Virus record (IMG/VR): IMGVR_UViG_3300027985_000627
Location: 23,319-87,318 of that record
Source of the DNA: a virus
DNA: 64,000 nucleotides
Direction: 5' to 3' (one strand)
The position numbers and the translations under genes are program-made. Shown here in pieces: positions 1 through 64,000 of the stretch (the stretch's first letter is position 1; each line of letters begins with the position of its first letter). The notes under the pieces were generated by a model. The model made no database searches and was not told the origin of the DNA. It worked only from the letters and a program-made list of their open reading frames with translations.

Positions 1-32
1 GCGGCTCCCACGGCGTTGGAAGCGGTGACGAA

Positions 33-377
33 GTGAGCAATAAACAGATTTGTTCTACGATGGGGAGGGTGAAGCTGGCAATATTGAAGAAGCGTATAAG
101 CAGTGGCGCACACTCCGAGATGGAGGGGAGAATGCATAAATGTGCTATATGTCACGCAGGGGGTGGGGTAGCTAATTGGTATAGGTATGGTAATGGGTAT
201 GCACACGGGGGCTGTATCGCGCGTAAGATTGTTAAAGCTGAGTTGGTTGTAGAAGCGGCCCGCAAAGTAGCGGAACAGCATCACCTGCCCGTGCAGGACT
301 ATGACAGTGATGCGGTTGACAGGATGATTGTCGCTATTGCCGCATATGACGGCAAGGATGGTAGTGATGACTCCTGA
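33..377 (+). CDS. Hypothetical Cys/His-containing small protein
   Basis: 114 aa from a GTG start. I do not recognise the family. A CAIC motif (about residues 37-40) is followed by a His-Gly-Gly-Cys element about 18 residues later, a spacing compatible with a zinc-binding knuckle, and then by a helical C-terminal half. It overlaps the next small membrane-protein gene by 11 bases, which suggests translational coupling at the head of a plus-strand operon. The true start could be an internal ATG, because no strong ribosome binding site precedes the GTG and little sequence lies upstream. Confidence 0.5.
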   Translation: MSNKQICSTMGRVKLAILKKRISSGAHSEMEGRMHKCAICHAGGGVANWYRYGNGYAHGGCIARKIVKAELVVEAARKVAEQHHLPVQDYDSDAVDRMIVAIAAYDGKDGSDDS

Positions 378-537
378 ATCATTGGTTCAGTTTGGTCAAA
401 TGCTATGGAGTTGGGTCTTCGCCGTATCTTACATATCGCTTCCACTTATGGCGGCATTTTGGGTTATCGCGCTCATCATTGCGCTACTATGGTTTGGGGT
501 TAATGTGGCCAAGAGACTTGTTGGAGGTAAACAATGA
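367..537 (+). CDS. Small single-pass membrane protein
   Basis: 56 aa starting at the ATG at 367, chosen because it lies just before the stop of the upstream gene and gives a compact protein. A hydrophobic stretch (about residues 17-45, rich in Ala, Ile, Leu and Trp) predicts one long or two tight transmembrane helices, followed by a basic tail (KRLVGGK). The stop overlaps the next start in an ATGA junction. Function unknown; phages of this size often carry such small membrane proteins among early genes. Confidence 0.5.
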   Translation: MTPESLVQFGQMLWSWVFAVSYISLPLMAAFWVIALIIALLWFGVNVAKRLVGGKQ

Positions 538-896
538 GCAAGATTGATATGGAATGGGAAAAAATTGGAGAAGTAGGCGTAGATTCTGGAATGATACTGA
601 TAACCGACCCACACTACATAAAAACACAATGGGAACCTGGGGAGCCGGACCCTACAATAGACCTGAACCGGCTGCGTTTTGAATCTGTACCGCCGCAACT
701 GCTGGGTTACGACGGATGCAGAAAGCTCGCGTTGTCTCGTGATGGTGGAGGACAACTCATCTACAGGGAAGGCCATGCTGGTGCGGGTGTAGTTGTCAAG
801 TCTGGAGACAGTGACGGTGTGTTCGGAGTGTATGTAAAACGTAAAGACGACCTGATTGTAGCTGTCAAAGTTGAATTGGTAATTACCAATAAATAA
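534..896 (+). CDS. Hypothetical protein with VDSG...ITDP motif
   Basis: 120 aa, ATG start overlapping the previous stop by 4 bases. Near the N-terminus is a 'VDSGMILITDPHYI' element of the kind seen in a broad group of phage and bacterial beta-rich proteins (DUF4241-like). The rest is predominantly beta and ends in repeated valines typical of an edge strand. No catalytic residues can be assigned. The family resemblance rests on the motif only. Confidence 0.55.
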   Translation: MSKIDMEWEKIGEVGVDSGMILITDPHYIKTQWEPGEPDPTIDLNRLRFESVPPQLLGYDGCRKLALSRDGGGQLIYREGHAGAGVVVKSGDSDGVFGVYVKRKDDLIVAVKVELVITNK

Positions 897-917
897 AAAG
901 AAAACGGTGGTTCTTTT

Positions 918-1313
918 ATGGATGCTATCGTAGCAGTAGATGATAAAGACACCGAATTCGTTAAGAAAACACAGAGTTATCAAACAAAAGGATGTTGCGC
1001 GATGGTATCACCGATAAAGAGCAATTCCGAAACAAACCCCTGGTTTGATGAGGTTGCTAGACCCCAAGAAACCAACTCCGCTCTTGAGAAAGAGCGTGAC
1101 GCGCTGGTCGAGAAGTTCAAGTGTCACGAGACAGCAGTGAGGAAGTTGGTTCGTGAATTTAACAAACTGGAGGTTCAACGGCCATGTCCATATTGTTTTG
1201 GGGTGAATCGTATCGTCGGTTACATGTCTGTATTTGAGCATGATGATACATGCGAATGGTACATTTTTACAAAAGCCCTCGCTGCTTTAGAGGCACTGTA
1301 TGAAACGACTTAG
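918..1313 (+). CDS. Hypothetical protein with CPYC knuckle
   Basis: 131 aa from ATG 918; an alternative in-frame ATG at 1002 would remove 28 residues. A coiled-coil-like stretch rich in Glu, Lys and Leu (about residues 52-85) precedes a CPYC motif followed later by HDDTC, together a plausible zinc-binding site. Family not recognised. It lies in a run of small genes upstream of the deazaguanine module. Confidence 0.5.
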   Translation: MDAIVAVDDKDTEFVKKTQSYQTKGCCAMVSPIKSNSETNPWFDEVARPQETNSALEKERDALVEKFKCHETAVRKLVREFNKLEVQRPCPYCFGVNRIVGYMSVFEHDDTCEWYIFTKALAALEALYETT

Positions 1314-1390
1314 ACAATGTTTTTTGGAAAATCTTTGGCATTTTCAATGTTCGACTTAATGGTTCGTGGAGCAAAGGGAGGAGAATAGTC

Positions 1391-1603
1391 ATGAGAAAGG
1401 TCATTCTTATCATTGTGTTGTTGGCTATGTTTGGAACTTCCGGTTGTCGTTACTGGCAAGCTATGTACGCTTTGAACGCCAGCATGATGGCGATGTCTCT
1501 GGTTCAACGGCAGCAAATGATTAACGCTTATCGGTCAAGTCTTCATAAGCCGAAGAAAGTCATAGTTGAAATTCACGATTATCGTCTGAACAAAGGAGAC
1601 TGA
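1391..1603 (+). CDS. Small lipoprotein
   Basis: 70 aa with a strong ribosome binding site (GGGAGGAG). A basic N-terminus, a hydrophobic segment and a lipobox-like GTSGC at residues 15-19 predict a signal-peptidase-II lipoprotein with Cys19 as the lipidated residue. The mature part is only about 50 residues. Lipoproteins in early gene clusters of phages are sometimes superinfection-exclusion factors, but nothing here proves that; the lysis spanin lies elsewhere (27.7-28.5 kb). Confidence 0.6.
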   Translation: MRKVILIIVLLAMFGTSGCRYWQAMYALNASMMAMSLVQRQQMINAYRSSLHKPKKVIVEIHDYRLNKGD

Positions 1604-1604
1604 C

Positions 1605-1715
1605 ATGACATTCTTGACTTGGATGGACTACACTGCTATGGTTTCCCTTTCTTTATCCATACTCTTATTCGGATATTTGATTTATTCTTGTATCAAAGAT
1701 GGAAGCTGCACGTAA
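1605..1715 (+). CDS. Very small membrane protein
   Basis: 36 aa. The ATG follows AAAGGAG by about 7 bases, directly after the lipoprotein gene, so the two are probably coupled. Residues 12-29 are strongly hydrophobic (one transmembrane helix), followed by a short charged, Cys-containing tail. Function unknown. Confidence 0.5.
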   Translation: MTFLTWMDYTAMVSLSLSILLFGYLIYSCIKDGSCT

Positions 1716-1771
1716 ATACTTCATGGAATCTCTGGATAACATTGATAATCTGCAAATAAAAAGGAGCCAAT

Positions 1772-1969
1772 ATGTCTGCTAAAGCTAAATCCGCTGAAAC
1801 TGACAACGAGTTTGAAAAGCAATTCACTTGCAAAGCTGGTATCGCTGGTCGCAAGCGCGGACTTACTGGACAAAGGTTAATTGATTTTATTAACAATCAT
1901 CGGAAGGACCCTGCTGGTCATCGTGGTCGTCGCTTCTACCAATCCTCCACCTCCATCTTGGAGAAATAA
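1772..1969 (+). CDS. Hypothetical basic protein
   Basis: 65 aa preceded by AAAAAGGAG. Charged, with a Gly/Arg/Lys-rich middle (AGRKRGLTG). It ends one base before queD begins, so it belongs to the same transcript. Family not recognised; small size and basic charge would allow nucleic-acid binding, but that is only inference. Confidence 0.5.
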   Translation: MSAKAKSAETDNEFEKQFTCKAGIAGRKRGLTGQRLIDFINNHRKDPAGHRGRRFYQSSTSILEK

Positions 1970-1970
1970 A

Positions 1971-2360
1971 GTGCTTACAGTAACCAAACGGTTTCATTTC
2001 TGCTACGGGCACCATTTGCCTGGTCATCAAGGTAAGTGCAAAAACTTTCATGGACACAACTGTATATTGGAAGTTACCGTGTACAAGAAAGGGTCTTCCA
2101 AAAAATCTAGCGAAGAAGAGTTTTATTTGGATCAAGCTATGGTTATGGATTTCGGTGATCTTAAAAAAGTTGTAAATCCGTTGATCGAGAAACTTGATCA
2201 CCAAAATATTAATGAGGTTCTGCCTGAAAAGTACCTTCCCTCCACCGCAGAAAACATGTGTTTGTGGTTTTTGGATATGTTGGTGAAAGAGGGTATCGGT
2301 GTCGATAAAATTCGAATTTACGAAACCCCAGATAACTGGGCTACGTGGAGTAGTCGATGA
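1971..2360 (+). CDS. queD: 6-carboxy-5,6,7,8-tetrahydropterin synthase QueD
   Basis: 129 aa T-fold enzyme that converts 7,8-dihydroneopterin triphosphate to 6-carboxytetrahydropterin, the second step of the 7-deazaguanine pathway. The zinc ligands are visible as H14 in 'FCYGHH' and the HGH pair at 27-29. The catalytic Cys is C23, four residues before the HGH. 'MDFGDLKKVV' and a C-terminal 'YETP' element also fit the family. I chose the GTG at 1971 because it is preceded by GGAGAA and gives the normal family length; the upstream extension has no family similarity. The stop overlaps queE by 4 bases. Confidence 0.93.
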   Translation: MLTVTKRFHFCYGHHLPGHQGKCKNFHGHNCILEVTVYKKGSSKKSSEEEFYLDQAMVMDFGDLKKVVNPLIEKLDHQNINEVLPEKYLPSTAENMCLWFLDMLVKEGIGVDKIRIYETPDNWATWSSR

Positions 2361-3016
2361 TCGTAAATGAAATTTTTCGATCCATTGACGGGGAAGCCAA
2401 CTTCTACGGTCAAGGGATTCTCACTACGTTTATCCGACTTCAAGGATGTAACGTTCGGTGTGCTTTTTGCGACACCATGTATTCTCAGGGACCGTATGAT
2501 AAAGATGGCACGTCCATGTCTATCAACGAGATTTACGAAAAGGTTTGCAAACTCGGAAATGACAAGGTTACCATCACTGGTGGCGAGCCTTTGTTTCAGT
2601 TGGACGATGCAGCCACTTTAGCTCGGAAACTTTTGAGAAGTGGGACGAAAGTAACAATTGAAACAAACGGAACGATCATGATTCCGAAAATCGGAAACGT
2701 TGGTTGGGTCGTTGATTTCAAGTTGCCTTCTTCTGGTGTGACTGATAAAATGTGTATGGAAATTTTTCCTGAACTGGGAGAAAAGGACATTATTAAGTTT
2801 GTAATTTCTGACAAATCGGACTTTGACAAAGCCATGCATGTTATTGCTAGCGGTGCTTTGGGAATTACCAAACCCAGAAACAAAAGGCCTAGGTTTGCAT
2901 TCTCTCCCATTCTGCATCGTTTGGAACCAGTCAAATTGTTGAATTGGATGATGATGGCTGATTTGCAGGATTCGTTTCTAAGTGTTCAGGTACACAAACT
3001 TTTGAGCGTCAAATAA
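2357..3016 (+). CDS. queE: 7-carboxy-7-deazaguanine synthase QueE (radical SAM)
   Basis: 219 aa. It ring-contracts 6-carboxytetrahydropterin to 7-carboxy-7-deazaguanine (CDG) using S-adenosylmethionine and a [4Fe-4S] cluster. The N-terminal 'EIFRSIDGE' and the radical-SAM cluster motif CNVRCAFC (CxxxCxxC, residues 31-38) are intact. 'TITGGEP' is the SAM-binding GGE motif and 'ETNGT' follows. The C-terminal 'VQVHKLL' matches the usual end of QueE. It is translationally coupled to queD and supplies the precursor for the DpdA-like protein downstream. Confidence 0.93.
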   Translation: MIVNEIFRSIDGEANFYGQGILTTFIRLQGCNVRCAFCDTMYSQGPYDKDGTSMSINEIYEKVCKLGNDKVTITGGEPLFQLDDAATLARKLLRSGTKVTIETNGTIMIPKIGNVGWVVDFKLPSSGVTDKMCMEIFPELGEKDIIKFVISDKSDFDKAMHVIASGALGITKPRNKRPRFAFSPILHRLEPVKLLNWMMMADLQDSFLSVQVHKLLSVK

Positions 3017-3091
3017 TTTTCACGGAAATATGGCTAAGGTTCGATATCATAAGAACGAAAAACAATTTAACCACCCTTTGGAGGGAATGTC

Positions 3092-3709
3092 ATGAGCGAT
3101 GGAATCAACATGAAGGAACTGAAGCAGGCCGTCACCGAACTTAACGAAGCTGGTGTTCTCGACAAGAAAATCAAGATTGTCGGCGTTGGCAAGGATGATC
3201 TGGCTGCCGCGTTTGAGGAAGCTGTCAACGGTCTGGACGATGAGAAGGCTGAAAAGCTGACCGCTTTCACCATTGATTTCTTCAACAACAACTTCGGTGA
3301 GGATGAGAATACCGAAGAAGGCGGCGTCGAAGCTTCGGATGAAGAAGAAACTGACGGTGAGGAATCTGAAGGTGAGGAAGAGCCGGAAGAAGAATCTGAG
3401 CCGGAAGAAGAAGAAAAGCCGAAGAAGGCTGCGAAGAAAGAAAAGGCCAAGAAGGCTCCCAAGGAAAAGAAAGAGAAGAAGTCGAAGGAGCCGGTCGAGA
3501 AGTCTCGTTACGGACACACTGTCGGCTCTCAAGCGGCCTTGATTGACGACGCTATTTTTGAAGGCGGCACGATGCAGGAGATGATGGAAGCTACTGGTCT
3601 GTCTAAGGCTCGCATCAAATCCCATATTTACCATCTTGAAAAGAAGAAAGGCATTGTCATCAAGACCACCGGCGAAGGTGACAAAACGGTTTTCAAAGCC
3701 AAGAAGTAA
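3092..3709 (+). CDS. Acidic/Lys-rich linker protein with C-terminal winged-helix-like domain
   Basis: 205 aa. Residues 1-70 look globular and helical. Residues 70-110 are almost pure Glu/Asp with Pro, and 110-140 are Lys-rich. The final 60 residues form a compact helix-turn-helix-like domain with the signature 'SQAALIDD...RIKSHIYHLEKKKG'. The same C-terminal signature recurs in the protein at 63046-63651, and more weakly at 56353-56817. Family not recognised. Charge segregation followed by a DNA-binding-like domain suggests a nucleoid-like or regulatory protein. It sits between queE and folE and is closed by an intrinsic terminator. Confidence 0.6.
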   Translation: MSDGINMKELKQAVTELNEAGVLDKKIKIVGVGKDDLAAAFEEAVNGLDDEKAEKLTAFTIDFFNNNFGEDENTEEGGVEASDEEETDGEESEGEEEPEEESEPEEEEKPKKAAKKEKAKKAPKEKKEKKSKEPVEKSRYGHTVGSQAALIDDAIFEGGTMQEMMEATGLSKARIKSHIYHLEKKKGIVIKTTGEGDKTVFKAKK

Positions 3710-3734
3710 CACCAAGTCACATTGAAATGTCATA

Positions 3735-3760
3735 GGGGAGGGTAACACCTCCCCTTTTTT
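3735..3760 (+). terminator. Intrinsic terminator after the 3092-3709 gene
   Basis: GGGGAGG and CCTCCCC form a 7-bp all-GC-rich stem around a short GTAACA loop, followed by six T. A nearly identical hairpin follows the SSB gene at 13853. Confidence 0.88.
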
Positions 3761-3769
3761 GGAGGAATT

Positions 3770-4345
3770 ATGGACCTTAATAAAATGGCTGAGGGTTTCA
3801 GAACCCTCATGGAAGCTTCTGACCTTGATTTGAATGATCCCAATTTTTGCGGCACTCCTATGCGAGTGGCCAGAATGTTCGAAAACTTCTTTGAAGGAAC
3901 AAAACCTGAAGCCGAAGAAGAAATAGAAAAATACCTTTCTGTAACATTCCCTGCTGAATACAAAGAGCTTATCACGTTCCTCAATATATCTTGTTGGAGC
4001 ATGTGCCCGCATCATTTTCTTCCTGTGAAGTACAACGTGTCTGTCGGTTATATTCCGAATGAAAGCGTTCTCGGTGCTTCGAAGATTCCTCGGCTTGTGA
4101 TCTTGCTTGGAAAAAGACCTGTTCTTCAAGAACAGTTTACGAAGGACATAACGTCTTATATAAATAGATTTGCTAAACCTGCTGGCGTCATTGCTGTGGT
4201 TGAAGGGCGCCACATGTGTATGCAATCACGTGGTGTTAAGACAACTGCAACGATGAACACAGCCTCTTTGTCTGGATGTTTTGAAACACAGCATGAGACT
4301 AGAAAAGAGTTTTATGACCTTATAGCAAGGGGTTCCACGTTATGA
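3770..4345 (+). CDS. folE: GTP cyclohydrolase I (FolE)
   Basis: 191 aa. It makes 7,8-dihydroneopterin triphosphate from GTP, the entry step for the deazaguanine pathway. The zinc site is C79, H82 ('CPHH') and C150 ('RHMCM'). 'VGYIPNESVLGASK' and 'QEQFTKDI' are the usual T-fold active-site segments. In the zinc motif the usual Glu after the first Cys is Pro. Preceded by GGAGG just after the terminator, so it probably starts a new transcript or is read through. Overlaps the next gene by 4 bases. Confidence 0.93.
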   Translation: MDLNKMAEGFRTLMEASDLDLNDPNFCGTPMRVARMFENFFEGTKPEAEEEIEKYLSVTFPAEYKELITFLNISCWSMCPHHFLPVKYNVSVGYIPNESVLGASKIPRLVILLGKRPVLQEQFTKDITSYINRFAKPAGVIAVVEGRHMCMQSRGVKTTATMNTASLSGCFETQHETRKEFYDLIARGSTL

Positions 4346-4692
4346 GCAAAGAAAGAGTATTCGTCATCGTCAAGAGTGCTTTCGAAGCGGTACATAGCTG
4401 GCCCGAGTGTCCTATAGACGAGGTAGCTTTTCTCAGACACCCTCACAGACATATCTTTCATGTAACCGTGAAAATCGAAGTTTCCCACGATGACCGAGAC
4501 GTTGAGTTCATTGTCTTCAAACGCAAGGTAAACGAATACTTGGAAGCTTTCTATTCTGGTAAAGACATCGGAAGGGAGTCTTGCGAAATGATAGCCAAAG
4601 AAATCATTTCCTACTTTTCGGAAAAGTATTCTATCCATTCTGTTTCAGTGTTCGAAGACAACGAAAACGGAGCGGAGGTGGTTTGTGGCTAA
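4342..4692 (+). CDS. Divergent QueD-like T-fold protein
   Basis: 116 aa. It aligns by eye with QueD/6-pyruvoyl-tetrahydropterin synthase: 'FEAVHSW' (H18) corresponds to the first zinc His, 'PHRHIFHV' (H35, H37) to the HGH pair, and 'VEFIVFKRKV' to the family's 'MDFxxLK' segment. 'VSVFED' corresponds to the C-terminal substrate-binding Glu. The catalytic Cys expected four residues before the His pair is absent, so it probably does not perform the QueD reaction. It sits in the deazaguanine operon, overlapping folE and the glycosyltransferase gene. It may act on a later intermediate; that is inference. Confidence 0.65.
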   Translation: MSKERVFVIVKSAFEAVHSWPECPIDEVAFLRHPHRHIFHVTVKIEVSHDDRDVEFIVFKRKVNEYLEAFYSGKDIGRESCEMIAKEIISYFSEKYSIHSVSVFEDNENGAEVVCG

Positions 4693-5710
4693 GATATTCA
4701 ACGTCCCCATTGAGCCGTTGGACGCCCGTTACTCCACCCAATGGTTGGATTGGTTTTCTCAAGCTTTCATTTATCATGAAATCGAATACCAGCATGTAAT
4801 AGGAAAACCTCTGACCAATGAAATTGAAGACGGTGCTTTCCTAGATATCTGCGGTACCAACTACTACAAAGCTTCCCAGTTGATGGTTCTCATTGACCTG
4901 ATTAAGAATCGTGAAATACGAGATAACGATGTTGTCTTCTTTCACGATATTTGGTTTCCTGGTCTGGAAATGTTGCAGTACATTCGTGACGGACTAAAAT
5001 TGAATTTCAAGATTTACGGCTGCCTCCACAGCGGAACTTACGATCCTACGGACTACATTTCTCTTCTTGGTATGTCTCGTTGGGGAAGGGAACTTGAAGA
5101 ATCTTGGTTCAAGATTGTTGACGGTATATTCGTCGCTACGGATTTCCATCGAAATCTTCTCATAAATAATCGGAAAGTTGATTGGAAAAAAATACACGTT
5201 ACGGGCTTCCCTTTGAAAGCCCCGGATATCTGCGACGTGAAAAAGATGGAGCCGAAGCAGAAACGGGTTGTTTTTCCCCATCGTTTGAACGCAGAAAAGC
5301 ATCCTGAAAAGTTTGATGAAATGCGATTTAAATGGCCTTTGGGTCAAGATTGGGTTTTCTCGAAGACTCAGGATAAGAAGATGGACAAAAGAACGTACTA
5401 CAAATTCTTGTCTGATTCTTCGGTCGTCGTCTCTTTCTCAGATCATGAGAACTGGGGAATATCAATGATCGAGGGCGTTATGCTCGGATGTGTCCCTTTT
5501 GTTCCCAATCGTTGCAGCTACCCTGAATTATACCCGAAAATGTTCGTGTACGAAAATGAAGATGATTTGTACGGCAGACTTATTCCGAATTACCTTAAAA
5601 ATGAAAGTGATTACAAAGTCTACACCTACGCTTTAGCCGAACGTTTCAAACTGAAGTTTCACCCTATGAACGTGTTGCAAAACATGCTACCCATCATGTT
5701 TGGAAGGTGA
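4685..5710 (+). CDS. GT4-like retaining glycosyltransferase in the deazaguanine operon
   Basis: 341 aa from a GTG overlapping the preceding gene by 8 bases. The C-terminal half has the EX7E motif of GT-B retaining glycosyltransferases (E255 and E263 in 'HENWGISMIEGVMLG'), followed by 'GCVPFVPN' as expected for the nucleotide-sugar pocket. No signal peptide or membrane segment is seen, so it is cytoplasmic. Its place between deazaguanine synthesis and the DpdA-like gene suggests it sugars a modified base. A host-surface or protein substrate cannot be excluded. Confidence 0.72.
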   Translation: MAKIFNVPIEPLDARYSTQWLDWFSQAFIYHEIEYQHVIGKPLTNEIEDGAFLDICGTNYYKASQLMVLIDLIKNREIRDNDVVFFHDIWFPGLEMLQYIRDGLKLNFKIYGCLHSGTYDPTDYISLLGMSRWGRELEESWFKIVDGIFVATDFHRNLLINNRKVDWKKIHVTGFPLKAPDICDVKKMEPKQKRVVFPHRLNAEKHPEKFDEMRFKWPLGQDWVFSKTQDKKMDKRTYYKFLSDSSVVVSFSDHENWGISMIEGVMLGCVPFVPNRCSYPELYPKMFVYENEDDLYGRLIPNYLKNESDYKVYTYALAERFKLKFHPMNVLQNMLPIMFGR

Positions 5711-5713
5711 TAC

Positions 5714-6613
5714 GTGTCTAAGAAAGAAATTACCATGTTCTTGGACTCCGGAGCATACTCGGCTATGACTAAAGGGGCTGAGATTGATCTGGACGAATAC
5801 ATTGCTTTCATCAAAGAGAATGGTCATTATTTCGACGCCTACGCTTGCCTTGACGTTATCGGTGATCCCAAAGCGAGTTGGGAAAACCAGATGTACATGG
5901 TGAGCAAAGGTCTTTGTCCTGTTCCTGTTTACCACTTGAACGACCGTGACCTTTCATACCTGAAAGCTATGGTTGACGAGTTCCCTTACATAGGTATCGG
6001 TGGTATGGCTGGAACGGAAGAGACAGGATTCTCGTTGACTTGGGAACAGGTTGTAGAACTTCTGGATCACCTTTGGTCTGATTACATTTGCGACAAAGAC
6101 GGTTTACCGAAAGTCAAAGTTCACGGGTTCGGTATGACTCGTCCTACAATCATGCGTCGGTATCCGTGGTACTCTGTGGATTCTACTTCTTGGGCCATCT
6201 ATTCAAAGTACGGCATTGTACTATTTCCTAGAAAGAAAAACGGACAATACGTCTATGACAAAGAAGTTTGGAAGATTAAAGTATCCAGCGTGTCTCCTGG
6301 TAAGAAAGATGAAGGAGAACACATTGAAAACGTTACCGATACAGAACGAAAAGTCCTTCTCGACTACATCAAAGAGAAGGGTTTTAAACTTGGAGCGTCT
6401 GAATTCAAAGATGTTGAAGTAGGTTACAAACTCAAAGAGAACGAGCGGTTTAATGGCAAAGGCAAAACCCGAGTGGAAGTCCTTGTAGAAACTGGTTTGG
6501 TCAATTCTGGTGAACTGCGAGATCGTTTAAACTTCATCTACTACATGGATTTTCTCGCTACAATTCCTAAGTGGCCGTGGTCATTTAAAACCAGAAGACG
6601 TTTTATATTTTGA
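5714..6613 (+). CDS. dpdA: DpdA-like DNA deazaguanine transglycosylase (TGT family)
   Basis: 299 aa, GTG start after GGAAGGTG. It resembles phage DpdA proteins, which are TGT-fold enzymes that swap guanine in DNA for a 7-deazaguanine. Visible marks are 'MFLDSGAYSA' (Asp11), 'YIGIGGMAG' (92-100), 'VHGFGMT' (136-142) and 'YSVDSTSW' (Asp156), which correspond to the TGT barrel phosphate-binding and catalytic-Asp segments. The Cys3-His zinc motif of tRNA-guanine transglycosylases is not seen. Neighbours supply the base precursor (folE, queD, queE). Which base it inserts cannot be told, since QueC is not in the window. Confidence 0.82.
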   Translation: MSKKEITMFLDSGAYSAMTKGAEIDLDEYIAFIKENGHYFDAYACLDVIGDPKASWENQMYMVSKGLCPVPVYHLNDRDLSYLKAMVDEFPYIGIGGMAGTEETGFSLTWEQVVELLDHLWSDYICDKDGLPKVKVHGFGMTRPTIMRRYPWYSVDSTSWAIYSKYGIVLFPRKKNGQYVYDKEVWKIKVSSVSPGKKDEGEHIENVTDTERKVLLDYIKEKGFKLGASEFKDVEVGYKLKENERFNGKGKTRVEVLVETGLVNSGELRDRLNFIYYMDFLATIPKWPWSFKTRRRFIF

Positions 6614-6620
6614 GGTCGCT

Positions 6621-7139
6621 ATGAAACAGCAAATGTTTGTTATCAATGGTCGTGGTGGAAGTGGAAAAGATACGTTTGTTGGTTTTTGCCGAATTCACGG
6701 ATTAAAGTACAATGCTGGTGTCATGAACATATCAACCGTTGATCGGGTAAAAATGGCTGCGGAACTCTTAGGTTGGGATGGATCCAAAGACTATAAGAAT
6801 AGGAAGTTTCTCAGTGATTTGAAAGATATTTCAACAGCTATGTTTGATGGGCCTTTCAACTACATAGAGGCTCGTTGGGAATCAGCTTTAAAATTCAAAA
6901 ATAACATGGCTATGTTTGTGCATTGCAGAGAACCGCAAGAGATCGACAGGCTTGTGAAGTCGTTCAAAGCACAGACGGTTCTTGTTGAACGAAACGGAAT
7001 AGGTGAGTACGGCAATCATGCCGACGACAACGTGAACAATTTTGCTTACGACCACTACATCGAAAATCACGGTATTCTTATAGACCTCAATGTGAAAGCT
7101 GGTTTATTCATGAAAAACGCTTTTTCGGAGCTTGAATAG
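6621..7139 (+). CDS. P-loop deoxynucleoside monophosphate kinase-like protein
   Basis: 172 aa with a Walker A 'NGRGGSGKDTF' at residues 9-19 and no other long motif. The size and the GSGKDTF variant fit phage deoxynucleotide monophosphate kinase-like proteins, which phosphorylate dNMPs, sometimes for modified-base synthesis. It directly follows the DpdA-like gene and precedes replication genes, so a role in nucleotide supply is likely. The specific substrate is unknown. Confidence 0.7.
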   Translation: MKQQMFVINGRGGSGKDTFVGFCRIHGLKYNAGVMNISTVDRVKMAAELLGWDGSKDYKNRKFLSDLKDISTAMFDGPFNYIEARWESALKFKNNMAMFVHCREPQEIDRLVKSFKAQTVLVERNGIGEYGNHADDNVNNFAYDHYIENHGILIDLNVKAGLFMKNAFSELE

Positions 7140-7140
7140 A

Positions 7141-7377
7141 ATGATAATCTACTTTGCAGGAAACTTTCCGCAGTTGTCGTCCTTTAAAAGGGAAGGAGAA
7201 ATGCGTGACTTCTGCTTTGACAGGTACGACAACTACTATCGGTTGACTTCATTTTATTTCAGGAAAGAGACTGACGTTATATTACGTTTGAAAAAAGGAG
7301 ATCAAGATGCTGAAGAGCGAACTCGAAAAAGTCCTGCTGGCAGTAAAGCCCGGATTAGCAAAAAGAAAAGTCGATGA
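7141..7377 (+). CDS. Hypothetical small protein (IYFAGNFP)
   Basis: 78 aa from the ATG at 7141, one base after the previous stop. The N-terminal 55 residues (IYFAGNFP, YDNYYRLTSFYF) look like a real compact domain of a kind I associate with small phage proteins. The last 24 residues overlap the sliding-clamp gene in another frame and are a basic low-complexity tail. Function unknown. Confidence 0.55.
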   Translation: MIIYFAGNFPQLSSFKREGEMRDFCFDRYDNYYRLTSFYFRKETDVILRLKKGDQDAEERTRKSPAGSKARISKKKSR

Positions 7378-8332
7378 AGACTCGGCTAAATTTCTCTTCA
7401 CCGATGATTACGTGGCTACTTGCAGTGGTAATCTTTTCGTGTATTATCCTAAAGGGTTTGGTGTGAACTGCCTCGTTGATAGCTCCGACATGCTTTCGAC
7501 TGTCAAAGCCATCAGTGAAAACGAAATCAAGATGGAAGTGAAGAAAGATAAACTCCACATTTCATCGAAGACTACCAAAGCCAAACTCAACGCATACATA
7601 GGCGACAACACTATCACCAAATTCATCAACAAGATGGATGTTTCTACTCTGGATTTCGAAGAGCTTCCCAAAGGGTTCAAAACCGGATTCGAACTGTGTT
7701 CGTTTTCGTACATGAAGACGGATTGCACGAATCGGTTTTACAATGTGTTTTGTGACGGCGACTGTATTTTTTCTACGGACACGTATAGGGTCAGTATCTA
7801 CGAACTCCCTGAAGAGGACAAGTCATTGTCCTTCGCGATACCAGGGCCCCAGAGCGAAGTTTTACGCGATTACGACATTGTGGGTTACTGTCTTCTCGAA
7901 AACTGGCTGGTGCTAGAAACCGCTGATGGGGCAATCATAGGAACCACGTTGTCGAAGGCTGAACCTTTCGATTGGGAAAAATCATTTGAGGACTTCGACG
8001 AAGACGAAGCTTCTAACATTCGTATTCCGAAAGAAGTCAAAGACGCTGTGGATTCTATCAGCTTCATGACTGATATCGACGTTAAGAAAGATCAGGTCGT
8101 TGAAGTTGAATTGACTGAAGGGTTTCTCACTCTCAGGATGAAAAAAGAAAGTGGCACTATCGAAAAGACCGTTGAAGTGAAATATAAAGGTCAGGACGTT
8201 AAGTTCTCTATGGTGCCTGAATTCTTTTCCCAAATACTTTCTCATGCGACTGTAGCCAAGATCGGTAAAAGTTCCGCTATTTTCAAATCTCACGGTTTCA
8301 CCCACAATATGCTTCTTCCTATGGAGGAATAA
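7307..8332 (+). CDS. DNA polymerase sliding clamp (DnaN-like)
   Basis: 341 aa with a strong AAAGGAG before the ATG. Sequence similarity to bacterial beta clamps is weak, but the length, the beta-rich pattern, the C-terminal 'HNMLLPMEE' (compare the DnaN ending 'VVMPM') and the position directly upstream of the polymerase and clamp-loader genes support the call. It would encircle DNA and tether the polymerase. The stop overlaps the polymerase start (ATAATG). Confidence 0.75.
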   Translation: MLKSELEKVLLAVKPGLAKRKVDEDSAKFLFTDDYVATCSGNLFVYYPKGFGVNCLVDSSDMLSTVKAISENEIKMEVKKDKLHISSKTTKAKLNAYIGDNTITKFINKMDVSTLDFEELPKGFKTGFELCSFSYMKTDCTNRFYNVFCDGDCIFSTDTYRVSIYELPEEDKSLSFAIPGPQSEVLRDYDIVGYCLLENWLVLETADGAIIGTTLSKAEPFDWEKSFEDFDEDEASNIRIPKEVKDAVDSISFMTDIDVKKDQVVEVELTEGFLTLRMKKESGTIEKTVEVKYKGQDVKFSMVPEFFSQILSHATVAKIGKSSAIFKSHGFTHNMLLPMEE

Positions 8333-10932
8333 TGGCTCTCAGAAAGGGCTTTTTCAAAGAGAAGGCTTCTGGACCCGACTGTGTAAAATGTAAACTCGGT
8401 TCTAAATGCCGTAATCCTAAGCTACCTGTTTACGGTCTTGGCAAACAGAAAGCTTTGATTATCGGTTCTCAGCCGTCTATCATGGACGACAAGTTTGGTA
8501 AACTTGGCAACGGTGAAGCTACGGAGTTTCTGGAAGAAGAACTTGAAAAGTTTGGTTTGGATTTGTACGACGACTTTTGGAAAATCAACGCCGTAAACTG
8601 TGCTACTCCAAAAGGCCGCAAACCGACCAGAAAAGAAATAAACTGTTGTCGTCCATATATCGAAAACATCATTGAAGAACTTAAACCGAACGTCATCATC
8701 CTTCTAGGTGACCAAGCTATAGAATCGCAATTCAACGGACGTTTCAAAGACCTTTCTGTCACACGATGGAGAGGTCTTTGCGTTCCTGAAGTGAAAAATA
8801 ATGCTTGGGTTGTCCCTTTGATGCACCCTGCTCACGTTGTGAAGATGAAGTGGGACGCGCATTTGAAACGGACTTTCAGAACCGATTTGAAGTACGCTTT
8901 GTCCGTATTGAGAAAGAAAGAGAAACCTGAAGTTCTTCCTTATCAAGAACATGTTCACCTTCTCACAACGATGGGAGAAATACGCGGATTGTTCGATTAC
9001 CTGAAGAAAGAAAAACCTTTATCTGCGTATGACTGGGAAACTTCTGCCATAAAACCGTATGATTCCGATCAATTAATATGGTCTTGCGCCATCGCTACTG
9101 AAAGAGGATCCTACGCTTTCCCAATTCACTACCCGTCTGGTTCGTTTTATCCTAAAAAAGGTTCTGATTTTTATTGGGACAAACACCTTGAAGAAGTGGA
9201 AGACCTTGTGAGTTGGTACATCAATGATCCTGAGATGAAAAAGATTGCCCACGGATCAAAGTTTGAAACTACTTGGGGAACTACTGTTCTCGGTAAAGAA
9301 ACTCGTGGAATTGAATGTTGCACAATGACCAGGCAACATGTTCTTGATGCACGAAAGAAATTCTGCGGATTGAAGTTTCAGCTTTTCATTCGTTACGGCA
9401 TCGAAGGGTACGAGAAAGGAACAAAGAAGTATTACCCTGAAGGTCACGGCAACACCAAGAACGAGTTGTTTAAGATGCCGTTGAAAGAACTCCTTACGTA
9501 CAACGGCATTGACGCTTTCGGAACTCTGAAACTCTATCATGACCAAAATGACGAACTCAGAATAGGAACAAAAAGTCCTAAAGAAGACTTGATAAAGTGT
9601 AGCCAACTGTTTCAAGATGGTCTTGAGGCTCTTGGTGAAGCCCAGATGAACGGCATACGAATGGATTTGAAGTTGCTCCATTCTATGAAAGATGATCTTA
9701 CAAAGACCATCGACAATCTGGCTTTGCTTCTGAATGAATCCAGAGAAGCCGTAGAGTTCAAAAAGTTCACTGGTGAAGAATTGAATTTCAATTCTTCAAA
9801 GCACCTTGGAACTTTACTGTTCGATGTAATGAAGTTGGAGCCGACAAAGAAAACATCGTCAGGGTCTAACTCAGTCGATAAAGAAGCACTGACAGCTTTT
9901 GATAGCGAATTTACGCGCAATCTGCTCGAATACCGAAAGTTTTTGAAGATACGTGATACGTACATCGCTCAATTCGTCAACGAGATAGGCGAAGACGGAT
10001 TACTGCATCCTTTCTTTGATCTGCATACAGCCAGAACTGGTCGTTCCAGTAGTTCATCCCCTAACTTCCAGAACATCCCTATCAGAACGGATGAAGGCAA
10101 AGAACTCCGAAAGATTATCATTCCAAGAAAAGGACATAAGATTTCTGAGAATGATTATGGATCAATCGAAGTTCGCATTGCCGCTTGCTACACAAAAGAT
10201 CCTGTTCTCATTTCGTACATCAATGATCCAACTACAGACATGCACCGAGACCAAGCACAAGAACTGTTCTTGCTCAATTCTGAAGAAGTGAACAAGACGC
10301 TTCGGTTTTATGCAAAGAATGGTTGGGTGTTCCCTCAGTTTTACGGTTCATACTACAAAAACTGTGCTTCTGGACTGTGGGAAAACTGTCATAACTTACC
10401 GGTTGGTAAGAACAACGACGGCTTAATACTCACGGAACATTTACGGAAGAAGGGCATAAAGTGTTACGATGATTTTGTTGAACACTGCAAACATCATGAG
10501 AAAGCCTACTGGGACCGTTTCACTGTATTCAAAGAGTGGCAAGAGTCTGTCAAGCAGTTTTATTTGAAGTACGGTTACACCAAATCGTTCTTTGGATTCA
10601 GACGTTCTGGTTATCTTTCACAGAACGACGTAATAAACACACCGATTCAGGGAACAGCTTTCCATTGTCTTCTATGGTCGTTTGCTAGGATCAGCAAGAT
10701 TGCCAAGAAAGAAAAATGGAACTCTAAGCTGATCGGACAGATTCACGACTCCATCATCATTGACTTGGATCCTGCTGAAGAAACACATGTTCTGAAGACG
10801 GTTAACAAAGTCATGACCATCGACATTCGTGAAGACAACGACTGGATCATTGTTCCTCTTGAAGTGGAACCTGAACTTACTGGTGTTGATGAACCTTGGT
10901 ACTACAAGAAAGCAGTACCGTTACCTGCGTAG
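8332..10932 (+). CDS. Uracil-DNA glycosylase-DNA polymerase A fusion
   Basis: 866 aa. Residues 1-190 resemble Fe-S family uracil-DNA glycosylases: CVKC and a further Cys near the N-terminus, 'IIGSQPS', and 'LMHPAHVV' as the HP motif. Residues about 215-420 are a 3'-5' exonuclease domain ('YDWETSA' near 233 with the DxE pair; 'YNGID' as ExoIII). The rest is a family-A polymerase: motif A 'NDYGSIEVRI' (about 607), an O-helix starting 'RFYAKN' with Arg and Lys in place and ending in 'FYG', and motif C 'QIHDS' (about 803). Motif A has Gly-Ser-Ile where DYSxIE is usual. No 5' nuclease domain; that activity is a separate gene at 15027. Confidence 0.93.
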   Translation: MALRKGFFKEKASGPDCVKCKLGSKCRNPKLPVYGLGKQKALIIGSQPSIMDDKFGKLGNGEATEFLEEELEKFGLDLYDDFWKINAVNCATPKGRKPTRKEINCCRPYIENIIEELKPNVIILLGDQAIESQFNGRFKDLSVTRWRGLCVPEVKNNAWVVPLMHPAHVVKMKWDAHLKRTFRTDLKYALSVLRKKEKPEVLPYQEHVHLLTTMGEIRGLFDYLKKEKPLSAYDWETSAIKPYDSDQLIWSCAIATERGSYAFPIHYPSGSFYPKKGSDFYWDKHLEEVEDLVSWYINDPEMKKIAHGSKFETTWGTTVLGKETRGIECCTMTRQHVLDARKKFCGLKFQLFIRYGIEGYEKGTKKYYPEGHGNTKNELFKMPLKELLTYNGIDAFGTLKLYHDQNDELRIGTKSPKEDLIKCSQLFQDGLEALGEAQMNGIRMDLKLLHSMKDDLTKTIDNLALLLNESREAVEFKKFTGEELNFNSSKHLGTLLFDVMKLEPTKKTSSGSNSVDKEALTAFDSEFTRNLLEYRKFLKIRDTYIAQFVNEIGEDGLLHPFFDLHTARTGRSSSSSPNFQNIPIRTDEGKELRKIIIPRKGHKISENDYGSIEVRIAACYTKDPVLISYINDPTTDMHRDQAQELFLLNSEEVNKTLRFYAKNGWVFPQFYGSYYKNCASGLWENCHNLPVGKNNDGLILTEHLRKKGIKCYDDFVEHCKHHEKAYWDRFTVFKEWQESVKQFYLKYGYTKSFFGFRRSGYLSQNDVINTPIQGTAFHCLLWSFARISKIAKKEKWNSKLIGQIHDSIIIDLDPAEETHVLKTVNKVMTIDIREDNDWIIVPLEVEPELTGVDEPWYYKKAVPLPA

Positions 10933-10940
10933 GAGTCCAC

Positions 10941-11867
10941 ATGCCACCTCTCCAGTTGAAGTACAGACCGAAAGATTTCAAAGAAGTTCTTGGCAATGAA
11001 TCTACGATCAAAAGTCTGGAATCACTTTTGCGTAGGAATAAGGACGACATTCCCAAAGCATTCCTTTTCACTGGTCCTTCTGGTTGCGGCAAAACTACTC
11101 TGGCCAGAATCGTTGCAAACAAACTTGGATGCGACGACATGGACTTCCACGAATACAACGTTGCCAGTGTTCGTGGAATAGACACTGTTCGGGAAGTAGC
11201 TGCGAATGCTCCGTTTGCTCCTATGAGCGGAGAAATCAAAGCTTACTTGTTCGATGAATGCCACGGCATGACCAAAGATGCCAAAGAAGCCATGCTAAAA
11301 CTCCTCGAAGACGGACCGAAGCATGTTTACTTTTTCTTGGCGACGACCGAACCGCAGCAACTCCTGAAGACTTTGAAAGGACGTTGCACTGCTTACGAAG
11401 TCCAATCTCCGACTACAAAATCTTTACTCGGACATTTGAAAAGCATCTGTGCTAAAGAAGGGATTGAAAACTACCCTTCCGAAATTCTCCAAGAGATCGT
11501 TAAAGTGTCGGACGGCAGTATCCGCGAAGCTGTAAAGGTTCTTGACGCTGTAATCGACATTGAAGACGACGAAGAAGCTTTGCAAGCGGTACAGAACGCG
11601 GTAGTGAGCGAGGTAGACACAAAAGAACTGTGTCAAGCACTCATTGCAACAAGTGGCAAGCGATGGGATACATGCAAGAAAATCCTGAAAGGTACGACCG
11701 ACGATCCTGAAAGATTGCGTAGAGCAATACTTGGTTACCTCAATGCTGTTTTGTTGAGCAACGGTACAGAGCGCCATGTTGAAATTATGGAACTGTTCAT
11801 GGAACCAACATTCAACACCGGAATGCCTGGATTGTGTGTGAATGTTTTTCTTGCTTGCAAGCTTTAG
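10941..11867 (+). CDS. Clamp-loader ATPase subunit (DnaX/gp44-like)
   Basis: 308 aa AAA+ protein. The start at 10941 is chosen for the AGGAG seven bases upstream and because 'LKYRPKDFKEVLGNE' is the usual N-terminus of the family. Walker A 'GPSGCGKTT', Walker B 'AYLFDECHGM', sensor 1 'FLATTEP' and the arginine finger region 'GRC' are present. It would load the sliding clamp encoded at 7307. No second loader subunit is visible, so it may form a homopentamer or use one encoded elsewhere. Confidence 0.92.
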   Translation: MPPLQLKYRPKDFKEVLGNESTIKSLESLLRRNKDDIPKAFLFTGPSGCGKTTLARIVANKLGCDDMDFHEYNVASVRGIDTVREVAANAPFAPMSGEIKAYLFDECHGMTKDAKEAMLKLLEDGPKHVYFFLATTEPQQLLKTLKGRCTAYEVQSPTTKSLLGHLKSICAKEGIENYPSEILQEIVKVSDGSIREAVKVLDAVIDIEDDEEALQAVQNAVVSEVDTKELCQALIATSGKRWDTCKKILKGTTDDPERLRRAILGYLNAVLLSNGTERHVEIMELFMEPTFNTGMPGLCVNVFLACKL

Positions 11868-11899
11868 GAAAGCAACTTCTAACGTGATAAGAAGGGGAT

Positions 11900-12412
11900 A
11901 TGGACGACTTCAAAAAATTACTCACAGTTGACAAGGACAACCTTGATTTGGCTCTTGTCGAGCAAGCTTCCCTCATGTACGATTACGGACTGGAGTACGC
12001 GGAAGCTTTGCGTAAAAGGGACAAACTCAAGGACAGGTTGGATGTTGTCAAAGCTGAATTGGATTCGGAGATTCGTTCCAATCCTGAAGGATTTGGCTTC
12101 GACAAGAAACCGACTGAATCAGCAATAGCCAACGCAATTCTGCTTGAGAAAGAGTACCGTGCTGCTTCCGAACGTTACTTGGAAGCCTGTTACGAAGTGA
12201 ATGTAATCCTGGCTGCCAAGAATGCTTTGGAACATAAGAAGTCTGCGGTTGAAAACCTCATCAAGCTCTATTGCTCCAATTACTGGGCTGAAGGAACCTC
12301 TTTGCCTGCTGAAGACAGACAGCAAATAAAGAAGGAAGCTTCTGATATACGGTCTGAACAAGCAAGAAAAGGAATGAAATCTCCCAGACTGAAGAGGAAC
12401 AAGGATGATTAA
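11900..12412 (+). CDS. Coiled-coil recombination-associated protein
   Basis: 170 aa, mostly helical with heptad-like segments (about 35-65 and 85-125), a conserved-looking 'KKPTESAIANAI' and 'NALEHKKSAVENLIKLY'. Such proteins lie next to recombinase and SSB genes in many phages. A recombination-mediator role like T4 UvsY is possible from size and neighbours (SSB at 12553, UvsX/RecA at 13892) but I see no diagnostic motif. Confidence 0.6.
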   Translation: MDDFKKLLTVDKDNLDLALVEQASLMYDYGLEYAEALRKRDKLKDRLDVVKAELDSEIRSNPEGFGFDKKPTESAIANAILLEKEYRAASERYLEACYEVNVILAAKNALEHKKSAVENLIKLYCSNYWAEGTSLPAEDRQQIKKEASDIRSEQARKGMKSPRLKRNKDD

Positions 12413-12545
12413 CCCGTGGCTGTATCTGGTTGGCTCTTTTGGAGCAATCGTCCTTGTGTATCTTATAACGAGGCTTGTCTCCAAAGCGTGGTATCGTTCC
12501 ATGTTTGAGGAGCATATTCGTTTTCACAACTTGAACCGTAAGTGA
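12405..12545 (+). CDS. Small membrane protein
   Basis: 46 aa, overlapping the previous gene by 8 bases and preceded by AAGG. Residues 5-25 are hydrophobic (one transmembrane helix), followed by an Arg/Lys/His-rich cytoplasmic tail. Function unknown. Confidence 0.5.
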   Translation: MINPWLYLVGSFGAIVLVYLITRLVSKAWYRSMFEEHIRFHNLNRK

Positions 12546-12552
12546 GGCTAGA

Positions 12553-13839
12553 ATGGCAAGAGACAGAAAAGCGATGAAAGCGGCTCTTTTGAAACGGACC
12601 GCTGAGTCTGACAGAACCAAGAACGATTCTGGAAAGTTCGGGAACATCTTCATTGATGATCTGGACGTTGATTTCTGGAAGTGCAAAGAGGGTGAACACC
12701 TCATTGACATCATTCCTTACGAAGTCGGTAAGAACCATCCGACGGTTGCTGAGGGAGAATCCGATTACAAGCTTGACATTTGGGTCCACTACAAGGTTGG
12801 TCCGAATGAAGATGCTGTTATCTGCATGGCCAGGACCAAGAATGGCCGTTGTCCGATCTGCGAACACCAGAACAAGATGCGGAAGGACGAATCGTACACC
12901 GATGACGACATCAAGAAACTCAATCCGAAACGTCGGTGTATCTACAACATCCTGTGCTACGATTCCACCAAAGAAGAGCAAGCTGGTGTCATGCTTTGGG
13001 ATGCTTCGCATTTCTCGGTTGAGTCGAACATTCTTGCCATCGCTCGCCGTCCTCGTGGTGGTGGACTGATTTCCTTCAGTGATCCTGACGAAGGGAAATC
13101 TATTTTGTTTACTAGGGAAGGATCGGGCGCGTTGAACACCAAGTACGTTGGTTTTCGTCTCGAAGAACGCGAGGTCGAAGTGTCTGACGCCGCTCTTGAC
13201 GAAGCATTGACTTTGGATGAGGTCGTTATTTGGCCTGATTACGATGAAGTCAAGGAGAAGTTCTTGGCTGGTCTTTCCGAAGACGATGCGGATGAAAAGC
13301 CTGGTCGTCGCAAGAAAGACGATGACGAGGATGAGAAGCCTCGTCGTAGACGTACGGAAGAAGACGAGGATGAAGACGCTTCTCCTAGCCGTCGTCGCCG
13401 CCTCAAAAAGGACGATGCTGAGGAAGACGAGGAAGAAGAAAAGCCTCGTCGTCGTCGCAAAGCTGAACCTGAAGAGGAAGAAGAGGAAGAGAAACCTCGC
13501 AGGGGTCGGCGTAAGGCGGAACCGGAAGAGGAACCTGAAGAAGACGAGGAAGAAGAAAAGCCTCGTAGGCGCAGAAAGCCTGAACCGGAACCTGAAGAAG
13601 AGCCGGAAGAGGAAGAAGAGGAAAAGCCTCGTCGCAGGAAGCTCCGCAAGCCTGAAAAGGACGACGAAGAGGATGAAAAACCGAAGAAAAAGTCTTCGGG
13701 TGAATGTCCTCACGGCGGTGAATTCGGAACCGACCTCGATGAGCTTGACCAGTGCAATAAGTGCAAAGTCTACGATGACTGCGCCGCTGCCAAAGAAGCT
13801 GCCGAGGAAGAGAAGCCCAAACGTCGCCGTCGCGGGTAA
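12553..13839 (+). CDS. gp32-like single-stranded DNA-binding protein with long charged tail
   Basis: 428 aa. Residues 1-235 match the T4 gp32 type of SSB, with a zinc knuckle 'CPICEHQNK' and a later Cys pair. Residues about 240-375 are repeated blocks of Glu/Asp interrupted by RRRR clusters, far longer than the short acidic tail of gp32. A second Cys cluster follows (CPHG...CNKCKVYDDC, about 385-412), then a basic end. It would coat ssDNA and recruit replication and recombination partners through the tail. A strong terminator follows. Confidence 0.85.
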   Translation: MARDRKAMKAALLKRTAESDRTKNDSGKFGNIFIDDLDVDFWKCKEGEHLIDIIPYEVGKNHPTVAEGESDYKLDIWVHYKVGPNEDAVICMARTKNGRCPICEHQNKMRKDESYTDDDIKKLNPKRRCIYNILCYDSTKEEQAGVMLWDASHFSVESNILAIARRPRGGGLISFSDPDEGKSILFTREGSGALNTKYVGFRLEEREVEVSDAALDEALTLDEVVIWPDYDEVKEKFLAGLSEDDADEKPGRRKKDDDEDEKPRRRRTEEDEDEDASPSRRRRLKKDDAEEDEEEEKPRRRRKAEPEEEEEEEKPRRGRRKAEPEEEPEEDEEEEKPRRRRKPEPEPEEEPEEEEEEKPRRRKLRKPEKDDEEDEKPKKKSSGECPHGGEFGTDLDELDQCNKCKVYDDCAAAKEAAEEEKPKRRRRG

Positions 13840-13852
13840 TTAAACCCCAACA

Positions 13853-13882
13853 GGGGAGGGGAGAAATCTCCTCCCCTTTTTT
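13853..13882 (+). terminator. Intrinsic terminator after SSB gene
   Basis: A GGGGAGGGGAGA arm pairs with TCTCCTCCCC (one bulge) around a short AAA loop, followed by TTTTTT. It is a near copy of the hairpin at 3735. Confidence 0.9.
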
Positions 13883-13891
13883 GGAGTATGT

Positions 13892-15034
13892 ATGACTCTA
13901 CTCAAAAAGAAAACGAAAGTGTCGGAAGTGAAAGAAGCCATCGAAGACGACGGCGAACCGCTTAACGAAAAAGAAGTTTTCGACCCGACCAGGACTTTAA
14001 GTTCTGGTTCCACTTTGCTTGACCTCGCTATGACCGAATCTGAAGGTGGATTTGTTCAAGGCAAGGTTGTCAATCTGATCGGTGATTCCCACGCTGGCAA
14101 ATCTCTTCTCGCTTTGACCATGCTTGCTGAAGCCGCCCACGATCCGAAATACGACGAATACGATCTGATTTATGATGACGTTGAGGCTGCTTCTGAAATG
14201 AATCTTGCTGTAATGTTCGGCAAGAAAACCGCCAAACGCATAATGCCTCCCTTCACATACAAAGACGGAACCAACGGCCAATCCGATGCTATTCAGGACT
14301 TTTACGCCAATCTCAAAAATGCAATCAAACGTGGCAACCCGTTTGTCTACGTTCTTGATAGTTTCGATGCTTTGACTTCTCTTGAAGAACAGGAAAGAGC
14401 GGACAAAGAAGCTGAAGCCTTTGAAGCTGGAACGAAAGTCAAAGGTTCTTACAAGATGGAGAAGCCGAAGATTGTCAGTGAAATTCTCCGTGTTGTGAAA
14501 AAAGACCTGCAAGACCTCAATTCTATTCTTATCGTAATTTCTCAGACGAGGGACGATATCAACCCGATGACCTTCACGAAGAAGACCAGAAGTGGTGGTC
14601 GTGCTTTGAAGTTCTACAGCACCCATGAAATTTGGTTGGCTGTCGGCAAAAAAATCAAAAAGAAAGAGCGTACCATCGGTGCCGAAGTCATTGCCAAGAT
14701 TACAAAGAACAAAATAACTGGAAAATCTCGGGAAGTCATGTTTCCGATATACACCAGCTACGGTGTTGATGACATAGGTTCTTGCATTCAGTTTTTGATT
14801 GAAGAAGGTGTTATTACCGGTGGCAAAAAGAAAAAAGACAAAGATTCGGATGACAAGGGTAAAGGAAAGACTTTGAAATTTCCTGAACTTGATTTTGAAG
14901 GAACGCAAGCCAAGTTGATTCAAATGATTGAGGATGATCCGAAACTACTCAAAAAGCTCCGCAAGATAACCAAAGAAACGTGGATGGACATTGAAGATTC
15001 TATCAAAGTTGATAGGAAGCCGAAGTATGAATAG
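13892..15034 (+). CDS. uvsX: RecA/UvsX-family recombinase
   Basis: 380 aa. Walker A 'GDSHAGKS' (about 64-71), Walker B-like 'FVYVLDSFDAL', and 'LIVISQTRDD' followed by 'SGGRALKFYST' as in RecA-type proteins of T4-like and other phages. The C-terminal region is Lys/Asp-rich. It would catalyse strand exchange in recombination-dependent replication with the SSB and the coiled-coil protein upstream. Start chosen for GGAG 5 bases upstream. The next gene overlaps its end by 8 bases. Confidence 0.9.
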   Translation: MTLLKKKTKVSEVKEAIEDDGEPLNEKEVFDPTRTLSSGSTLLDLAMTESEGGFVQGKVVNLIGDSHAGKSLLALTMLAEAAHDPKYDEYDLIYDDVEAASEMNLAVMFGKKTAKRIMPPFTYKDGTNGQSDAIQDFYANLKNAIKRGNPFVYVLDSFDALTSLEEQERADKEAEAFEAGTKVKGSYKMEKPKIVSEILRVVKKDLQDLNSILIVISQTRDDINPMTFTKKTRSGGRALKFYSTHEIWLAVGKKIKKKERTIGAEVIAKITKNKITGKSREVMFPIYTSYGVDDIGSCIQFLIEEGVITGGKKKKDKDSDDKGKGKTLKFPELDFEGTQAKLIQMIEDDPKLLKKLRKITKETWMDIEDSIKVDRKPKYE

Positions 15035-15908
15035 GCAGCCGAGGCTCGTAATAGACTCCAGCTGCCTTTGCTATCGTGCAAAGCTGTCTTTGGCTGATAT
15101 GTCGTATGAGGATCAGGAAACCGGAGTTATATTCGGTTTCCTGATCCAATTACGTTCTCTGGCTAACATGTTCAAAACCAACGACTTTGTGTTCGCTTGG
15201 GACTCCAGAAAGTCTATCCGCAGAGATATGTACCATTGGTACAAAAGCAAACGCAGAGACAAAACTCCCGAAGAAAAAGAGATTGACGAAATTGCTTTGC
15301 CTCAATTCGGACTTCTCAGAACACAGGTTCTTCCTGGTATCGGATTCAACAATAACTTCATACAAACAGGATTGGAAGCCGACGATATCATTGCCGCAGT
15401 TGTCATGTCTGGACAGTCAGACGGTGGAAATGTGGTTGTGTCCACTGACAATGATCTTTTGCAGCTTCTGGATTTCTGCGATATTTTCAATCCTCAGACC
15501 AAGAAAACAATTACATCGGAAGACTTCACAGATAAATGGGGAATCGAACCAATGCAATGGTCGTTGGTTAAGGCTATGGCCGGTTGCACTTCTGATTCTG
15601 TGCCTGGTATTTCCGGTATAGGTGAGAAGTCAGCAGTTGCTTTTCTACGCGACGAATTGAAGAAAACGAGTAAGAAGTACGAAAGTATTGTTTCAGAAGA
15701 CGGCAGGGCTATTACCGAGAGAAATGAAGCTATCGTAACGCTGCCCTTCGCTGACACAGAAACCCCTGAGGTTATCGAAAACGATTTTGACCTCGATTAC
15801 TTCTCCATGATCTGTGGTAAATACGGTTTCGGTTCTTTCTTGAAGCAAGATGCTTATCTTGGGTGGTGCAAGATATTCGAAGGAGACTTTGATGGCCGCA
15901 AAAGGTAA
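15027..15908 (+). CDS. 5'-3' exonuclease / flap endonuclease
   Basis: 293 aa from ATG 15027. 'RLVIDSSCLCYRA' is the N-terminal metal-binding Asp motif of the family, 'VFAWDS' the second, 'GLEADDIIA' and 'VVVSTDNDLLQLL' the central acidic cluster, and 'DSVPGISGIGEKSA' the helix-hairpin-helix DNA-binding element. It supplies the RNA-primer and flap removal missing from the family-A polymerase at 8332. Overlaps both neighbours. Confidence 0.92.
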   Translation: MNRQPRLVIDSSCLCYRAKLSLADMSYEDQETGVIFGFLIQLRSLANMFKTNDFVFAWDSRKSIRRDMYHWYKSKRRDKTPEEKEIDEIALPQFGLLRTQVLPGIGFNNNFIQTGLEADDIIAAVVMSGQSDGGNVVVSTDNDLLQLLDFCDIFNPQTKKTITSEDFTDKWGIEPMQWSLVKAMAGCTSDSVPGISGIGEKSAVAFLRDELKKTSKKYESIVSEDGRAITERNEAIVTLPFADTETPEVIENDFDLDYFSMICGKYGFGSFLKQDAYLGWCKIFEGDFDGRKR

Positions 15909-16527
15909 AGGAAGCTCTTATGAAAGAGAAATATGCCGACTTCTTTCATTGTGGTGGACTGAAGGTGTATCCGACGATTACTTTTGGCGAACTGCTGGTT
16001 CAGGCGCTATGGCTAAGACACGCTCTAAAGTCGGAAAAAAAACACACGGTCACTACGGTGATATCCAAGCCGTTCATCCCGATGGAGAACCTTTGATTCG
16101 GGTATGTCTTTTCGAACTGAAACGTGGCTACAAGAACTGGTCGCCTTTGGACGTTATCGACAAAGGAAAACGTTCTGCTACACAAACTCTGGAAAAGTTT
16201 TTCGCTCAGATGGACGAAGACAAAGCGAATGGAGATATCCCTTACTCAGCTTTGGTATTTCGCAGAGACAAACGACAATCGTGTATTGGAATTGAAACCC
16301 AACTGTACCGAAACATAGACACGTACCAAATGGGTAATGGTCCGATTCCACAACTTCGTTTAATAACCGAAACACACGATTTCATTTTTCTTAATCTGGA
16401 AGATTTTCTTGGCTGGGCTAATCCTAAATACTTCGTGGAGAAATATAATGACCTTACAACTTGTTCTCAACGCACTGGAAAGAATAGCCGAAAACCCGTC
16501 CTTAAAAGAAAAGGAAAAGAGGATTAA
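15892..16527 (+). CDS. PD-(D/E)XK nuclease, Holliday-junction-resolvase-like
   Basis: 211 aa from ATG 15892 (an upstream extension has no AGG-like site). 'GKGSSYEREICRLLSLWW', 'RTAGSGAMAKTR', 'GDIQ' and 'CLFELKRG' give the E...GD...ExK order of PD-(D/E)XK nucleases, in the arrangement seen in phage resolvase-like proteins. It lies between the 5' exonuclease and ligase genes, which fits junction or branch processing before packaging. Confidence 0.75.
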   Translation: MAAKGKGSSYEREICRLLSLWWTEGVSDDYFWRTAGSGAMAKTRSKVGKKTHGHYGDIQAVHPDGEPLIRVCLFELKRGYKNWSPLDVIDKGKRSATQTLEKFFAQMDEDKANGDIPYSALVFRRDKRQSCIGIETQLYRNIDTYQMGNGPIPQLRLITETHDFIFLNLEDFLGWANPKYFVEKYNDLTTCSQRTGKNSRKPVLKRKGKED

Positions 16528-17662
16528 AGAAGCACTCAAGATTGAGTGGTTCGTTCCGGTTGTCGAATACGCTTTGAATCCGTTTTTGAAGTTCAACATT
16601 TCATCCATCGAAGCTATACAAGATTTGCGATCAACCAGACCGGTCTATCCAATATTTGATTACCTGGACATGTTGAACGGTCTGCGTGGAGCAACAAACG
16701 AGCATCGGACTATTCTTACGAGAAAAGCCAGCATTGATTCAGATACAATTGAAGTTGTGAACAGAATTTTAGCCAAAGACCTTCGATGCGGAGCGGCTAT
16801 AAAGTTGTTCAAGAAATACATACCCGATCTGCCTATTCATGAAGTTGGTTTGTGTATTGATGACATTGACAAATACTGGAAATACACAAAAGGGCAAACT
16901 CGAATTTGGCAAATCAAACTGGACGGTGTTCGTAACTGGGCTGTCGTGGAAGAGCAAACTGTTCGGTACGTTTCCAGAAACGGAAAAGAGTTTCCCAACT
17001 TCTCAGTGTTCGACAAGGAGCTTGTAGAGTTAGCTGAAATTCTGGTACGTGACCACGGGTACAGCTACCCGATCATTTTCGATGGTGAAGTCATTTCTGT
17101 GGAGAAGGATTTTCAAAAGCAGATGACACAGGTCAGGAGAATAAAGCAAGCTGATCCCAGTTGTTTCCGATTTGTGATCTTTGACCTCGTAAAATCTGGT
17201 ATGTATGGTGATCGTTTTGGGGACGTCATTCTTGCTGAAACAGATTTGCAGCCTCGTTTAATATCGACTATTTCCTCTGTAGAATTTACAAAACGTGAAG
17301 AGATAGACGACGCTCTTGAAAAAGTTACGAAAGACGGTGAAGAAGGATTAATCCTAAAAACGTGGGAACACTCTTATGAGTATAAGCGGACTCCTTTCTG
17401 GTGCAAAGTGAAAAAGTTTTACACTGAAGATTTGCCTGTTCTAGCCTGGGAATACGGCACTGGCAAAAATTCGGATAAACTTGGCTACATGATTTGTGAT
17501 TTCAACGGTGTTGAAGTTCATGTTGGATCAGGATTTTCTGACCAAGAACGTCGTGATTTCATGACCGACACTCCAAAGATGATCGAAGTGAAGTACCAGG
17601 AGATAACTAAGGACGGTTCTATGCGATTCCCAACCTTTGTCCGTGTGAGGGATGACAAATGA
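16448..17662 (+). CDS. ATP-dependent DNA ligase
   Basis: 404 aa. The adenylation Lys lies in 'QIKLDGVRN' (KxDGxR), with 'IIFDGEV' (motif III), 'FVIFDLV', 'EGLILKT' (motif IV) and 'WCKVKKFY' (motif V) in order, then an OB fold. An N-terminal helical DNA-binding domain precedes them. The start at ATG 16448 (GGAG upstream) overlaps the nuclease gene by 80 bases. It seals nicks left by the polymerase and exonuclease. Confidence 0.92.
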   Translation: MTLQLVLNALERIAENPSLKEKEKRIKEALKIEWFVPVVEYALNPFLKFNISSIEAIQDLRSTRPVYPIFDYLDMLNGLRGATNEHRTILTRKASIDSDTIEVVNRILAKDLRCGAAIKLFKKYIPDLPIHEVGLCIDDIDKYWKYTKGQTRIWQIKLDGVRNWAVVEEQTVRYVSRNGKEFPNFSVFDKELVELAEILVRDHGYSYPIIFDGEVISVEKDFQKQMTQVRRIKQADPSCFRFVIFDLVKSGMYGDRFGDVILAETDLQPRLISTISSVEFTKREEIDDALEKVTKDGEEGLILKTWEHSYEYKRTPFWCKVKKFYTEDLPVLAWEYGTGKNSDKLGYMICDFNGVEVHVGSGFSDQERRDFMTDTPKMIEVKYQEITKDGSMRFPTFVRVRDDK

Positions 17663-17856
17663 ATTGGAAAGAAATTATTTTTGCTACAATTAGTTCAACC
17701 GTTGCTTTTTCTATTTTGGCCTTCATTATTCTATTTGGTTTAGGTTGGATTTTTGGTAAATGTATAAAACCTTATTTCTCGTTATCTGATACTATGGACC
17801 TGTTTTTAAATGTTTTAATCATTTTGATTATAGGTTTTATAAACGGTGTAAGGTAA
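17659..17856 (+). CDS. Two-pass small membrane protein
   Basis: 65 aa; two hydrophobic helices (about 8-34 and 45-62) separated by a short polar loop. It overlaps the ligase stop by 4 bases. Function unknown. Confidence 0.5.
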   Translation: MNWKEIIFATISSTVAFSILAFIILFGLGWIFGKCIKPYFSLSDTMDLFLNVLIILIIGFINGVR

Positions 17857-17866
17857 GGAGATACAA

Positions 17867-18091
17867 ATGAACGTAGTCGAAGCAAAACTGCACGTTGAAA
17901 ACCTGGCTAAGGAATTCACAAAAGCCATTCGGCAATTCGAAGTTGGTTCGGGACTTGAAATTGGCGACTTAGTTATTAGTCGGAAAGAGAAAGACAAACC
18001 CTTAGTATCCATAGTATGTTTCGTCCCGTACGATTACGAGGGCATTGACAAACCTAAGTCAAGAGAATTGGGACAAGCTGTTTCTAAATAA
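17867..18091 (+). CDS. Hypothetical protein
   Basis: 74 aa after AAGGAG. An N-terminal helix and a short beta-rich second half with 'GLEIGDLVISRKEKDKP'. Not recognised. Part of the run between ligase and thyX. Confidence 0.45.
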   Translation: MNVVEAKLHVENLAKEFTKAIRQFEVGSGLEIGDLVISRKEKDKPLVSIVCFVPYDYEGIDKPKSRELGQAVSK

Positions 18092-18133
18092 ACTTTTGGA
18101 TAGCAAAAATAACTGTGTTATCGTGGGGTTACT

Positions 18134-18442
18134 ATGGAACGGGTCGTTGAAACTATTATTGGAAAAATTCCTGATTGTGAGCCTAGAATCCTTCAATTTG
18201 AAGTAAAAAAGAATTGTGAAATTCTGTGTGTTCGCGCAACGGATTATACCGACGTGAACAACTGTGTAGCTTTGGATATCGAATGTTCTCCGAATGAAAC
18301 TGAAAAAGTCGGCAAAAGTATTCGATTTGTGAAGCCGAACGAGCAATTTGCCAAAACAGTCAATGATAAGTTCCTGGGTTTAGTCCGATCATGGCAAACC
18401 ATCTATTACGTTTACGAGGTAAGGTGCAAAAATGATTGCTGA
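18134..18442 (+). CDS. Hypothetical protein upstream of thyX
   Basis: 102 aa, mixed alpha/beta, with scattered Cys but no spacing typical of a zinc site. It overlaps thyX by 11 bases, so the two are probably coupled. Not recognised. Confidence 0.45.
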   Translation: MERVVETIIGKIPDCEPRILQFEVKKNCEILCVRATDYTDVNNCVALDIECSPNETEKVGKSIRFVKPNEQFAKTVNDKFLGLVRSWQTIYYVYEVRCKNDC

Positions 18443-20069
18443 TCTGAAAGTTGAATTACTGGCTAAGACTCCGAATATGGAAGAGTTAGCTTTATCGGCA
18501 ATGAAACAGTGCTATTCCAATGGATATGCTGGTGACATATACGTTGGTATGCTTATGTGCAAAACTTTCGATCCTAAAATGCTTCTTTCTGTCATGTCTT
18601 CTGGTCATGTCAGCCCCATCGAACATGGATCGTTTACGTTTGCCATTGCTGGTGTTTCAAGAGCATTGACCCATCAACTTGTTCGGCATCGTCTGGCGTC
18701 GTACTGCTTATCTGGTGATTCTAAAATAGTTTCCTACAACTCCGTAAAGAGTAGGAGTTCCCGTGTTCGCACAATACGAGAATTGTATGAAATGAGTAAA
18801 AACCCCAAAAGGAACGGTCCATTTTCTTTAATACGAATCAGAAGTGTAGATGAAAATGGAATAATAGTTTCAAATAAAATTGTGAAAGTATTTAAAACAG
18901 GGAAAAAACCAGTTTACAAAGTCACCACTGTTAGCGGTAGATGTATAAAGTCTACTAAAGAACACCGATTTAAAACAAAGGAAGGGTTCGTAAGACTGAG
19001 TGAACTATCTGTTGGTGATACTGTAATTGTCAACGGTCTACCTTGTTATAAAAATAAAGAATGGTTAGAAGATCAGTACCTAAACAAGAACAAAACCAGA
19101 GATGAAATCGCTGAATTAGCTGGTGTTAGCAACCCTTGCATTGGAAATTGGGTGAAGAGGTTTAAATTAGTTAAACCTAGATCGGCGTACCCCAATAGAA
19201 AACCGGGACACGGAGTACCGGGAATGTTTTCTGAAAAAGTGAAAAAGAAATTAAGCGAACAAAAGTTAGGAAGCAAGAACCCAGCTTGGCTTGGTGATGG
19301 TGCTTCTGAAAATGCAGGAAGACTACGTGCCCAAAAAATGTATCCTGCTTGTGAGTGTGAAACTTGTGGAGCCAAAACCAGATTTGAACGACACCACATT
19401 GATGGAAACACCAAAAATAACGACCGCAGTAACATTTTAGTTTTATGCTCGGCTTGCCATCGTAGTCACCACAATCTGAATGGCGCTGTTTTAGCCGTAC
19501 ATTCTGATAAAATAGTTTCCATAGAGTACGTGGGAGAAGAAGAAACATACGATTTGGAAGTTGGAAATCCACACAATTACGTAGCAGATGGATTCGTTGT
19601 TCATAATAGCCAACAATCACAACGTTACGTTGACGCTAAAAACGTTAGTTACATCATGCCACCCGAAATCGCCAAAATACCCGAAGCCAGAAGACTATTC
19701 GAATCGTTCATGGACACTTCAGCTTTGGTTTACGAAGACTTGCAGGAAATTCTCATCAAGAACGGTAGAAGAAAAACCGCTAATGAAGACGCCAGATTTG
19801 TTTTGCCGAATGCTTGTGAAACAAGGATCGTGGTCACAATGAATTGCCGATCTTTGATTCACTTCTTTTCTCTTCGTTGCTGCAAACGTGCCCAATGGGA
19901 AATCCAAGCAATGGCCAACCAGATGCTTGAGATTTGCAAAGCGAATGCTCCTACTATTTTCTCTTCGGCTGGGGCTAATTGTGATCTTTTAGGATACTGT
20001 CCTGAAGGAGAACGATCTTGTGGAAAAAAGAAAACTTTAGCAGAATTACAAGGAGTAAAAAATGATTAG
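18432..20069 (+). CDS. thyX: FAD-dependent thymidylate synthase ThyX, intein-containing precursor
   Basis: 545 aa precursor. The exteins join into a 244-aa ThyX, the normal length, which methylates dUMP to dTMP with methylenetetrahydrofolate, NADPH and FAD. The ThyX signature is split: 'RHRLASY' lies before the intein and 'SQQSQRY' after it, restoring the RHRxxSxxxxSxRY motif on splicing. Unspliced protein would lack an intact active site. Flanking genes overlap, so it is co-transcribed. It would serve phage DNA synthesis. Confidence 0.95.
   Translation: MIADLKVELLAKTPNMEELALSAMKQCYSNGYAGDIYVGMLMCKTFDPKMLLSVMSSGHVSPIEHGSFTFAIAGVSRALTHQLVRHRLASYCLSGDSKIVSYNSVKSRSSRVRTIRELYEMSKNPKRNGPFSLIRIRSVDENGIIVSNKIVKVFKTGKKPVYKVTTVSGRCIKSTKEHRFKTKEGFVRLSELSVGDTVIVNGLPCYKNKEWLEDQYLNKNKTRDEIAELAGVSNPCIGNWVKRFKLVKPRSAYPNRKPGHGVPGMFSEKVKKKLSEQKLGSKNPAWLGDGASENAGRLRAQKMYPACECETCGAKTRFERHHIDGNTKNNDRSNILVLCSACHRSHHNLNGAVLAVHSDKIVSIEYVGEEETYDLEVGNPHNYVADGFVVHNSQQSQRYVDAKNVSYIMPPEIAKIPEARRLFESFMDTSALVYEDLQEILIKNGRRKTANEDARFVLPNACETRIVVTMNCRSLIHFFSLRCCKRAQWEIQAMANQMLEICKANAPTIFSSAGANCDLLGYCPEGERSCGKKKTLAELQGVKND
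18705..19607 (+). mobile_element. Intein with HNH homing endonuclease in ThyX
   Basis: 301 aa insertion beginning with Cys ('CLSGDSKI', block A) and ending in 'VVHN' before extein Ser. 'SGRCIKSTKEHRF' supplies the TxxH block B, and 'TYDLEVGNPHNYVADGFVVHN' style blocks F/G end it. A helix-turn-helix-like segment ('TRDEIAELAGVS', about residue 223 of the precursor) and an HNH nuclease ('CETCGAKTRFERHHIDG', then CSACHRSHH) lie inside, so it can probably home. The base composition is more AT-rich than that of the flanking exteins, consistent with transfer. Confidence 0.93.
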
Positions 20070-20268
20070 GATTGATGGAGTCCAGTATTCGTTCACTCAG
20101 TTTGCCAAGCACATGGCCAAGAAGCTGATTGAAGACGGAATGCGAGGCACGTACTTTGAGGACGAATTCTCCGATCAGTACACTAAGATGACTGATCGTG
20201 AGAAAGAAAAGGTACGCGAGCAGTTGGAAAAGGTCACGGAAAGGATGCTCCGATTTACCAAAATATAA
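20062..20268 (+). CDS. Hypothetical helical protein
   Basis: 68 aa, ATG preceded by AAGGAG and overlapping thyX by 8 bases. Strongly helical and charged, with a coiled-coil-like C-terminal half (DREKEKVREQLEKVTERM). Not recognised. Confidence 0.5.
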   Translation: MIRIDGVQYSFTQFAKHMAKKLIEDGMRGTYFEDEFSDQYTKMTDREKEKVREQLEKVTERMLRFTKI

Positions 20269-20274
20269 ATCAAA

Positions 20275-20290
20275 GCCGGGGAAACCCGGC
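20275..20290 (+). other. GNRA-capped hairpin
   Basis: GCCGGG, GAAA, CCCGGC: a perfect 6-bp GC stem with a GNRA tetraloop between two genes, without a T-tract, so probably an RNA-stability or processing element rather than a terminator. Confidence 0.6.
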
Positions 20291-20306
20291 GATAATAGGA
20301 AAAACA

Positions 20307-20519
20307 ATGAGCTTTGAATACGAAAAGAGTTCTGTTAAGGTTCTTTGTTTAGAATGCGGATGGGAAGGGTTCAAAGATAGTACCGAGGTACACTGGGTAG
20401 TCGGTGACAAATCCACCATCTACGATCTATGTCCGTTATGTGGATTAAATAACCTTGAAATTCAGGAGAGTGATTGTGGGCATGTCCAAAGCAGTTCGCA
20501 AACAGTTGGTGACTTCTGA
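20307..20519 (+). CDS. Small zinc-ribbon protein
   Basis: 70 aa with two CxxC knuckles ('CLECGW' and 'CPLCGL') about 27 residues apart, the pattern of a zinc ribbon. The C-terminus overlaps the next gene by 44 bases. Function unknown. Confidence 0.55.
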   Translation: MSFEYEKSSVKVLCLECGWEGFKDSTEVHWVVGDKSTIYDLCPLCGLNNLEIQESDCGHVQSSSQTVGDF

Positions 20520-20922
20520 TTTGGTGAAATTCACTGCAACTTCCTTTGTAAATTTTCACAAACAGAATGACTTGGAATTCACAAAAGACAGAGTTGAACT
20601 TTCTAACAATTTGTATAACAATGCGGATCGTGCTGCTCGAATTCTGTACACCAATGTTGACGAAGACGGTCGGTGGATTCTTTCTAAAAGAGAACACCGG
20701 TCTTATGCTCAATCTTTGAAAGACACTATAAGCAGTCTGTTCGGTGACAACGAGAGAAGCCATGAGGCTATCGTGACTGTACCTGCTTCAATTGTGGCTG
20801 TGAAAGACCTTCTCGGTTTTCTCCCTGTTGAAAGTAAAAAGAAGCGCACACTTTGGACTGAAATATTAAACGATCTGGAAAAGGCGCTCAGTCTTTTACC
20901 GAAAGAGGAACAAGCCGCATGA
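20476..20922 (+). CDS. Hypothetical protein
   Basis: 148 aa from GTG 20476, chosen because AGGAG lies 7 bases upstream; ATG 20482 is the alternative. Mostly helical, no recognised motif. Overlaps the MazG-like gene by 4 bases, suggesting a shared role or only coupled translation. Confidence 0.5.
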   Translation: MGMSKAVRKQLVTSDLVKFTATSFVNFHKQNDLEFTKDRVELSNNLYNNADRAARILYTNVDEDGRWILSKREHRSYAQSLKDTISSLFGDNERSHEAIVTVPASIVAVKDLLGFLPVESKKKRTLWTEILNDLEKALSLLPKEEQAA

Positions 20923-21590
20923 AACTTGACATTTATATTGAAGGTGCCAGGCAAACCGCCATTTACCCTGGTCGTCTAGGCATGTTTTGCCAAAACGCAG
21001 CACAGGTTACGTCACCTGATGGTTCAATGGCGCCATTGACAACTAAACCCGATATTCGTGGTTTATGTTACGCAGTAATGGGTTTAGCTGGTGAGTGCGC
21101 AGAACTTAACCAAGTTCTTTGGTTTGATGATTCTGTCCTTCATGAAAATATTGTATCCGAACTTGGGGATATTCTTTGGTATATAGTTGCCGTTTCAGAT
21201 GAACTAGGATTACTCGATTTCGAAATAGGGTATAAACCTGATCGGTGTGGAATTGCTTTATGTGATCCGTATGTTCTTCTTTCGGATGATGAATACGGGT
21301 ACAATTATGGAACAACACCATTTTCCAATTTAAAAATGGCAACACAACTTTTGGTTCATGCCGGTTTACTTTGCGATAAAACGAAGAAAATTATTCGGGA
21401 TGATGCGTGTATTTTATCGAAAGAAAAACTTTGTGTTTTAGGAAACCTACTGACCAAAGTGATATTCTTTTACAAGAAAGTTGTTTGCCAACACGCAACT
21501 ACTGTAAGTGTTATTGGGGAATACAACCATAAAAAACTCATGTCCAGAAAACACAGAGGAGCTATTTCTGGATCAGGTGATAACCGATAA
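20919..21590 (+). CDS. MazG-like nucleotide pyrophosphohydrolase
   Basis: 223 aa. 'GLAGECAELNQVL' and 'ENIVSELGDILWYIVAVSDELG' supply the ExxE and ExxD metal-binding residues of the all-alpha NTP pyrophosphatase (MazG/dUTPase) superfamily. The second half repeats a similar helix pattern without the acidic pairs, so it could be an inactive second lobe. Phage MazG proteins hydrolyse dNTPs or alarmones; the substrate here is unknown. Confidence 0.75.
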   Translation: MKLDIYIEGARQTAIYPGRLGMFCQNAAQVTSPDGSMAPLTTKPDIRGLCYAVMGLAGECAELNQVLWFDDSVLHENIVSELGDILWYIVAVSDELGLLDFEIGYKPDRCGIALCDPYVLLSDDEYGYNYGTTPFSNLKMATQLLVHAGLLCDKTKKIIRDDACILSKEKLCVLGNLLTKVIFFYKKVVCQHATTVSVIGEYNHKKLMSRKHRGAISGSGDNR

Positions 21591-21782
21591 TATAAATCCG
21601 TGATTCCCTTCTTCGGCGGGTTCGTAGTCGAGGGCGCAATTGCGAAGCTGCGCTGGTTGAGGATACGCCCTATCCGGGAAAAGCGACCCGGATAGGGTTT
21701 AAAATAAATATAACTCCAATCATTGCATTTACTCTAAACATCAATCCTTCCTTTTGTCACCAACTTCCACAACGAGCATTAA
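21591..21782 (+). other. Intergenic region with structured RNA and terminator
   Basis: 192 bases without a gene. It contains GCGCAATTGCG (nearly palindromic) and GC-rich segments that look structured, then the terminator listed separately. No tRNA cloverleaf with a T-loop was found. The stretch after 21700 is AT-rich and may hold the promoter of the next gene, but no clear -35/-10 pair stands out. Confidence 0.5.
21668..21700 (+). terminator. Strong intrinsic terminator
   Basis: CCCTATCCGGG pairs perfectly with CCCGGATAGGG (11 bp) around an 8-base loop, followed by TTT and an AT-rich stretch. It closes the thyX-mazG transcript. Confidence 0.85.
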
Positions 21783-22274
21783 ATGACAAACAATTACCGG
21801 TTATGCCAAAACCCAGAATGCCAGAAAAAATTAAAAAACTACCAAGAAAAATATTGTTCACAAAATTGCTACAGGAAAATGAAACAAAAATTTGTAGATG
21901 TGGTTTGTTTTGAATGCGGAAAACCTAAAAAAATTCTTCTAACAAAGTACCGTAGTAGCAAATCTAAAAAATTCTTTTGTGATTCAATTTGTGTTGGAAA
22001 ATCACAAAGAAGGAAAATAAATGCTTCTGTAATGTGTGCTGATTGCGAAAAACCAATAGACCTAAACAACCGAGTAGACCATAAAAATGCCAAATTTTGT
22101 AATCTTCAATGTGCTGGTTCTTACTACGCTAAAACTTTTACTAAAGATTCTCCTGGAGCTAAAGCTCTTATAGAACATAGACGAAGGGTTCTCGCCGGTG
22201 AAATATCGTACACGAACATTATTGAATCTGATCTTGACGAGACCTTTCAAAACCTAGAAGGAGTGTGGTTTTGA
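21783..22274 (+). CDS. Cys-rich multi-zinc-finger protein
   Basis: 163 aa. Three Cys clusters are spaced like treble-clef fingers: CQNPEC...CSQNC (about 8-29), CFEC...CDSIC (about 42-71), CADC...CNLQC (about 85-110). The middle is rich in Lys. Such proteins are common in phage genomes, often near homing endonucleases. The AT content is higher than in the neighbours, which suggests recent acquisition. Confidence 0.6.
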   Translation: MTNNYRLCQNPECQKKLKNYQEKYCSQNCYRKMKQKFVDVVCFECGKPKKILLTKYRSSKSKKFFCDSICVGKSQRRKINASVMCADCEKPIDLNNRVDHKNAKFCNLQCAGSYYAKTFTKDSPGAKALIEHRRRVLAGEISYTNIIESDLDETFQNLEGVWF

Positions 22275-22624
22275 AAATTTTAATTTTGCTATTCGTGCTA
22301 GTTGTTTGCCCTACGTTGGTGTGTTCTTCTTCACTTCCTTTAAAAGTTGACGTATCAGCTTATTGGCCCTCCCCTGAATGCGGGGAAGGTGATTGGACTG
22401 TAGGAGCAATGGGAACAGAGATTCGTCCTGGAAAAACATGTGCTGTATCGCGTGATCTTCGCCATCTACTTGGAACTGAAATTTACATTGAAGGTGTCGG
22501 TTGGAGATTCGTAAACGATTTAATGCATAAACGTTGGACTAAAAAGATTGACCTTTGCGTGAAAAGCAAGAAACGGGCTTACGAATGGGGAGTCCGCAAG
22601 AAAACCATAACCCAAGTGTTTTAA
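22271..22624 (+). CDS. Secreted 3D-domain (double-psi barrel) protein
   Basis: 117 aa from TTG 22271, chosen because AAGGAG lies 8 bases upstream and the start overlaps the previous stop (TTGA); GTG 22265 is the alternative. A signal peptide (KILILLFVLVVC...) ends near 'VCSSS'. The mature domain has 'VDVSAYWP', 'VSRDLRHLLGTEIYIEGVGW', 'VNDLMHK' and 'KKIDL', the pattern of 3D (Asp-Asp-Asp) domains related to MltA and RlpA, which act on or bind peptidoglycan. It lies far from the lysis cassette. Confidence 0.65.
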   Translation: MKILILLFVLVVCPTLVCSSSLPLKVDVSAYWPSPECGEGDWTVGAMGTEIRPGKTCAVSRDLRHLLGTEIYIEGVGWRFVNDLMHKRWTKKIDLCVKSKKRAYEWGVRKKTITQVF

Positions 22625-22636
22625 AGGAGAAGCGCG

Positions 22637-23215
22637 ATGGCTATCCGATTGAACAAAAACATGCGTGAAGTTCTCTATGAGTTGGTGGAAGCCTTAGTTC
22701 AAGACACGGAACTTCGAAAAGAACTGGAAAGCAAAAGGAAAAATTTGGAAATAGAAGCACATGCCTATTCCGAGAACTGGATCACAAAAGAAGATCGTGC
22801 TGTTCTTTCCAAATTTGGGTATCTTGAGCAATGGAAAGGGATGTCGAAAAGCAAATGGAATCCGCCTGATAAAAGATTGGGTAATTTGAGAATGGAATTC
22901 GACGTTCCTGTGACCATTGTCTACGACAAACGGCACAAAATCCAAGAAGCCAAAGAAGTATCTTTCGCTTATGATTTATGCTGGAACACAGCGCAGGCTC
23001 TTTTTGAATCGGAAGACCTGCTTCAAGCTCCGTACAAGACCTTGATTCGAAAAGCACAAACGTATGAAGCAGTTTTGAAAGTCTGGCCTGAAGCGGAAGC
23101 TGTCAGAGACAAAATGGTTCCAACTGTAAAAATCAAACCGGACACCCCTTTGTGTGAAGCTATTCATGCTGATATGGAACGTAGAGGTGTCCAGGTTAAA
23201 ACCGAATGTGAGTAA
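22637..23215 (+). CDS. Hypothetical protein, possible Nmad5-like
   Basis: 192 aa after AAAGGAGAAG. The N-terminus ('AIRLNKNMREVLYELVEALV'), a central basic helical part and the overall length resemble phage proteins annotated as Nmad5, a putative nucleotide-modification-associated domain. I see no decisive motif, so this is a weak family suggestion. The deazaguanine module elsewhere makes it worth testing. Confidence 0.5.
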   Translation: MAIRLNKNMREVLYELVEALVQDTELRKELESKRKNLEIEAHAYSENWITKEDRAVLSKFGYLEQWKGMSKSKWNPPDKRLGNLRMEFDVPVTIVYDKRHKIQEAKEVSFAYDLCWNTAQALFESEDLLQAPYKTLIRKAQTYEAVLKVWPEAEAVRDKMVPTVKIKPDTPLCEAIHADMERRGVQVKTECE

Positions 23216-23217
23216 AA

Positions 23218-23385
23218 ATGACAGACGCGCAGTACGCTCTTTGGTCCAATCCTGATCGCTGCATCCGTTGTAAGTTTTTGAAAAGAACCAACAAGCTGAT
23301 TCGTTACTGTTGGTGTTTGAAGTACAAATGCGAAGCCTGGGTTGTTATGGGGTGTATAAAAAGGATTGGACCAGCTACTGCGTAG
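23218..23385 (+). CDS. Small Cys-rich protein
   Basis: 55 aa, ATG two bases after the previous stop (GTGAGTAAAAATG region). CIRC and CWC...KC residues within 25 positions could bind zinc. It ends just before the SbcC-type gene. Function unknown. Confidence 0.5.
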   Translation: MTDAQYALWSNPDRCIRCKFLKRTNKLIRYCWCLKYKCEAWVVMGCIKRIGPATA

Positions 23386-23393
23386 GAGGTTCC

Positions 23394-24440
23394 ATGTTTA
23401 AAAAATTGACGCTCAAGAACTTTCAAAACCACACCAAATCAACTCTTCTGTTTCATCCTGGTGTAAATGTCATATCAGGTCCTTCTGACAACGGTAAATC
23501 CTCTATCATTCGAGCTTTGCGACTTGTGCTTGAAAATAAAGCGCAAGGTGATTCATACAGAAAGATTGGTACCGATAAAACTTCTGTAAAACTGGAATTA
23601 GACGGTCACACCATTGAGCGGATTCGATCCAAAAAAGAAAACGAGTACGTACTAGATGGACAATCCTTCAAAGCTGTGCGTTCATCTGTTCCAGATGAAA
23701 TTTCTGGAATAATAAATTTATCTCCGTCAAGTCTTCAAAGTCAATTCGATCCGTACTTTCTCCTTTCTGATTCACCTGGTGAAGTTGCTAAGAAGCTAAA
23801 TGAGCTTGCCGACATTTCCATAATCGACAAGTCCATCAAAGCTATCAACTCCAAAGTGGCTTCTGCCAAGTCAGAAATCAAGTTTACCCAGAAAGCTGTA
23901 GCCGACATTGAAGATGAATTACTAGCTTTCGATGGATTGAACGAGATTGAAAAGCTGGTAAACGAGATTACTGAGCTTCATGATGATACACAAGAGCTTG
24001 TCAGAGACATAGCGGATTTACAAGGACAAGTCGATGCCGCTGACGTTTCAGAGAAAAGCATAGCAGAGATCGTTCTTTTTCTGAAACATGAAACGGAAGT
24101 CAATTCTGCCGAGAAGAAACTCGCTGAGGTGACCAATTTAAAGGCTGACATTGAAATGGTTTCTGGTTTCGTCGCTTACTCGGAACAGTTCAAATTCGAC
24201 ATCAATCGGTTCAACGAAATTTTGAAATTGGAACCTGAAGTAACCAAAGCCGATGAAATGTTCGACCTGTACGATTACAAACTAACCGAACTCACACTGC
24301 TTCAGAAATCCATACTTATGACAGAAGAAATTACGGATCAACTATCTTTGTGTGATACAACGAATTTGGAAGATGAATTAAAGGAACTTTGGAAAGAAAA
24401 CCCTGTTTGTCCTGTTTGTGAACAAAAGGTGAGAGTATGA
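23394..24440 (+). CDS. SbcC/Rad50 N-terminal half ending in the zinc hook
   Basis: 348 aa from ATG 23394 (GTAGGAGG upstream). 'MFKKLTLKNFQNH' and Walker A 'GPSDNGKSS' are the N-terminal ATPase lobe of SbcC/Rad50/gp46, with 'LQSQFDPYFLLSDSPGEVAKKLNELA' as the Q-loop region. About 150 residues of coiled coil follow, and the chain ends in 'ENPVCPVCEQKVRV', where CPVC is the zinc-hook motif that normally lies in the middle of the protein. The returning coil and C-terminal ATPase lobe are separate genes (25360 and 25593). It overlaps the sbcD gene by 4 bases. Confidence 0.88.
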   Translation: MFKKLTLKNFQNHTKSTLLFHPGVNVISGPSDNGKSSIIRALRLVLENKAQGDSYRKIGTDKTSVKLELDGHTIERIRSKKENEYVLDGQSFKAVRSSVPDEISGIINLSPSSLQSQFDPYFLLSDSPGEVAKKLNELADISIIDKSIKAINSKVASAKSEIKFTQKAVADIEDELLAFDGLNEIEKLVNEITELHDDTQELVRDIADLQGQVDAADVSEKSIAEIVLFLKHETEVNSAEKKLAEVTNLKADIEMVSGFVAYSEQFKFDINRFNEILKLEPEVTKADEMFDLYDYKLTELTLLQKSILMTEEITDQLSLCDTTNLEDELKELWKENPVCPVCEQKVRV

Positions 24441-25363
24441 AATTCCTTTGCACAGGTGACTGGCACATCAGGAAAAACAACCCTGTAAACCGAACGGACG
24501 TTTATTATGATGGTTTATTTAGCAAGCTCCGATTCATCTACGACCTCGCACTTGACACCATTGACTGCTGGGGAATACTGCAACCAGGAGACTTCTTCGA
24601 CCGACATGACCTGCCCTACGGAGTTGTGGAGAGGACGATCCGTCATCATTCAGATACAGAACGAATCACACCTGTCAAACTCGCAGCCTGCTTCGGTCAA
24701 CATGACCAGCGTTTCCACACCTCGGATAAAACAAACACACCACTTGGTGTGTTTATGGCAGGAACAACAAGCTCTTTCATCCTTGAAAAAGAGCCGTTGG
24801 AGATTCCTAGATTTGAAGAATCGCCGATTCATATCTACGGGTCTTCATGGGGAGAAGATATTCCCGAAATCCAAGATTCGAGCGCATTTAACATCCTGGT
24901 CACGCACCGGATGGTCACGAAGAACGGCCCGCTTTGGTCCGAACAAGAGCATTACGAAGAAGCGGACATACTGCTTAAAAAACTCGATTTCAACCTCATA
25001 GTATGCGGAGACAACCACAATGGATTCGTACATCGTTATCGTTCTCGGTATCTCATTAATTGTGGTTCTCTTATGCGCAGCACACTTGACCAAATGGATC
25101 ATCGTCCATTTGTTGTCTTATTTGATACAGAAACGAAAAAACCAGAAACCGTCTATATTCCCGTAATACCTATCCATGAAGTCATGAACATGGAAAAAGT
25201 CGAAAAAGAGAAAGAAAAAAATGAGCAAATGGATTTGTTCATATCCAAATTGAAAATGAGTAATGATCGGAGTTTAGACTTCAAATCCAATTTGCAAAAT
25301 TTCTTGGATGAAAACAAAATTTCACCTTCTGTTAAACAGATCATTTCGGAGGTCATGTCATGA
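24437..25363 (+). CDS. sbcD: SbcD/Mre11-like nuclease
   Basis: 308 aa metallophosphoesterase. The motifs run in order: 'GDWHI' (I), 'GDFFD' (II), 'GQHD' (III, normally GNHD), 'THRM' and 'CGDNHNG' (normally GHxH). It would cut DNA ends together with the split SbcC partner. The His-to-Asn substitution pattern at the last motif and Asn-to-Gln at the third are unusual and may tune activity. It lies between the two SbcC parts and overlaps the genes on both sides by 4 bases. Confidence 0.88.
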   Translation: MKFLCTGDWHIRKNNPVNRTDVYYDGLFSKLRFIYDLALDTIDCWGILQPGDFFDRHDLPYGVVERTIRHHSDTERITPVKLAACFGQHDQRFHTSDKTNTPLGVFMAGTTSSFILEKEPLEIPRFEESPIHIYGSSWGEDIPEIQDSSAFNILVTHRMVTKNGPLWSEQEHYEEADILLKKLDFNLIVCGDNHNGFVHRYRSRYLINCGSLMRSTLDQMDHRPFVVLFDTETKKPETVYIPVIPIHEVMNMEKVEKEKEKNEQMDLFISKLKMSNDRSLDFKSNLQNFLDENKISPSVKQIISEVMS

Positions 25364-25599
25364 AAGATGCTGCAAAAAGAATTTCAGCTTTGAAAGATAA
25401 AATCGAAGAAGCAAAAAACAAGAAGGCTAGGCTAGAAGGACGACTTGAATCAGCGATGTCTGATTTGAAAAAAGAATTTGGAATAAAATCCTTGAAAGAA
25501 GCCAAAGTTACTTTGGAAAAGTGGAGAAAAGACTTAGGCATTCAAGAAAAAGAACTTGAAGAAAAACTGGATGAAATAGAGGAGAAATTCGGATGGTAA
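25360..25599 (+). CDS. Short coiled-coil protein, possible missing arm of SbcC
   Basis: 79 aa, almost entirely Lys/Glu/Leu heptads ('KDKIEEAKNKKARLEGRLESAM', 'KWRKDLGIQEKELEEKLDEIEEKFG' region). It lies between sbcD and the C-terminal SbcC lobe and overlaps both, so it most likely forms part of the descending coil of the split ATPase. It has no zinc hook of its own. Confidence 0.65.
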   Translation: MKDAAKRISALKDKIEEAKNKKARLEGRLESAMSDLKKEFGIKSLKEAKVTLEKWRKDLGIQEKELEEKLDEIEEKFGW

Positions 25600-26195
25600 A
25601 AGATCGGATAGCAGAACTCAAAAAGACTCTAGCTAGTGCGAAAGCTACGGTTAAAGTTCTCAAAGACAAAAAGAAAGCTACGCTGAAAAAGATTTCCGAC
25701 TTAGAAAATACTCTCAGTGACACGGAGAAAGCAAGAGAAATCATTTTGCTTGTTGGTCGTGACACACAGCAAATGTTAGAAATAAAAGTCAGTGGTTTGG
25801 TTACGCTTGCTTTGGAAGCTGTCTTTCCTGATCCATATGAGTTTAAAGTAGTGTTTGAAGAACGCAGAAATTCCACTGAAGCCGATTTATTCTTTTGCAA
25901 GAACGACGATTTGTTCAAACCTCTGGATTCTTCTGGAGGAGGAGCTATCGACATTGCTTCATTTGCTCTACGTGTGTCTGATTGGAAGCTACGTGGAACG
26001 AGAAACGTTTTGATTATGGACGAACCGTTTCGAAATCTTAGCGCCGATTTGCAACCCAAAGCCAGTGAAATGCTTCATCGGATAAGTTCTGACCTTGGGT
26101 TGCAAATTATTATGGTTTCGCATCAAGAGGGTGTTAATGAGGAATGTGATCGGCTGTTCTCTGTTAAGAACGGGGAAACTACTCAGGTTTGGTAA
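25593..26195 (+). CDS. SbcC/Rad50 C-terminal ATPase lobe
   Basis: 200 aa. After about 65 residues of coiled coil come the ABC signature region 'LDSSGGGAIDIASFALRVSDW', Walker B and D-loop 'VLIMDEPFRNL', and the H-loop 'VSHQEG'. Walker A is absent, as it is on the protein at 23394; the two must assemble to form ATP sites. Its stop is directly adjacent to the stop of the convergent gene at 26196. Confidence 0.88.
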   Translation: MVKDRIAELKKTLASAKATVKVLKDKKKATLKKISDLENTLSDTEKAREIILLVGRDTQQMLEIKVSGLVTLALEAVFPDPYEFKVVFEERRNSTEADLFFCKNDDLFKPLDSSGGGAIDIASFALRVSDWKLRGTRNVLIMDEPFRNLSADLQPKASEMLHRISSDLGLQIIMVSHQEGVNEECDRLFSVKNGETTQVW

Positions 26196-26702
26196 TTACT
26201 TAGGGACAGCTTTGTAAGCTGCTTCGAGGACTTTAAGAAGACCATTGGTGTTATGGTATAAATAAAGGAAATAAAGAAAAGACGGTACGCATATAACAGA
26301 AATGAACCACAAAATCTTTTTAACGGTTTTAAGATCATCTCCAAGTTTTTTAACGTCACCAAAAGCAGCAAGTTTCGCATCAAGAGCTTCAATGGCTTCC
26401 GTCAAAACAGTTTTAGCATTATCCTCATCCGCTTCCATCGTTGTAGCATGTCTACCAGAGCATGTTTCATCATGTTCTTCAATCGTTTTCAAAAACTCTT
26501 CCCGCATATTACCAACTGAATCTCGGACAAAATCTTTTAAAGATTGCCGAGTGGGCTCCGCTTTAGCCAAATCTGCAATACGATCAACTTGAACTGCCAT
26601 ACTCGAAACGTTATCTTGAACACCCTTCATGCCGTCTAAAACTTGCACAAGCATGGATTTGAACATATCGAGAAGGATTTTTACGAATTCATTCTCTCCC
26701 AT
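26196..26702 (-). CDS. Hypothetical protein with C-terminal membrane helix
   Basis: 168 aa from ATG 26702. Long amphipathic helices (about 10-110) are followed by a hydrophobic segment (about 132-155) and a short tail, so it is probably tail-anchored with the helical part in the cytoplasm. It overlaps the REC-PAS gene by 14 bases, so the two are co-translated and may work together. Not recognised. Confidence 0.55.
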   Translation of the reverse strand: MGENEFVKILLDMFKSMLVQVLDGMKGVQDNVSSMAVQVDRIADLAKAEPTRQSLKDFVRDSVGNMREEFLKTIEEHDETCSGRHATTMEADEDNAKTVLTEAIEALDAKLAAFGDVKKLGDDLKTVKKILWFISVICVPSFLYFLYLYHNTNGLLKVLEAAYKAVPK

Positions 26703-27693
26703 CTCGTAAAGCCTCCTGAATATCATTCCAGTTTTTTAAAACGCTGTTAGAAGTGCCTTCATTGGCTTTTTTAGCTGCTATCATTTCTTCGGCTTCATCT
26801 ATGGTTTTTTCCAAAGCCGCAATTTTTGTCTTTGCGTAGTCTTCCGATATCTTAATTTCTTTTTTAACGTTTGACAAGAATTTCTTCATGGAGTCAGCAA
26901 CATCCATGAACTGGTGGTAAAATTGCGTCTTGTCTTCACCAACACTTTGAATTTCGAGAAGGTCTCCGTTGTCATCGAATAGCCCAACTTTTCTCCAAGC
27001 TACCCAGTATTTGTTACGATGACGAAATTCCGATCCATAAACCCAAGGTGTTTTGGGTGTCAACTTGTTTATATTTTTCCTGGCTAATTCGCGATACTCA
27101 GGGTCAATGAAATCAAACATATTTAAACCAACAAGGTTTTCGTATGTTGTGTCGAACGCATCGCATATGGTCTTGTTGACAAAGGTGATCGTTCCATCAG
27201 GCTTGTGTCTGCAAATCCATTCAGGTGAAATGTTGACTACAGATTCGTACAAGTTTTTGGCTTTACGAAGCTCATTGTTCATTTCAGTGAGGGTAGATAA
27301 GGTCTGTTCTAATTCTACCTGATTTTTGCACCTAACAATGGCTGATTTAATGTTGTGCGCCAATGATTTAAATTCCCAAGTTTTCTTAAAAAAATTATCA
27401 GCTCCTTCTTCTACAGCTTGCAGACCAATTTCTTCTTCATCCTCTCCAGAAAGAATTATAACAGGAGTATGCGGACAGACCGATTTGATTATATGAAGAG
27501 TTTCTATTCCTCGGGAATCAGGAAGATTCAGGTCCAAAAGAACCGCATCAAAGCAACCTTCGCATAAAAGAACTTCTGCCCTGTGGATACTTTCCACAGG
27601 TGTAACGGAAAAGTCAGAAGACTTTTCTAAAATCCTTTTGATAACAGTCTGAAAACAAGTGTCATCTTCAACGTGTAAAATAGTGTAACACAT
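26689..27693 (-). CDS. Response-regulator receiver-PAS protein
   Basis: 334 aa. Residues 1-125 are a CheY-like receiver domain with acidic E9-D11, phosphoacceptor D54 ('LLDLNLPDS'), S82 ('ILSGED') and K103/K104. Residues about 145-265 form a PAS domain ('SPEWICRHKPDGTITFVNKTI', 'NMFDFIDPEY'). A C-terminal coiled coil (265-325) follows. No kinase, GGDEF or DNA-binding output is seen. Two-component proteins are rare in phages. It lies at the distal end of the late operon, after the lysis genes. Confidence 0.88.
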   Translation of the reverse strand: MCYTILHVEDDTCFQTVIKRILEKSSDFSVTPVESIHRAEVLLCEGCFDAVLLDLNLPDSRGIETLHIIKSVCPHTPVIILSGEDEEEIGLQAVEEGADNFFKKTWEFKSLAHNIKSAIVRCKNQVELEQTLSTLTEMNNELRKAKNLYESVVNISPEWICRHKPDGTITFVNKTICDAFDTTYENLVGLNMFDFIDPEYRELARKNINKLTPKTPWVYGSEFRHRNKYWVAWRKVGLFDDNGDLLEIQSVGEDKTQFYHQFMDVADSMKKFLSNVKKEIKISEDYAKTKIAALEKTIDEAEEMIAAKKANEGTSNSVLKNWNDIQEALRDGRE

Positions 27694-27724
27694 GGTACCT
27701 CACAATTCAGACTGTGTAAAAACT

Positions 27725-28069
27725 TTATTCGGAAGAATCAACTAGTGCCGATCCCTTTGAAAATAATTTCCTAGCTATTTCCGATTGCTCATCGTAGCAT
27801 TTCTTTGCTTTCTTCCAAAGTTCACTTGTGGCTTTTATAACTTTGTGGTTGTAACCTAAAGCCCAAAGGTTGTCAGGGTGTGAAATGTATAGTTCTCGAT
27901 TTATTTTCAAAAGTTCAATTTCTGGAATATCCGGACATTTACTGTAGCTGTACGTTTTCTTCAGTTGCAGGAATTGCGTGAGTTCTGGATTTGGTTTCGG
28001 ACTGCATGACATCACCATTGTACCAATCAATCCAATTAGCAGAAGTTTCTTTATCAACGCCGCCTTCAT
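27725..28069 (-). CDS. Outer-membrane spanin lipoprotein (Rz1-like)
   Basis: 114 aa from ATG 28069. A basic N-terminus, a hydrophobic stretch and the lipobox 'MVMSCS' predict a lipoprotein; the mature part is Lys/Glu/Ser-rich. It overlaps the inner-membrane spanin gene by 131 bases in a different frame, the classic Rz/Rz1 nesting. It would connect the outer membrane to the inner spanin and fuse membranes at lysis. Its mature part is longer than that of lambda Rz1. Confidence 0.72.
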   Translation of the reverse strand: MKAALIKKLLLIGLIGTMVMSCSPKPNPELTQFLQLKKTYSYSKCPDIPEIELLKINRELYISHPDNLWALGYNHKVIKATSELWKKAKKCYDEQSEIARKLFSKGSALVDSSE

Positions 28070-28490
28070 TTTTAACTCCTTCAAGGTTTATGCATTCACG
28101 TTTTCTAAGAACCCACTGAAGATCATTCAAATCCTTAAGAAGAGCCGTATAGTTCTTCTGCATTTCTTCAAAAGACGTACTCAACATCGTATTTTTCATT
28201 TCAAGATCGGAAATCGTCTTGTCCTGCTCATCCAAAGCTTGTTTGTATTGTATCTCATTTGCTTTGTATCGTTCGATATTCTTTTCCAAGAAATTTATTT
28301 TATCCATAAGATCATTTTTTGTTTTTTCATGAAGGTACTTTTCGGCTGACAAAGATGATTCCAAACTAGTAACTTTGTACATGTGCCAACTAAAAAGACC
28401 AATAAGAGAAAGAAACAAAACAACGATCAAACCGAAAGAAATTTTCGAACCTAAATCACCAGAGATGAATCCAAGTATACTTGATAACAT
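27939..28490 (-). CDS. Inner-membrane spanin (Rz-like)
   Basis: 183 aa from ATG 28490 (upstream extension has no ribosome site). One N-terminal transmembrane helix (about 17-36, 'ISFGLIVVLFLSLIGLFSW') is followed by a long periplasmic coiled coil (about 45-135) and a flexible, Ser/Thr/Glu-rich end. This is the topology of a Rz-type spanin. The gene overlaps the outer spanin and follows the holin-like gene. Confidence 0.72.
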   Translation of the reverse strand: MLSSILGFISGDLGSKISFGLIVVLFLSLIGLFSWHMYKVTSLESSLSAEKYLHEKTKNDLMDKINFLEKNIERYKANEIQYKQALDEQDKTISDLEMKNTMLSTSFEEMQKNYTALLKDLNDLQWVLRKRECINLEGVKNEGGVDKETSANWIDWYNGDVMQSETKSRTHAIPATEENVQLQ

Positions 28491-28491
28491 T

Positions 28492-28818
28492 TTATTCTCC
28501 AGATTGCTCGTCTTTTGGTTTTTTATCACCACCAAACAATGGGGCTTTTTTCAAAATGTTGTACGTTATGGCTGAAGTATAACCAAGCTCTACAAATCTA
28601 GCAAAATACTGGTTTGGTTCTTTAAAAGCAAATGTCAAACCTAAACCAATGAAAAACCAAAAAGACAACCTGCCTAAAGAAACACCACCTTTTTCACAAA
28701 AAAGTGGAGTTAGATCGTACTCACTTTTCCAGATGTACGTCACTACGAGAGCGTAGGTCACGTAGATCAGTATGGGTCCTGAATTAGTCAAGATAAAAAA
28801 TATGATCGGCTTTAGCAT
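28492..28818 (-). CDS. Holin-like membrane protein
   Basis: 108 aa with three hydrophobic segments (about 5-28, 48-64 and a shorter one near 75-90) and a charged C-terminus (KKPKDEQ). Position between endolysin and spanin genes makes a holin the likely role. The sequence does not match a holin family I know. Start overlaps the small gene upstream by 35 bases. Confidence 0.6.
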   Translation of the reverse strand: MLKPIIFFILTNSGPILIYVTYALVVTYIWKSEYDLTPLFCEKGGVSLGRLSFWFFIGLGLTFAFKEPNQYFARFVELGYTSAITYNILKKAPLFGGDKKPKDEQSGE

Positions 28819-28954
28819 ATTTCAAATCTTCATTGGTTTGAACAAACTTGCTACAATAGGAACCATTCTTGTGGTTGCTACAAAACTCTTTGTGGTTGTA
28901 CCAAAAACATCGAGAGCAAAGATCATCTAGGATTTCTATTTTGTCGGATTCCAT
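28784..28954 (-). CDS. Small Cys-rich protein in the lysis cassette
   Basis: 56 aa. The ATG overlaps the endolysin stop region (TAAATG) and follows GGGAGA. Four Cys (CSRC, FCS, YCS) and two His within 35 residues could bind zinc. Function unknown; it is conserved in position between endolysin and holin only by inference. Confidence 0.5.
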   Translation of the reverse strand: MESDKIEILDDLCSRCFWYNHKEFCSNHKNGSYCSKFVQTNEDLKYAKADHIFYLD

Positions 28955-29686
28955 TTACGGTCTCCCGAAAACCTCAAATAAGGCTTTCCAAGTTGCTGAA
29001 CCAACGATACCATCAGGGACTAAATCATGGTCCATCTGAAAAATTACGACCTGGTTGTAAGTGATCTGTCCGAAAACACCGTCTGCTTTCAATCCAAATA
29101 CAGTTTGTAGCCAAGAAACATCCTGGCCACGAATCGCTTTTCTGATAATACGAGAACCAGGAGCATACGGCATAGCGACCTGTTGTTTTTCAATGGACTT
29201 GAAATCTTCGATTCTGTTATTCACCGGAACACTGTACGCAGTGTGTTCGTGGCCAATACCAAGTTCCCCTCGATAGTCGAAAACTGGACAAGCTTTGGCA
29301 GAAACTTCACAATGACCATGCCAGGTTAAAGTCCCAGGTCCAAAAGCGTTTTCAATACCTTTAACCAGGGTATGTAGCGTCTCAAACTGCATAGCGTTAA
29401 ATTGTTCAACGTAAAGACCGTCTAAGCACATGGCGATGGTCCTTGAGTTATTACCAGCCTGTGCTACAGGGTTCTCTTCGATGTTTCTTCCCTTCAAAAG
29501 TGTGCCTTGACAGTCAATGAGAAAATGGTATCCTATGTTATGTCCGTTCTTATCAGCCGAAAATTCTCTTTTCTTATGCCAATCATTGACAGCCACAAGA
29601 AGGTTATCACCTACAAGGTCTTGACGAGGGTATGCAGTACAATGTATGAAAACCCGTTCTATCCGTCTGGCAGGTTTGTCAAACAT
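28955..29686 (-). CDS. Endolysin: N-acetylmuramoyl-L-alanine amidase with peptidoglycan-binding domain
   Basis: 243 aa from ATG 29686 (AGGAG upstream). Residues about 8-150 are an Amidase_2/PGRP domain: 'VFIHCTAYP' and 'HGHCEVSAKACPVFD' carry the zinc ligands His and His/Cys, with Tyr in 'GYHFLID'. Residues about 185-243 are a peptidoglycan-binding domain ('VSWLQTVFGLKADGVFG'). There is no signal peptide, so it depends on the holin. Confidence 0.9.
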   Translation of the reverse strand: MFDKPARRIERVFIHCTAYPRQDLVGDNLLVAVNDWHKKREFSADKNGHNIGYHFLIDCQGTLLKGRNIEENPVAQAGNNSRTIAMCLDGLYVEQFNAMQFETLHTLVKGIENAFGPGTLTWHGHCEVSAKACPVFDYRGELGIGHEHTAYSVPVNNRIEDFKSIEKQQVAMPYAPGSRIIRKAIRGQDVSWLQTVFGLKADGVFGQITYNQVVIFQMDHDLVPDGIVGSATWKALFEVFGRP

Positions 29687-29694
29687 ACGATCTC

Positions 29695-30660
29695 CTATTT
29701 CCCCAATTTGTAAGTTGACCAGAAAATATCTGGATATCGGAATAAAGTAGTTTCCGTAGTGGCACAATCAGGCGACCACGATTTCCACTCATCCATATTG
29801 TAAAACAATCCGGCAGTTCTGAAAAGACTTCCAGCCCAATTGTTAGAAGTTGGAATATGGAAATCGCTACCAGCAGACCATATGCGCTGTTGCAACCATC
29901 CTAGTGGGCCCCACAGCTTTTTATAAGGAAACCTCTTAGGCCAGTTTTGATCCTTGCAATAGTACCAATATTTTCGTATTACCGGGTAGAGTTTTTCAGC
30001 CAGTATCTCGTGCATCATTGCCGCTCTAAGTGTTGGCGTAATGTAAAAACTCATGTACGACATACAGTAGTTATTCCTATAAGCCTCAGTCCATAAATCA
30101 CCTTCTTCAACAAACCAGAACCTCTTTGTTGAATTCTGAAGATGAGTCACGAACCCGTCACCCTCAGTGGTTAGATTGGCTAGCATACCGAGATAAGCGT
30201 AGACCATCATACGTCCAAGTCTTCCCCATGCTCCCCAATTACCTCTGGAACCCCAATTTCTAGCATTTATGATAGCATCACAAGCGGGTAGGTACGTGTT
30301 CACGGCCCAAACCGACACATCACATCCGCACATGGCGGCAGCTTCAAATATGCGCTGACCTTTGTAAACCAAAGTTAAAGCACCCTCTAAATTACCGTAA
30401 CCAGTATTAGAACTACACCAAGAACTAATAGCCTGATTAGCACGACCAGTATATCCAAGACCAAGCACTTCAGCTTGTGCATATACAAGTGGAGCGGCCG
30501 TTCCATTTTCTAGTGGTAATTTTTCTTGTGTAGATACTTCAGTATTATCGTAATTTGGAGTAATTGTAACAACTCCCATTTGACTCCAATGACCATTTAC
30601 AGAGTATTCCATCTCGTAGTTCGAAAGAAATAAATTTAAGGAATCTAGTTGATTTTTCAC
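29695..30660 (-). CDS. Alginate-lyase-like virion depolymerase candidate
   Basis: 321 aa, GTG start overlapping the stop of the upstream gene by one base. Rich in Trp, Tyr and helices; 'RGNWGAWGRLGRMMVYAYLGML' resembles the 'NNHSYW' helix region of alginate-lyase-like (alpha/alpha toroid) enzymes. Position after the tail-fibre genes fits a capsule- or exopolysaccharide-degrading tail enzyme. The family call is tentative. Confidence 0.5.
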   Translation of the reverse strand: MKNQLDSLNLFLSNYEMEYSVNGHWSQMGVVTITPNYDNTEVSTQEKLPLENGTAAPLVYAQAEVLGLGYTGRANQAISSWCSSNTGYGNLEGALTLVYKGQRIFEAAAMCGCDVSVWAVNTYLPACDAIINARNWGSRGNWGAWGRLGRMMVYAYLGMLANLTTEGDGFVTHLQNSTKRFWFVEEGDLWTEAYRNNYCMSYMSFYITPTLRAAMMHEILAEKLYPVIRKYWYYCKDQNWPKRFPYKKLWGPLGWLQQRIWSAGSDFHIPTSNNWAGSLFRTAGLFYNMDEWKSWSPDCATTETTLFRYPDIFWSTYKLGK

Positions 30661-30989
30661 TATGAAATCTCCGAAAGTTCTGACCGCAACGCAACTGCTT
30701 GCGCGTCCAGATCAACGAGCTTATCCGTGTCCGCCGTCGTAGCCGTCCCGGCGGACACAGCCCGTAAAGAACGGATAGACGCCGTGTCGATGGCCTCTAA
30801 CTCGGCCAGGATTTCCGATTTTCGAACGGAGTTGATTGATTTTTGTGCAAAGGAAGTATCTGCCTCTACTTCCTCCCGAGTCAGAATCGTTTGAACAGAA
30901 AGCAGCCCATCAGCCAGTCCAACTGCTACCGCATCCTCAAGAAAGCCAACAATGCTTTTATCCTCTTTCCGTATAATGACTGTATTCAT
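30660..30989 (-). CDS. Tail-associated hypothetical protein
   Basis: 109 aa; N-terminal beta part with 'IIRKEDKSIVGFLEDA', then two helices with Ala/Glu-rich heptads. Lies between the fibre genes and the depolymerase-like gene. Possibly a fibre chaperone or a tail-tip component; not recognised. Confidence 0.5.
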   Translation of the reverse strand: MNTVIIRKEDKSIVGFLEDAVAVGLADGLLSVQTILTREEVEADTSFAQKSINSVRKSEILAELEAIDTASIRSLRAVSAGTATTADTDKLVDLDAQAVALRSELSEIS

Positions 30990-30990
30990 T

Positions 30991-31887
30991 TTATGCTCCT
31001 GTCACAGTGCCGGTGCTGATTTTAATGGTTCCGTTGTTGAGAATAGCCATACTTCCAGAGGATATGCTATAAGCGGAAGTAGCCCCAGCAAGGTCCGCCT
31101 GCTCAACTGCTATTTTTGACCCGTACATCAAACTCACACCATAAGTAGGAGGGTACGTCGTATGGCAAGCGTTTCCGTTTCTGATAATATTTCTAGCGTT
31201 TGAGAGTGCTATAGCAGCACTCCCGTAGGTAAAAAAGTTAAGTTCATGCCGTCCCGAACTTGCTATCAAGTACAAAAGGATGCTGGTGTACCCAGAAGTA
31301 GTAAAAGCGCAAGCGGTGAACGAGATATTAGGGCAGTTGTCAGCGTACACCGTATGATACGAACCGCCAGTGTGGTAGAACCGAATGTAGGAAACTGCTA
31401 TTGTGGCTTTGCACCTGTTAAATCGAATTACAGGGTACGAATTGTTAGATGAAGCAAGGTTTACTGCTTTTGAAGAAGAAGCCGTGTTGTCGGAAGATTT
31501 TCCTAGGACATTTATTGAGCCGCCGTGAAAACAAGAGATATAAAGCTGTCCACCAAAAGAATAGTTTCCGTCCGCGAACTGAATGGTCAATGTAAAACCG
31601 TTAAGATTTTTAGGTACAGCGTCTATCAGAGCTTGCATCTCCGCAAGAGTCATGGTGTTGTCGAGGGTTACAGTGACGCTAGCTTCAAGCGCAGCGTTTT
31701 GCACCTCAACGACAGCCAAACCGAAAGCGTTTGCCGCAGCAATGAAAGCATTAAGCTCGGTTCGCAGAGTCGGAAGCGCTCCTAAAAAAAGGTCAGCATT
31801 GTAATCAAATTTTGAGGCCGAGGATGTACTAGGAGGAGTAGGTATCTCGCTGATAGTAATGCCGATAGATTCAACTGATTCGCTCAT
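30991..31887 (-). CDS. Tail fibre/spike with beta-helix, copy 2
   Basis: 298 aa. A helical N-terminal third ('LRTELNAFIAAANAFG') leads to a Ser/Asn/Thr-rich parallel beta-helix region with repeated 'IRFxRC', 'YADNCPNISFTACAF' rungs, as in pectate-lyase-like spikes. It is a paralogue of the adjacent protein at 31889 ('AVPKNLNG', 'FHGG', 'SKAV' shared in the same order). No lyase or hydrolase residues can be assigned. Confidence 0.7.
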   Translation of the reverse strand: MSESVESIGITISEIPTPPSTSSASKFDYNADLFLGALPTLRTELNAFIAAANAFGLAVVEVQNAALEASVTVTLDNTMTLAEMQALIDAVPKNLNGFTLTIQFADGNYSFGGQLYISCFHGGSINVLGKSSDNTASSSKAVNLASSNNSYPVIRFNRCKATIAVSYIRFYHTGGSYHTVYADNCPNISFTACAFTTSGYTSILLYLIASSGRHELNFFTYGSAAIALSNARNIIRNGNACHTTYPPTYGVSLMYGSKIAVEQADLAGATSAYSISSGSMAILNNGTIKISTGTVTGA

Positions 31888-31888
31888 T

Positions 31889-32788
31889 TTAGGCTCCTAT
31901 AACTTCACCGGAATATATTTTAATAGCACCTTTACTTAAAAAAACTATACTTCCAGGGGATAGTACATAATCAGCAGTGCCTCCATATAGGCCCAACTGC
32001 AACATCGAGACTTCTGCTCCATAAATAAGACCAATCCCGTAAGAAGGCGGGGTAATGCTGTATGTCTCGTTGCCAGATTCAAGAACACACGTTGAGTTTC
32101 CCACATAAAGGCCATAGGAACCCTTTGCGAAGTAGTTATTTGTGAGTCGCCCAGTTTTACTGTCTGATATATACAAATTGGGATGGGTGTAGGCCGTATG
32201 CACAAATGAACAACAATCAAAGGTTATATCGCTACAAGAATAAACGTACACATTAGTAGCCGCACCCCCAGAATGTGTGAAGCTCAGGGAGCGCACTATA
32301 ACTGTTGCAAAACAATGGCTGAACCTAATGGTGTTGTCAGAGTTGTACGATGAACTCAGCATAACGGCTTTAGATGCGAACGTATAATTGTCTGATACGT
32401 CACCCTGGACGATCACGGTGCCGCCGTGGAACCCAAAGAATAAGAGCTTCCCGTCCGTAAAAGAATATGTTCCGCTTGCAAATTGAAATGTAACAGTATG
32501 CCCATTAAGATTTTTTGGAACGGCATTAATTGCCGATTGTATTTGGGAACGTGTCATTGACGGCGTAATGTTTACAGTTGTATCCGTTGTGAGAACAAAA
32601 TCAGGATCAGGGGAAATCATCGAACCGAAAGAATTCATGCTAGATATAAAGTCATTCACTTCTTCGGCTAATTGAGGAAATAAATTGAAAAACGAATCGG
32701 CTTGAGAATTAAAATAGTATGGGTCAGAAGAAGATGGAGCAGTAGGAAAATTACCGCATCCAATAAGATTAAGGGCTGCACTGGACAT
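31889..32788 (-). CDS. Tail fibre/spike with beta-helix, copy 1
   Basis: 299 aa from ATG 32788; GGAGGG on the minus strand and one-base overlap with the previous stop support that start. Same architecture as the protein at 30991: helical stem, then a beta-helix with 'IRFSHCFATVIVRSLSFTH' and 'YSCSDITFDCCSFV' rungs. Tandem copies of about 300 aa suggest duplication and divergence of receptor binding. Confidence 0.7.
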   Translation of the reverse strand: MSSAALNLIGCGNFPTAPSSSDPYYFNSQADSFFNLFPQLAEEVNDFISSMNSFGSMISPDPDFVLTTDTTVNITPSMTRSQIQSAINAVPKNLNGHTVTFQFASGTYSFTDGKLLFFGFHGGTVIVQGDVSDNYTFASKAVMLSSSYNSDNTIRFSHCFATVIVRSLSFTHSGGAATNVYVYSCSDITFDCCSFVHTAYTHPNLYISDSKTGRLTNNYFAKGSYGLYVGNSTCVLESGNETYSITPPSYGIGLIYGAEVSMLQLGLYGGTADYVLSPGSIVFLSKGAIKIYSGEVIGA

Positions 32789-33705
32789 TATATTAATCCC
32801 TCCACTTCCACCGAGCATTCACTGACGGTAGGACCGGAAACAACAACCTTAAAATCCTTGTAAAAACCGTAAACAATAGAACTTCTATAGGTAACTTCTT
32901 CCCCGTCAGAATTATCGACGATAAAAACGGAAGGTGTGGCCCTTATAGACTCAAGGTATGCCACGGCATCGTCTACATCGTCGTTGTCTATGTATAAATC
33001 TAACGACCTTGTTTTTTTGTAATTTCCTGTTTTCAGATAAGTAGCGCCGAAGTCGTCTGTGCTTTTTATCGAATAATCACTGATACCCATCTCAAGACCA
33101 AACCGTACTGCGCCAATCCGTTTCGATTTTCCTATGATAGCAGCACCACAACTAGCGTTGTACCCGCGAAGAACCAAGTTTGCCCGAGAATTGTAGAATT
33201 TTGGTATCGTAAAAACTGCCGAAGTTAAGTAGGAAAATTCATCGAAAAAGTAATCCGACCAAGTTGTGGATGTTCTTTTGTCCGTCATGTACAAATAGGA
33301 ACTTGAATAGGCTACGCCGGAGGCGTCTTTTGCAGCAACAAAAGCCTCGTTGCATAGGCAATCCACAAGGACCACTGTATCGCACATGGAGGAACTTACA
33401 AGGACATTGATCCCTTCTTCCTCCTCGCCAACAGTACTGGTGTTGACGTAAGAATCGAACATTCGCCAACGATTGGTATAACCGCAATCGAGCCAATAAG
33501 GATCAGTGGTGTCGCAGTTATCCGGCGGATAGTGGTTGAGATTAGACGCTTTCAACGACTGGTATATTTTGTGAGTAGCCGTTACTATAACGTAGTCGCC
33601 AATGGCATACGTGGTTGCCGAACTGTAAGCATCGTAATCATCTTCCGCTACACTGGTAGAAATAAGTTTTGAGCCTGTTATCTCTCTTGGAACAATGACT
33701 CTCAT
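32788..33705 (-). CDS. Tail tip protein with carbohydrate-binding-like module
   Basis: 305 aa. The N-terminal 90 residues contain 'TTYAIGDYVIVTATHKIYQSLKASNLNHYP' and 'PYWLDCGYTNRWRMFDS', a module repeatedly seen in phage tail tip proteins next to the tape measure gene. The remainder is beta-rich. It overlaps the tape measure gene by 4 bases. Likely a distal tail or adsorption component. Confidence 0.6.
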   Translation of the reverse strand: MRVIVPREITGSKLISTSVAEDDYDAYSSATTYAIGDYVIVTATHKIYQSLKASNLNHYPPDNCDTTDPYWLDCGYTNRWRMFDSYVNTSTVGEEEEGINVLVSSSMCDTVVLVDCLCNEAFVAAKDASGVAYSSSYLYMTDKRTSTTWSDYFFDEFSYLTSAVFTIPKFYNSRANLVLRGYNASCGAAIIGKSKRIGAVRFGLEMGISDYSIKSTDDFGATYLKTGNYKKTRSLDLYIDNDDVDDAVAYLESIRATPSVFIVDNSDGEEVTYRSSIVYGFYKDFKVVVSGPTVSECSVEVEGLI

Positions 33706-36700
33706 TGCGTGGTCCTCTCTTTCGGAAGTCCTTCATCGTCCCACCGGCTTATCTTATCAGCCAGCTTTTGAGTGTCTTTCCTCAGCAAATACAAACGGTC
33801 ATTCATGTCTTTTCGCATCTCGCGCATTTCGGCCTGCAAGCCTTCAGACGAAAACTCCCCACTCAAAGTTACGGGAATGGTATGCCCATCAGGGAGGGGA
33901 ACATAGGCTTCTGGGATTGATCCTTCACCGTAAATAGCTACTTGGGGGGTGTTTGCTATTCCACCACTGGAATAGAGGTTGATAGGACCACGAGAGGTCA
34001 TGATTCCACCATTGGCGAATCCATATTCTTCTCTAAGATCAAGATAATCCTGATACGCTTCGAGGTATGCATCATACAAAGCATTCGTATTGGAATCTAA
34101 GCGGTTGGAAGAGTTGAATTGGTTCAACACCCAGGACCAATCAACATACCCACTTCCTTCTCCGTAGCTTTGCTGCCACCAATCCAACCAACTGCTTCTT
34201 TCAGAGGCAGATGCGCTATTCCACCAATTGATTCCATAGGCATTCTGGAAAATGTTATTAGCCATTTGGTATCCAGCGCCGGAATTAGCAATGCCTTGAA
34301 CCATCGTTCCTTGTGTGGAATTCTGTATCGAAGAAATGGCTTGCTGCTGTAGAGCTTGGTATTGAGATTGTAAAGCGGAAAGCTGGGTTTCAGCTTGCAA
34401 CTGTTCCGCAAGATCGTTTACCGCTCCCACTACGTCTCCAGTCACGCTTATAAGAGAGGCCGTGTGTCCATTTATTCCGCTGAGATAGCCGAGACCAGTC
34501 TGACTATCCGATTGCATAGCGTTCCAGATTTCATCGTCGAAGGTGATGCCGCTTTGGAGAAGATTGTAGGTAGCCATCTGGTACCCAACTCCAGCACCGA
34601 CCCTGGAACGTAATGCCTGTGCTTCAGTCAGAGACGTTCCAGCTACGTCAACCGTTGTGGTTGTCTGGCTTCCTATAAGTTCTCCAACTATGCCTATAGC
34701 AGTGGCGTTTTGAGCCAGTAGTTCGGTTTGCGTCCCTCCCTCTTCCAAAAGCTCTTTCTGTAGTTCAAGCAAGCTGATTTGGATTTCAAGAAGTTGAGAC
34801 AGGGTGTCCTGTCTCGCGCCTTCCAAGTCTCCAAGCACTTCCAAAGACGCCAGCTGGCTTGTCACCCTTCCGAAAGTCTTTGAGTATTCAAAAGGATCAG
34901 TGGTAGAACTTTTAGCAGCTTCAAGGTACGCTTGTGCATAATCAGCCACACTTTCAGCAGCATCTATATCGCCAGACATAGCCTTGGCATATGTTTCTTC
35001 GTACCAAGACTTTGCCGTGGTAGTTTTTTGGTCGGCAGTAAGGTTGGAACTGTCACCAAGAAGAAGGTCTTCAAGGAGCCCTTGGACAGTATCAGCTACA
35101 GCATACCAACGGTCCCGCAGTTCGTCGGCTGCGTCTTTCGCGGCATTTGCACCGTCCAGCATGTAATCTACTTGGTCTATAGCGGCCTCAAGCGCATCAT
35201 CCAAAGCATCCTGCAGCCTGTCAGCCAAAGAATCAGCGGAGTCGGCAGCGTCATCAAGGGAGTCCTGTATATCAGACCAGTATTTAGCCATCTCGCGAAG
35301 TTGCACATTCTGCAATTCGGTAATTTCAGATTGGGACAGGCCGTTGTCGTAAGCTTCCTGAAGTTCTTTGGCTTGCTCCACGAGTATCTGTGCAGCTTCC
35401 GCTTCCTCTTCTTTACCTTCTAATACAAGGTTGCGATAGCGCATATCTTGTTCAAAGGCTTCTTTTGTGGCTTGCAATTCCGCATTTTTCGCAGAAACGT
35501 AAGCGTACTTTTCAGCCTTCATGGCCGCTTCTAAAGCATCAGCCACCTCTTGGCCGTATTTCCAAGTGGTGTCGTAAAGCTCTTTAACGTTGTTGGCCTG
35601 CTCCATAGCAAATAACGACGTTTCATCTTCCACAGCATCATAATACCGTTTATTGGCACTGGCTAAAGCTTCCAGCCGTTCTTCTTCTTTGTCAGCAGCT
35701 AGTTTCTTCAATTCAATTTCTTGAACTTCAGCAAGGTACGCCAACTGTGCAGCCGACGCGCCAGCTTCTCTTGCCTCAACAAGCTCCCACTCGTGGGAAG
35801 TCAATAAATCCAAAAGATCAGCTTCGTCTTCCCGACCTTCCGCCGCTAACTTTCTTTGCTCAAGGGACTCACTCCATTTTTGCCAAGTACGACGATTTTC
35901 TTCAAGTTGGTCATTAACTTCAGCCAGAGAATCAGCGTACTTAGCTGCTTGGTTCCAATAAGCAAAGGCTTCTGGATCCATATAAGAATTCAAGGCTTCC
36001 TCAAACTTGTCCCAGAAATTTTCAACGGTTATGCCCGAATCACCGATAATTCCTTCAAGGTTTTCTATAGCGTTGGAAGCATTCGCGGTATAATAGATAA
36101 CAGCCGAATCCAGTAACTCCCAAGATTCCTTTGTTCTATTAGAAATACGCTCCCATGCAGCATCCCACTCTTCATCACCACCAACAGCTTCGATAAGTTT
36201 GGAAGCGTAGTCAGCAAGGGCAAACGTTTTCAATTGTTCGTCGGTTACGTCGAGGACAACCCCCACGCTTTCTAAAGCTTCTGTCGTAGTATCGAGAGTA
36301 GTAGATAAGCTGTCCACAGCTTCCGTAGCTGTGTCGAATGTTCCGTAAGCATCGCTCCAACTTTCACTCATACCCTGTGCGGCAAAATCAGTTTCAGAAG
36401 CAATGTTCTGCGTTGCACTGGTTATAGTGTCCATAGAAACCGAAGCATTCACAGAAGCCCCTTCTATTCCTTCCATCATAGAAGCAGCTTGTGACATGGC
36501 GTTAGACATAGCTGTATCGTACGGTTCCAAAGTAGAAGCAGTCTCTTCTGCGGAAGACCTCATAGCATCAAGGGTTTCTTGCGTTACCCCGGCTAACGTT
36601 TCTAAACTGTAACCGTAGTAAAAAGTAGTTTCATTGGCTTTCACATAAGCCGACTGTAACCTATTGAGCGTTTCGAGAAGTGTTTCGCTATCTTTTTGTA

Positions 36701-39700
36701 AATCGGTCACTACAGGAAGAAGTCCTTCAGAATCCAACTTGAAGTAAGCCATAGCGTTACCGAGATTCTTGAAGTAATCTTCCAACTGTTCATCAGTAAC
36801 GTCAAACTCGGGAAAATCCCAGTTTGACAAATCAGTGTCAAAATCAAACAAAGTTCCAGCTTCTTTGAGAGCTTCGACGTTGGTTTGATATGCATCCTCA
36901 ATGGACTGTATTGCTTCAGGATCTAAAGAAACGGTTCTGATTTCATGTGAGGTATTTTCACCAAACATGGACTTTTCTTCAACCGTGTAGTATTCAGAAC
37001 CAGAACCGTACATCATGCCGTCTACGACGCCGAGTTTGTAACCAGTTCCAGTTTGAGTTTCTGTTTTCTTTGTATCAAATCCTCCGGTAAGAGCAGTAAG
37101 ACCAAGACCAATAACAGCTCCTATACCTGCGGTAGCTAATCCAGACATAAGGCTAGCACCCACACCAGTAGCAGCAGGTATTGCAGCATCAAGGCTCGCT
37201 CCTATCATTCCGGCTATTTCGGTATCCAAAGTAGTGGTGGCTGTTTCAGCTATCGCTATGGTGGCTTCTGATCCAGCCGAACTGAAAAAGCTACCCATGG
37301 AACTTTCTATAGCACTACCTAAGTAGGAGTCTAAAGCATCGCCGCCTATACTGGTCGCAATATTGGTGGCTGAATTGGAACCAGACCCAAAAGAGCCTGT
37401 CAAATTGTCTATTCCACCTCCAATAAAACTTTCCATCATGGGACCAATAACCTGAGCTTTTAAGAACTCAGCAATCATTTGTTCCACGAAAGAAGCAACC
37501 ATATCGAGCATTCTGGACAACATGTTCTGCCAAAGGTCTTCCAAAGAAGCAGAACCATCGGCAAATCCACGTATCATGTCACCAAAAGAACCAGAAATAC
37601 CTGAAACCATATCATCCGTAGCTGACTTAATAAACGACGCTGTTTCAACAGCAAGTTCACGTTTCTTAGTGTCTGCGGACTTGTAAAGATCGTATTCTAA
37701 GGCTAACTGGGCTTTGAAGGCTTCGCTGGATGAGCCAGTCTTAGTCTTCTCTTCCAAACTGTTCTGGCGCTCCGCTTCTGCTTTAGCCTGTGAGAACGCA
37801 GCTACTTCGGCATTTCCAGCAGCCTGAGCTTTAGCAGCAATACCATCCCACATACTAGCCCGAGTAGCGTATATGGCAGCCGAATTTTCGAGGAGATATT
37901 CGAGGACCTTTTGTGCTGCCTCTCTTTCTTTCGAACCGCCTTCTTCATATTTAACAATTTCTTTATTGACAAGGTCCTCAGTATCTTCAAAGGAAAGCTC
38001 TCCGTATTTGATCTTAGCTTCAACTATCTTATCCTGAATTTTCAGAATTTCAGTTTTTTTCCAATTTTCAAGCTGAATGGTATCTGAACCGTTCTTTTTA
38101 GCTACTTTGTACAGTTCATCATACATAGCAAGGATGCTTTTTTCTTCACCACCACCTGGTTTTGTACCAAAAACCTCTTGGTAAGTATCAGACAAAGCAG
38201 CCTCAACCTTCAACTCCCTAAGCTGTTTAATTTGATCGACAAGACCTTCTACCGACTCGCCAGCAGACTTAGCCTTTTGCTCTGCGTTGTACAACATGTT
38301 AGTCATTTCTTTATCAATGTTGGCCAACGTTTTCGCAAAGTCATTTCCTGATATATCAGCCAAAGTAGCGTCAACAGCCGCCTTGATTGTATCGTTGTAG
38401 TGATCGTAGGCATCGGATTTCTTTTCAGCAGCGGCAGCGGCAGCTAAAGCCGCGTTTGCGGCTAGCTCATCGGCTTTGGTGATTTTATCTATCTCGTTCT
38501 TTTGGTTTTCAAGAACTTGCTGGTAATCCGCTTGCGCTCTCGTCCTGGTTTCCAAAGAAAGTTCTTCGTTGTTAGCTATAGAAAGCAGCGATTCCAAATG
38601 CTTCGCATACTTGGCATTAAGCTCCTCAATCTTTTGTGCGGAGTCTTTAGCTGTTTTAGGAATATCTTTGAGTAGGTTATCCATTTTTCTCTGGGCAGCC
38701 GCATTAGCTAAAGCCGAATCTTTCGACCTATCAATGGCGTCAGATAGTTTACCAATAGGGTCGAGGGACTCTTCTATATTATGAGATATGGTTTTTCCCA
38801 TATCGGGGTTGGCCGCAGCCAACATCATATCCCCAAGGTCATTGTAGTTACTGGCTAACTGAGCGATGTCCTTTTGTAAGGCTTTACCGGTAGCAGACTC
38901 CTGGCCCATAAGATTAAGTTGGTCGTACTTAGCCGCCATCTGCTTCTTAATCAACTCTTGTTCTTCTTTAAGAAGCTCCTCATTGGTACGGATCAGACCA
39001 ACCTTCTTTTCCCATCTGTCCTGAATATTCTGCTCTAAAGCGGCTACGCCCTTCTGAGCTTCCTCGTATTCCTTTGAACCAACAGACAAGCCAGACAAAG
39101 CCTCTCGTTGCTTATCCAAAAGAGTGTTTCCATACTCTATGGAGTATGACATTACTTCGTAAGAATTAGTGGCTTTGTAAGCCACAGCAGCTATCACACC
39201 AGCAATAGCTATACCTTTCGGACCCAACATGATAGCTCCGATTAAACCCAGTTCACGGATGATCGGAGGAAGAGAATTGTAAATGCTTATGACAGTATTG
39301 GCAAAATCTGTTGCGGCTGTGATACCGGAAGCCAACGCTGTGATTGTTTTCCCTATTTCTTCACCAAAACGACCAACAGCCTCAATGAAATCCGGAGATT
39401 GAAACTGCGTTGTAAGTTCATTGATAAAATTGACTGCGGCGTCGAGAAAACCGTTCTCAGACATAGCGATTTTCAAATCCATCCAAGCCATTTGAAAACG
39501 GTCTATAGCACGAACAGCTAAACCAACAGCTTTCTCAGCAGTTCCAGCAAATCTATCTTCGAGAGCCCGGGCAAACTTGGGTATAAATTCCTCAGTGGCT
39601 AATTCACCCTCTTTAACCATACGCATAAGCTCGGTAGTAGTTGCCCCCATAGCTTGTGCTGCTATTTGGAAAGCACCAGGCAACTGGTTACCTAACTGTC

Positions 39701-41135
39701 TACGGAGTTCTTCCATAGATATGGTGCCTTTTGAAATCATCTGTTCGACAGCGTACAAGGAGCCTTTTATTTTATCATTGGAAAGACCAAGAGCGGAACC
39801 TGCGGTTATCAAAGCCTGGTAAATTTTGTGGACTTCTTGTCCTTCCAAAGCAGTACCCATAGCCGCAGCGGAAATGCTTTTGTAACCATCAGCCAGAGAA
39901 TAAAAATTCAAACTCAATTTTTCCGATGTATCACGTAGCCACGCAAGCTCTTTCGAAGCCCCTTGTGCGCTGCCAGCAATACCTTCAAAAGAAAGTTTCA
40001 ATTGTTGGTAATCGGCTCCAGCTTCAAAGATGCTTCTAATCATCGAACCGATACCGTAACCAACAAGAGCGTAGTACAGGTTCCTGATCGTGAATACAAC
40101 CGAGTTCAAATCCCTGGCGTGTTGTAAAGCGGATTTAGAACCAGAGGCATGAGAACTGTTGAGGCGCTTCTGGGCTTGTTCCAAAAGTCTAGCCTCTTTA
40201 GCCCCTTGTTTAGCAGCTTCAGCCAAATCTTTTTCCGCTTGCTGCAATTTTCTGGCAGAAGATATCGAAGCAGCCTCTTCACCACGTTGGGCTTTGTACG
40301 CCGCAACGACTTCCCGCACCTTTTCCTTCAACTTATTGAAAGCATCGGAAAGCTCTTTCTTTGAAACGACACCTGCCTTCTCCAGACGTTTAATCTCTCG
40401 ATATGCGTCAGTGTACCCCTTCAACTGTGCCTTAAGCTCAGACGTTGAGGTAAGACCCAAGGTACCCATACTCTGAGTCTTAGACTGCGAAGAAGTGTTT
40501 CCCAATTCAGAGTACAAACGCTTGGATGTAGCAATGAACTCGTTCAACTTCTTTTCGGCCGCAGTGATCGGACCAGTCAAAGAGTCTTTGTTTCTTTCAC
40601 CAACAGAGCGAAGTTCAGAATATAAATTTTTAACGTTAGCAAGGTATTCTCTGGTGAAGTCTTTCAATTCACCAGTATTACCTTGGCCCTTCATAACGGT
40701 CGTCAATTCAGCGAAGGCTTTTTTCAAATTGGAAATATCGGATATAATAGCTTGAGACGTTCTGGTCTTGAAATTAGCCGATACTTTAGAAAAATCCAAA
40801 GCCTCGGAAGCTTCCATGGAAGCTTTTCTCAAAGACTTTATATAAGAAATGAGTTTAGCAAGATCAGCACCGCCGACAAGTTTCTTACCGTCAACCTCAA
40901 GATTGGCAAGCTTTCGGACAATGATTTCAAGCTCTTTGAAAGCAGTGATGGTTTTTTGAACTTCAGAAACCTTGGAGAAACGATTCATCAAAGACTGGAA
41001 CCGCTTCTCCAAGGCCAGGGTAGTTTTGGAAACTTTGTCGTCAACGTCGTTAAACTTGCGAGTAACGGTGTCAAGACCGTCAATGGCTTTTTGACCTTGA
41101 AAGTCTACGCTAACGCCGAGTTTTATGAGATCCAT
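33702..41135 (-). CDS. Tail tape measure protein
   Basis: 2477 aa. The N-terminus is helical, with a tape-measure domain at about residues 350-570 ('SIFEAGADYQQLKLSFEGIAG', 'MSMEELRRQLGNQLPGAF' type). Hydrophobic segments near 640 and 1330 ('TAGIGAVIGLGLTAL') are probable membrane-insertion elements. Long coiled-coil repeats fill 1500-2200. The end has 'FANGGIMTSRGPINLYSSGGIA' and 'GEGSIPEAYVPLPDG', common at tape measure C-termini. By the usual 0.15 nm per residue the tail would be near 370 nm, which is very long. Confidence 0.95.
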   Translation of the reverse strand: MDLIKLGVSVDFQGQKAIDGLDTVTRKFNDVDDKVSKTTLALEKRFQSLMNRFSKVSEVQKTITAFKELEIIVRKLANLEVDGKKLVGGADLAKLISYIKSLRKASMEASEALDFSKVSANFKTRTSQAIISDISNLKKAFAELTTVMKGQGNTGELKDFTREYLANVKNLYSELRSVGERNKDSLTGPITAAEKKLNEFIATSKRLYSELGNTSSQSKTQSMGTLGLTSTSELKAQLKGYTDAYREIKRLEKAGVVSKKELSDAFNKLKEKVREVVAAYKAQRGEEAASISSARKLQQAEKDLAEAAKQGAKEARLLEQAQKRLNSSHASGSKSALQHARDLNSVVFTIRNLYYALVGYGIGSMIRSIFEAGADYQQLKLSFEGIAGSAQGASKELAWLRDTSEKLSLNFYSLADGYKSISAAAMGTALEGQEVHKIYQALITAGSALGLSNDKIKGSLYAVEQMISKGTISMEELRRQLGNQLPGAFQIAAQAMGATTTELMRMVKEGELATEEFIPKFARALEDRFAGTAEKAVGLAVRAIDRFQMAWMDLKIAMSENGFLDAAVNFINELTTQFQSPDFIEAVGRFGEEIGKTITALASGITAATDFANTVISIYNSLPPIIRELGLIGAIMLGPKGIAIAGVIAAVAYKATNSYEVMSYSIEYGNTLLDKQREALSGLSVGSKEYEEAQKGVAALEQNIQDRWEKKVGLIRTNEELLKEEQELIKKQMAAKYDQLNLMGQESATGKALQKDIAQLASNYNDLGDMMLAAANPDMGKTISHNIEESLDPIGKLSDAIDRSKDSALANAAAQRKMDNLLKDIPKTAKDSAQKIEELNAKYAKHLESLLSIANNEELSLETRTRAQADYQQVLENQKNEIDKITKADELAANAALAAAAAAEKKSDAYDHYNDTIKAAVDATLADISGNDFAKTLANIDKEMTNMLYNAEQKAKSAGESVEGLVDQIKQLRELKVEAALSDTYQEVFGTKPGGGEEKSILAMYDELYKVAKKNGSDTIQLENWKKTEILKIQDKIVEAKIKYGELSFEDTEDLVNKEIVKYEEGGSKEREAAQKVLEYLLENSAAIYATRASMWDGIAAKAQAAGNAEVAAFSQAKAEAERQNSLEEKTKTGSSSEAFKAQLALEYDLYKSADTKKRELAVETASFIKSATDDMVSGISGSFGDMIRGFADGSASLEDLWQNMLSRMLDMVASFVEQMIAEFLKAQVIGPMMESFIGGGIDNLTGSFGSGSNSATNIATSIGGDALDSYLGSAIESSMGSFFSSAGSEATIAIAETATTTLDTEIAGMIGASLDAAIPAATGVGASLMSGLATAGIGAVIGLGLTALTGGFDTKKTETQTGTGYKLGVVDGMMYGSGSEYYTVEEKSMFGENTSHEIRTVSLDPEAIQSIEDAYQTNVEALKEAGTLFDFDTDLSNWDFPEFDVTDEQLEDYFKNLGNAMAYFKLDSEGLLPVVTDLQKDSETLLETLNRLQSAYVKANETTFYYGYSLETLAGVTQETLDAMRSSAEETASTLEPYDTAMSNAMSQAASMMEGIEGASVNASVSMDTITSATQNIASETDFAAQGMSESWSDAYGTFDTATEAVDSLSTTLDTTTEALESVGVVLDVTDEQLKTFALADYASKLIEAVGGDEEWDAAWERISNRTKESWELLDSAVIYYTANASNAIENLEGIIGDSGITVENFWDKFEEALNSYMDPEAFAYWNQAAKYADSLAEVNDQLEENRRTWQKWSESLEQRKLAAEGREDEADLLDLLTSHEWELVEAREAGASAAQLAYLAEVQEIELKKLAADKEEERLEALASANKRYYDAVEDETSLFAMEQANNVKELYDTTWKYGQEVADALEAAMKAEKYAYVSAKNAELQATKEAFEQDMRYRNLVLEGKEEEAEAAQILVEQAKELQEAYDNGLSQSEITELQNVQLREMAKYWSDIQDSLDDAADSADSLADRLQDALDDALEAAIDQVDYMLDGANAAKDAADELRDRWYAVADTVQGLLEDLLLGDSSNLTADQKTTTAKSWYEETYAKAMSGDIDAAESVADYAQAYLEAAKSSTTDPFEYSKTFGRVTSQLASLEVLGDLEGARQDTLSQLLEIQISLLELQKELLEEGGTQTELLAQNATAIGIVGELIGSQTTTTVDVAGTSLTEAQALRSRVGAGVGYQMATYNLLQSGITFDDEIWNAMQSDSQTGLGYLSGINGHTASLISVTGDVVGAVNDLAEQLQAETQLSALQSQYQALQQQAISSIQNSTQGTMVQGIANSGAGYQMANNIFQNAYGINWWNSASASERSSWLDWWQQSYGEGSGYVDWSWVLNQFNSSNRLDSNTNALYDAYLEAYQDYLDLREEYGFANGGIMTSRGPINLYSSGGIANTPQVAIYGEGSIPEAYVPLPDGHTIPVTLSGEFSSEGLQAEMREMRKDMNDRLYLLRKDTQKLADKISRWDDEGLPKERTTQ

Positions 41136-41568
41136 GACGTCTCGCTTTTGACTTTTGATTTCCCAACGTACCGGCCTTCGCTGGTTTGTTGAGGAAACTT
41201 AGATACACATCCTCTATTTGCCGTATAACGTCCAACTCAAGTTGTGTCAATTGCCTCTTTCGGACAATCATCCAGTTTTTAATTTCAGTCCATGTTAAAG
41301 GCGGATGAATCGCTCCCATACCAAGACTTACTGGAATTCTGGCTTTACTCAAATCCCAAAAAAGCTGGAGCATGTATTCTCCCCACAAAGTGGCTTCCGG
41401 TTCGTTCGCAAGTTCTTTTGGAAGTTTCTTTGTGGTTTTGAATACCTGCTCCAGCTGCTCTCTCACGGTGGAGTTACCGACGACTTTCGATAACTCCATC
41501 CGTGATTTTAGGAGTGCGAGAAGCTCCGCTACTTGTTCTTCATGAAGTTCGCGGTGTTCTGCAAAAAA
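41110..41568 (-). CDS. Tail assembly chaperone, frameshift extension (GT-type)
   Basis: Downstream part of a fused chaperone reached by a -1 frameshift at 41562-41568; read from the slip it adds 150 residues to the 136 residues decoded upstream. The first residues after the slip read 'AEHRELHEEQVAELLALL', a continuous helix leading to 'MELSKVVGN'. A start at ATG 41499 is possible but has no clear ribosome site. Such fusions bind the tape measure protein during tail assembly in siphophages. It overlaps the tape measure gene by 26 bases. Confidence 0.85.
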   Translation of the reverse strand, partial: FFAEHRELHEEQVAELLALLKSRMELSKVVGNSTVREQLEQVFKTTKKLPKELANEPEATLWGEYMLQLFWDLSKARIPVSLGMGAIHPPLTWTEIKNWMIVRKRQLTQLELDVIRQIEDVYLSFLNKPAKAGTLGNQKSKARRHGSHKTRR

Positions 41569-41969
41569 TCATCACACTGCTCCCTGATCCAAGGAACCCT
41601 GGTGAGAAGCATGACAGCGTTGTCGGGAGTGAACTCCAGAGGGTTCTCGCCATCAATAGACACGGACGGGGACCATCCGTAAATGACGCTGGCGATCAGC
41701 TTGATCGAATCCTGCTTCAGTTCGGCCGCAGTCAGAGTGGCCTGGCGTTTACCCTTGGCTTTCTGAATACGACGGTCAGTGATGGCATTATCCATCTCCC
41801 TGTAAACGTCAGATTCAGGACCGTACATATCAATGTACAGAGTGGGTTCATTGGTTTCCTTGTCACGGAACTCGACATCAGAAACGGGGTCGCACAGAAC
41901 AAGCCGAGAGCCTTTAGCAGAACCAGCAATGATGTCACGACCGTCCAGAAGATTAATGAGCTTCGACAT
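41529..41969 (-). CDS. Tail assembly chaperone, main product (G-type)
   Basis: 146 aa from ATG 41969. Typical length and position (between tail tube and tape measure genes) for the gpG-like chaperone, with a conserved helical C-terminal half ('SIKLIASVIYGWSP', 'TRVPWIREQCDDFL'). The zero frame ends at the TAG at 41529; a slippery T TTT TTG shortly before it moves some ribosomes into the extension. Confidence 0.85.
   Translation of the reverse strand: MSKLINLLDGRDIIAGSAKGSRLVLCDPVSDVEFRDKETNEPTLYIDMYGPESDVYREMDNAITDRRIQKAKGKRQATLTAAELKQDSIKLIASVIYGWSPSVSIDGENPLEFTPDNAVMLLTRVPWIREQCDDFLQNTANFMKNK
41562..41568 (-). other. Programmed -1 frameshift slippery site T TTT TTG
   Basis: On the minus strand the heptamer TTTTTTG is in the zero frame as T TTT TTG (codons GAT TTT TTG). 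Slipping by one base gives an open frame through to 41110. The zero-frame stop lies 31 bases downstream. This is the expected X XXY YYZ site for tail chaperones. Confidence 0.85.
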
Positions 41970-42014
41970 GGTACCCTCCATCGTAGGATGTGTTTAGTCA
42001 TCGCTTGGTAAAAG

Positions 42015-42071
42015 TTGCGGGGCTGAAGGGGCGATGGATTCCCTTCCCTGCCTAGAACAGGTGCCCCGCAA
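42015..42071 (-). terminator. Hairpin between tail tube and chaperone genes
   Basis: TTGCGGGGC (42015-42023) pairs perfectly with GCCCCGCAA (42063-42071) over a 39-base internal part that holds smaller hairpins. On the minus strand it is followed by CTTTTACC. It could attenuate transcription after the abundantly needed tail tube gene. Confidence 0.6.
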
Positions 42072-42090
42072 CGATACGTATCAGATCAGC

Positions 42091-43029
42091 TTAGGCAGCC
42101 GTCCGAGTTATCTGAGCAGCCGTTCCAGAGCCAGAAGCGTACAGAGCCTGGAAGGGCATGGACAGAGTGAGCGGACCTTCATCACTGGCCGGGTTGTCAC
42201 CGCCGGTGTACTTGATCCTCGGGAAGAGGAACGTATACGACTTGGTGGTACCATTTCCGAGAGTGAACTGAAGGGTCGATTCCGTCTCGTTGATGAACTT
42301 GTTCAACATAGTCAAGTTCTCAAAGAAGATGGACATGTTTCCAGTCACGTTGAAACGTCCAGCCGTCAGACCCTGAGTGTAATTCTTGCCGATAACGAAG
42401 GCAGGCTCAAGGTTGTTGGCGAAGGTGATGTCGAGACTGGTCACAGTCGCAATCTCGGTACCACCTTCAAGGATCGTTCCGGTGAACGAATCGTAGGGGC
42501 TGTCAGTCTTGGAAGCTGTGATGGAACCATCACCGTCAGCCGACGCACCAGAATACGAAGCGTTCGCGCCGATGATGCCGAAAGAGCCGGTGACGATACC
42601 GTTGGGCTTGATGGACATGGTCATCTGGTTCACCATGCAACCGGTGAACAGACCGTACTGCGTAATATCCAAGAAAGCGCGCTGAATGGTGAACGACTTT
42701 CTCGGGTTAACGCTGTCGCCCGAAGAGTCCTGACCAGCTTTCAGAACGTTGGTCTGCCACTCTCCGAAGAACGCAGCTTCGAAGAACGGATCGTACTCCT
42801 GCCAGGAATACTCAACGCCGATGTCACCGTTAACCTGTTTAACACCGTGACGAAAGTCGGTGATCTGTCGGTCAGACCTAAGTTCATTCGACTGGAAGCC
42901 ATCTTTCGTCAGACCCAGAGAAGCAGAAGTATGCCGCAGGCCTACGAGGGAAGGCGTAGCCGGGGTGGTCCCGTAAGTGGCTTCTTCCACATACGAAAGA
43001 CCATGAGAAGATCCAGCTGCAAAAGTCAT
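42091..43029 (-). CDS. Major tail tube protein
   Basis: 312 aa. 'GLSYVEEATYGTTPATPSLVGLRHTSASLGL' type N-terminus, beta-rich body and position upstream of the chaperone are characteristic of siphophage major tail proteins (Phage_tail_tube family). Good ribosome site (GGAGG). It would form stacked hexamer rings around the tape measure. Confidence 0.88.
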   Translation of the reverse strand: MTFAAGSSHGLSYVEEATYGTTPATPSLVGLRHTSASLGLTKDGFQSNELRSDRQITDFRHGVKQVNGDIGVEYSWQEYDPFFEAAFFGEWQTNVLKAGQDSSGDSVNPRKSFTIQRAFLDITQYGLFTGCMVNQMTMSIKPNGIVTGSFGIIGANASYSGASADGDGSITASKTDSPYDSFTGTILEGGTEIATVTSLDITFANNLEPAFVIGKNYTQGLTAGRFNVTGNMSIFFENLTMLNKFINETESTLQFTLGNGTTKSYTFLFPRIKYTGGDNPASDEGPLTLSMPFQALYASGSGTAAQITRTAA

Positions 43030-43052
43030 GGATTTTTCCTCCGTTTAAGTTG

Positions 43053-43580
43053 TTACGAGTCTAGCCACTCCTGGGTGGGTTCCCCAAGAAGTTCACCGGG
43101 AAAACCCATGAAGCCTTTGACTTTACCGTTAAAATGGTCCTTGGCTTTGATCCAGCCTTCACGAAAACGCTCTTCATCGCCGGTCAAATCCGAACCAACA
43201 ACAATGATTTTTTCAAAACCAAGGCTCAAACCGACAACGACAGCATACGTAAGATCGCCGCCTTTGTAAGGGGTCAAAGCTTTAATTTCCGAATCATCGT
43301 CAGGGAAGTAGCAAATTTTGATAAAACCGGTGTTCTTAGCAGAACGCTCGATTTCTTTGGAAGGATCAAGATCAGTAAATTTGGTCCAACTGGCCCAGTA
43401 GTCGATAGATAACGGAAGATTCAGAAGGCCTAAACCAGCAGCCATCCTAGTGTAGATACCGTCACCGAACTTTTTAAGAAACCCATCGACGTTGCCACCA
43501 GGACCAAAAACAACAAGGACGTTCTCATTCAAAGAAAGTTCCTGTTTCTCCTTCTCGACCTTTTTGTTGATCTTAACCAT
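43053..43580 (-). CDS. Hypothetical Rossmann-like protein in the tail module
   Basis: 175 aa from ATG 43580 (AGGAG upstream). 'VLVVFGPGGNVDGF', 'YWASWTKF' and 'VVVGLSLGFEKIIVVGSDLTGD' resemble the core of DUF115/MptE-like or sialyltransferase-like Rossmann proteins, where a Gly-rich turn and 'GF.KI.LVG.D' recur. Its place between tail terminator and tail tube genes is unusual for such a fold. It might modify a virion protein; that is inference. Confidence 0.5.
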   Translation of the reverse strand: MVKINKKVEKEKQELSLNENVLVVFGPGGNVDGFLKKFGDGIYTRMAAGLGLLNLPLSIDYWASWTKFTDLDPSKEIERSAKNTGFIKICYFPDDDSEIKALTPYKGGDLTYAVVVGLSLGFEKIIVVGSDLTGDEERFREGWIKAKDHFNGKVKGFMGFPGELLGEPTQEWLDS

Positions 43581-43589
43581 TATCAACTC

Positions 43590-44003
43590 CTAGTTTTCGG
43601 CATACGCCCGAAAGTACACTGAAACAGGTACAACATACCATCCCCGGTCGTCAAGTGCCGCAGCTTGTCCTGTTCTTTCTATGGTGACAGTAGTTGATCC
43701 AGAAGTTAGAATCAATCCTCTTTTAAAATTATCGACAATAGAATCAACTATTTCCTGCGCATACAGAGGGCCGGTGTCTGCCATGTAAAACAAGTCTATC
43801 TGGAATATACCTCGATGCTCATTCTGACCATTCGTGCCTAAACTAGACTGCCTCGGCATTTGCGGAATGAAAACAGCACGAATCCAAGGTTTGTTTTGCT
43901 CGTACTTGTAATCACGGTTTTCGTAGGCAACCGGATGCGCGCTAGTGTCAAGCAACGAGAGTCTTTCCAGCAAAGCTGTCTGTATGTCTGTCATGACACC
44001 CAT
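43590..44003 (-). CDS. Tail terminator-like protein
   Basis: 137 aa. 'MTDIQTALLERLSLLD', 'PWIRAVFIPQ' and 'GIFQIDLFYMADTGPLYAQEIVDSIVDNF' fit the small tail terminator/minor tail proteins (DUF4128, gpU-like). TAATG start overlap with the upstream gene. It would stop tail tube polymerisation and join to the head. Confidence 0.72.
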   Translation of the reverse strand: MGVMTDIQTALLERLSLLDTSAHPVAYENRDYKYEQNKPWIRAVFIPQMPRQSSLGTNGQNEHRGIFQIDLFYMADTGPLYAQEIVDSIVDNFKRGLILTSGSTTVTIERTGQAAALDDRGWYVVPVSVYFRAYAEN

Positions 44004-44554
44004 TACAAAGCTCCCATTTCATATAAAACATCAGCAACAATAGCGTCGAAATCTTCCGTTACTACACGGACCATACCGTTAGGAGCTTGCATACTATGGC
44101 TTAGGTACTCAATTTTTCGAGCATACGGTTGACCATTAGCTAAGAAAAAAGACCGATTTACTTGGGTTTCTTTCAATCTTCTGATCTGGGAAGCAACTTC
44201 TTGCTGTTTTGAACGTCTAATAGAAACAGCTACGTCTCCACCACTAGGACCATCCGTAGCAAGACCACGCATACCAAACGGCAAATGTCTGTGTGATCTC
44301 TTTGAAGCGTATCCTAAACCAAGAGCAGATTTGGAATCAAAATCCGGACTGTTTATAGAAAAGTTCCAACTCATAACTAAACGGCCAGAATCCACAGGTG
44401 TGTTTCCGATTATCCGAGTGAAAACTTCTTCCATAATTCGGTTTCGCACTTTGACCGTGTAGGCAACTTTACTGGCAAGGTAGCTTTTTAATGACTGGTC
44501 AGTTAATCCAGCACCTATACCACCAGTATGTATTTCAAGCTTGCGTATCATCAC
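44003..44554 (-). CDS. Neck/head-tail joining protein (HK97 gp10-like)
   Basis: 183 aa. 'NTPVDSGRLVMSWN' and 'QPYARKIEYLSHSMQAPNGMVRV' are the two characteristic segments of HK97 gp10/minor-tail neck proteins. Overlaps both neighbours by 1-4 bases, in the usual order of the connector cluster. Confidence 0.78.
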   Translation of the reverse strand: MMIRKLEIHTGGIGAGLTDQSLKSYLASKVAYTVKVRNRIMEEVFTRIIGNTPVDSGRLVMSWNFSINSPDFDSKSALGLGYASKRSHRHLPFGMRGLATDGPSGGDVAVSIRRSKQQEVASQIRRLKETQVNRSFFLANGQPYARKIEYLSHSMQAPNGMVRVVTEDFDAIVADVLYEMGAL

Positions 44555-45198
44555 GAAGTCCTCGGATCTTCCTTCATATAAAGAATAAAAGAGCCTCGGT
44601 ACTCAAATCGGTCTATGTTTGCAATGAGAAAATTTTGAACAGTAGCTGGACCGTGTGGGTTAATGAACCCTTTTGCAACCATCCTACCGTTTATTTCAAC
44701 GCCTGAAGCATTTGACACGTAAGCTACTGTGCTTTCTCTATCAACGTCTTCGGCAGGGGTGTCCAGAATGTCAGCTTCGCGTGATCCGTATGCTTTGTTG
44801 AGTATAACACCAGGGATATCAGAGACCGTCTTAACCCAGGATTGGGAAGGCTTGTACTTGTTTCCAGTCTCCGTATAAACATAGTAGTCAAAGAACACGT
44901 TGACTCTGTAGATGATCGCGGATTTGCTCCATACGTCGTTACCGAGCATTTCATCATTGAGGTGCATTACGAGCCACTTAATATCGCCCGGGAAAGCGGT
45001 GATGATGTCTCCGACTACTACAGACGTATCGTAGGGAAGCTCGACAAACAGGTTGTGTTCTTTCGTAAACGGCTTCGTAGCCTGTTTGTTAATATCGTAT
45101 TCCAAATGACCGCCAGTGATATCCCCGGTAGTACGATTTATCGTAAACGGAGTACCAACTTCAGTCAAAATGGATTTGAATTCGTCACCGACAGGCAT
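44551..45198 (-). CDS. Head-closure or connector protein
   Basis: 215 aa, beta-rich with 'LFVELPYDTSVVVGDIITAFPGDIKWLVMHLNDEMLG'. The position between a gp6-like adaptor and the gp10-like neck protein is that of the head-closure protein, but the sequence alone does not prove it. Confidence 0.55.
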   Translation of the reverse strand: MPVGDEFKSILTEVGTPFTINRTTGDITGGHLEYDINKQATKPFTKEHNLFVELPYDTSVVVGDIITAFPGDIKWLVMHLNDEMLGNDVWSKSAIIYRVNVFFDYYVYTETGNKYKPSQSWVKTVSDIPGVILNKAYGSREADILDTPAEDVDRESTVAYVSNASGVEINGRMVAKGFINPHGPATVQNFLIANIDRFEYRGSFILYMKEDPRTS

Positions 45199-45199
45199 G

Positions 45200-45646
45200 T
45201 TAATCTCCTGACAGGATTATAACTGTGTCGTCTTCTGTGTAGGTACGATCCCTACCCAGTCTGTCAGTAACAAAACCAGCAGAAGCATAAGTACCGAACA
45301 TAAGAGAAGAATCAACGGAAGCAAAAAGGGCTGGATCCTCTTCCTGTGCCGTAGTGAATGCATCGTCCAAACGTTTGAGGACTTTCTCGTAATGCTCAAA
45401 CTTCTGCTGGCGATGAAGGTCTTTGTATCGAAACTGGTCAGCGGTTGTAAGAAGCAAAATTTCAATGAGGTGCCTCTTCATCCGCTCAATCGCCCAATAC
45501 TGTTTCTTGGTGTCAGTTAGAGGGAACGACCAACCCAGTTCCATGATGGCTTTGTCATTGGCAGAAGTGTATTCGTCGGCAGTAAACAAAGTGGAGAGAC
45601 CGCCGATACCAACGGTGACTTTGGTTGTCAATTCAGTGGCGTCCAC
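45200..45646 (-). CDS. Head-tail adaptor-like protein
   Basis: 148 aa, GTG start after GGAGAG. Predominantly helical ('YWAIERMKRHLIEILLLTTADQF'), which fits the helical bundle of gp6/gp15-type adaptors that bind below the portal. Family assignment by position and fold pattern only. Confidence 0.55.
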   Translation of the reverse strand: MDATELTTKVTVGIGGLSTLFTADEYTSANDKAIMELGWSFPLTDTKKQYWAIERMKRHLIEILLLTTADQFRYKDLHRQQKFEHYEKVLKRLDDAFTTAQEEDPALFASVDSSLMFGTYASAGFVTDRLGRDRTYTEDDTVIILSGD

Positions 45647-45673
45647 GGTCTCTCCTTATCTTTGTGTGAAACG

Positions 45674-45889
45674 TTATTTCTTGAGCTTGGGTTTCGAAAC
45701 CTTCTTCGGCTTCTCTTCCGGCTCTTCCTCATTTTTGACTGCTTTCTTTTCGGAACGAGAAATAACCTCGATCAACGGGTGTTCTTCGGCGATCTCCTGA
45801 AGCTCTTCCGGAACGTCATCCCCTTCGTAGATGGAACCAGCAACGTAAGCCTGGGAAAGTTTCAGAGTACCGAGCAATTTGATTTTCAT
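45674..45889 (-). CDS. Small capsid-module protein
   Basis: 71 aa from ATG 45889. N-terminal beta strand segment 'KIKLLGTLKLSQAYVAGSIYEGDDVPEEL' followed by an acidic then Lys/Pro-rich tail. It follows the capsid gene and resembles small 'head fibre' or Rho-N-like accessory proteins found there; not certain. Confidence 0.55.
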   Translation of the reverse strand: MKIKLLGTLKLSQAYVAGSIYEGDDVPEELQEIAEEHPLIEVISRSEKKAVKNEEEPEEKPKKVSKPKLKK

Positions 45890-45907
45890 ACGAACCTCGT
45901 AGAATGA

Positions 45908-45933
45908 GGGGTGGTGCCATCGCACACCACCCC
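45908..45933 (-). other. Hairpin after the capsid gene
   Basis: GGGGTGGTG and CACACCACCCC form a GC-rich stem just past the capsid stop. No T-tract follows on the minus strand (CCCCTCATTCT), so mRNA stabilisation or weak termination are both possible. Confidence 0.5.
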
Positions 45934-45950
45934 TACATTAGTCGGAACTG

Positions 45951-47177
45951 CTAGGCGACGGTCAGGGACACGACGGCTTCGGGGTGCTTCAGGACGGGCA
46001 GACCCTTATCCTGAACACGCAGCCACACACCTTCCGGATCCCACTCGTCCTTCGTATCGGCGAAACGACCGAAACGACCAGACAGACCGAAGGGCGCCTG
46101 AAGGAACTCGGCGATGCTGTCACCGTCAATGGTGCGGGAGAACATAAGCACCTTGTTGTCGGCAACAAACTTCTTCTTCATGGTCACCTGGGACGAACCC
46201 ACAGCGTAGGAAGAAGTGGGAGCGGCCGAGACAGTTACGGTATTGGCCGTCTTGCTGACCGCGGTAATGGTCTTCTCTTCGTAGGAATCCGGGGTGGCCA
46301 GATTCTTGAAACGAAGCTTGCCGCCGACTTCGAAGTCGGTAGCGTCGTCCACAGAGACAACCGTGGTCGAACCGCCAGTCACAGCCGCAGTCGGGTAAGC
46401 CTGGACTTCGAAAACCTCGTCGTAAAGGGTCAGAGTGCCGATACCGAGGAGTTCAGCCAGAACACGGGCCGGGTTGGCGAACAGATCGCCGTCACCGAAA
46501 GTGGACTTCTTCAGAAGGTCCTGAATGTTGGCGTCAAAGAGCAGAAGCTTCAGAGTCGCAGTATTCAGAAAAACGTCGGAGACCGTGTAACCGTAGTTAT
46601 CAGCGATCAGTTCCTTGACCTCGAAGATGTCCTTGACCGGGTTGCGCGAAGAGCCGGTGCCCCACACGTAGTTGCCAGCAAGGGTGATCTTGTTCTGAGT
46701 CGGGATGGCGTAATCGACGCTGAAACGGAGACCGCCCTTGGACTGGTAGGTGATAGCACCTTCGGTCAGCATCTTGGCAACCATCCACTCACGACGACGC
46801 TGGTTGCGGCGAGTGAGCTTCACAGCCTGCTTGGCGATCTGACGCTGGGCAGTCATCTTGGTTTCATGGGTTCCGGGCAAGCGCAGATTGTTCAGAATCA
46901 CCTCATCGAGGTAAGTCTTTTCCTTCCAGAACGCAGCAGCCGCAGAACCTTTACCGATACCATCCAGTCCGACAGTCGGAGCCTGGGCACCGGGGGCCAC
47001 AAACGGGGTCATCCCGCCACTGCCGTACTCAATCTCCCATTCGATCTGATCGGACGGGTAATTGATGGCCGGGAACATGCCCGAGAACAGCAAATTCGGA
47101 GCCGGCGGCACCTTGCTGACCAGAGCATTGAGCGTGGTGAGATGGAGAGCAGGAATCGCGTCCGCACCTTTAGGCAT
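45951..47177 (-). CDS. Major capsid protein (lambda gpE family)
   Basis: 408 aa. N-terminal 'LTTLNALVSKVP', the long helix region 'RQIAKQAVKLTRRNQRRREWM', and 'FGRFADTKDEWDPEGVWLRVQDKGLPVLKHPEAV' fit the Phage_cap_E HK97-fold family. Residues about 262-338 look like an inserted beta domain ('TTVVSVDDATDFEVGGKLRFK'), similar in pattern to part of the adjacent decoration-like protein. GC content and codon use are higher than in the neighbouring genes, as expected for a highly expressed gene. Confidence 0.93.
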   Translation of the reverse strand: MPKGADAIPALHLTTLNALVSKVPPAPNLLFSGMFPAINYPSDQIEWEIEYGSGGMTPFVAPGAQAPTVGLDGIGKGSAAAAFWKEKTYLDEVILNNLRLPGTHETKMTAQRQIAKQAVKLTRRNQRRREWMVAKMLTEGAITYQSKGGLRFSVDYAIPTQNKITLAGNYVWGTGSSRNPVKDIFEVKELIADNYGYTVSDVFLNTATLKLLLFDANIQDLLKKSTFGDGDLFANPARVLAELLGIGTLTLYDEVFEVQAYPTAAVTGGSTTVVSVDDATDFEVGGKLRFKNLATPDSYEEKTITAVSKTANTVTVSAAPTSSYAVGSSQVTMKKKFVADNKVLMFSRTIDGDSIAEFLQAPFGLSGRFGRFADTKDEWDPEGVWLRVQDKGLPVLKHPEAVVSLTVA

Positions 47178-47192
47178 CTGAGTAGACCTCCC

Positions 47193-47882
47193 TTATTTGA
47201 TGTAGACGTAATTCCCGTCTTCGACAGCGGACAAGTCAGACTTAGCCGCGGTGTCGTAAGAAACGAGAGCGCCTTTGTTGAGAACAGCATTGCCGAGAAT
47301 AACGCTCGACAGGGCCCCGTTGGCCGTGGAGCCAACACCAGTGTCCACAGCCTGATCCAAGACGTACTTGGCAGTGCTGTACTTTCCAGAAGCTCCGGTT
47401 TCAACGTACACAGCCGTCTTATTGGCGATAGTGAACGTAGCACCCGACAGAGCGGTGGTGAAAGTGATCGTCGCCCAAACAGAACTGGTAGTACGATCAA
47501 TGGCGGTGATAGCTCCGAGGTTGTTGTACGCCGGAGAACCACCGGAGTTAGACACGATGATAAGATCGTCCCCGACAACGAATCGGTAAGAATCTTCCAT
47601 CGCAACCCGCAGAGTGGTGGCGGCGTTCGCAACGTCAGCAAGAACGTAGCAACGGCCGACCGCATCCACGAGATGGTCGGTAATAACGTAAGGAACCAGC
47701 TTGCCGACGTTTCCAGCGGCAGACAGGTTCTCAGCAAGAACCGTTCCGGCCTGAAGAACGCCGTAGCCAGCAGCAATCTCTTTACCAGGAGTCAGATGTG
47801 CATACTCCGGCTTGGAGAAGTAGAGGGCTTTCTGGCCGGCGACTTCCGGGCCATGGTACACGTAAGGCATATTGCCAGGCAT
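47193..47882 (-). CDS. Head decoration-like protein
   Basis: 229 aa from ATG 47882; GGAGG lies immediately upstream, so the ATG further upstream is only part of that site. 'AAGYGVLQAGTVLAEN' is typical of head decoration (gpD-like) proteins, and a second beta part ('FVVGDDLIIVSNSGG', 'IDRTTSSVWATITFTTALSG') follows. It precedes the capsid gene in transcription, as in lambda-like clusters. Confidence 0.75.
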   Translation of the reverse strand: MPGNMPYVYHGPEVAGQKALYFSKPEYAHLTPGKEIAAGYGVLQAGTVLAENLSAAGNVGKLVPYVITDHLVDAVGRCYVLADVANAATTLRVAMEDSYRFVVGDDLIIVSNSGGSPAYNNLGAITAIDRTTSSVWATITFTTALSGATFTIANKTAVYVETGASGKYSTAKYVLDQAVDTGVGSTANGALSSVILGNAVLNKGALVSYDTAAKSDLSAVEDGNYVYIK

Positions 47883-47913
47883 GGTGTATCCTCCCATTCA
47901 AAGGTTTCTGAGG

Positions 47914-48456
47914 TTACTGGGTGATGCCCAAATCCTTGAGCATCGAAGCAGCGAGTTCCTCGCCGTCCTTATCCGAGAAGTTCTCAGCCGGAGCCGCAGC
48001 CTTCTTGAAGCTGCCGCCACCACCCTGAACCGGAGAATCCGCCGGGGCAATAGTTTCGGCCCAGTCAGCGACTTCTTTCTTGACATGTTCGGCAAAAGCC
48101 GCCTTGTCAAGCTTGTTGTCGTTCACGAAGTGGTCATAATGGATATGACCGGAAATCTTTTCCTGAATCCGGGGAGAGAAGCTGTACTCGCCGAGTTCCT
48201 TGTTGATGATAGACTTGGCTTCGGAAGCGGTCTCGCGCTCAGTGACCTTGGCGGCAAAAGCCTCCAGAGTGTCGAGGCGGGTGACAAGGCCGGTCTTCTC
48301 TTCGCCCAGCTTGGCGATGTCCTTTTCCTTGTCTTTCACCTTGGCTTCCAGTTCGGAAATCTTGTCCGAAAAGCCGGCAGAGGCCTCAGCCTGAACTTTG
48401 CTCACGAACGCTTTGAATTCGGCGTCGTCGCTGAAGTTTGCGGGGTCAAACGGCAT
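47914..48456 (-). CDS. Nested scaffold protein from internal start
   Basis: 180 aa from ATG 48456 inside the protease-scaffold gene, in the same frame. AAGGAGG lies about 9 bases before this ATG, a better ribosome site than most in the window. The product lacks the protease domain and would be the free scaffold, as lambda Nu3 is to gpC. Confidence 0.75.
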   Translation of the reverse strand: MPFDPANFSDDAEFKAFVSKVQAEASAGFSDKISELEAKVKDKEKDIAKLGEEKTGLVTRLDTLEAFAAKVTERETASEAKSIINKELGEYSFSPRIQEKISGHIHYDHFVNDNKLDKAAFAEHVKKEVADWAETIAPADSPVQGGGGSFKKAAAPAENFSDKDGEELAASMLKDLGITQ

Positions 48457-49065
48457 GACCGTTTCCTCCTTGGTTAAACGTTCCTCGATATATGAAAAAG
48501 TTTCCTTATCGCTGTCCTGAAATACTTGCGATTGGGTGTTGCTGTCAACCCCAAAAACGCAAACGCTGCCCTCTCTATAGTGACAGTCTTTCCAAATAGC
48601 GACCGGACCTTTCACCACCTGCCCATTGACAATCATCTCATCACCTTCACTCAATCTGGTGACTTTCGTGGGACGAATAGAGATAGAAGCCTGGTACGGA
48701 AAACCCTGCCGACCGTAATTCACAACTTCATCGGCGAATTCCGTATCCATAACGGTGATGTCTTCAAGATGCACCCCCTGAAGACCATTTTCAGATTCAA
48801 TTATTTTGGGTTTGGAAGAAAAGCCGATAATCTTGCTCTGATCGTGATCCCGAAGAACCGGGAACTTTTTTCCGCTGAACTTGAGAGAATTGACATCAAT
48901 GACGACATCTCCCCAATACCAGTGGTTAACTTTACCACCGGAATACAACGGTGTAATCTTCAGGCTTTTCTTTCCATCAGTACCTTCACGGAAATCGAAT
49001 TGGGTGTTTTGGCCCATATCGAATTGAAAAGCTTTCTTCGGGATTCTGTCAGTCTTCGTCGCCAT
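47914..49065 (-). CDS. Prohead protease fused to scaffold domain
   Basis: 383 aa from ATG 49065 (GGAGG upstream). Residues 1-190 are an HK97/U35-type prohead protease: 'PVLRDHDQSKIIGF' carries the catalytic His and 'YQASISIRP' the catalytic Ser. Residues about 205-383 are a helical coiled-coil scaffold ('ISELEAKVKDKEKDIAKLGEEKTGLVTRL') with a Gly/Ala-rich and acidic end. The scaffold part also has its own internal start (48456). It would template the shell and then be cleaved. Confidence 0.9.
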   Translation of the reverse strand: MATKTDRIPKKAFQFDMGQNTQFDFREGTDGKKSLKITPLYSGGKVNHWYWGDVVIDVNSLKFSGKKFPVLRDHDQSKIIGFSSKPKIIESENGLQGVHLEDITVMDTEFADEVVNYGRQGFPYQASISIRPTKVTRLSEGDEMIVNGQVVKGPVAIWKDCHYREGSVCVFGVDSNTQSQVFQDSDKETFSYIEERLTKEETVMPFDPANFSDDAEFKAFVSKVQAEASAGFSDKISELEAKVKDKEKDIAKLGEEKTGLVTRLDTLEAFAAKVTERETASEAKSIINKELGEYSFSPRIQEKISGHIHYDHFVNDNKLDKAAFAEHVKKEVADWAETIAPADSPVQGGGGSFKKAAAPAENFSDKDGEELAASMLKDLGITQ

Positions 49066-49216
49066 CGCGTCCTCCGAAATTTGAAAAAACGTCTGTTTCT
49101 TTCCTATCAAGATTCTCAGTCACCAGTTGACCATCTTGTATAGTTCCTAAAAAATAAATGCAACTGGGTTTGTGGTTGTTTTCAGGATTCAAACAGAACG
49201 GGCACCTAGGCTCCAT
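49049..49216 (-). CDS. Small zinc-knuckle protein between portal and protease genes
   Basis: 55 aa; ATG 49216 overlaps the portal stop by 11 bases and the end overlaps the protease gene by 17. 'CPFC' near the start and a further Cys 10 residues later ('HKPSC') could bind zinc. Frame stays open across the junction with plausible residues, but the ribosome site is weak. Confidence 0.55.
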   Translation of the reverse strand: MEPRCPFCLNPENNHKPSCIYFLGTIQDGQLVTENLDRKETDVFSNFGGRDGDED

Positions 49217-50870
49217 CTTTGGTCTTTTTTCGAAGCTTGGGCTTTTCTTTTGCGTCATTCTTTTCCACCTTCTTCTCCGTAGTTCCGGAAGTTTTAGAAG
49301 GTTCACCCTCAGCTTTTTCTTGGGACGTTTCCTGATCCACTTCAGGAAGCAATTCCGGAAAACGCTTTTCTTCAGAAGCAGCCAGCAAACGCTCTCTGCG
49401 ATAATTCCTGAAACCCATTTTCTTGGCAAGAGATTCGTTGGATATACCGAGCGTTTTGTTCAAAGAGCCGTGTTTGACACCGAGAAGACCCTTAGCACGA
49501 CCTTCGTAGTCGGAAACTTCAGAAGAAGGAAAGTCCACGTACACAAGTTCGTACGGTTCTTTCTTCACTTTCTTGAAAACCGGTTCTTGATCCTTGTAGT
49601 CAATGCACTCTTCCACAGTGTACGTCTTAGCAATCGCGCCAGCTTCAGCAGCCAAGAAAAGAATGGGTCGGTACATATCCATAATGAGAAAACGACCGAA
49701 ATACGCGCAAAGGTCACTTACTCGGTCACTCTGCGGTCCGCGAGAAGCTTTGACAGAAGCGAACGTACCTTTCGATTGACCAGTAATAACGTCCTCAGGA
49801 GCATTCAATCCAGACGTTACCATGTGCAAGATGTCTGTATCAGCTTCAGATATTTTGGGAAGCTGCGGATTCTTCACTTCGATGTCAATACCAGGAGGAA
49901 GAATAAGCTGACCACCAGGAACCTTCTTCGACATAATACCAGTTTTCTTTCTGTCTTCATCCGAAAGAGAAAGCCACAAACGAAATGCTTTAGGATCCTG
50001 CATCTTAACGACCCACAAATAAGCTCCGCTGGCTTTCTTGTGGTCGATTTCGTATTGCTTCAAGTTTTCGTAGAAGTTCACCCATTTGATGATGGTACGG
50101 AGATGGGAAAGATTTCGGCCGGTAAACAATCCACGATCCCATTGAATAACAAACTGCTTGAAACCGTTGAACTTCTTGTACATCCGTTTAGGAGAACGAC
50201 TGGGCTTAAACAATTCAGCATTGAACTGCTGGTGTTTAACAACCCATTCATCCCAAAGTTCCGGGTAATACGCGAGATAGATAGACGGAATGAACTGATG
50301 GTTATTACCAAACTCACCGTCGTTATCCTGAAAGCTGTAGAACAACGGCATGTTGGCCTTACGAGGGTGACACACAATACCGTCGTTCTGTGATTTACCT
50401 ATACCAGTGACAGTACCAGGATCACGAAAATCCACTTCAACAAAACCATCATCATGTAAAGTGAGAACAAGATAAAGCTCGCCTTCAACAAGACCACGTC
50501 CAAAATGCTTCGTGTGATTTGTATACAGATTGTTTCGAGGGTCGTTAGCAATCTTTTTGAGGTAGTTGTTGAGTTCGTATATGTCGCTGGAGATTTCGAA
50601 ACCGTCTCCGGTAACTCTTCCTATAGTGTCCCAAACACTAGTATGAACCTGTGGTGAATCAAGAAATTTGTTCCAACATTCATTCTGAATCTTTTGGAAT
50701 GTGAGACTATTCACACCAGTACCACGACCAATCGTGATAGTGAACCCATCTTCGTCCACTTCTGTGGTAGGAGCAGAAGGTGTGGTTTGCCAAGGAAAAG
50801 AGAATCCTATCTTGGTGAGGACGTCTTCCGGAAGGAGGTCCAAGAGTTCAACTTTTTCTTCCTGGTTCAT
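49206..50870 (-). CDS. Portal protein
   Basis: 554 aa. Position between terminase and protease genes, length, 'QIQNECWNKFLDSPQVHTSVWDT' type wing region, 'GLNAPEDVITGQSKGTFASVKASRGP' as the crown-proximal loop, and a highly charged C-terminal tail (Lys/Glu after about 500) fit siphophage portals. Twelve copies would form the DNA entry ring. Good AGGAAAC site before the ATG. Confidence 0.85.
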   Translation of the reverse strand: MNQEEKVELLDLLPEDVLTKIGFSFPWQTTPSAPTTEVDEDGFTITIGRGTGVNSLTFQKIQNECWNKFLDSPQVHTSVWDTIGRVTGDGFEISSDIYELNNYLKKIANDPRNNLYTNHTKHFGRGLVEGELYLVLTLHDDGFVEVDFRDPGTVTGIGKSQNDGIVCHPRKANMPLFYSFQDNDGEFGNNHQFIPSIYLAYYPELWDEWVVKHQQFNAELFKPSRSPKRMYKKFNGFKQFVIQWDRGLFTGRNLSHLRTIIKWVNFYENLKQYEIDHKKASGAYLWVVKMQDPKAFRLWLSLSDEDRKKTGIMSKKVPGGQLILPPGIDIEVKNPQLPKISEADTDILHMVTSGLNAPEDVITGQSKGTFASVKASRGPQSDRVSDLCAYFGRFLIMDMYRPILFLAAEAGAIAKTYTVEECIDYKDQEPVFKKVKKEPYELVYVDFPSSEVSDYEGRAKGLLGVKHGSLNKTLGISNESLAKKMGFRNYRRERLLAASEEKRFPELLPEVDQETSQEKAEGEPSKTSGTTEKKVEKNDAKEKPKLRKKTKDGA

Positions 50871-50929
50871 ATATGTTTCCTATGATTTAGGCGGTTACAA
50901 ACCATTTCAAATATTGTCAAGCAAAATTT

Positions 50930-52765
50930 TTATGCGGGCAACGATTCGTTTGAATAGAACGAACCAAAGTAAACAGAACCACCAATAGGACGAAAATCGT
51001 CCTGTGTCAAAGTCCGTCCACCAAATACGCACCAAGCAAGAGCGTACATGGTGTCATCCTGTATACCGTTCTTTGTGTTCTTCTCAGGCGACCCGTAGAA
51101 CTTCTTGTGTGCGTCATGGTCAAGCATTTGAGCTTCTTCGTAAAGGATATTGGGTCCTTTTGTGCCAGGAACTACTACTTCCGGACACTTAATACGCCCG
51201 GTTTTGTACAAATTGAACACTTCGGTGAATGCTGTTTTCTGCTTTTCGTAAGACGGATGGACAAGCTCGTACTTTATTCCGTTTTCGTCACACCACGGTT
51301 CCAAGTCGAACATAGCCCATCTTTCACTGCAAATTGTCTCAATTGTTCCGTATTCATCGCGCATCCGCTGCAATTCCAGTTTAATATCTTCCAAAGTGCT
51401 TGTTTCCACGTGACAAACGTTCAAAATGAAGTACACGTAGTTCGGTGCGCCAGAGCGTTCATTCGTCTCAAATTTCGTACTTTTGCTGCCAGGAAGCCCT
51501 TTTGCGACAGCAACAATCATGGTTCTAGCGCCCACTTCCATGTCTTTTTTCGTAGGATCCGCACGGTCAATACCCACGGAAATAGCAAAATCGGTGTCGT
51601 ATCTGTCAGATAATTGCTTCAAATCGTGTGCGGAAGCCATAGTTGGTATACCAAAACCATCTTTTAACGAGTATATTTCTTCAATTGGGATCAATCTCCG
51701 AAGGATTTCACGCACTTGCGAGTCTTCTTTCATCGTATCCTGGTGTTTATTCTTCAGTCCTTCGATTGTTTGACCCAATTCGTACTTTTTATGCAAAGCC
51801 TGCTGTATTTGTGCTTCTCCACCAAGCATTCCATCAATTCCGATGTACCCAAGACTCTCAATCATGGGAACAGTGAACAGTTTGCCGACACCGACGCTCC
51901 AAGTGTTCAGGAAGTACCTTCTGAAGTCTTCAGGTAAGAACTTGGAACGGTATGACGACAACTGCTTCTGCGTCATATTCGGGTGCCAGTAATCTTTATA
52001 GTGGCCGTTCAAGCTGTAGCGATAATGGAAGAACAAGGACGGGTCTTCACCGCTCTTGTACGTTTCATAGAGCTTGTAGAGTATGTGATTTTTCTCAGAA
52101 ACAGTGGAATCTATCGTACCAAGGGCATTGGGGATGTTTCTGATGGAACCGTCAAGCTGTGTATAGAACTTCGGATTCTTCATGTCGAAGATTTCCGAGA
52201 ACGTGTATCCGGTGATGTTCGAAACGATACCTGAGAAAGAAGAAATGGGTCGGATAAACGAGACAGTTTCACCTTTCCTATTCTTCATGCGGATTTCTTT
52301 TTCTTGAATGTTCTTCTTTCCAAGGATTTTGACCAAACGTGGGGAATTCAAGATTGTGTCGCGCATGATATCGAAGTGAACAAACTTGGTCTGGTCTTTA
52401 GAGTTCGCACCAAGGACGATCATTTGCTTAGGCCAGCAAAAGAACTTCCAAAGCTGTATGAGAACGACGACCGCAGATTTGCCTTCACCACGAGGCCAAC
52501 AGAATATAATAAGACGATGCAGAAAACGTCCGTTTTCGTCCATCTGCAAAGCTTGACGGAGAACATACTTCTGTTCGTCCCAAAAATCCTGGAAGCTTCT
52601 TCCTGTTTCAGGATCAAGATCATCAGGCAGCGAGTGCATAGGCACCCACTCAGGAATCAATTTGCCAGGGGGAGTCAACGGGATGTAGAGGAAGTCTTCG
52701 CACCACTGAATGAATCCATCACCACCGTTTCTGTAAACCGAGATATCTTTGATTTGATTCGGCAT
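50930..52765 (-). CDS. terL: Terminase large subunit (TerL)
   Basis: 611 aa. Walker A-like 'WPRGEGKSAV' (about 90-99), coupling and adenine-binding segments in the next 150 residues, and an RNase H-like nuclease domain from about 390 with 'VGIDRADPTKKD' and the terminal 'NGIQDDTMYALAW'. It would package DNA through the portal. The stop of the small subunit is 3 bases upstream. Packaging type (cos, pac or terminal repeats) cannot be told from sequence by eye. Confidence 0.9.
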   Translation of the reverse strand: MPNQIKDISVYRNGGDGFIQWCEDFLYIPLTPPGKLIPEWVPMHSLPDDLDPETGRSFQDFWDEQKYVLRQALQMDENGRFLHRLIIFCWPRGEGKSAVVVLIQLWKFFCWPKQMIVLGANSKDQTKFVHFDIMRDTILNSPRLVKILGKKNIQEKEIRMKNRKGETVSFIRPISSFSGIVSNITGYTFSEIFDMKNPKFYTQLDGSIRNIPNALGTIDSTVSEKNHILYKLYETYKSGEDPSLFFHYRYSLNGHYKDYWHPNMTQKQLSSYRSKFLPEDFRRYFLNTWSVGVGKLFTVPMIESLGYIGIDGMLGGEAQIQQALHKKYELGQTIEGLKNKHQDTMKEDSQVREILRRLIPIEEIYSLKDGFGIPTMASAHDLKQLSDRYDTDFAISVGIDRADPTKKDMEVGARTMIVAVAKGLPGSKSTKFETNERSGAPNYVYFILNVCHVETSTLEDIKLELQRMRDEYGTIETICSERWAMFDLEPWCDENGIKYELVHPSYEKQKTAFTEVFNLYKTGRIKCPEVVVPGTKGPNILYEEAQMLDHDAHKKFYGSPEKNTKNGIQDDTMYALAWCVFGGRTLTQDDFRPIGGSVYFGSFYSNESLPA

Positions 52766-52767
52766 GA

Positions 52768-53466
52768 TTACACCTCAAAAACTTCGTCAGGCTTCAAACG
52801 GCGTTGAAGTTTCTTTCGGCGTCCAGGAACCGGTTTCTCTTCTTTCTTCTGTTTTCTCTGGCGAGTAAACCAGTCAGCTTTTTCAGCAGCCGCAGCTTCT
52901 TTGCCAGCGGTAGTTTCAGAAGCGTCAGTGTTGTCGAACAAGTTGTCACACCAGTCGGAAGTGTCTTCACCGGTTCCAGCACCAAGGAACTTTTCAAGTG
53001 GTTCGTCAGAAACTGAACCGCGTAAAGAACGAGTAGCAATGGTTATGGAACGAAGGGTTTCACGGATTTCTTTGTAGACAGGATGGATTTTGATTCCACC
53101 TTTTTCAGTAAAGTAGGAAGGAGAATCCAAACCAAGTTCCAGGATTTTGAATTTCACAAGATGTCCATAAAGAGGGACAATGTGCAGACCGATCGTGTTC
53201 ATAATGGAAGGGGTGATCGCCCCAACAGTTTCCATTTCTTCGACAAGGCCTTGGATGATGTTAGACACGTACTTGAACTGAAGAGTACAACGTCCGGTTT
53301 TCTGGTAATGGCATTTTTCTTCGATCACGCACCGTTCACCTTTGCAGTCTTCCACAGCATCCCAAACAACAAGTTGCAAACGTTCTTTACCAACGGAAAT
53401 AGACCCTTTAGTCAAAGCGATGGAACCGAAGTTATTTTTGGTATTGGTAGGGATGTCAACCGACAT
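52768..53466 (-). CDS. Probable terminase small subunit
   Basis: 232 aa from ATG 53466 (AAAGGAGG 7 bases upstream). First gene of the late operon, directly before TerL. A four-Cys segment ('CKGERCVIEEKCHYQKTGRC') could bind zinc, a helical central part follows, and the C-terminus is Lys/Arg-rich. No helix-turn-helix of a known TerS family is clear, so the role rests on position. Confidence 0.6.
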   Translation of the reverse strand: MSVDIPTNTKNNFGSIALTKGSISVGKERLQLVVWDAVEDCKGERCVIEEKCHYQKTGRCTLQFKYVSNIIQGLVEEMETVGAITPSIMNTIGLHIVPLYGHLVKFKILELGLDSPSYFTEKGGIKIHPVYKEIRETLRSITIATRSLRGSVSDEPLEKFLGAGTGEDTSDWCDNLFDNTDASETTAGKEAAAAEKADWFTRQRKQKKEEKPVPGRRKKLQRRLKPDEVFEV

Positions 53467-53677
53467 AAGAACCTCCTTTATGAAAGCACAGAAATAGACG
53501 CAGAAAAGGAGCGTGTCAAGCATGGGCAGGAAACTTATTTGTAGTGTCTTACGGACAGCGTTTCATGATTAACAACGTGTGTTGTGTCTCATACGTGAGA
53601 AACAAACGCGGGAAGTGTCTCTGGAGAAGCGTGGAAACGTGTTTATACTCTGATACTATGAAGAAAAAGGAGCCAGT
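53467..53677. promoter_or_regulatory. Divergent intergenic region between late operon and the 53678 gene
   Basis: 211 bases separating two divergent transcripts. On the minus strand TTGACA (53514-53519) is a perfect -35 with a 17-base spacer to TATTTC (53491-53496), a poor -10, so a late activator may be needed. On the plus strand TATACT (53644-53649) is a good -10 without a good -35. TCTCA-TACG-TGAGA (53587-53600) is a 14-base perfect palindrome centred between them and a candidate operator. Confidence 0.55.
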
Positions 53678-54553
53678 ATGACAGATGAAGAATTGATGCG
53701 GGAAGCTTTGTCGCTTTGCGGAAAAAACGGAGCACATCTTTTATATCTCACAAGGTTTGGTTCAGAACTCTACGGAACGAACACGATCAATTCCGACACG
53801 GACGCGAAAGGAGTGTTCCTCCCTAACCTCGATGATTTGATCTTGGGAAAAGCTCCGAAGAACTTAATCTACAAAACATCGGATAACGGTGAAAGAAACA
53901 CCAAGGACGATGTGGACATAAACCTTTGGAGTTTGCAGTATTGGTTGGAGTTACTCCAGAAAGGTGACACCAATGCCATCGACTTGCTTTTCTCTTACAA
54001 CAGTCCAAGCATGATTTACTGTGTCAACGGTTTGGAATACATGATGGAAGAAAACTACGGAAAATTCTACAGCCCGAAAAATCTTTCAGCGTACACGGGT
54101 TACATCATCGGACAAGCTAAGAAATACGGAGTCAAAGGTTCTAGGCTTGGTGTTATTAAAAGAGTCTACGAATGGTTGGACGAAAACATAACCGTTGGTA
54201 GACTGGAACACTTCATGGATGCAATCCTGAAGGAATGCGGAGAACCTTCGTATTGCTTTGAAAAAGAAGTGAACAACCAACGGTCGGTAATCTTATGCGG
54301 CAAAGTCCACCAAGGCACAATCCAGATGGACGAGTTTAGGGATAGGATTCAAAAGGATTATGAAGGTTACGGAGAAAGAGCAAGATTGGCGGAACAGAAT
54401 GAAGGCATAGACTGGAAAGCTTTAAGTCATGCGGTGAGGTGTATCCACCAAATGACTATGCTCTTGAAAAATGGCAGAATAGTGTTTCCGCTGAAAACGT
54501 CGGAATACTTAAAGCATATCAAACAAGGCAAAAGTCTCTTGGAAAGACGTTGA
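53678..54553 (+). CDS. Predicted nucleotidyltransferase (YcgL/COG3541-like)
   Basis: 291 aa after AAAGGAG. 'RFGSELYGTNTINSDTDAKGVFLP' is the GS...DxD nucleotidyltransferase motif of the polymerase-beta superfamily, and 'DVDINLW' adds the third acidic residue. A helical C-terminal part follows. Enzymes of this type are seen in large phages; the substrate (tRNA, protein or small molecule) is unknown. Confidence 0.75.
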   Translation: MTDEELMREALSLCGKNGAHLLYLTRFGSELYGTNTINSDTDAKGVFLPNLDDLILGKAPKNLIYKTSDNGERNTKDDVDINLWSLQYWLELLQKGDTNAIDLLFSYNSPSMIYCVNGLEYMMEENYGKFYSPKNLSAYTGYIIGQAKKYGVKGSRLGVIKRVYEWLDENITVGRLEHFMDAILKECGEPSYCFEKEVNNQRSVILCGKVHQGTIQMDEFRDRIQKDYEGYGERARLAEQNEGIDWKALSHAVRCIHQMTMLLKNGRIVFPLKTSEYLKHIKQGKSLLERR

Positions 54554-54560
54554 AAGGATC

Positions 54561-54671
54561 ATGATTGATGGGTTGGAGCAGGTGCAAAGGCTTCAACAAG
54601 AATATCCGAAGGAAAAGGACCAGTTCGACACCAAATTCAGAGACAGTTTTATTTTATCTTGGTATAAGTAA
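54561..54671 (+). CDS. Small helical peptide gene
   Basis: 36 aa, ATG after AAAGGA, 7 bases after the previous stop. Charged and helical (EQVQRLQQEYPKEKDQF). Not recognised; size makes it uncertain. Confidence 0.4.
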   Translation: MIDGLEQVQRLQQEYPKEKDQFDTKFRDSFILSWYK

Positions 54672-54685
54672 TAAGGAGGGTTGAA

Positions 54686-55222
54686 ATGCAAGATTTCATT
54701 TCTAGGTGTGATAGTTGCGGACAGATTCTGGAACACAGAACAGTTTTGACAAAAAGTGGATTGGAACTCTCGATTGTCCCGTGCGGTCAATGCCACCCAC
54801 CGATTAAGGAGGACGAGGAAGATGGTTGGAACTGGAGCTTCTCATTAAGAAAGAGCAATGGAAATTTGGTAAGACTAGAACCTATCAATGTGAACAACAA
54901 GGGACACTACATCCATTTCCATTCAGACCATCTATTAATAGTAGAGCAACAAGAGAGGCATTGGAAAGAAAAAGCGGAGGCATTGCAGAAAAGACTGGAA
55001 AAAGAAGAAAAAGTTTTGTGGTCATGTCTTTCTTGCAAGCATTGGATATTCAATGATGATTTCGAAGATTGCGGAGACTACAAAAGCTGCAAATTGACGG
55101 AAACGTACTCCCAGGTTTCGCAAGTTCCATTCCCGAAAGCAAAAAGCATGAGTAGGATCGGTGGAAGCATCCTTTTAACCAAATACGATTTCTGTTGTAC
55201 CAATTACGAAAAGAAGGAGTAA
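54686..55222 (+). CDS. Double zinc-knuckle hypothetical protein
   Basis: 178 aa after AAGGAGG. 'CDSCGQ' with 'CGQC' 26 residues later forms one zinc site, and 'CLSCKHW', CGDYKSC and CCTNY give a second Cys-rich region near the C-terminus; a coiled-coil segment (about 90-112) lies between them. The CxxCKHW...C...CC pattern of the second region recurs in the protein at 55363. Confidence 0.6.
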   Translation: MQDFISRCDSCGQILEHRTVLTKSGLELSIVPCGQCHPPIKEDEEDGWNWSFSLRKSNGNLVRLEPINVNNKGHYIHFHSDHLLIVEQQERHWKEKAEALQKRLEKEEKVLWSCLSCKHWIFNDDFEDCGDYKSCKLTETYSQVSQVPFPKAKSMSRIGGSILLTKYDFCCTNYEKKE

Positions 55223-55226
55223 GAAG

Positions 55227-55352
55227 ATGAACAGTCCGTATGCTACGACATGGGCAGAACATATCTTGTATGATCTTGATAGGTGGCGTATGCGGATAGC
55301 AATGTCCTTCATGTTTCTAATTTTGTACGGACATATGAACGTAGACGATTAG
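55227..55352 (+). CDS. Small hypothetical protein
   Basis: 41 aa; ATG after GGAG. A hydrophobic central part (about 22-36) could cross the membrane. It ends at TAGGAGG, which serves the next gene. Confidence 0.45.
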   Translation: MNSPYATTWAEHILYDLDRWRMRIAMSFMFLILYGHMNVDD

Positions 55353-55362
55353 GAGGAATAAC

Positions 55363-56037
55363 ATGGAAAAGCCGCCGTTAGGATTGAAACCGAGGTATGT
55401 TCACGACGATCAAAGGATAACAGAAATCCTGGAAGCTATGAACAGGTATGTGACAAGCAATCAAAGAATGAAGATTCCACATGAATGGACAAAGGAACTG
55501 GGAGACTTGCTCATGAACAGGGATGTAAAGGAGGAGCAAAAGGAAGAAAAGGTGAACATACTTGGAGTGCGTTGCCAGACATGTAAACACGCGGATTTGG
55601 ACGTTGAAGGTGATAGGAAGTTTTCTTGGTGTGGTTGTAAGTTAATGAAAACAACGGACGGAGACCGTGGAGGAAACACGTTGGCTTACGCACAAGGTGT
55701 TGGTAGGACTGGAGGAAGAGTGAGGGTAAACAAAGACTTCGGTTGCATCCAGTACGAAGAAGAACAAGGCGTAAAGGTAGAGGAGTTTCATAACTGCGTA
55801 GTGAAGTTCGGGAAAAGTCCGAAAATGTATTACTATAAAACCTTGGACGATGATATTGAACAAGGAGAGTACGTCCTGGTGCAAACTGTTAACGGTCCTA
55901 CCTGCGCTATGTTCGTAAGGTATCTGGATACGGAGTCTGTGGTGGATGAAAGAAGCATATCAAAGGCAACGAAGTGGTTGATTAGTTCGGTTCAATGTCT
56001 GATTGACGATCTGCCAGTAAGACTTAAAAACCTTTAA
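55363..56037 (+). CDS. Hypothetical protein with CxxCKH zinc site
   Basis: 224 aa after AGGAGG. Helical N-terminal 65 residues, then 'CQTCKHADLD' with CGC and a later 'FGCIQYEE' that match the second Cys region of the protein at 54686, and a beta-rich C-terminal half. Function unknown. Last gene of the plus-strand group before the switch in strand. Confidence 0.55.
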   Translation: MEKPPLGLKPRYVHDDQRITEILEAMNRYVTSNQRMKIPHEWTKELGDLLMNRDVKEEQKEEKVNILGVRCQTCKHADLDVEGDRKFSWCGCKLMKTTDGDRGGNTLAYAQGVGRTGGRVRVNKDFGCIQYEEEQGVKVEEFHNCVVKFGKSPKMYYYKTLDDDIEQGEYVLVQTVNGPTCAMFVRYLDTESVVDERSISKATKWLISSVQCLIDDLPVRLKNL

Positions 56038-56057
56038 TCTCCACATAACGTAAGAAT

Positions 56058-56090
56058 GAAAAGGTCCTGGTTAACGCTGGGTCTTTTCTT
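56058..56090 (+). terminator. Terminator-like hairpin after the 55363 gene
   Basis: GAAAAG...CTTTTC with inner CC/GG pairs and G-T wobbles, followed by TTTTGGG. Moderate stem only. Confidence 0.5.
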
Positions 56091-56112
56091 TTGGGTTACG
56101 TATGCGTTGATG

Positions 56113-56183
56113 AAAATTATTAAGGAGCGGATTGGGTACACAGGTTTTATTTTCCATACAAAAAATTATTAAGGATCGGATTG
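56113..56183. repeat. 22-base direct repeat pair
   Basis: AAAATTATTAAGGA-G-CGGATTG at 56113-56134 and AAAATTATTAAGGA-T-CGGATTG at 56162-56183 differ in one base and start 49 bases apart. Candidate protein-binding or recombination sites. Confidence 0.8.
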
Positions 56184-56303
56184 AGCAGAGGAATCCTAAA
56201 ATCCACGAAAAAAATTGTGAGGGGGTACGGCACACACACTCAATAGACAAAACGCAAGATAAAACAAGGGGGTCTATATTAGATTGTCTATAGATTGAGA
56301 CAA

Positions 56304-56338
56304 AAGAAAAAGCGCGCATCGTGCAGACTGCGCGCTTT
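56304..56338 (-). terminator. Intrinsic terminator of the 56353 gene
   Basis: On the minus strand AAAGCGCGC pairs perfectly with GCGCGCTTT (9 bp) around a 12-base loop, followed by TTCTTTTG. The stem is made of alternating GC without any GG or CC, as is the whole segment. Confidence 0.85.
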
Positions 56339-56352
56339 GAGTGAACGTGAAG

Positions 56353-56817
56353 CTAAATTTTTCTGAGCGAGAGAACTTGAGCAGAAACAAGAGTCTTTGA
56401 CTTGTTGAGCGAAAGCTTAATCTTGTCGCTCTCTTCGCGCTTCAAATGCGAGATATGCTGAAGAACTCTCTCGCGCGAGCATTCACACAACTGCGCGATA
56501 TCTTCGACGCTTTGAACGTCGTGTGCAATCGCGCTTTCGATCAAATAGCTTTGAGTGAGAAAACGCGCATTCGTGAAGTATTTGACATATTCGCGTTCAG
56601 TTCTTCTCACTCTCACATTCGACGCTTCTCGCTGTTCGATTTCTTCGCGCTTCAAAACTTCTTCACGTTCGAACGCTTCAGCAAGTTCGAGCGTAGAAAG
56701 ATTGCTTGAATTGATAGAAAGAAAAAGATTCAAAATTGCAAGCGTTTGAAAGCTCGAAAAATCAATCGCGCTGTTTTCTTCAATAATTTCGACGTTCTTC
56801 TGATTGTTCTTTTGCAT
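56353..56817 (-). CDS. Helix-turn-helix protein encoded without Gly, Pro or Trp
   Basis: 154 aa. Contains no glycine, proline or tryptophan at all, a direct consequence of the absence of GG and CC. It is highly helical; about residues 105-130 form a helix-turn-helix ('VEDIAQLCECSRERVLQHISHLKREE') whose 'R.L.HISHLK' resembles the 'HIYHL' domains at 3092 and 63046. The ribosome site is AGAGAGAAA, lacking GG. It has its own terminator. A DNA-binding regulator acting on the palindromes at 57.1-57.3 kb is a reasonable inference. Confidence 0.7.
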   Translation of the reverse strand: MQKNNQKNVEIIEENSAIDFSSFQTLAILNLFLSINSSNLSTLELAEAFEREEVLKREEIEQREASNVRVRRTEREYVKYFTNARFLTQSYLIESAIAHDVQSVEDIAQLCECSRERVLQHISHLKREESDKIKLSLNKSKTLVSAQVLSLRKI

Positions 56818-56870
56818 GACGTTTCTCTCTTTTAGTTGATTGTTCGTTGAAATAGTTGACTATTTTACGT

Positions 56871-57035
56871 TTACTCGAAAAATCTTGCGCGCTTTTCACG
56901 AATGCGCTTCAATTCTTCTTCAAATGCTCTTTGCTCTTTTTCATCAAATTCATTGTCGATTAATGAAAACTGAGCAAGAAAGCGTCTTTTGTCATAATAC
57001 GCTTTGAACGTGTTTTCTGTCTGCGTCTTTTTCAT
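56871..57035 (-). CDS. Small helical protein without Gly, Pro or Trp
   Basis: 54 aa from ATG 57035; GAGGGGGAAAAG immediately upstream is one of only two breaks in the GG/CC depletion. Entirely charged helix (EKEQRAFEEELKRIREKRARFF). It precedes the helix-turn-helix gene in the same direction and is probably co-transcribed with it from the repeat region upstream. Confidence 0.65.
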   Translation of the reverse strand: MKKTQTENTFKAYYDKRRFLAQFSLIDNEFDEKEQRAFEEELKRIREKRARFFE

Positions 57036-57092
57036 CTTTTCCCCCTCGTTTTTGTCTGAATAGTACGCTTGCAAAAAATCTTTTCAATCCCC

Positions 57093-57309
57093 GCACGAAA
57101 AAATATTTTAAGCGTCGTTCGTGTTACTATTCGTTCAATTCGTGTTACTCAAAATCGTATGCAATTCGTAACACGTTTTTTCAATTCGTTACATGTATGT
57201 ACATACATGACACAAAACACGAATTCGTGTTATTTGCTCAAAACGTAACACGAATTTTGAAAAAGTATCGTATGCAATTCGTGCTACGAATTCGACGAGG
57301 CGTGTTACT
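57093..57309. promoter_or_regulatory. Iteron and palindrome array upstream of the GG/CC-free genes
   Basis: Repeats of AATTCGTGTTAC and its complement GTAACACGAATT occur at 57118, 57137, 57168 (inverted), 57217-57231 (perfect palindrome AACACGAATTCGTGTT), 57245 (inverted) and 57301. An exact 16-mer ATCGTATGCAATTCGT occurs at 57154-57169 and 57267-57282. ATGTATGTACATACAT (57193-57208) is a second perfect 16-base palindrome. Apart from the final bases the stretch is also free of GG and CC. It looks like an operator array or a replication origin. Confidence 0.8.
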
Positions 57310-57613
57310 GCGAGGCAGGCAGGCACGAATACATGCAGACTACACAATACGTTCGCACACAGCACGGATCGGACAACTGTCCAGATGAAACTCTATGTTG
57401 CCTGGTCCTGCGGCAGGTACGCGCATAGAGGGAGGTCTGTGTCGCCTGAAATTCAGCCTTGCTCGGCACCTGCCTACCGATCGTTCTACATAGTCAACGT
57501 GAATCATCTATCGCAATCTCTGTTTCCTTTCGTTACCGATTAGCCTGACGTTAACCTTCAATGCCTGTACAGTCTGATTCTGTTTGTTGAATCATCATTG
57601 CCTAAACCTAATA

Positions 57614-57633
57614 GGTGGATCCTAGGATCCACC
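57614..57633. repeat. 20-base perfect palindrome
   Basis: GGTGGATCCT followed directly by AGGATCCACC; every base pairs, with no spacer. It lies in the non-coding region between the CCTGCCT repeats. Confidence 0.9.
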
Positions 57634-58162
57634 GGATAAACCTAACTTAAAACCGTAGCCTGCCTGTATGTGTGCAAATCAAAGGTTGTGATCCGTGGTT
57701 TACTATTCTGTTTTGTTTAGCCGACGATTCTATATGCCTACCTGCCTTTGTGTGATTTTATCTGTCGGATTTACGCCGGCAGAATTTTATTCGGTTTTTT
57801 CGAGATTCCCTCTTGCGTTTGAAAATACAAAATTCTGCCAGACCTTTGTTTGGATGAATTTTGTTCTGTTTTGTTTAATCCACGGTTTTCCTGCCTGTAT
57901 GTGTGTATTTAGAAAAGTTCAATCGGATCAACGAAAGACGAATTCCAGCCTTTCGTAAAAATAAATAACCGTAATAAAATCAACGAATGGTTGATTTTCA
58001 GCCTGCCTGTGTGTCTTTCTGTTTGTCTTCTTTTTAATTTTAAATGCCTTCGGATAATGTTTTTCTTAAGGAAATCACGAAAGTTCAGGTATGTAAAAGC
58101 AGGGAAGTAATCAAGGGTAATGTAAACCGAGGCAGGTAGGCATATAGAACCACGGACATGCA

Positions 58163-58248
58163 CGGCAGAATATTATTCTTTCACCCCTTCTGGGATTTCT
58201 CAAAATTTGTTCTGGCTTTTTAACAAGGATAAGAATTTTATTCTGCCG
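58163..58248. repeat. Imperfect long inverted repeat
   Basis: CGGCAGAATATTATTCTT (58163-58180) and AAGAATTTTATTCTGCCG (58231-58248) pair at 15 of 18 positions around a 50-base loop. A related GGCAGAATTTTATTC lies near 57778. Confidence 0.8.
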
Positions 58249-58407
58249 TATGCTGAAACACAGAACGCGAGGCAGGCAGGATTATAGGTCCGTACGCTGA
58301 AAATACTTAGCCGTAGCCCCTGTGGCTGCACCATAGACACGTAGGCAGAAAGGATTGATTGTATCCGTAGGTTAAGGATTAATGGTTAGGTACACAGGTT
58401 ATTATTT

Positions 58408-58542
58408 TCACAGTGAGGGCCCTAGGTGTCGCCTAAACGCAGGAACCCTTTGTTTCACAAGGGTTCGTGTATATCCACAGGACCGAGAAAATATTTCGTC
58501 CATGCGCGAGGGGAGGCAAATCTCCACCCCTTTAACCAGCAT
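58408..58542 (-). CDS. Possible 44-aa peptide gene in the non-coding region
   Basis: ATG 58542 follows a very good ribosome site (GGGAGGAG, 6-7 bases). The 44 residues are Arg/Leu-rich without a recognised motif. The DNA also folds into two hairpins (GGGGAGG...CCACCCC and GAACCCTT...AAGGGTTC), so it may be an RNA element and not a gene. Confidence 0.35.
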   Translation of the reverse strand: MLVKGVEICLPSRMDEIFSRSCGYTRTLVKQRVPAFRRHLGPSL

Positions 58543-58639
58543 ATATCTCCTCCCTTTGTTTACGCACATTCTCTTATCTACCAACACACTCCGATGAATT
58601 CAATTTATCAACCAAATACACATCCTTATCTTTGTTTCT

Positions 58640-58870
58640 TAACCATATCTTAATTTCTTCCATACGTAATCAATCGTAGTCTTCTTTGTTCTTTCTTCTC
58701 CTTTCTCATTTTTTCTTTATCCGTCGGTTTACTCCTTATTTCTTTCTTCTCCTCTTTTCTTACTTTTTCCTTAGATTTTCTTATTCCATCGGTTCCTCCT
58801 ATAGTTATAGCGTCGTTCTTGTTTTTCTCGTTTTTTACTGGAACTTATCCTCGGCAATAAATCCATGAAT
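58640..58870. other. Strand-asymmetric polypyrimidine tract
   Basis: The plus strand here is mostly C and T, so the minus strand is a purine tract with many GGAG-like segments but only very short frames (29 and 19 aa). Such tracts can unwind easily or form triplex-like structures. Confidence 0.6.
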
Positions 58871-59856
58871 TTCCCTTCATTATCCACTTTGTAGTATTCT
58901 CATTCCTTGCTATTCGTGCGACAATGTATTTAGTCGAAACCGATCATTGAAAACTGATTATCCGAGATAAAACTTCTCTTTGTTGGGAGTTTAAATTTGA
59001 TTGCGGCGGATTCTGATTATCCTTCATTTGTTTTTGTGTCCTTCATTCTCTCTTGATTTTCTGCTATCGAAGTCTTCTCCGTGGATTCGGAGGTGGGTAA
59101 TTCTTTAGTAGAGAATATCGGAGCGGATCTCGTAGTAGGCAGACAGAACTGCTGAAGACTGCTTGGAATGCGTGTCAAATCTTCTGGCCAGGATTGCTTG
59201 TGTTCTGGACTTCTTGAAACCGATAAGGATCTCTGATCTGGGAAAGGATTTTCAAGAAGGATGCAGGAGCCAGAGGAATACTAGGTTCTACTCGGACGGC
59301 GCGCTGAGAAGTAGCTGAGGTCCAGGATCCACGTAGAGGGTTTAGGGAACATGAATCGGAGACTGCAATCAAATGCCTTGATGACGAACAATCAGGGTCT
59401 CGGTATTCTTTGACAATTGAGGCTCCGATCGGATCGGAGTGGGAAGAACATTTTGTTTGAATCTGGCTGTCAATTCTAAATAAGAAGGCAAGTCCAGTTT
59501 CTTGTGTTCTTCTGCTTTTTAGGACGCGCATCGCACATGCTTTTGTTCTCCAGGGCTTGTTTTGTCAAAATGAGGCGGAGAGAGCAATGACGGTTATAAT
59601 TCGCGTTTTAAAAAGAAATCTTGTTTTTTCTTGGCTTGAAATTCCCGGACCTTCTTCAGCAAAGACTTACCAGGGCAACTTCGCTAATTGCTGGAATGAT
59701 TTCTAATAGAACCTAGGAATGATTTCAGGGATGGCGGATCTTTGCTGTCGTGGGAATTTCAAGCATTTTATCAAGGAGTCGGGGTTTTCTTGATTCTTTG
59801 ATAAGATAACTATTTAGGATCTTTACTTTTCTTTTCACTTCAACGGGAGGTTTTCT

Positions 59857-60042
59857 GTGTCGAAGAACGATCAGAAATTTATGGGAAATTGGGAGGTTGT
59901 TTTTTCTGTGCCTCCTGGTAAAAAATCTGTTTCTAGGAAAAAGAAATTTCACGAGGAAATCGTTGTGCGCCGTGGAGAACAGATTATTTCTCGTAGGCGG
60001 CGTTCGAAGATGGGTCGGTGGATCCAAACGAAGGAGGTTTAG
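59857..60042 (+). CDS. Small basic protein
   Basis: 61 aa from GTG 59857 after GGGAGG. Lys/Arg-rich (GKKSVSRKKKF, SRRRRSK), with two Trp. A nucleic-acid-binding role is likely from charge. First gene after the repeat region. Confidence 0.55.
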   Translation: MSKNDQKFMGNWEVVFSVPPGKKSVSRKKKFHEEIVVRRGEQIISRRRRSKMGRWIQTKEV

Positions 60043-60043
60043 G

Positions 60044-60139
60044 ATGAGATTTACTGGGTATTTTAATCATACGGAACTTTATCTTTCTTTAGAGTTGAAG
60101 AGATTCAACTGGAACTTGCTTTGCGCATTTGGACATTAA
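60044..60139 (+). CDS. Very small protein
   Basis: 31 aa; ATG after GGAGG and one base after the previous stop. Not recognised; kept because of the good ribosome site and tight spacing. Confidence 0.4.
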   Translation: MRFTGYFNHTELYLSLELKRFNWNLLCAFGH

Positions 60140-60141
60140 TT

Positions 60142-60351
60142 ATGAAGGCTATTATTACAAGGCAAAACAAAGACGGATCCTACGACGATTGTGGGATGAA
60201 CAATCGTTTCCTTACTGGTGAATACAAAACTTTGAAAGGATTGTTTCGTTACGGTGTTCCTAAACATAAAGGCGTTTATCGCGTGGAAGTGTTTTACGGA
60301 GACAGCATCTACGGAGAACCGTTTTGTGTTAAATATATAGAACGGTTTTAA
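60142..60351 (+). CDS. Hypothetical small protein
   Basis: 69 aa from ATG 60142, 2 bases after the previous stop. Beta-rich with 'GVYRVEVFYGDSIYGEPF'. Not recognised. Confidence 0.5.
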   Translation: MKAIITRQNKDGSYDDCGMNNRFLTGEYKTLKGLFRYGVPKHKGVYRVEVFYGDSIYGEPFCVKYIERF

Positions 60352-60361
60352 AGGAGGCGTT

Positions 60362-60748
60362 ATGTACGGCATAGAACTGAATTGCGAAGACGGACGCATG
60401 GTTCTTTGCGAAACCGGTGGGTTTGCTTTTCTTGAGGACCCACTCTTAGTCGTCGAAAAGTTTCCCACGAAGGAAGAAGCTGAGGAGACGGTCAAAGAGT
60501 TGAATTTGCAGCACAATTCGATGAAGGACCATGTGGATAATCCACACATGTACTTCAGGGTTTTCGAATTGACGGAAGAGGACATGAGACGCGGACAAGA
60601 CATCGACGACTTGGGTTGCTGTCCGAAGTGCGGTTCGAAAAGTGATCCGATTTTCGGCGCTGGCTTCCCGGGTGAAAGCTTCTGTATGTGTCCGGACTGC
60701 GGCTACGTCGAAGCAGACATTGAAGAACCAACGGAGAACATGATTTAG
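60362..60748 (+). CDS. Zinc-ribbon hypothetical protein
   Basis: 128 aa after AAAGGAGG. N-terminal alpha/beta part, then CPKCG (about 88-92) and CPDCG (about 110-114) as a zinc ribbon at the end. Function unknown. Confidence 0.6.
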   Translation: MYGIELNCEDGRMVLCETGGFAFLEDPLLVVEKFPTKEEAEETVKELNLQHNSMKDHVDNPHMYFRVFELTEEDMRRGQDIDDLGCCPKCGSKSDPIFGAGFPGESFCMCPDCGYVEADIEEPTENMI

Positions 60749-60757
60749 GAGGTCGTC

Positions 60758-60925
60758 ATGAGAGCGGTTGAAAACTTGTTGAAAATGGCTAAGGACCGTG
60801 GTTTGTCTTTGAGAGAAACTTGGAAGCTGGTAAAGATAGCTTTCCCGAACAGGGAACATAGAGCGATTGCTTGCAATTGCTTACGAATAGGAAGAGAAGA
60901 AAAGCAGATCCTTCTCGGCAATTAG
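60758..60925 (+). CDS. Small helical protein
   Basis: 55 aa, ATG after TAGGAGG overlapping the end of the previous gene. Helical with Arg/Lys (RGLSLRETWKLVKIAF), possibly helix-turn-helix-like. Not recognised. Confidence 0.5.
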   Translation: MRAVENLLKMAKDRGLSLRETWKLVKIAFPNREHRAIACNCLRIGREEKQILLGN

Positions 60926-60936
60926 AAGGAGGTTTT

Positions 60937-61368
60937 ATGAAAAACCAGAAATTAGGTTTGTATCAAACGTTCAAATGGCACCGTCGTATGTGGAGATGGG
61001 TATCCAAAGATGCGTGTAGGTCAAAAGCAGATTGGCCTGGTTGGATTAAACGTTTGCCGGGATTAGCTTGTCCCGGTTACATAGTGATTGGAAATTTGAA
61101 AAAAACAATACAATACGGTTGTTTTTTCTGCCAATACGATTTCGAAAATACGGAATATGATTGTGCGGAATGTCCAGTTGATTGGAAAACAACTTCTGCT
61201 ACTAAAAAATCATTTTCTTGTGAAGGACCGGGTTCTTTTTACACCATTTGGAAAGATTTTTTCTCGCCAAGTAGTATTGTTTCTTACAAACATATATTGG
61301 AAGAAAAGGCTATGAAGATAGCTTGTATGGCTCCGAAAAAATGGAACTACGGCAAGTATAGCTGGTAA
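60937..61368 (+). CDS. Hypothetical Trp/Cys-rich protein
   Basis: 143 aa from ATG 60937 (AGAAGGAGG upstream). Rich in Trp and Tyr with CFFCQY, CAEC and another Cys that could form a zinc site (about 70-90). Not recognised. A terminator follows. Confidence 0.5.
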   Translation: MKNQKLGLYQTFKWHRRMWRWVSKDACRSKADWPGWIKRLPGLACPGYIVIGNLKKTIQYGCFFCQYDFENTEYDCAECPVDWKTTSATKKSFSCEGPGSFYTIWKDFFSPSSIVSYKHILEEKAMKIACMAPKKWNYGKYSW

Positions 61369-61386
61369 AGTCTACGGACAGATGAA

Positions 61387-61420
61387 GGAGGGCCGAGGCT
61401 TTGTGCTTCGGCCCTCCCCT
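61387..61420 (+). terminator. Intrinsic terminator
   Basis: GGAGGGCCGA pairs perfectly with TCGGCCCTCC (10 bp) around GGCTTTGTGCT, followed by CCTTGTG; a strong stem with a poor T-tract. Confidence 0.72.
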
Positions 61421-61468
61421 TGTGTTCATAGACACATTGGAATAACTTGTAATTGTAAGGAGGCTATC

Positions 61469-62047
61469 ATGGCTGACACGGAACGCACCCCGAAGCAAGA
61501 GCAGCGCAGGATGGCGGAAAAAGCGAAAAAGGCTACGAACGCTCGCCGCAGCAAAGAAAAGAAATCGAAGAATCAGGAAAAGGTCCAGATGCCCACGCAG
61601 GATGCCAAAAGGCAGTCATTCAACCTGAAGGAGTTCCTCACCGGCAAACGTTGCTTGGTGGTCACGTACGCCGTGGACAAGCGCGACAAAGAGGCGTGTT
61701 TGTCCAAGTGGGCGTTCGAACTGTCCGAGTCGTGGTTCGATTGGCGCCCGCAGGAAGAAGACCCCTTTTGGGCTAAGGAGATCGCTTTCTACATCGAAAA
61801 TCCCGGACAAGACAGCGAACGCCGCCATGTCTACATTCGCAACGGCGGGCGTTGGCGCGCTGTTTTCTGGATGGGTAAGTGGTACGTGTACGACGCTTAT
61901 CAGAAAGACTTGCAGGCGCACATCAAGGATGTTCTTCTGGCCGAAAACTCCGATAAGGTTCCGGATCTGTTCCCCATCGTCTGGGGTGAGTTCCCCGAGT
62001 GCATGAAGCACCGCTCGGCGGATGATTACCTCAAAACCGTTCGATAG
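61469..62047 (+). CDS. Hypothetical protein with basic N-terminal tail
   Basis: 192 aa from ATG 61469 (AAGGAGG upstream). The first 50 residues are Lys/Arg/Gln-rich and disordered (an RNA/DNA-binding-like tail). A Trp-rich alpha/beta domain follows ('SESWFDWRPQEEDPFW', 'NGGRWRAVFWMGKWYVYD'). The GC content is higher than in the neighbours. Followed by a terminator. Not recognised. Confidence 0.6.
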   Translation: MADTERTPKQEQRRMAEKAKKATNARRSKEKKSKNQEKVQMPTQDAKRQSFNLKEFLTGKRCLVVTYAVDKRDKEACLSKWAFELSESWFDWRPQEEDPFWAKEIAFYIENPGQDSERRHVYIRNGGRWRAVFWMGKWYVYDAYQKDLQAHIKDVLLAENSDKVPDLFPIVWGEFPECMKHRSADDYLKTVR

Positions 62048-62053
62048 ACAGAT

Positions 62054-62080
62054 AGGAGCCTGGAGGCAACTCTAGGCTCC
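62054..62080 (+). terminator. Intrinsic terminator
   Basis: GGAGCCT (62054-62060) pairs with AGGCTCC (62073-62079) around a 12-base loop, followed by AATTGTGTTT. Confidence 0.65.
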
Positions 62081-62133
62081 AATTGTGTTTACCGGCAAAA
62101 GGTTGAAAACTTGTAATTTCAAAGGAGGTTACT

Positions 62134-62487
62134 ATGGGAACACCGGCTTCAATATCGGTGGACTTGGGAGATGGTCAGATCATCTCTGTATACCAACACT
62201 TTGATGGTTATCCGAGCTACACTGAAGATATCCTGAATAAGTTCTTCAATTCCAAAGAAAAAGCTCTGGAACTTGTAAACGGCGGAGACATTTCCTCGAT
62301 TACTCGGCAAGGACAAGTCAAATACTACGCCAAGCGTAGCGAGTGGGAAGAAGGACACGAAAACGAACCGTGGAACAAAGTGAAACCGGAAGAATCAGCA
62401 TCGTTCCAAGGTGTTAAAAACAAGTTTGATGGTGTGGATTACCACTACGTTTTTAAAGACGGAAAATGGGAGGTTCATCGTGGATAA
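62134..62487 (+). CDS. Hypothetical protein
   Basis: 117 aa after AAAGGAGG. 'HFDGYPSYTEDILNKFFNSKEKALELVNGGDISSI' resembles small phage proteins of unknown function that regularly carry the Gly-Tyr-Pro motif. No catalytic residues are visible. Confidence 0.55.
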   Translation: MGTPASISVDLGDGQIISVYQHFDGYPSYTEDILNKFFNSKEKALELVNGGDISSITRQGQVKYYAKRSEWEEGHENEPWNKVKPEESASFQGVKNKFDGVDYHYVFKDGKWEVHRG

Positions 62488-62677
62488 AGAACTTGTCATA
62501 ACGAAAGAACATATCAGGAACTTCAAACAATTCATCGAACCGAAAACATTTGATCGGGCAGGGATTGTTATTCGTGGACGTGGAAAAACTGCTCTGTTAG
62601 AGTTTTTCGGGGAAGATCCTACGAACGGATGGCGTACATCGTCGAAGCTGTCTGCTACGGCTGTGAAAAGAAGATAG
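62480..62677 (+). CDS. Hypothetical small protein
   Basis: 65 aa from GTG 62480, overlapping the previous gene by 8 bases; GGGAGG lies 8 bases upstream. Basic C-terminus. It overlaps the next gene by 49 bases. Confidence 0.5.
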   Translation: MDKELVITKEHIRNFKQFIEPKTFDRAGIVIRGRGKTALLEFFGEDPTNGWRTSSKLSATAVKRR

Positions 62678-62928
62678 CCGATTACGTCGGCACCTTCTAC
62701 AGGTACGATACGCACCACGAGGCTTCGATTTTTGCTTTTCTGAAAGTCGGAGACATAATTCGGATTGAATTCTACTCCGATTACGGAACCACTGAGTTCT
62801 TGAAAGAACATGGTCATGGCGTGGACGCTTGCTTGATCCACATCAAAAGAAAGAAAAAACGGCACCAACTGTTGTTCGGAACGCAAAGCTATACCGACAA
62901 AAAGTACCGACTCGTAAGAGAGGGGTGA
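62629..62928 (+). CDS. Hypothetical protein
   Basis: 99 aa from ATG 62629. 'CYGCEKK' near the start could be a half zinc site; the middle is beta-rich ('VGDIIRIEFYSDYG') and the end basic. Not recognised. Confidence 0.5.
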   Translation: MAYIVEAVCYGCEKKIADYVGTFYRYDTHHEASIFAFLKVGDIIRIEFYSDYGTTEFLKEHGHGVDACLIHIKRKKKRHQLLFGTQSYTDKKYRLVREG

Positions 62929-62930
62929 CT

Positions 62931-63053
62931 ATGTGGGTATCAAAACGATTGATGGTTTTTGCGGCTGAGAAATTCCCGAACTGGCGAGACAGCTACAACT
63001 GGATGTGGTGGGTTCATATGGAAATTTTAGAAAGGAGATACAATCGTGGCTAA
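62931..63053 (+). CDS. Small Trp-rich protein
   Basis: 40 aa, ATG 2 bases after the previous stop and overlapping the next gene by 8. Six Trp in 40 residues and a helical pattern; membrane-surface association is possible. Confidence 0.45.
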   Translation: MWVSKRLMVFAAEKFPNWRDSYNWMWWVHMEILERRYNRG

Positions 63054-63651
63054 GAAGAACGAGAGCAAGGTGGTGAAGAAGTCGGAAAAGAAAATCGAAA
63101 CCAACAACAAAAAGAACAAGGAGTCGAAGGAAATGAAGAACAACCCTGATATGCTGAATGCAAAGACTTCGGAAGAAAAGATTGAAACACCCGAAGTCGA
63201 AAAGGTGGAACCCATCTTGACGAAGCCGGAACCCATCGAAACGTTCTGCGGCACGGACTTCGACGCCGACCCGCAGGGAACGTGTTTCGCGGCGTGTATG
63301 AACGAGATGCCGGACGAGTTCAATCGCTGTCTCGCTCACTATGAGGCGTGTAAAGCGTTTACGTCGAAGGGAGGGGCAGGCCGCAAGCGCCAGAAGGGTA
63401 CTACGAGCAAGGTCGTTGATGATCGCTACTACAGGCTTGCTAAGTGGGAACACAACAAGAAGTCCCAGGCGGCGATCATCGACCACCTGCTTGAGGACGG
63501 TGTGTTGTTCACGGCTGAAACTCTCGGCGAAGCGTTGGAAACTCCCGCTACTCGAATTAACGCCCACATCTACCACTTGCGTAAGATGCACGGCGTGGAC
63601 ATCTTCAAGACTCCCGAAGGGTACTTCTTCTGGGACGGTCTGACTGATTAG
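63046..63651 (+). CDS. Lys-rich protein with C-terminal HIYHL helix-turn-helix domain
   Basis: 201 aa, GTG start after AAGGAG. A Lys/Asn/Glu-rich N-terminal 60 residues is followed by a Cys-containing middle (CGTDFDADPQGTCFAACMNE...C...C, about 68-97), then a basic linker and a C-terminal domain 'SQAAIIDHLL...RINAHIYHLRKMHG'. That domain repeats the one in the 3092-3709 protein, so the two are paralogues with different front ends. Both are followed by RNA hairpins. Confidence 0.65.
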   Translation: MAKKNESKVVKKSEKKIETNNKKNKESKEMKNNPDMLNAKTSEEKIETPEVEKVEPILTKPEPIETFCGTDFDADPQGTCFAACMNEMPDEFNRCLAHYEACKAFTSKGGAGRKRQKGTTSKVVDDRYYRLAKWEHNKKSQAAIIDHLLEDGVLFTAETLGEALETPATRINAHIYHLRKMHGVDIFKTPEGYFFWDGLTD

Positions 63652-63711
63652 TTAAGGTCCTGCTACAGGGGGCGAGGAAACTCGCTCTCTGTATCGGTTT
63701 AGAACCTTAAC
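63651..63711 (+). other. Nested RNA hairpin after the 63046 gene
   Basis: An outer stem GTTAAGGT (63651-63658) with ACCTTAAC (63704-63711) encloses ACAGGGGGCGAG-GAAA-CTCGCTCTCTGT. There is no T-tract, so a structured leader for the pentapeptide gene or an mRNA-processing element is as likely as a terminator. Confidence 0.7.
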
Positions 63712-63727
63712 AACGGAGACTTAAATT

Positions 63728-64000
63728 ATGAAATTCAACATTTTGAACAGGTTTTCGGACGAGGTCCAGTTTACGGCTGAAATCGACTGCGCCGAGGACG
63801 CTCTAAAGTCGTCCAAGGTCGGATTGGCGGTAAAATGGGCCATCAAAAATAGAACCAATCTTAGCGGGGCTGATCTACGCTGGGCTGATCTCATAGAGGC
63901 CGATCTCAGCGGGGTCAATCTCAGCGGTACCGATCTCCGCTGGGCTGATCTCATCGGGGCTGATCTCCGATGGACCGATCTCAACGGGGCCAATCTCAGC
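63728..64000 (+). CDS. Pentapeptide-repeat protein (partial, runs off right edge)
   Basis: 91 codons are visible from ATG 63728 (GGAG upstream). After about 43 residues come tandem A(D/N)LxX pentapeptides ('ADLRWADLIEADLSGVNLSG'), which fold into a right-handed quadrilateral beta-helix. Some such proteins mimic DNA and inhibit gyrase; nothing here shows the target. The underlying DNA repeats every 15 bases (GATCTCAGCGGGG-like), so copy number may vary. Confidence 0.88.
   Translation, partial: MKFNILNRFSDEVQFTAEIDCAEDALKSSKVGLAVKWAIKNRTNLSGADLRWADLIEADLSGVNLSGTDLRWADLIGADLRWTDLNGANLS

What the first reader, a model, noticed from the sequence alone, without database searches (positions are those of the whole stretch)
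56273..57040. 768 bases with no GG and no CC on either strand
I checked every line: there is not one GG or CC between 56273 and 57040, although G and C are common as GC and CG (GCGC runs). At about 20% each of G and C, roughly 60 or more would be expected. The rule holds in two genes, at codon junctions, in the gap between the genes and in the terminator. The flanking DNA is ordinary. So a nucleotide-level constraint acts on this segment only. Candidate causes (inference): avoidance of NGG-type PAMs on both strands; avoidance of a GG-containing motif targeted by a nuclease or by the phage's own DpdA (from memory, preQ0 in phage CAjan was mapped to GA and GGC motifs); or an RNA requirement.
Basis: seen in the sequence. 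Interest (0 to 1): 0.95.

Follow-up and report, generated by a model that had tools for sequence, protein, structure and literature searches.

The report
GG-free operon beside phage terminase
A group of uncultured phages keeps one complete one-kilobase operon beside its DNA-packaging genes totally free of a two- or three-letter DNA word (usually GG), at the price of every glycine, proline and tryptophan in its proteins, probably so that the phage's own DNA-modifying enzyme can never mark it.

Summary
Confirmed, and much larger than reported. Window 56273-57040 has no GG or CC (about 73 expected; Markov null 91-155 bp). In 4.57 Mb of fetched sequence every GG/CC-free gap of 300 bp or more lies at one locus: upstream of terS/terL in about 16 divergent phages, 374-1186 bp long, usually ending at a conserved cis-element near terS. 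The segments are whole transcription units: GG-free Shine-Dalgarno (GAAAGAGAG), one to three small genes, GG-free terminator. 0 of 2266 encoded residues are Gly, Pro or Trp. Relatives avoid other words in the same place (YGG, KGG, GGB, GGW). All seven relatives where DpdA (7-deazaguanine insertion) is visible have such a segment; in the GGB-free relative an N4/N6 methyltransferase occupies the DpdA slot; a relative with neither enzyme has a weak match to the cis-element but no word-free segment. Best explanation: the missing word is the target motif of the phage's own DNA-modifying enzyme, and this operon is kept unmodifiable. The motif-enzyme link and the reason (leading-end expression, unmodified terminal repeat, origin/switch, or self-nuclease escape) are inferred, not shown. 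DpdA alone is not sufficient: other DpdA phages lack such a segment. No precedent was found in the papers held.

The parts
56273..57040 (.). GG/CC-free segment
57041..57298 (.). continuation of the segment, free except for CCCCC 57041-57045 and CCCC 57089-57092
56871..57035 (-). gene A, 54 aa, no Gly/Pro/Trp; Shine-Dalgarno GAGGGGG just upstream
   Evidence: ORF; no homolog found
56353..56817 (-). gene B, 154 aa, predicted long helix plus C-terminal winged helix, no Gly/Pro/Trp; GG-free Shine-Dalgarno AAAGAGAG
56309..56338 (-). terminator-like hairpin with AAAGCGCGC/GCGCGCTTT stem, no GG or CC
   Evidence: read from sequence
57117..57308 (.). iteron-like repeat array (CGTGTTAC / GTAACACG) upstream of gene A
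57192..57209 (.). perfect 18-bp palindrome CATGTATGTACATACATG
   Evidence: read from sequence
56195..56275 (-). conserved cis-element bounding the segment on the terS side (box 1 ACCCCC..TATCTTG; box 2 ACCCCCTCACAATTTTTTT); candidate terminase (cos/pac) site
   Evidence: E 9.6e-14, but the window sequence is one of the 11 used to build the model
52768..53523 (-). putative terminase small subunit (by position and conservation only)
50930..52765 (-). terminase large subunit
   Evidence: PHROG 9, 1.8e-15
5714..6613 (+). DpdA (7-deazaguanine-inserting TGT-like enzyme)
   Evidence: PHROG 887, 1.1e-52
2357..3016 (+). QueE-like radical SAM protein
   Evidence: (PF04055)
3770..4345 (+). FolE, GTP cyclohydrolase I
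   Evidence: PF01227, 4.4e-49
3092..3709 (+). Lys-rich protein in the modification cluster whose C-terminal domain is homologous to that of gene B
   Evidence: E 2.2e-10

Best explanation
The segment is a modification-proof island. (1) Shown: a complete operon with its control region, next to a conserved cis-element upstream of the terminase genes, is kept free of a short G-purine word on both strands in many related phages, and the word differs between phages. (2) Inferred, main claim: the word is the recognition motif of the phage's own sequence-specific DNA-modifying enzyme (here DpdA, which would insert a 7-deazaguanine at GG; in one relative an N4/N6 methyltransferase), so this operon carries no modified base while the rest of the genome does. 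(3) Inferred, weaker: the cis-element is the terminase cut site, so the operon lies at the end of the virion DNA. Either it enters the host first and must be transcribed at once by host RNA polymerase from DNA without modified bases (about 0.35), or it is a terminal stretch synthesised during packaging, too late to be modified, so that unmodified motifs there would be exposed to nucleases (about 0.2), or it is the origin or switch region whose winged-helix protein and iterons must work the same on modified and unmodified DNA (about 0.2).
For: Recurrence at one syntenic locus in about 16 phages and nowhere else in 4.57 Mb. Strand symmetry and different words at the same locus: GG, YGG, KGG, GGB, GGW; GGR in a phage with another terminase. 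DpdA in all 7 TerL relatives where it is visible, plus G050. Enzyme swap with word swap: G001 has an N6_N4_Mtase (PF01555, 5.7e-17) in the DpdA slot and avoids GGB. Control: G012 has neither enzyme, has the repeat array and a weak match to the cis-element at the right place, and avoids no word. Known precedent for G-purine specificity: DpdA of CAjan acts at GA and GGC (cited in PMC8306585). Whole-unit constraint: 0 of 2266 residues Gly/Pro/Trp; GG-free Shine-Dalgarno GAAAGAGAG, but AAGGA- or GAGG-type ones where the word allows. Edge at the conserved element.
Against: No modification map exists for these uncultured phages; the motif-enzyme match is not shown. DpdA is not sufficient: seven other DpdA contigs and five isolates have no such segment. 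There is one enzyme swap and one negative control only; many contigs are too short to show the enzyme slot, and the phages are not independent. G-runs of four or five are tolerated in the Shine-Dalgarno of the window, L033 and L067, unexplained by a simple GG motif. Why coding DNA must also be free is not settled. The cis-element alignment behind the model was made from sites chosen next to segments; only its hits outside the training set are independent.
Confidence: 0.55

Rival explanations
1. Self-nuclease avoidance: the phage makes a nuclease or nickase of GG-type specificity that destroys host DNA; modification protects most of the phage genome, but this operon must survive or be copied in an unmodified state and so has lost every site.
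For: Viral nicking enzymes with such short words exist with matching methyltransferases (chlorovirus Nt.CviPII, /CCD; PMC7019647). Words vary around a CC/GG core as such specificities do.
Against: No nuclease was linked to the trait here (not searched systematically). It does not by itself explain why only this locus would be unmodified.
Confidence: 0.18
2. Avoidance of host restriction or modification-dependent nucleases in the first-injected end only, unrelated to the phage's own enzyme.
For: Leading regions of conjugative plasmids carry anti-defence genes (PMC11541004, title and abstract); the segment may lie at a genome end.
Against: Restriction sites are 4 bp or longer; total loss of a dinucleotide is far more than needed. 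The word tracks phage lineage and enzyme slot.
Confidence: 0.1
3. CRISPR PAM avoidance (NGG-like words on both strands).
For: GG, YGG and GGB look like PAM variants.
Against: Only one operon is free while tens of kilobases beside it are full of the word, so targeting would not be escaped; no spacer was tested.
Confidence: 0.03
4. RNA-level or translational constraint (folding, ribosome pausing, ribonuclease).
For: The unit coincides with a transcript.
Against: Both GG and CC, and in variants a word and its complement, are absent; non-transcribed flanks and repeat arrays obey too.
Confidence: 0.02
5. Mutational decay, hypermutation, foreign origin or assembly artefact.
For: Odd composition, and no relatives of the segment's DNA in the phage and plasmid collections.
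Against: Intact genes, with Shine-Dalgarno and terminator built without GG, in independent metagenomes; permitted GG contexts remain common in the variants; the same locus each time.
Confidence: 0.03
6. Primase-site or other replication-signal avoidance at an origin.
For: Iteron-like arrays and a winged-helix protein; a weak PHROG hit of gene B to a replication initiation protein (E 0.11).
Against: Repeat enrichment is not seen in all segments (L011, L146); does not predict the link with the modifying enzyme or its absence in G012.
Confidence: 0.06

Closest known systems
DpdA / 7-deazaguanine modification of phage DNA (CAjan, 9g; Queuovirinae)
   Same: dpdA with queE and folE in the genome; short G-purine motifs known for CAjan (GA, GGC).
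   Different: Different terminase lineage; CAjan, 9g, NP1, BcepGomr and ART show no word-free segment in the parts scanned.
Chlorovirus short-word modification/nicking systems (M./Nt.CviPII, CCD)
   Same: Viral enzymes with 2-3-base words on a CC/GG core and self-protection by modification.
   Different: No word-free operon is described there; no nuclease was identified here.
Restriction-site avoidance in phages and in plasmid leading regions
   Same: Selection against a recognition word in mobile DNA.
   Different: Usually partial, genome-wide and for sites of 4-6 bp; here total, for 2-3 bases, in one operon.
Phage genome ends: first-step-transfer DNA of T5, terminal repeat of T7 (from general knowledge)
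   Same: Terminal segment with host-type promoters and early genes; T7 terminal repeats are completed during packaging.
   Different: Neither is known for word-free composition; the terminal position here is inferred only.

Membership tests
DpdA-dependent 7-deazaguanine phage | dpdA gene | tested here: met
   window 5714-6613, PHROG 887 E 1.1e-52; 256 phage records match
DpdA-dependent 7-deazaguanine phage | preQ0 synthesis genes | tested here: met
   QueE-like and FolE found; QueC and QueD not checked in this genome
DpdA-dependent 7-deazaguanine phage | modified guanines in virion DNA | not testable with these tools
   uncultured metagenome record, no raw reads
Queuovirinae | terminase and genome related to CAjan/9g | tested here: not met
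   TerL has no match in 50,697 phage records at E 1e-5
Own-motif avoidance island | word equals the motif of the phage's own enzyme | not testable with these tools
   only the correlation of enzyme slot and word was tested
Own-motif avoidance island | word absent on both strands of coding and non-coding DNA of the unit | tested here: met
cos/pac site | conserved cis-element near terS, one strong copy per genome | tested here: met
   including hits outside the training set (L012, L067, L038)
cos/pac site | terminase cleavage at that site | not testable with these tools
   contig starts cluster upstream of terL but at no common base

The most novel reading that the evidence does not exclude
Phages that write their own sequence-specific DNA mark keep one operon at the packaging or genome-end hub completely unwritable, adapting amino acid use, ribosome-binding sites and terminators to the enzyme's motif; the missing word in the sequence therefore reveals the enzyme's specificity.
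Probability: 0.5. Interest if true: 0.93.

Novelty: categorically new. Interest (0 to 1): 0.88.

Why it matters
It is an extreme natural case of a nucleotide rule overriding protein, ribosome-binding and terminator sequence. If the modification reading is right, the specificities of DpdA and related enzymes can be read from genomes without chemistry, and the island points to a step of the phage cycle at which modified DNA is not tolerated, which then becomes directly testable.

Tried and rejected
Searches with the segment itself found nothing in phages, plasmids, IMG/VR or GTDB genomes; the relatives came through the terminase. An exact pattern from the repeat array found nothing. No Rfam family matched. 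Pfam and PHROGs hits of gene B (HSP33 C-terminus, HTH_11, replication initiation protein) are below cut-off. The weak second match of gene B in its own genome has stops and was taken as spurious. CAjan, 9g, NP1, BcepGomr and ART, and seven DpdA contigs of other lineages, show no such segment, so 'every DpdA phage has one' was rejected. Coincidence of contig starts as proof of a physical end was tested and not found. The second structure model (family B, mean pLDDT 56) was too poor to use. Profile comparison did not join gene families A, B/C and D, so a single protein family behind all segments is not claimed.

Full report
OBSERVATION. The count is right. Window 56273-57040 holds no GG and no CC; neighbouring sites are 770 b apart. 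The next gaps are 208 b (directly adjacent, 57091-57299) and then at most 81 b in the window and 103 b in the rest of the 87,318-b virus record. About 73 sites are expected, and Markov simulations of 64 kb give longest gaps of 91-155 b. The rule nearly continues to 57298, broken only by CCCCC (57041-57045) and CCCC (57089-57092).

ANATOMY. On the minus strand: an iteron-like control region (57117-57308, repeated CGTGTTAC/AATTCGTG and an 18-bp palindrome; 76 repeated 8-mer pairs against 4.8 expected), gene A (54 aa), gene B (154 aa) and a GCGCGC-stem terminator-like hairpin (56309-56338). Gene B is modelled as a long helix followed by a winged helix (mean pLDDT 75; best PDB matches mostly MarR-like but weak, E about 0.08). 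Its C-terminal domain is homologous to that of a protein inside the modification gene cluster (3092-3709, E 2.2e-10).

IT IS A FAMILY TRAIT. TerL relatives were scanned for word-free intervals. GG/CC-free segments recur upstream of terS/terL: L011 664, L012 374, L016 1024, L022 1017, L026 956, L028 614, L031/L032 828 (same sequence in two records), L033 612, L039 1146, L042 684, L049 1127, L051 457, L140 1186, L146 1041, L234 688 b. In 4.57 Mb of fetched sequence (overlaps included) every GG/CC-free gap of at least 300 b belongs to this locus. The sequences differ greatly between phages, so the absence has been kept through divergence.

OTHER WORDS AT THE SAME PLACE. L018 avoids YGG over 1123 b and L010 avoids TGG over 1272 b; L006 and L041 avoid GGB over about 2 kb while GGA stays common; L065 avoids GGW; L025 avoids KGG, with weaker statistics; L007 is depleted of GAT, GAG and GGA. 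G050, with another terminase, has a GGR-free stretch of 1.5 kb. Absence is symmetric on both strands, so the constraint is on duplex DNA.

COST AND ADAPTATION. In the GG-free segments 0 of 2266 encoded residues are Gly, Pro or Trp, against 12.4% in seven other proteins of this phage. Shine-Dalgarno sequences converge on GAAAGAGAG or GAAAGTGAG; in L006 (GGA allowed) they contain GGA, and in L018/L010 (AGG allowed) they contain AGG. Sigma70-like promoters lie 27-67 b inside the upstream edge in L011, L016 and L032, and GG-free hairpins lie near the other edge. The unit of constraint looks like the whole transcription unit; no transcript was measured.

LINK TO DNA MODIFICATION. The window phage encodes DpdA, QueE-like and FolE proteins. 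DpdA is visible in seven TerL-lineage phages: G000, G004, G007, G009, G046 (GG), G006 (YGG), G010 (KGG), and all have a segment; it is also in G050 (GGR). In G001 (GGB) the slot between helicase and sliding clamp holds an N6_N4_Mtase (PF01555, 5.7e-17) instead. In G012 the slot holds a radical SAM protein and no recognised modifying enzyme; a weak cis-element match (E 0.2) and a repeat array are present, yet no word is avoided. CAjan DpdA is reported to act at GA and GGC (PMC8306585). I infer that the missing word is the motif of the phage's own modifying enzyme. Limits: one enzyme swap, one negative, many contigs too short to see the slot, and DpdA phages of other lineages without a segment.

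BOUNDARY ELEMENT. The terS-proximal edge coincides, often to the base, with a conserved element (CCCCCTCG..TATCTTGA, then about 30-45 b on GGACCTCACCATAATTTTTTTCCCAAA). A sequence-only model built from 11 sites chosen next to segments finds one strong copy per genome in TerL orientation, including hits outside the training set: L012 1e-12, L067 2.3e-9, L038 5e-9. By position it is a candidate terminase site; cleavage is not shown.

MECHANISM. The best-supported statement is a modification-proof operon at a control or packaging hub. Why it must be so is open: first-injected immediate-early unit, terminal stretch made too late to be modified, or origin/switch region. The main rival is escape from a phage nuclease of the same specificity. 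PAM avoidance, RNA constraint, mutation bias and artefact are disfavoured by symmetry, locality, intact word-adapted genes and recurrence.

NOVELTY. Searches of the held papers found no precedent for a kilobase operon stripped of a di- or trinucleotide; that library lacks most subscription papers, including the CAjan mapping paper itself. The parts (DpdA, winged helix, terminase) are known kinds; the island is not.

Noticed in passing
window 57300-58500: Long non-coding stretch beyond the distal edge of the segment with scattered GGCAGG / CCTGCCTGTATGTGTG repeats.
   Followed up: no
window 8332-10932: Family A DNA polymerase fused to an N-terminal uracil-DNA-glycosylase-like domain (PF03167).
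   Followed up: no
window 18432-20069: ThyX thymidylate synthase interrupted by an intein with an HNH-like endonuclease.
   Followed up: no
window 53678-54553: RlaP-like nucleotidyltransferase on the opposite strand between terS and the segment.
   Followed up: no
window 4685-5710; L138 5302-6030: Glycosyltransferase-like gene directly beside dpdA in two phages; it might decorate the deazaguanine.
   Followed up: no
L111 4665-6485: DpdA of the YGG-avoiding phage G006 is split by a long insertion in one 606-aa frame.
   Followed up: partly
L101 9799-10773: G004 carries a second candidate modifying enzyme, a methyltransferase with a TSPPYW motif, next to dpdA.
   Followed up: no
L067 1-1889: Two adjoining stretches with different forbidden words; in the first, GG occurs almost only inside TGGG.
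   Followed up: partly
L007, L049, L061, L079 and other contig starts: Many contigs break within 5 kb upstream of terL, several in tandem repeats.
   Followed up: partly
L271 1-13866: In DpdA contig G040 the word CGCG is absent for 13.9 kb (about 38 expected).
   Followed up: no
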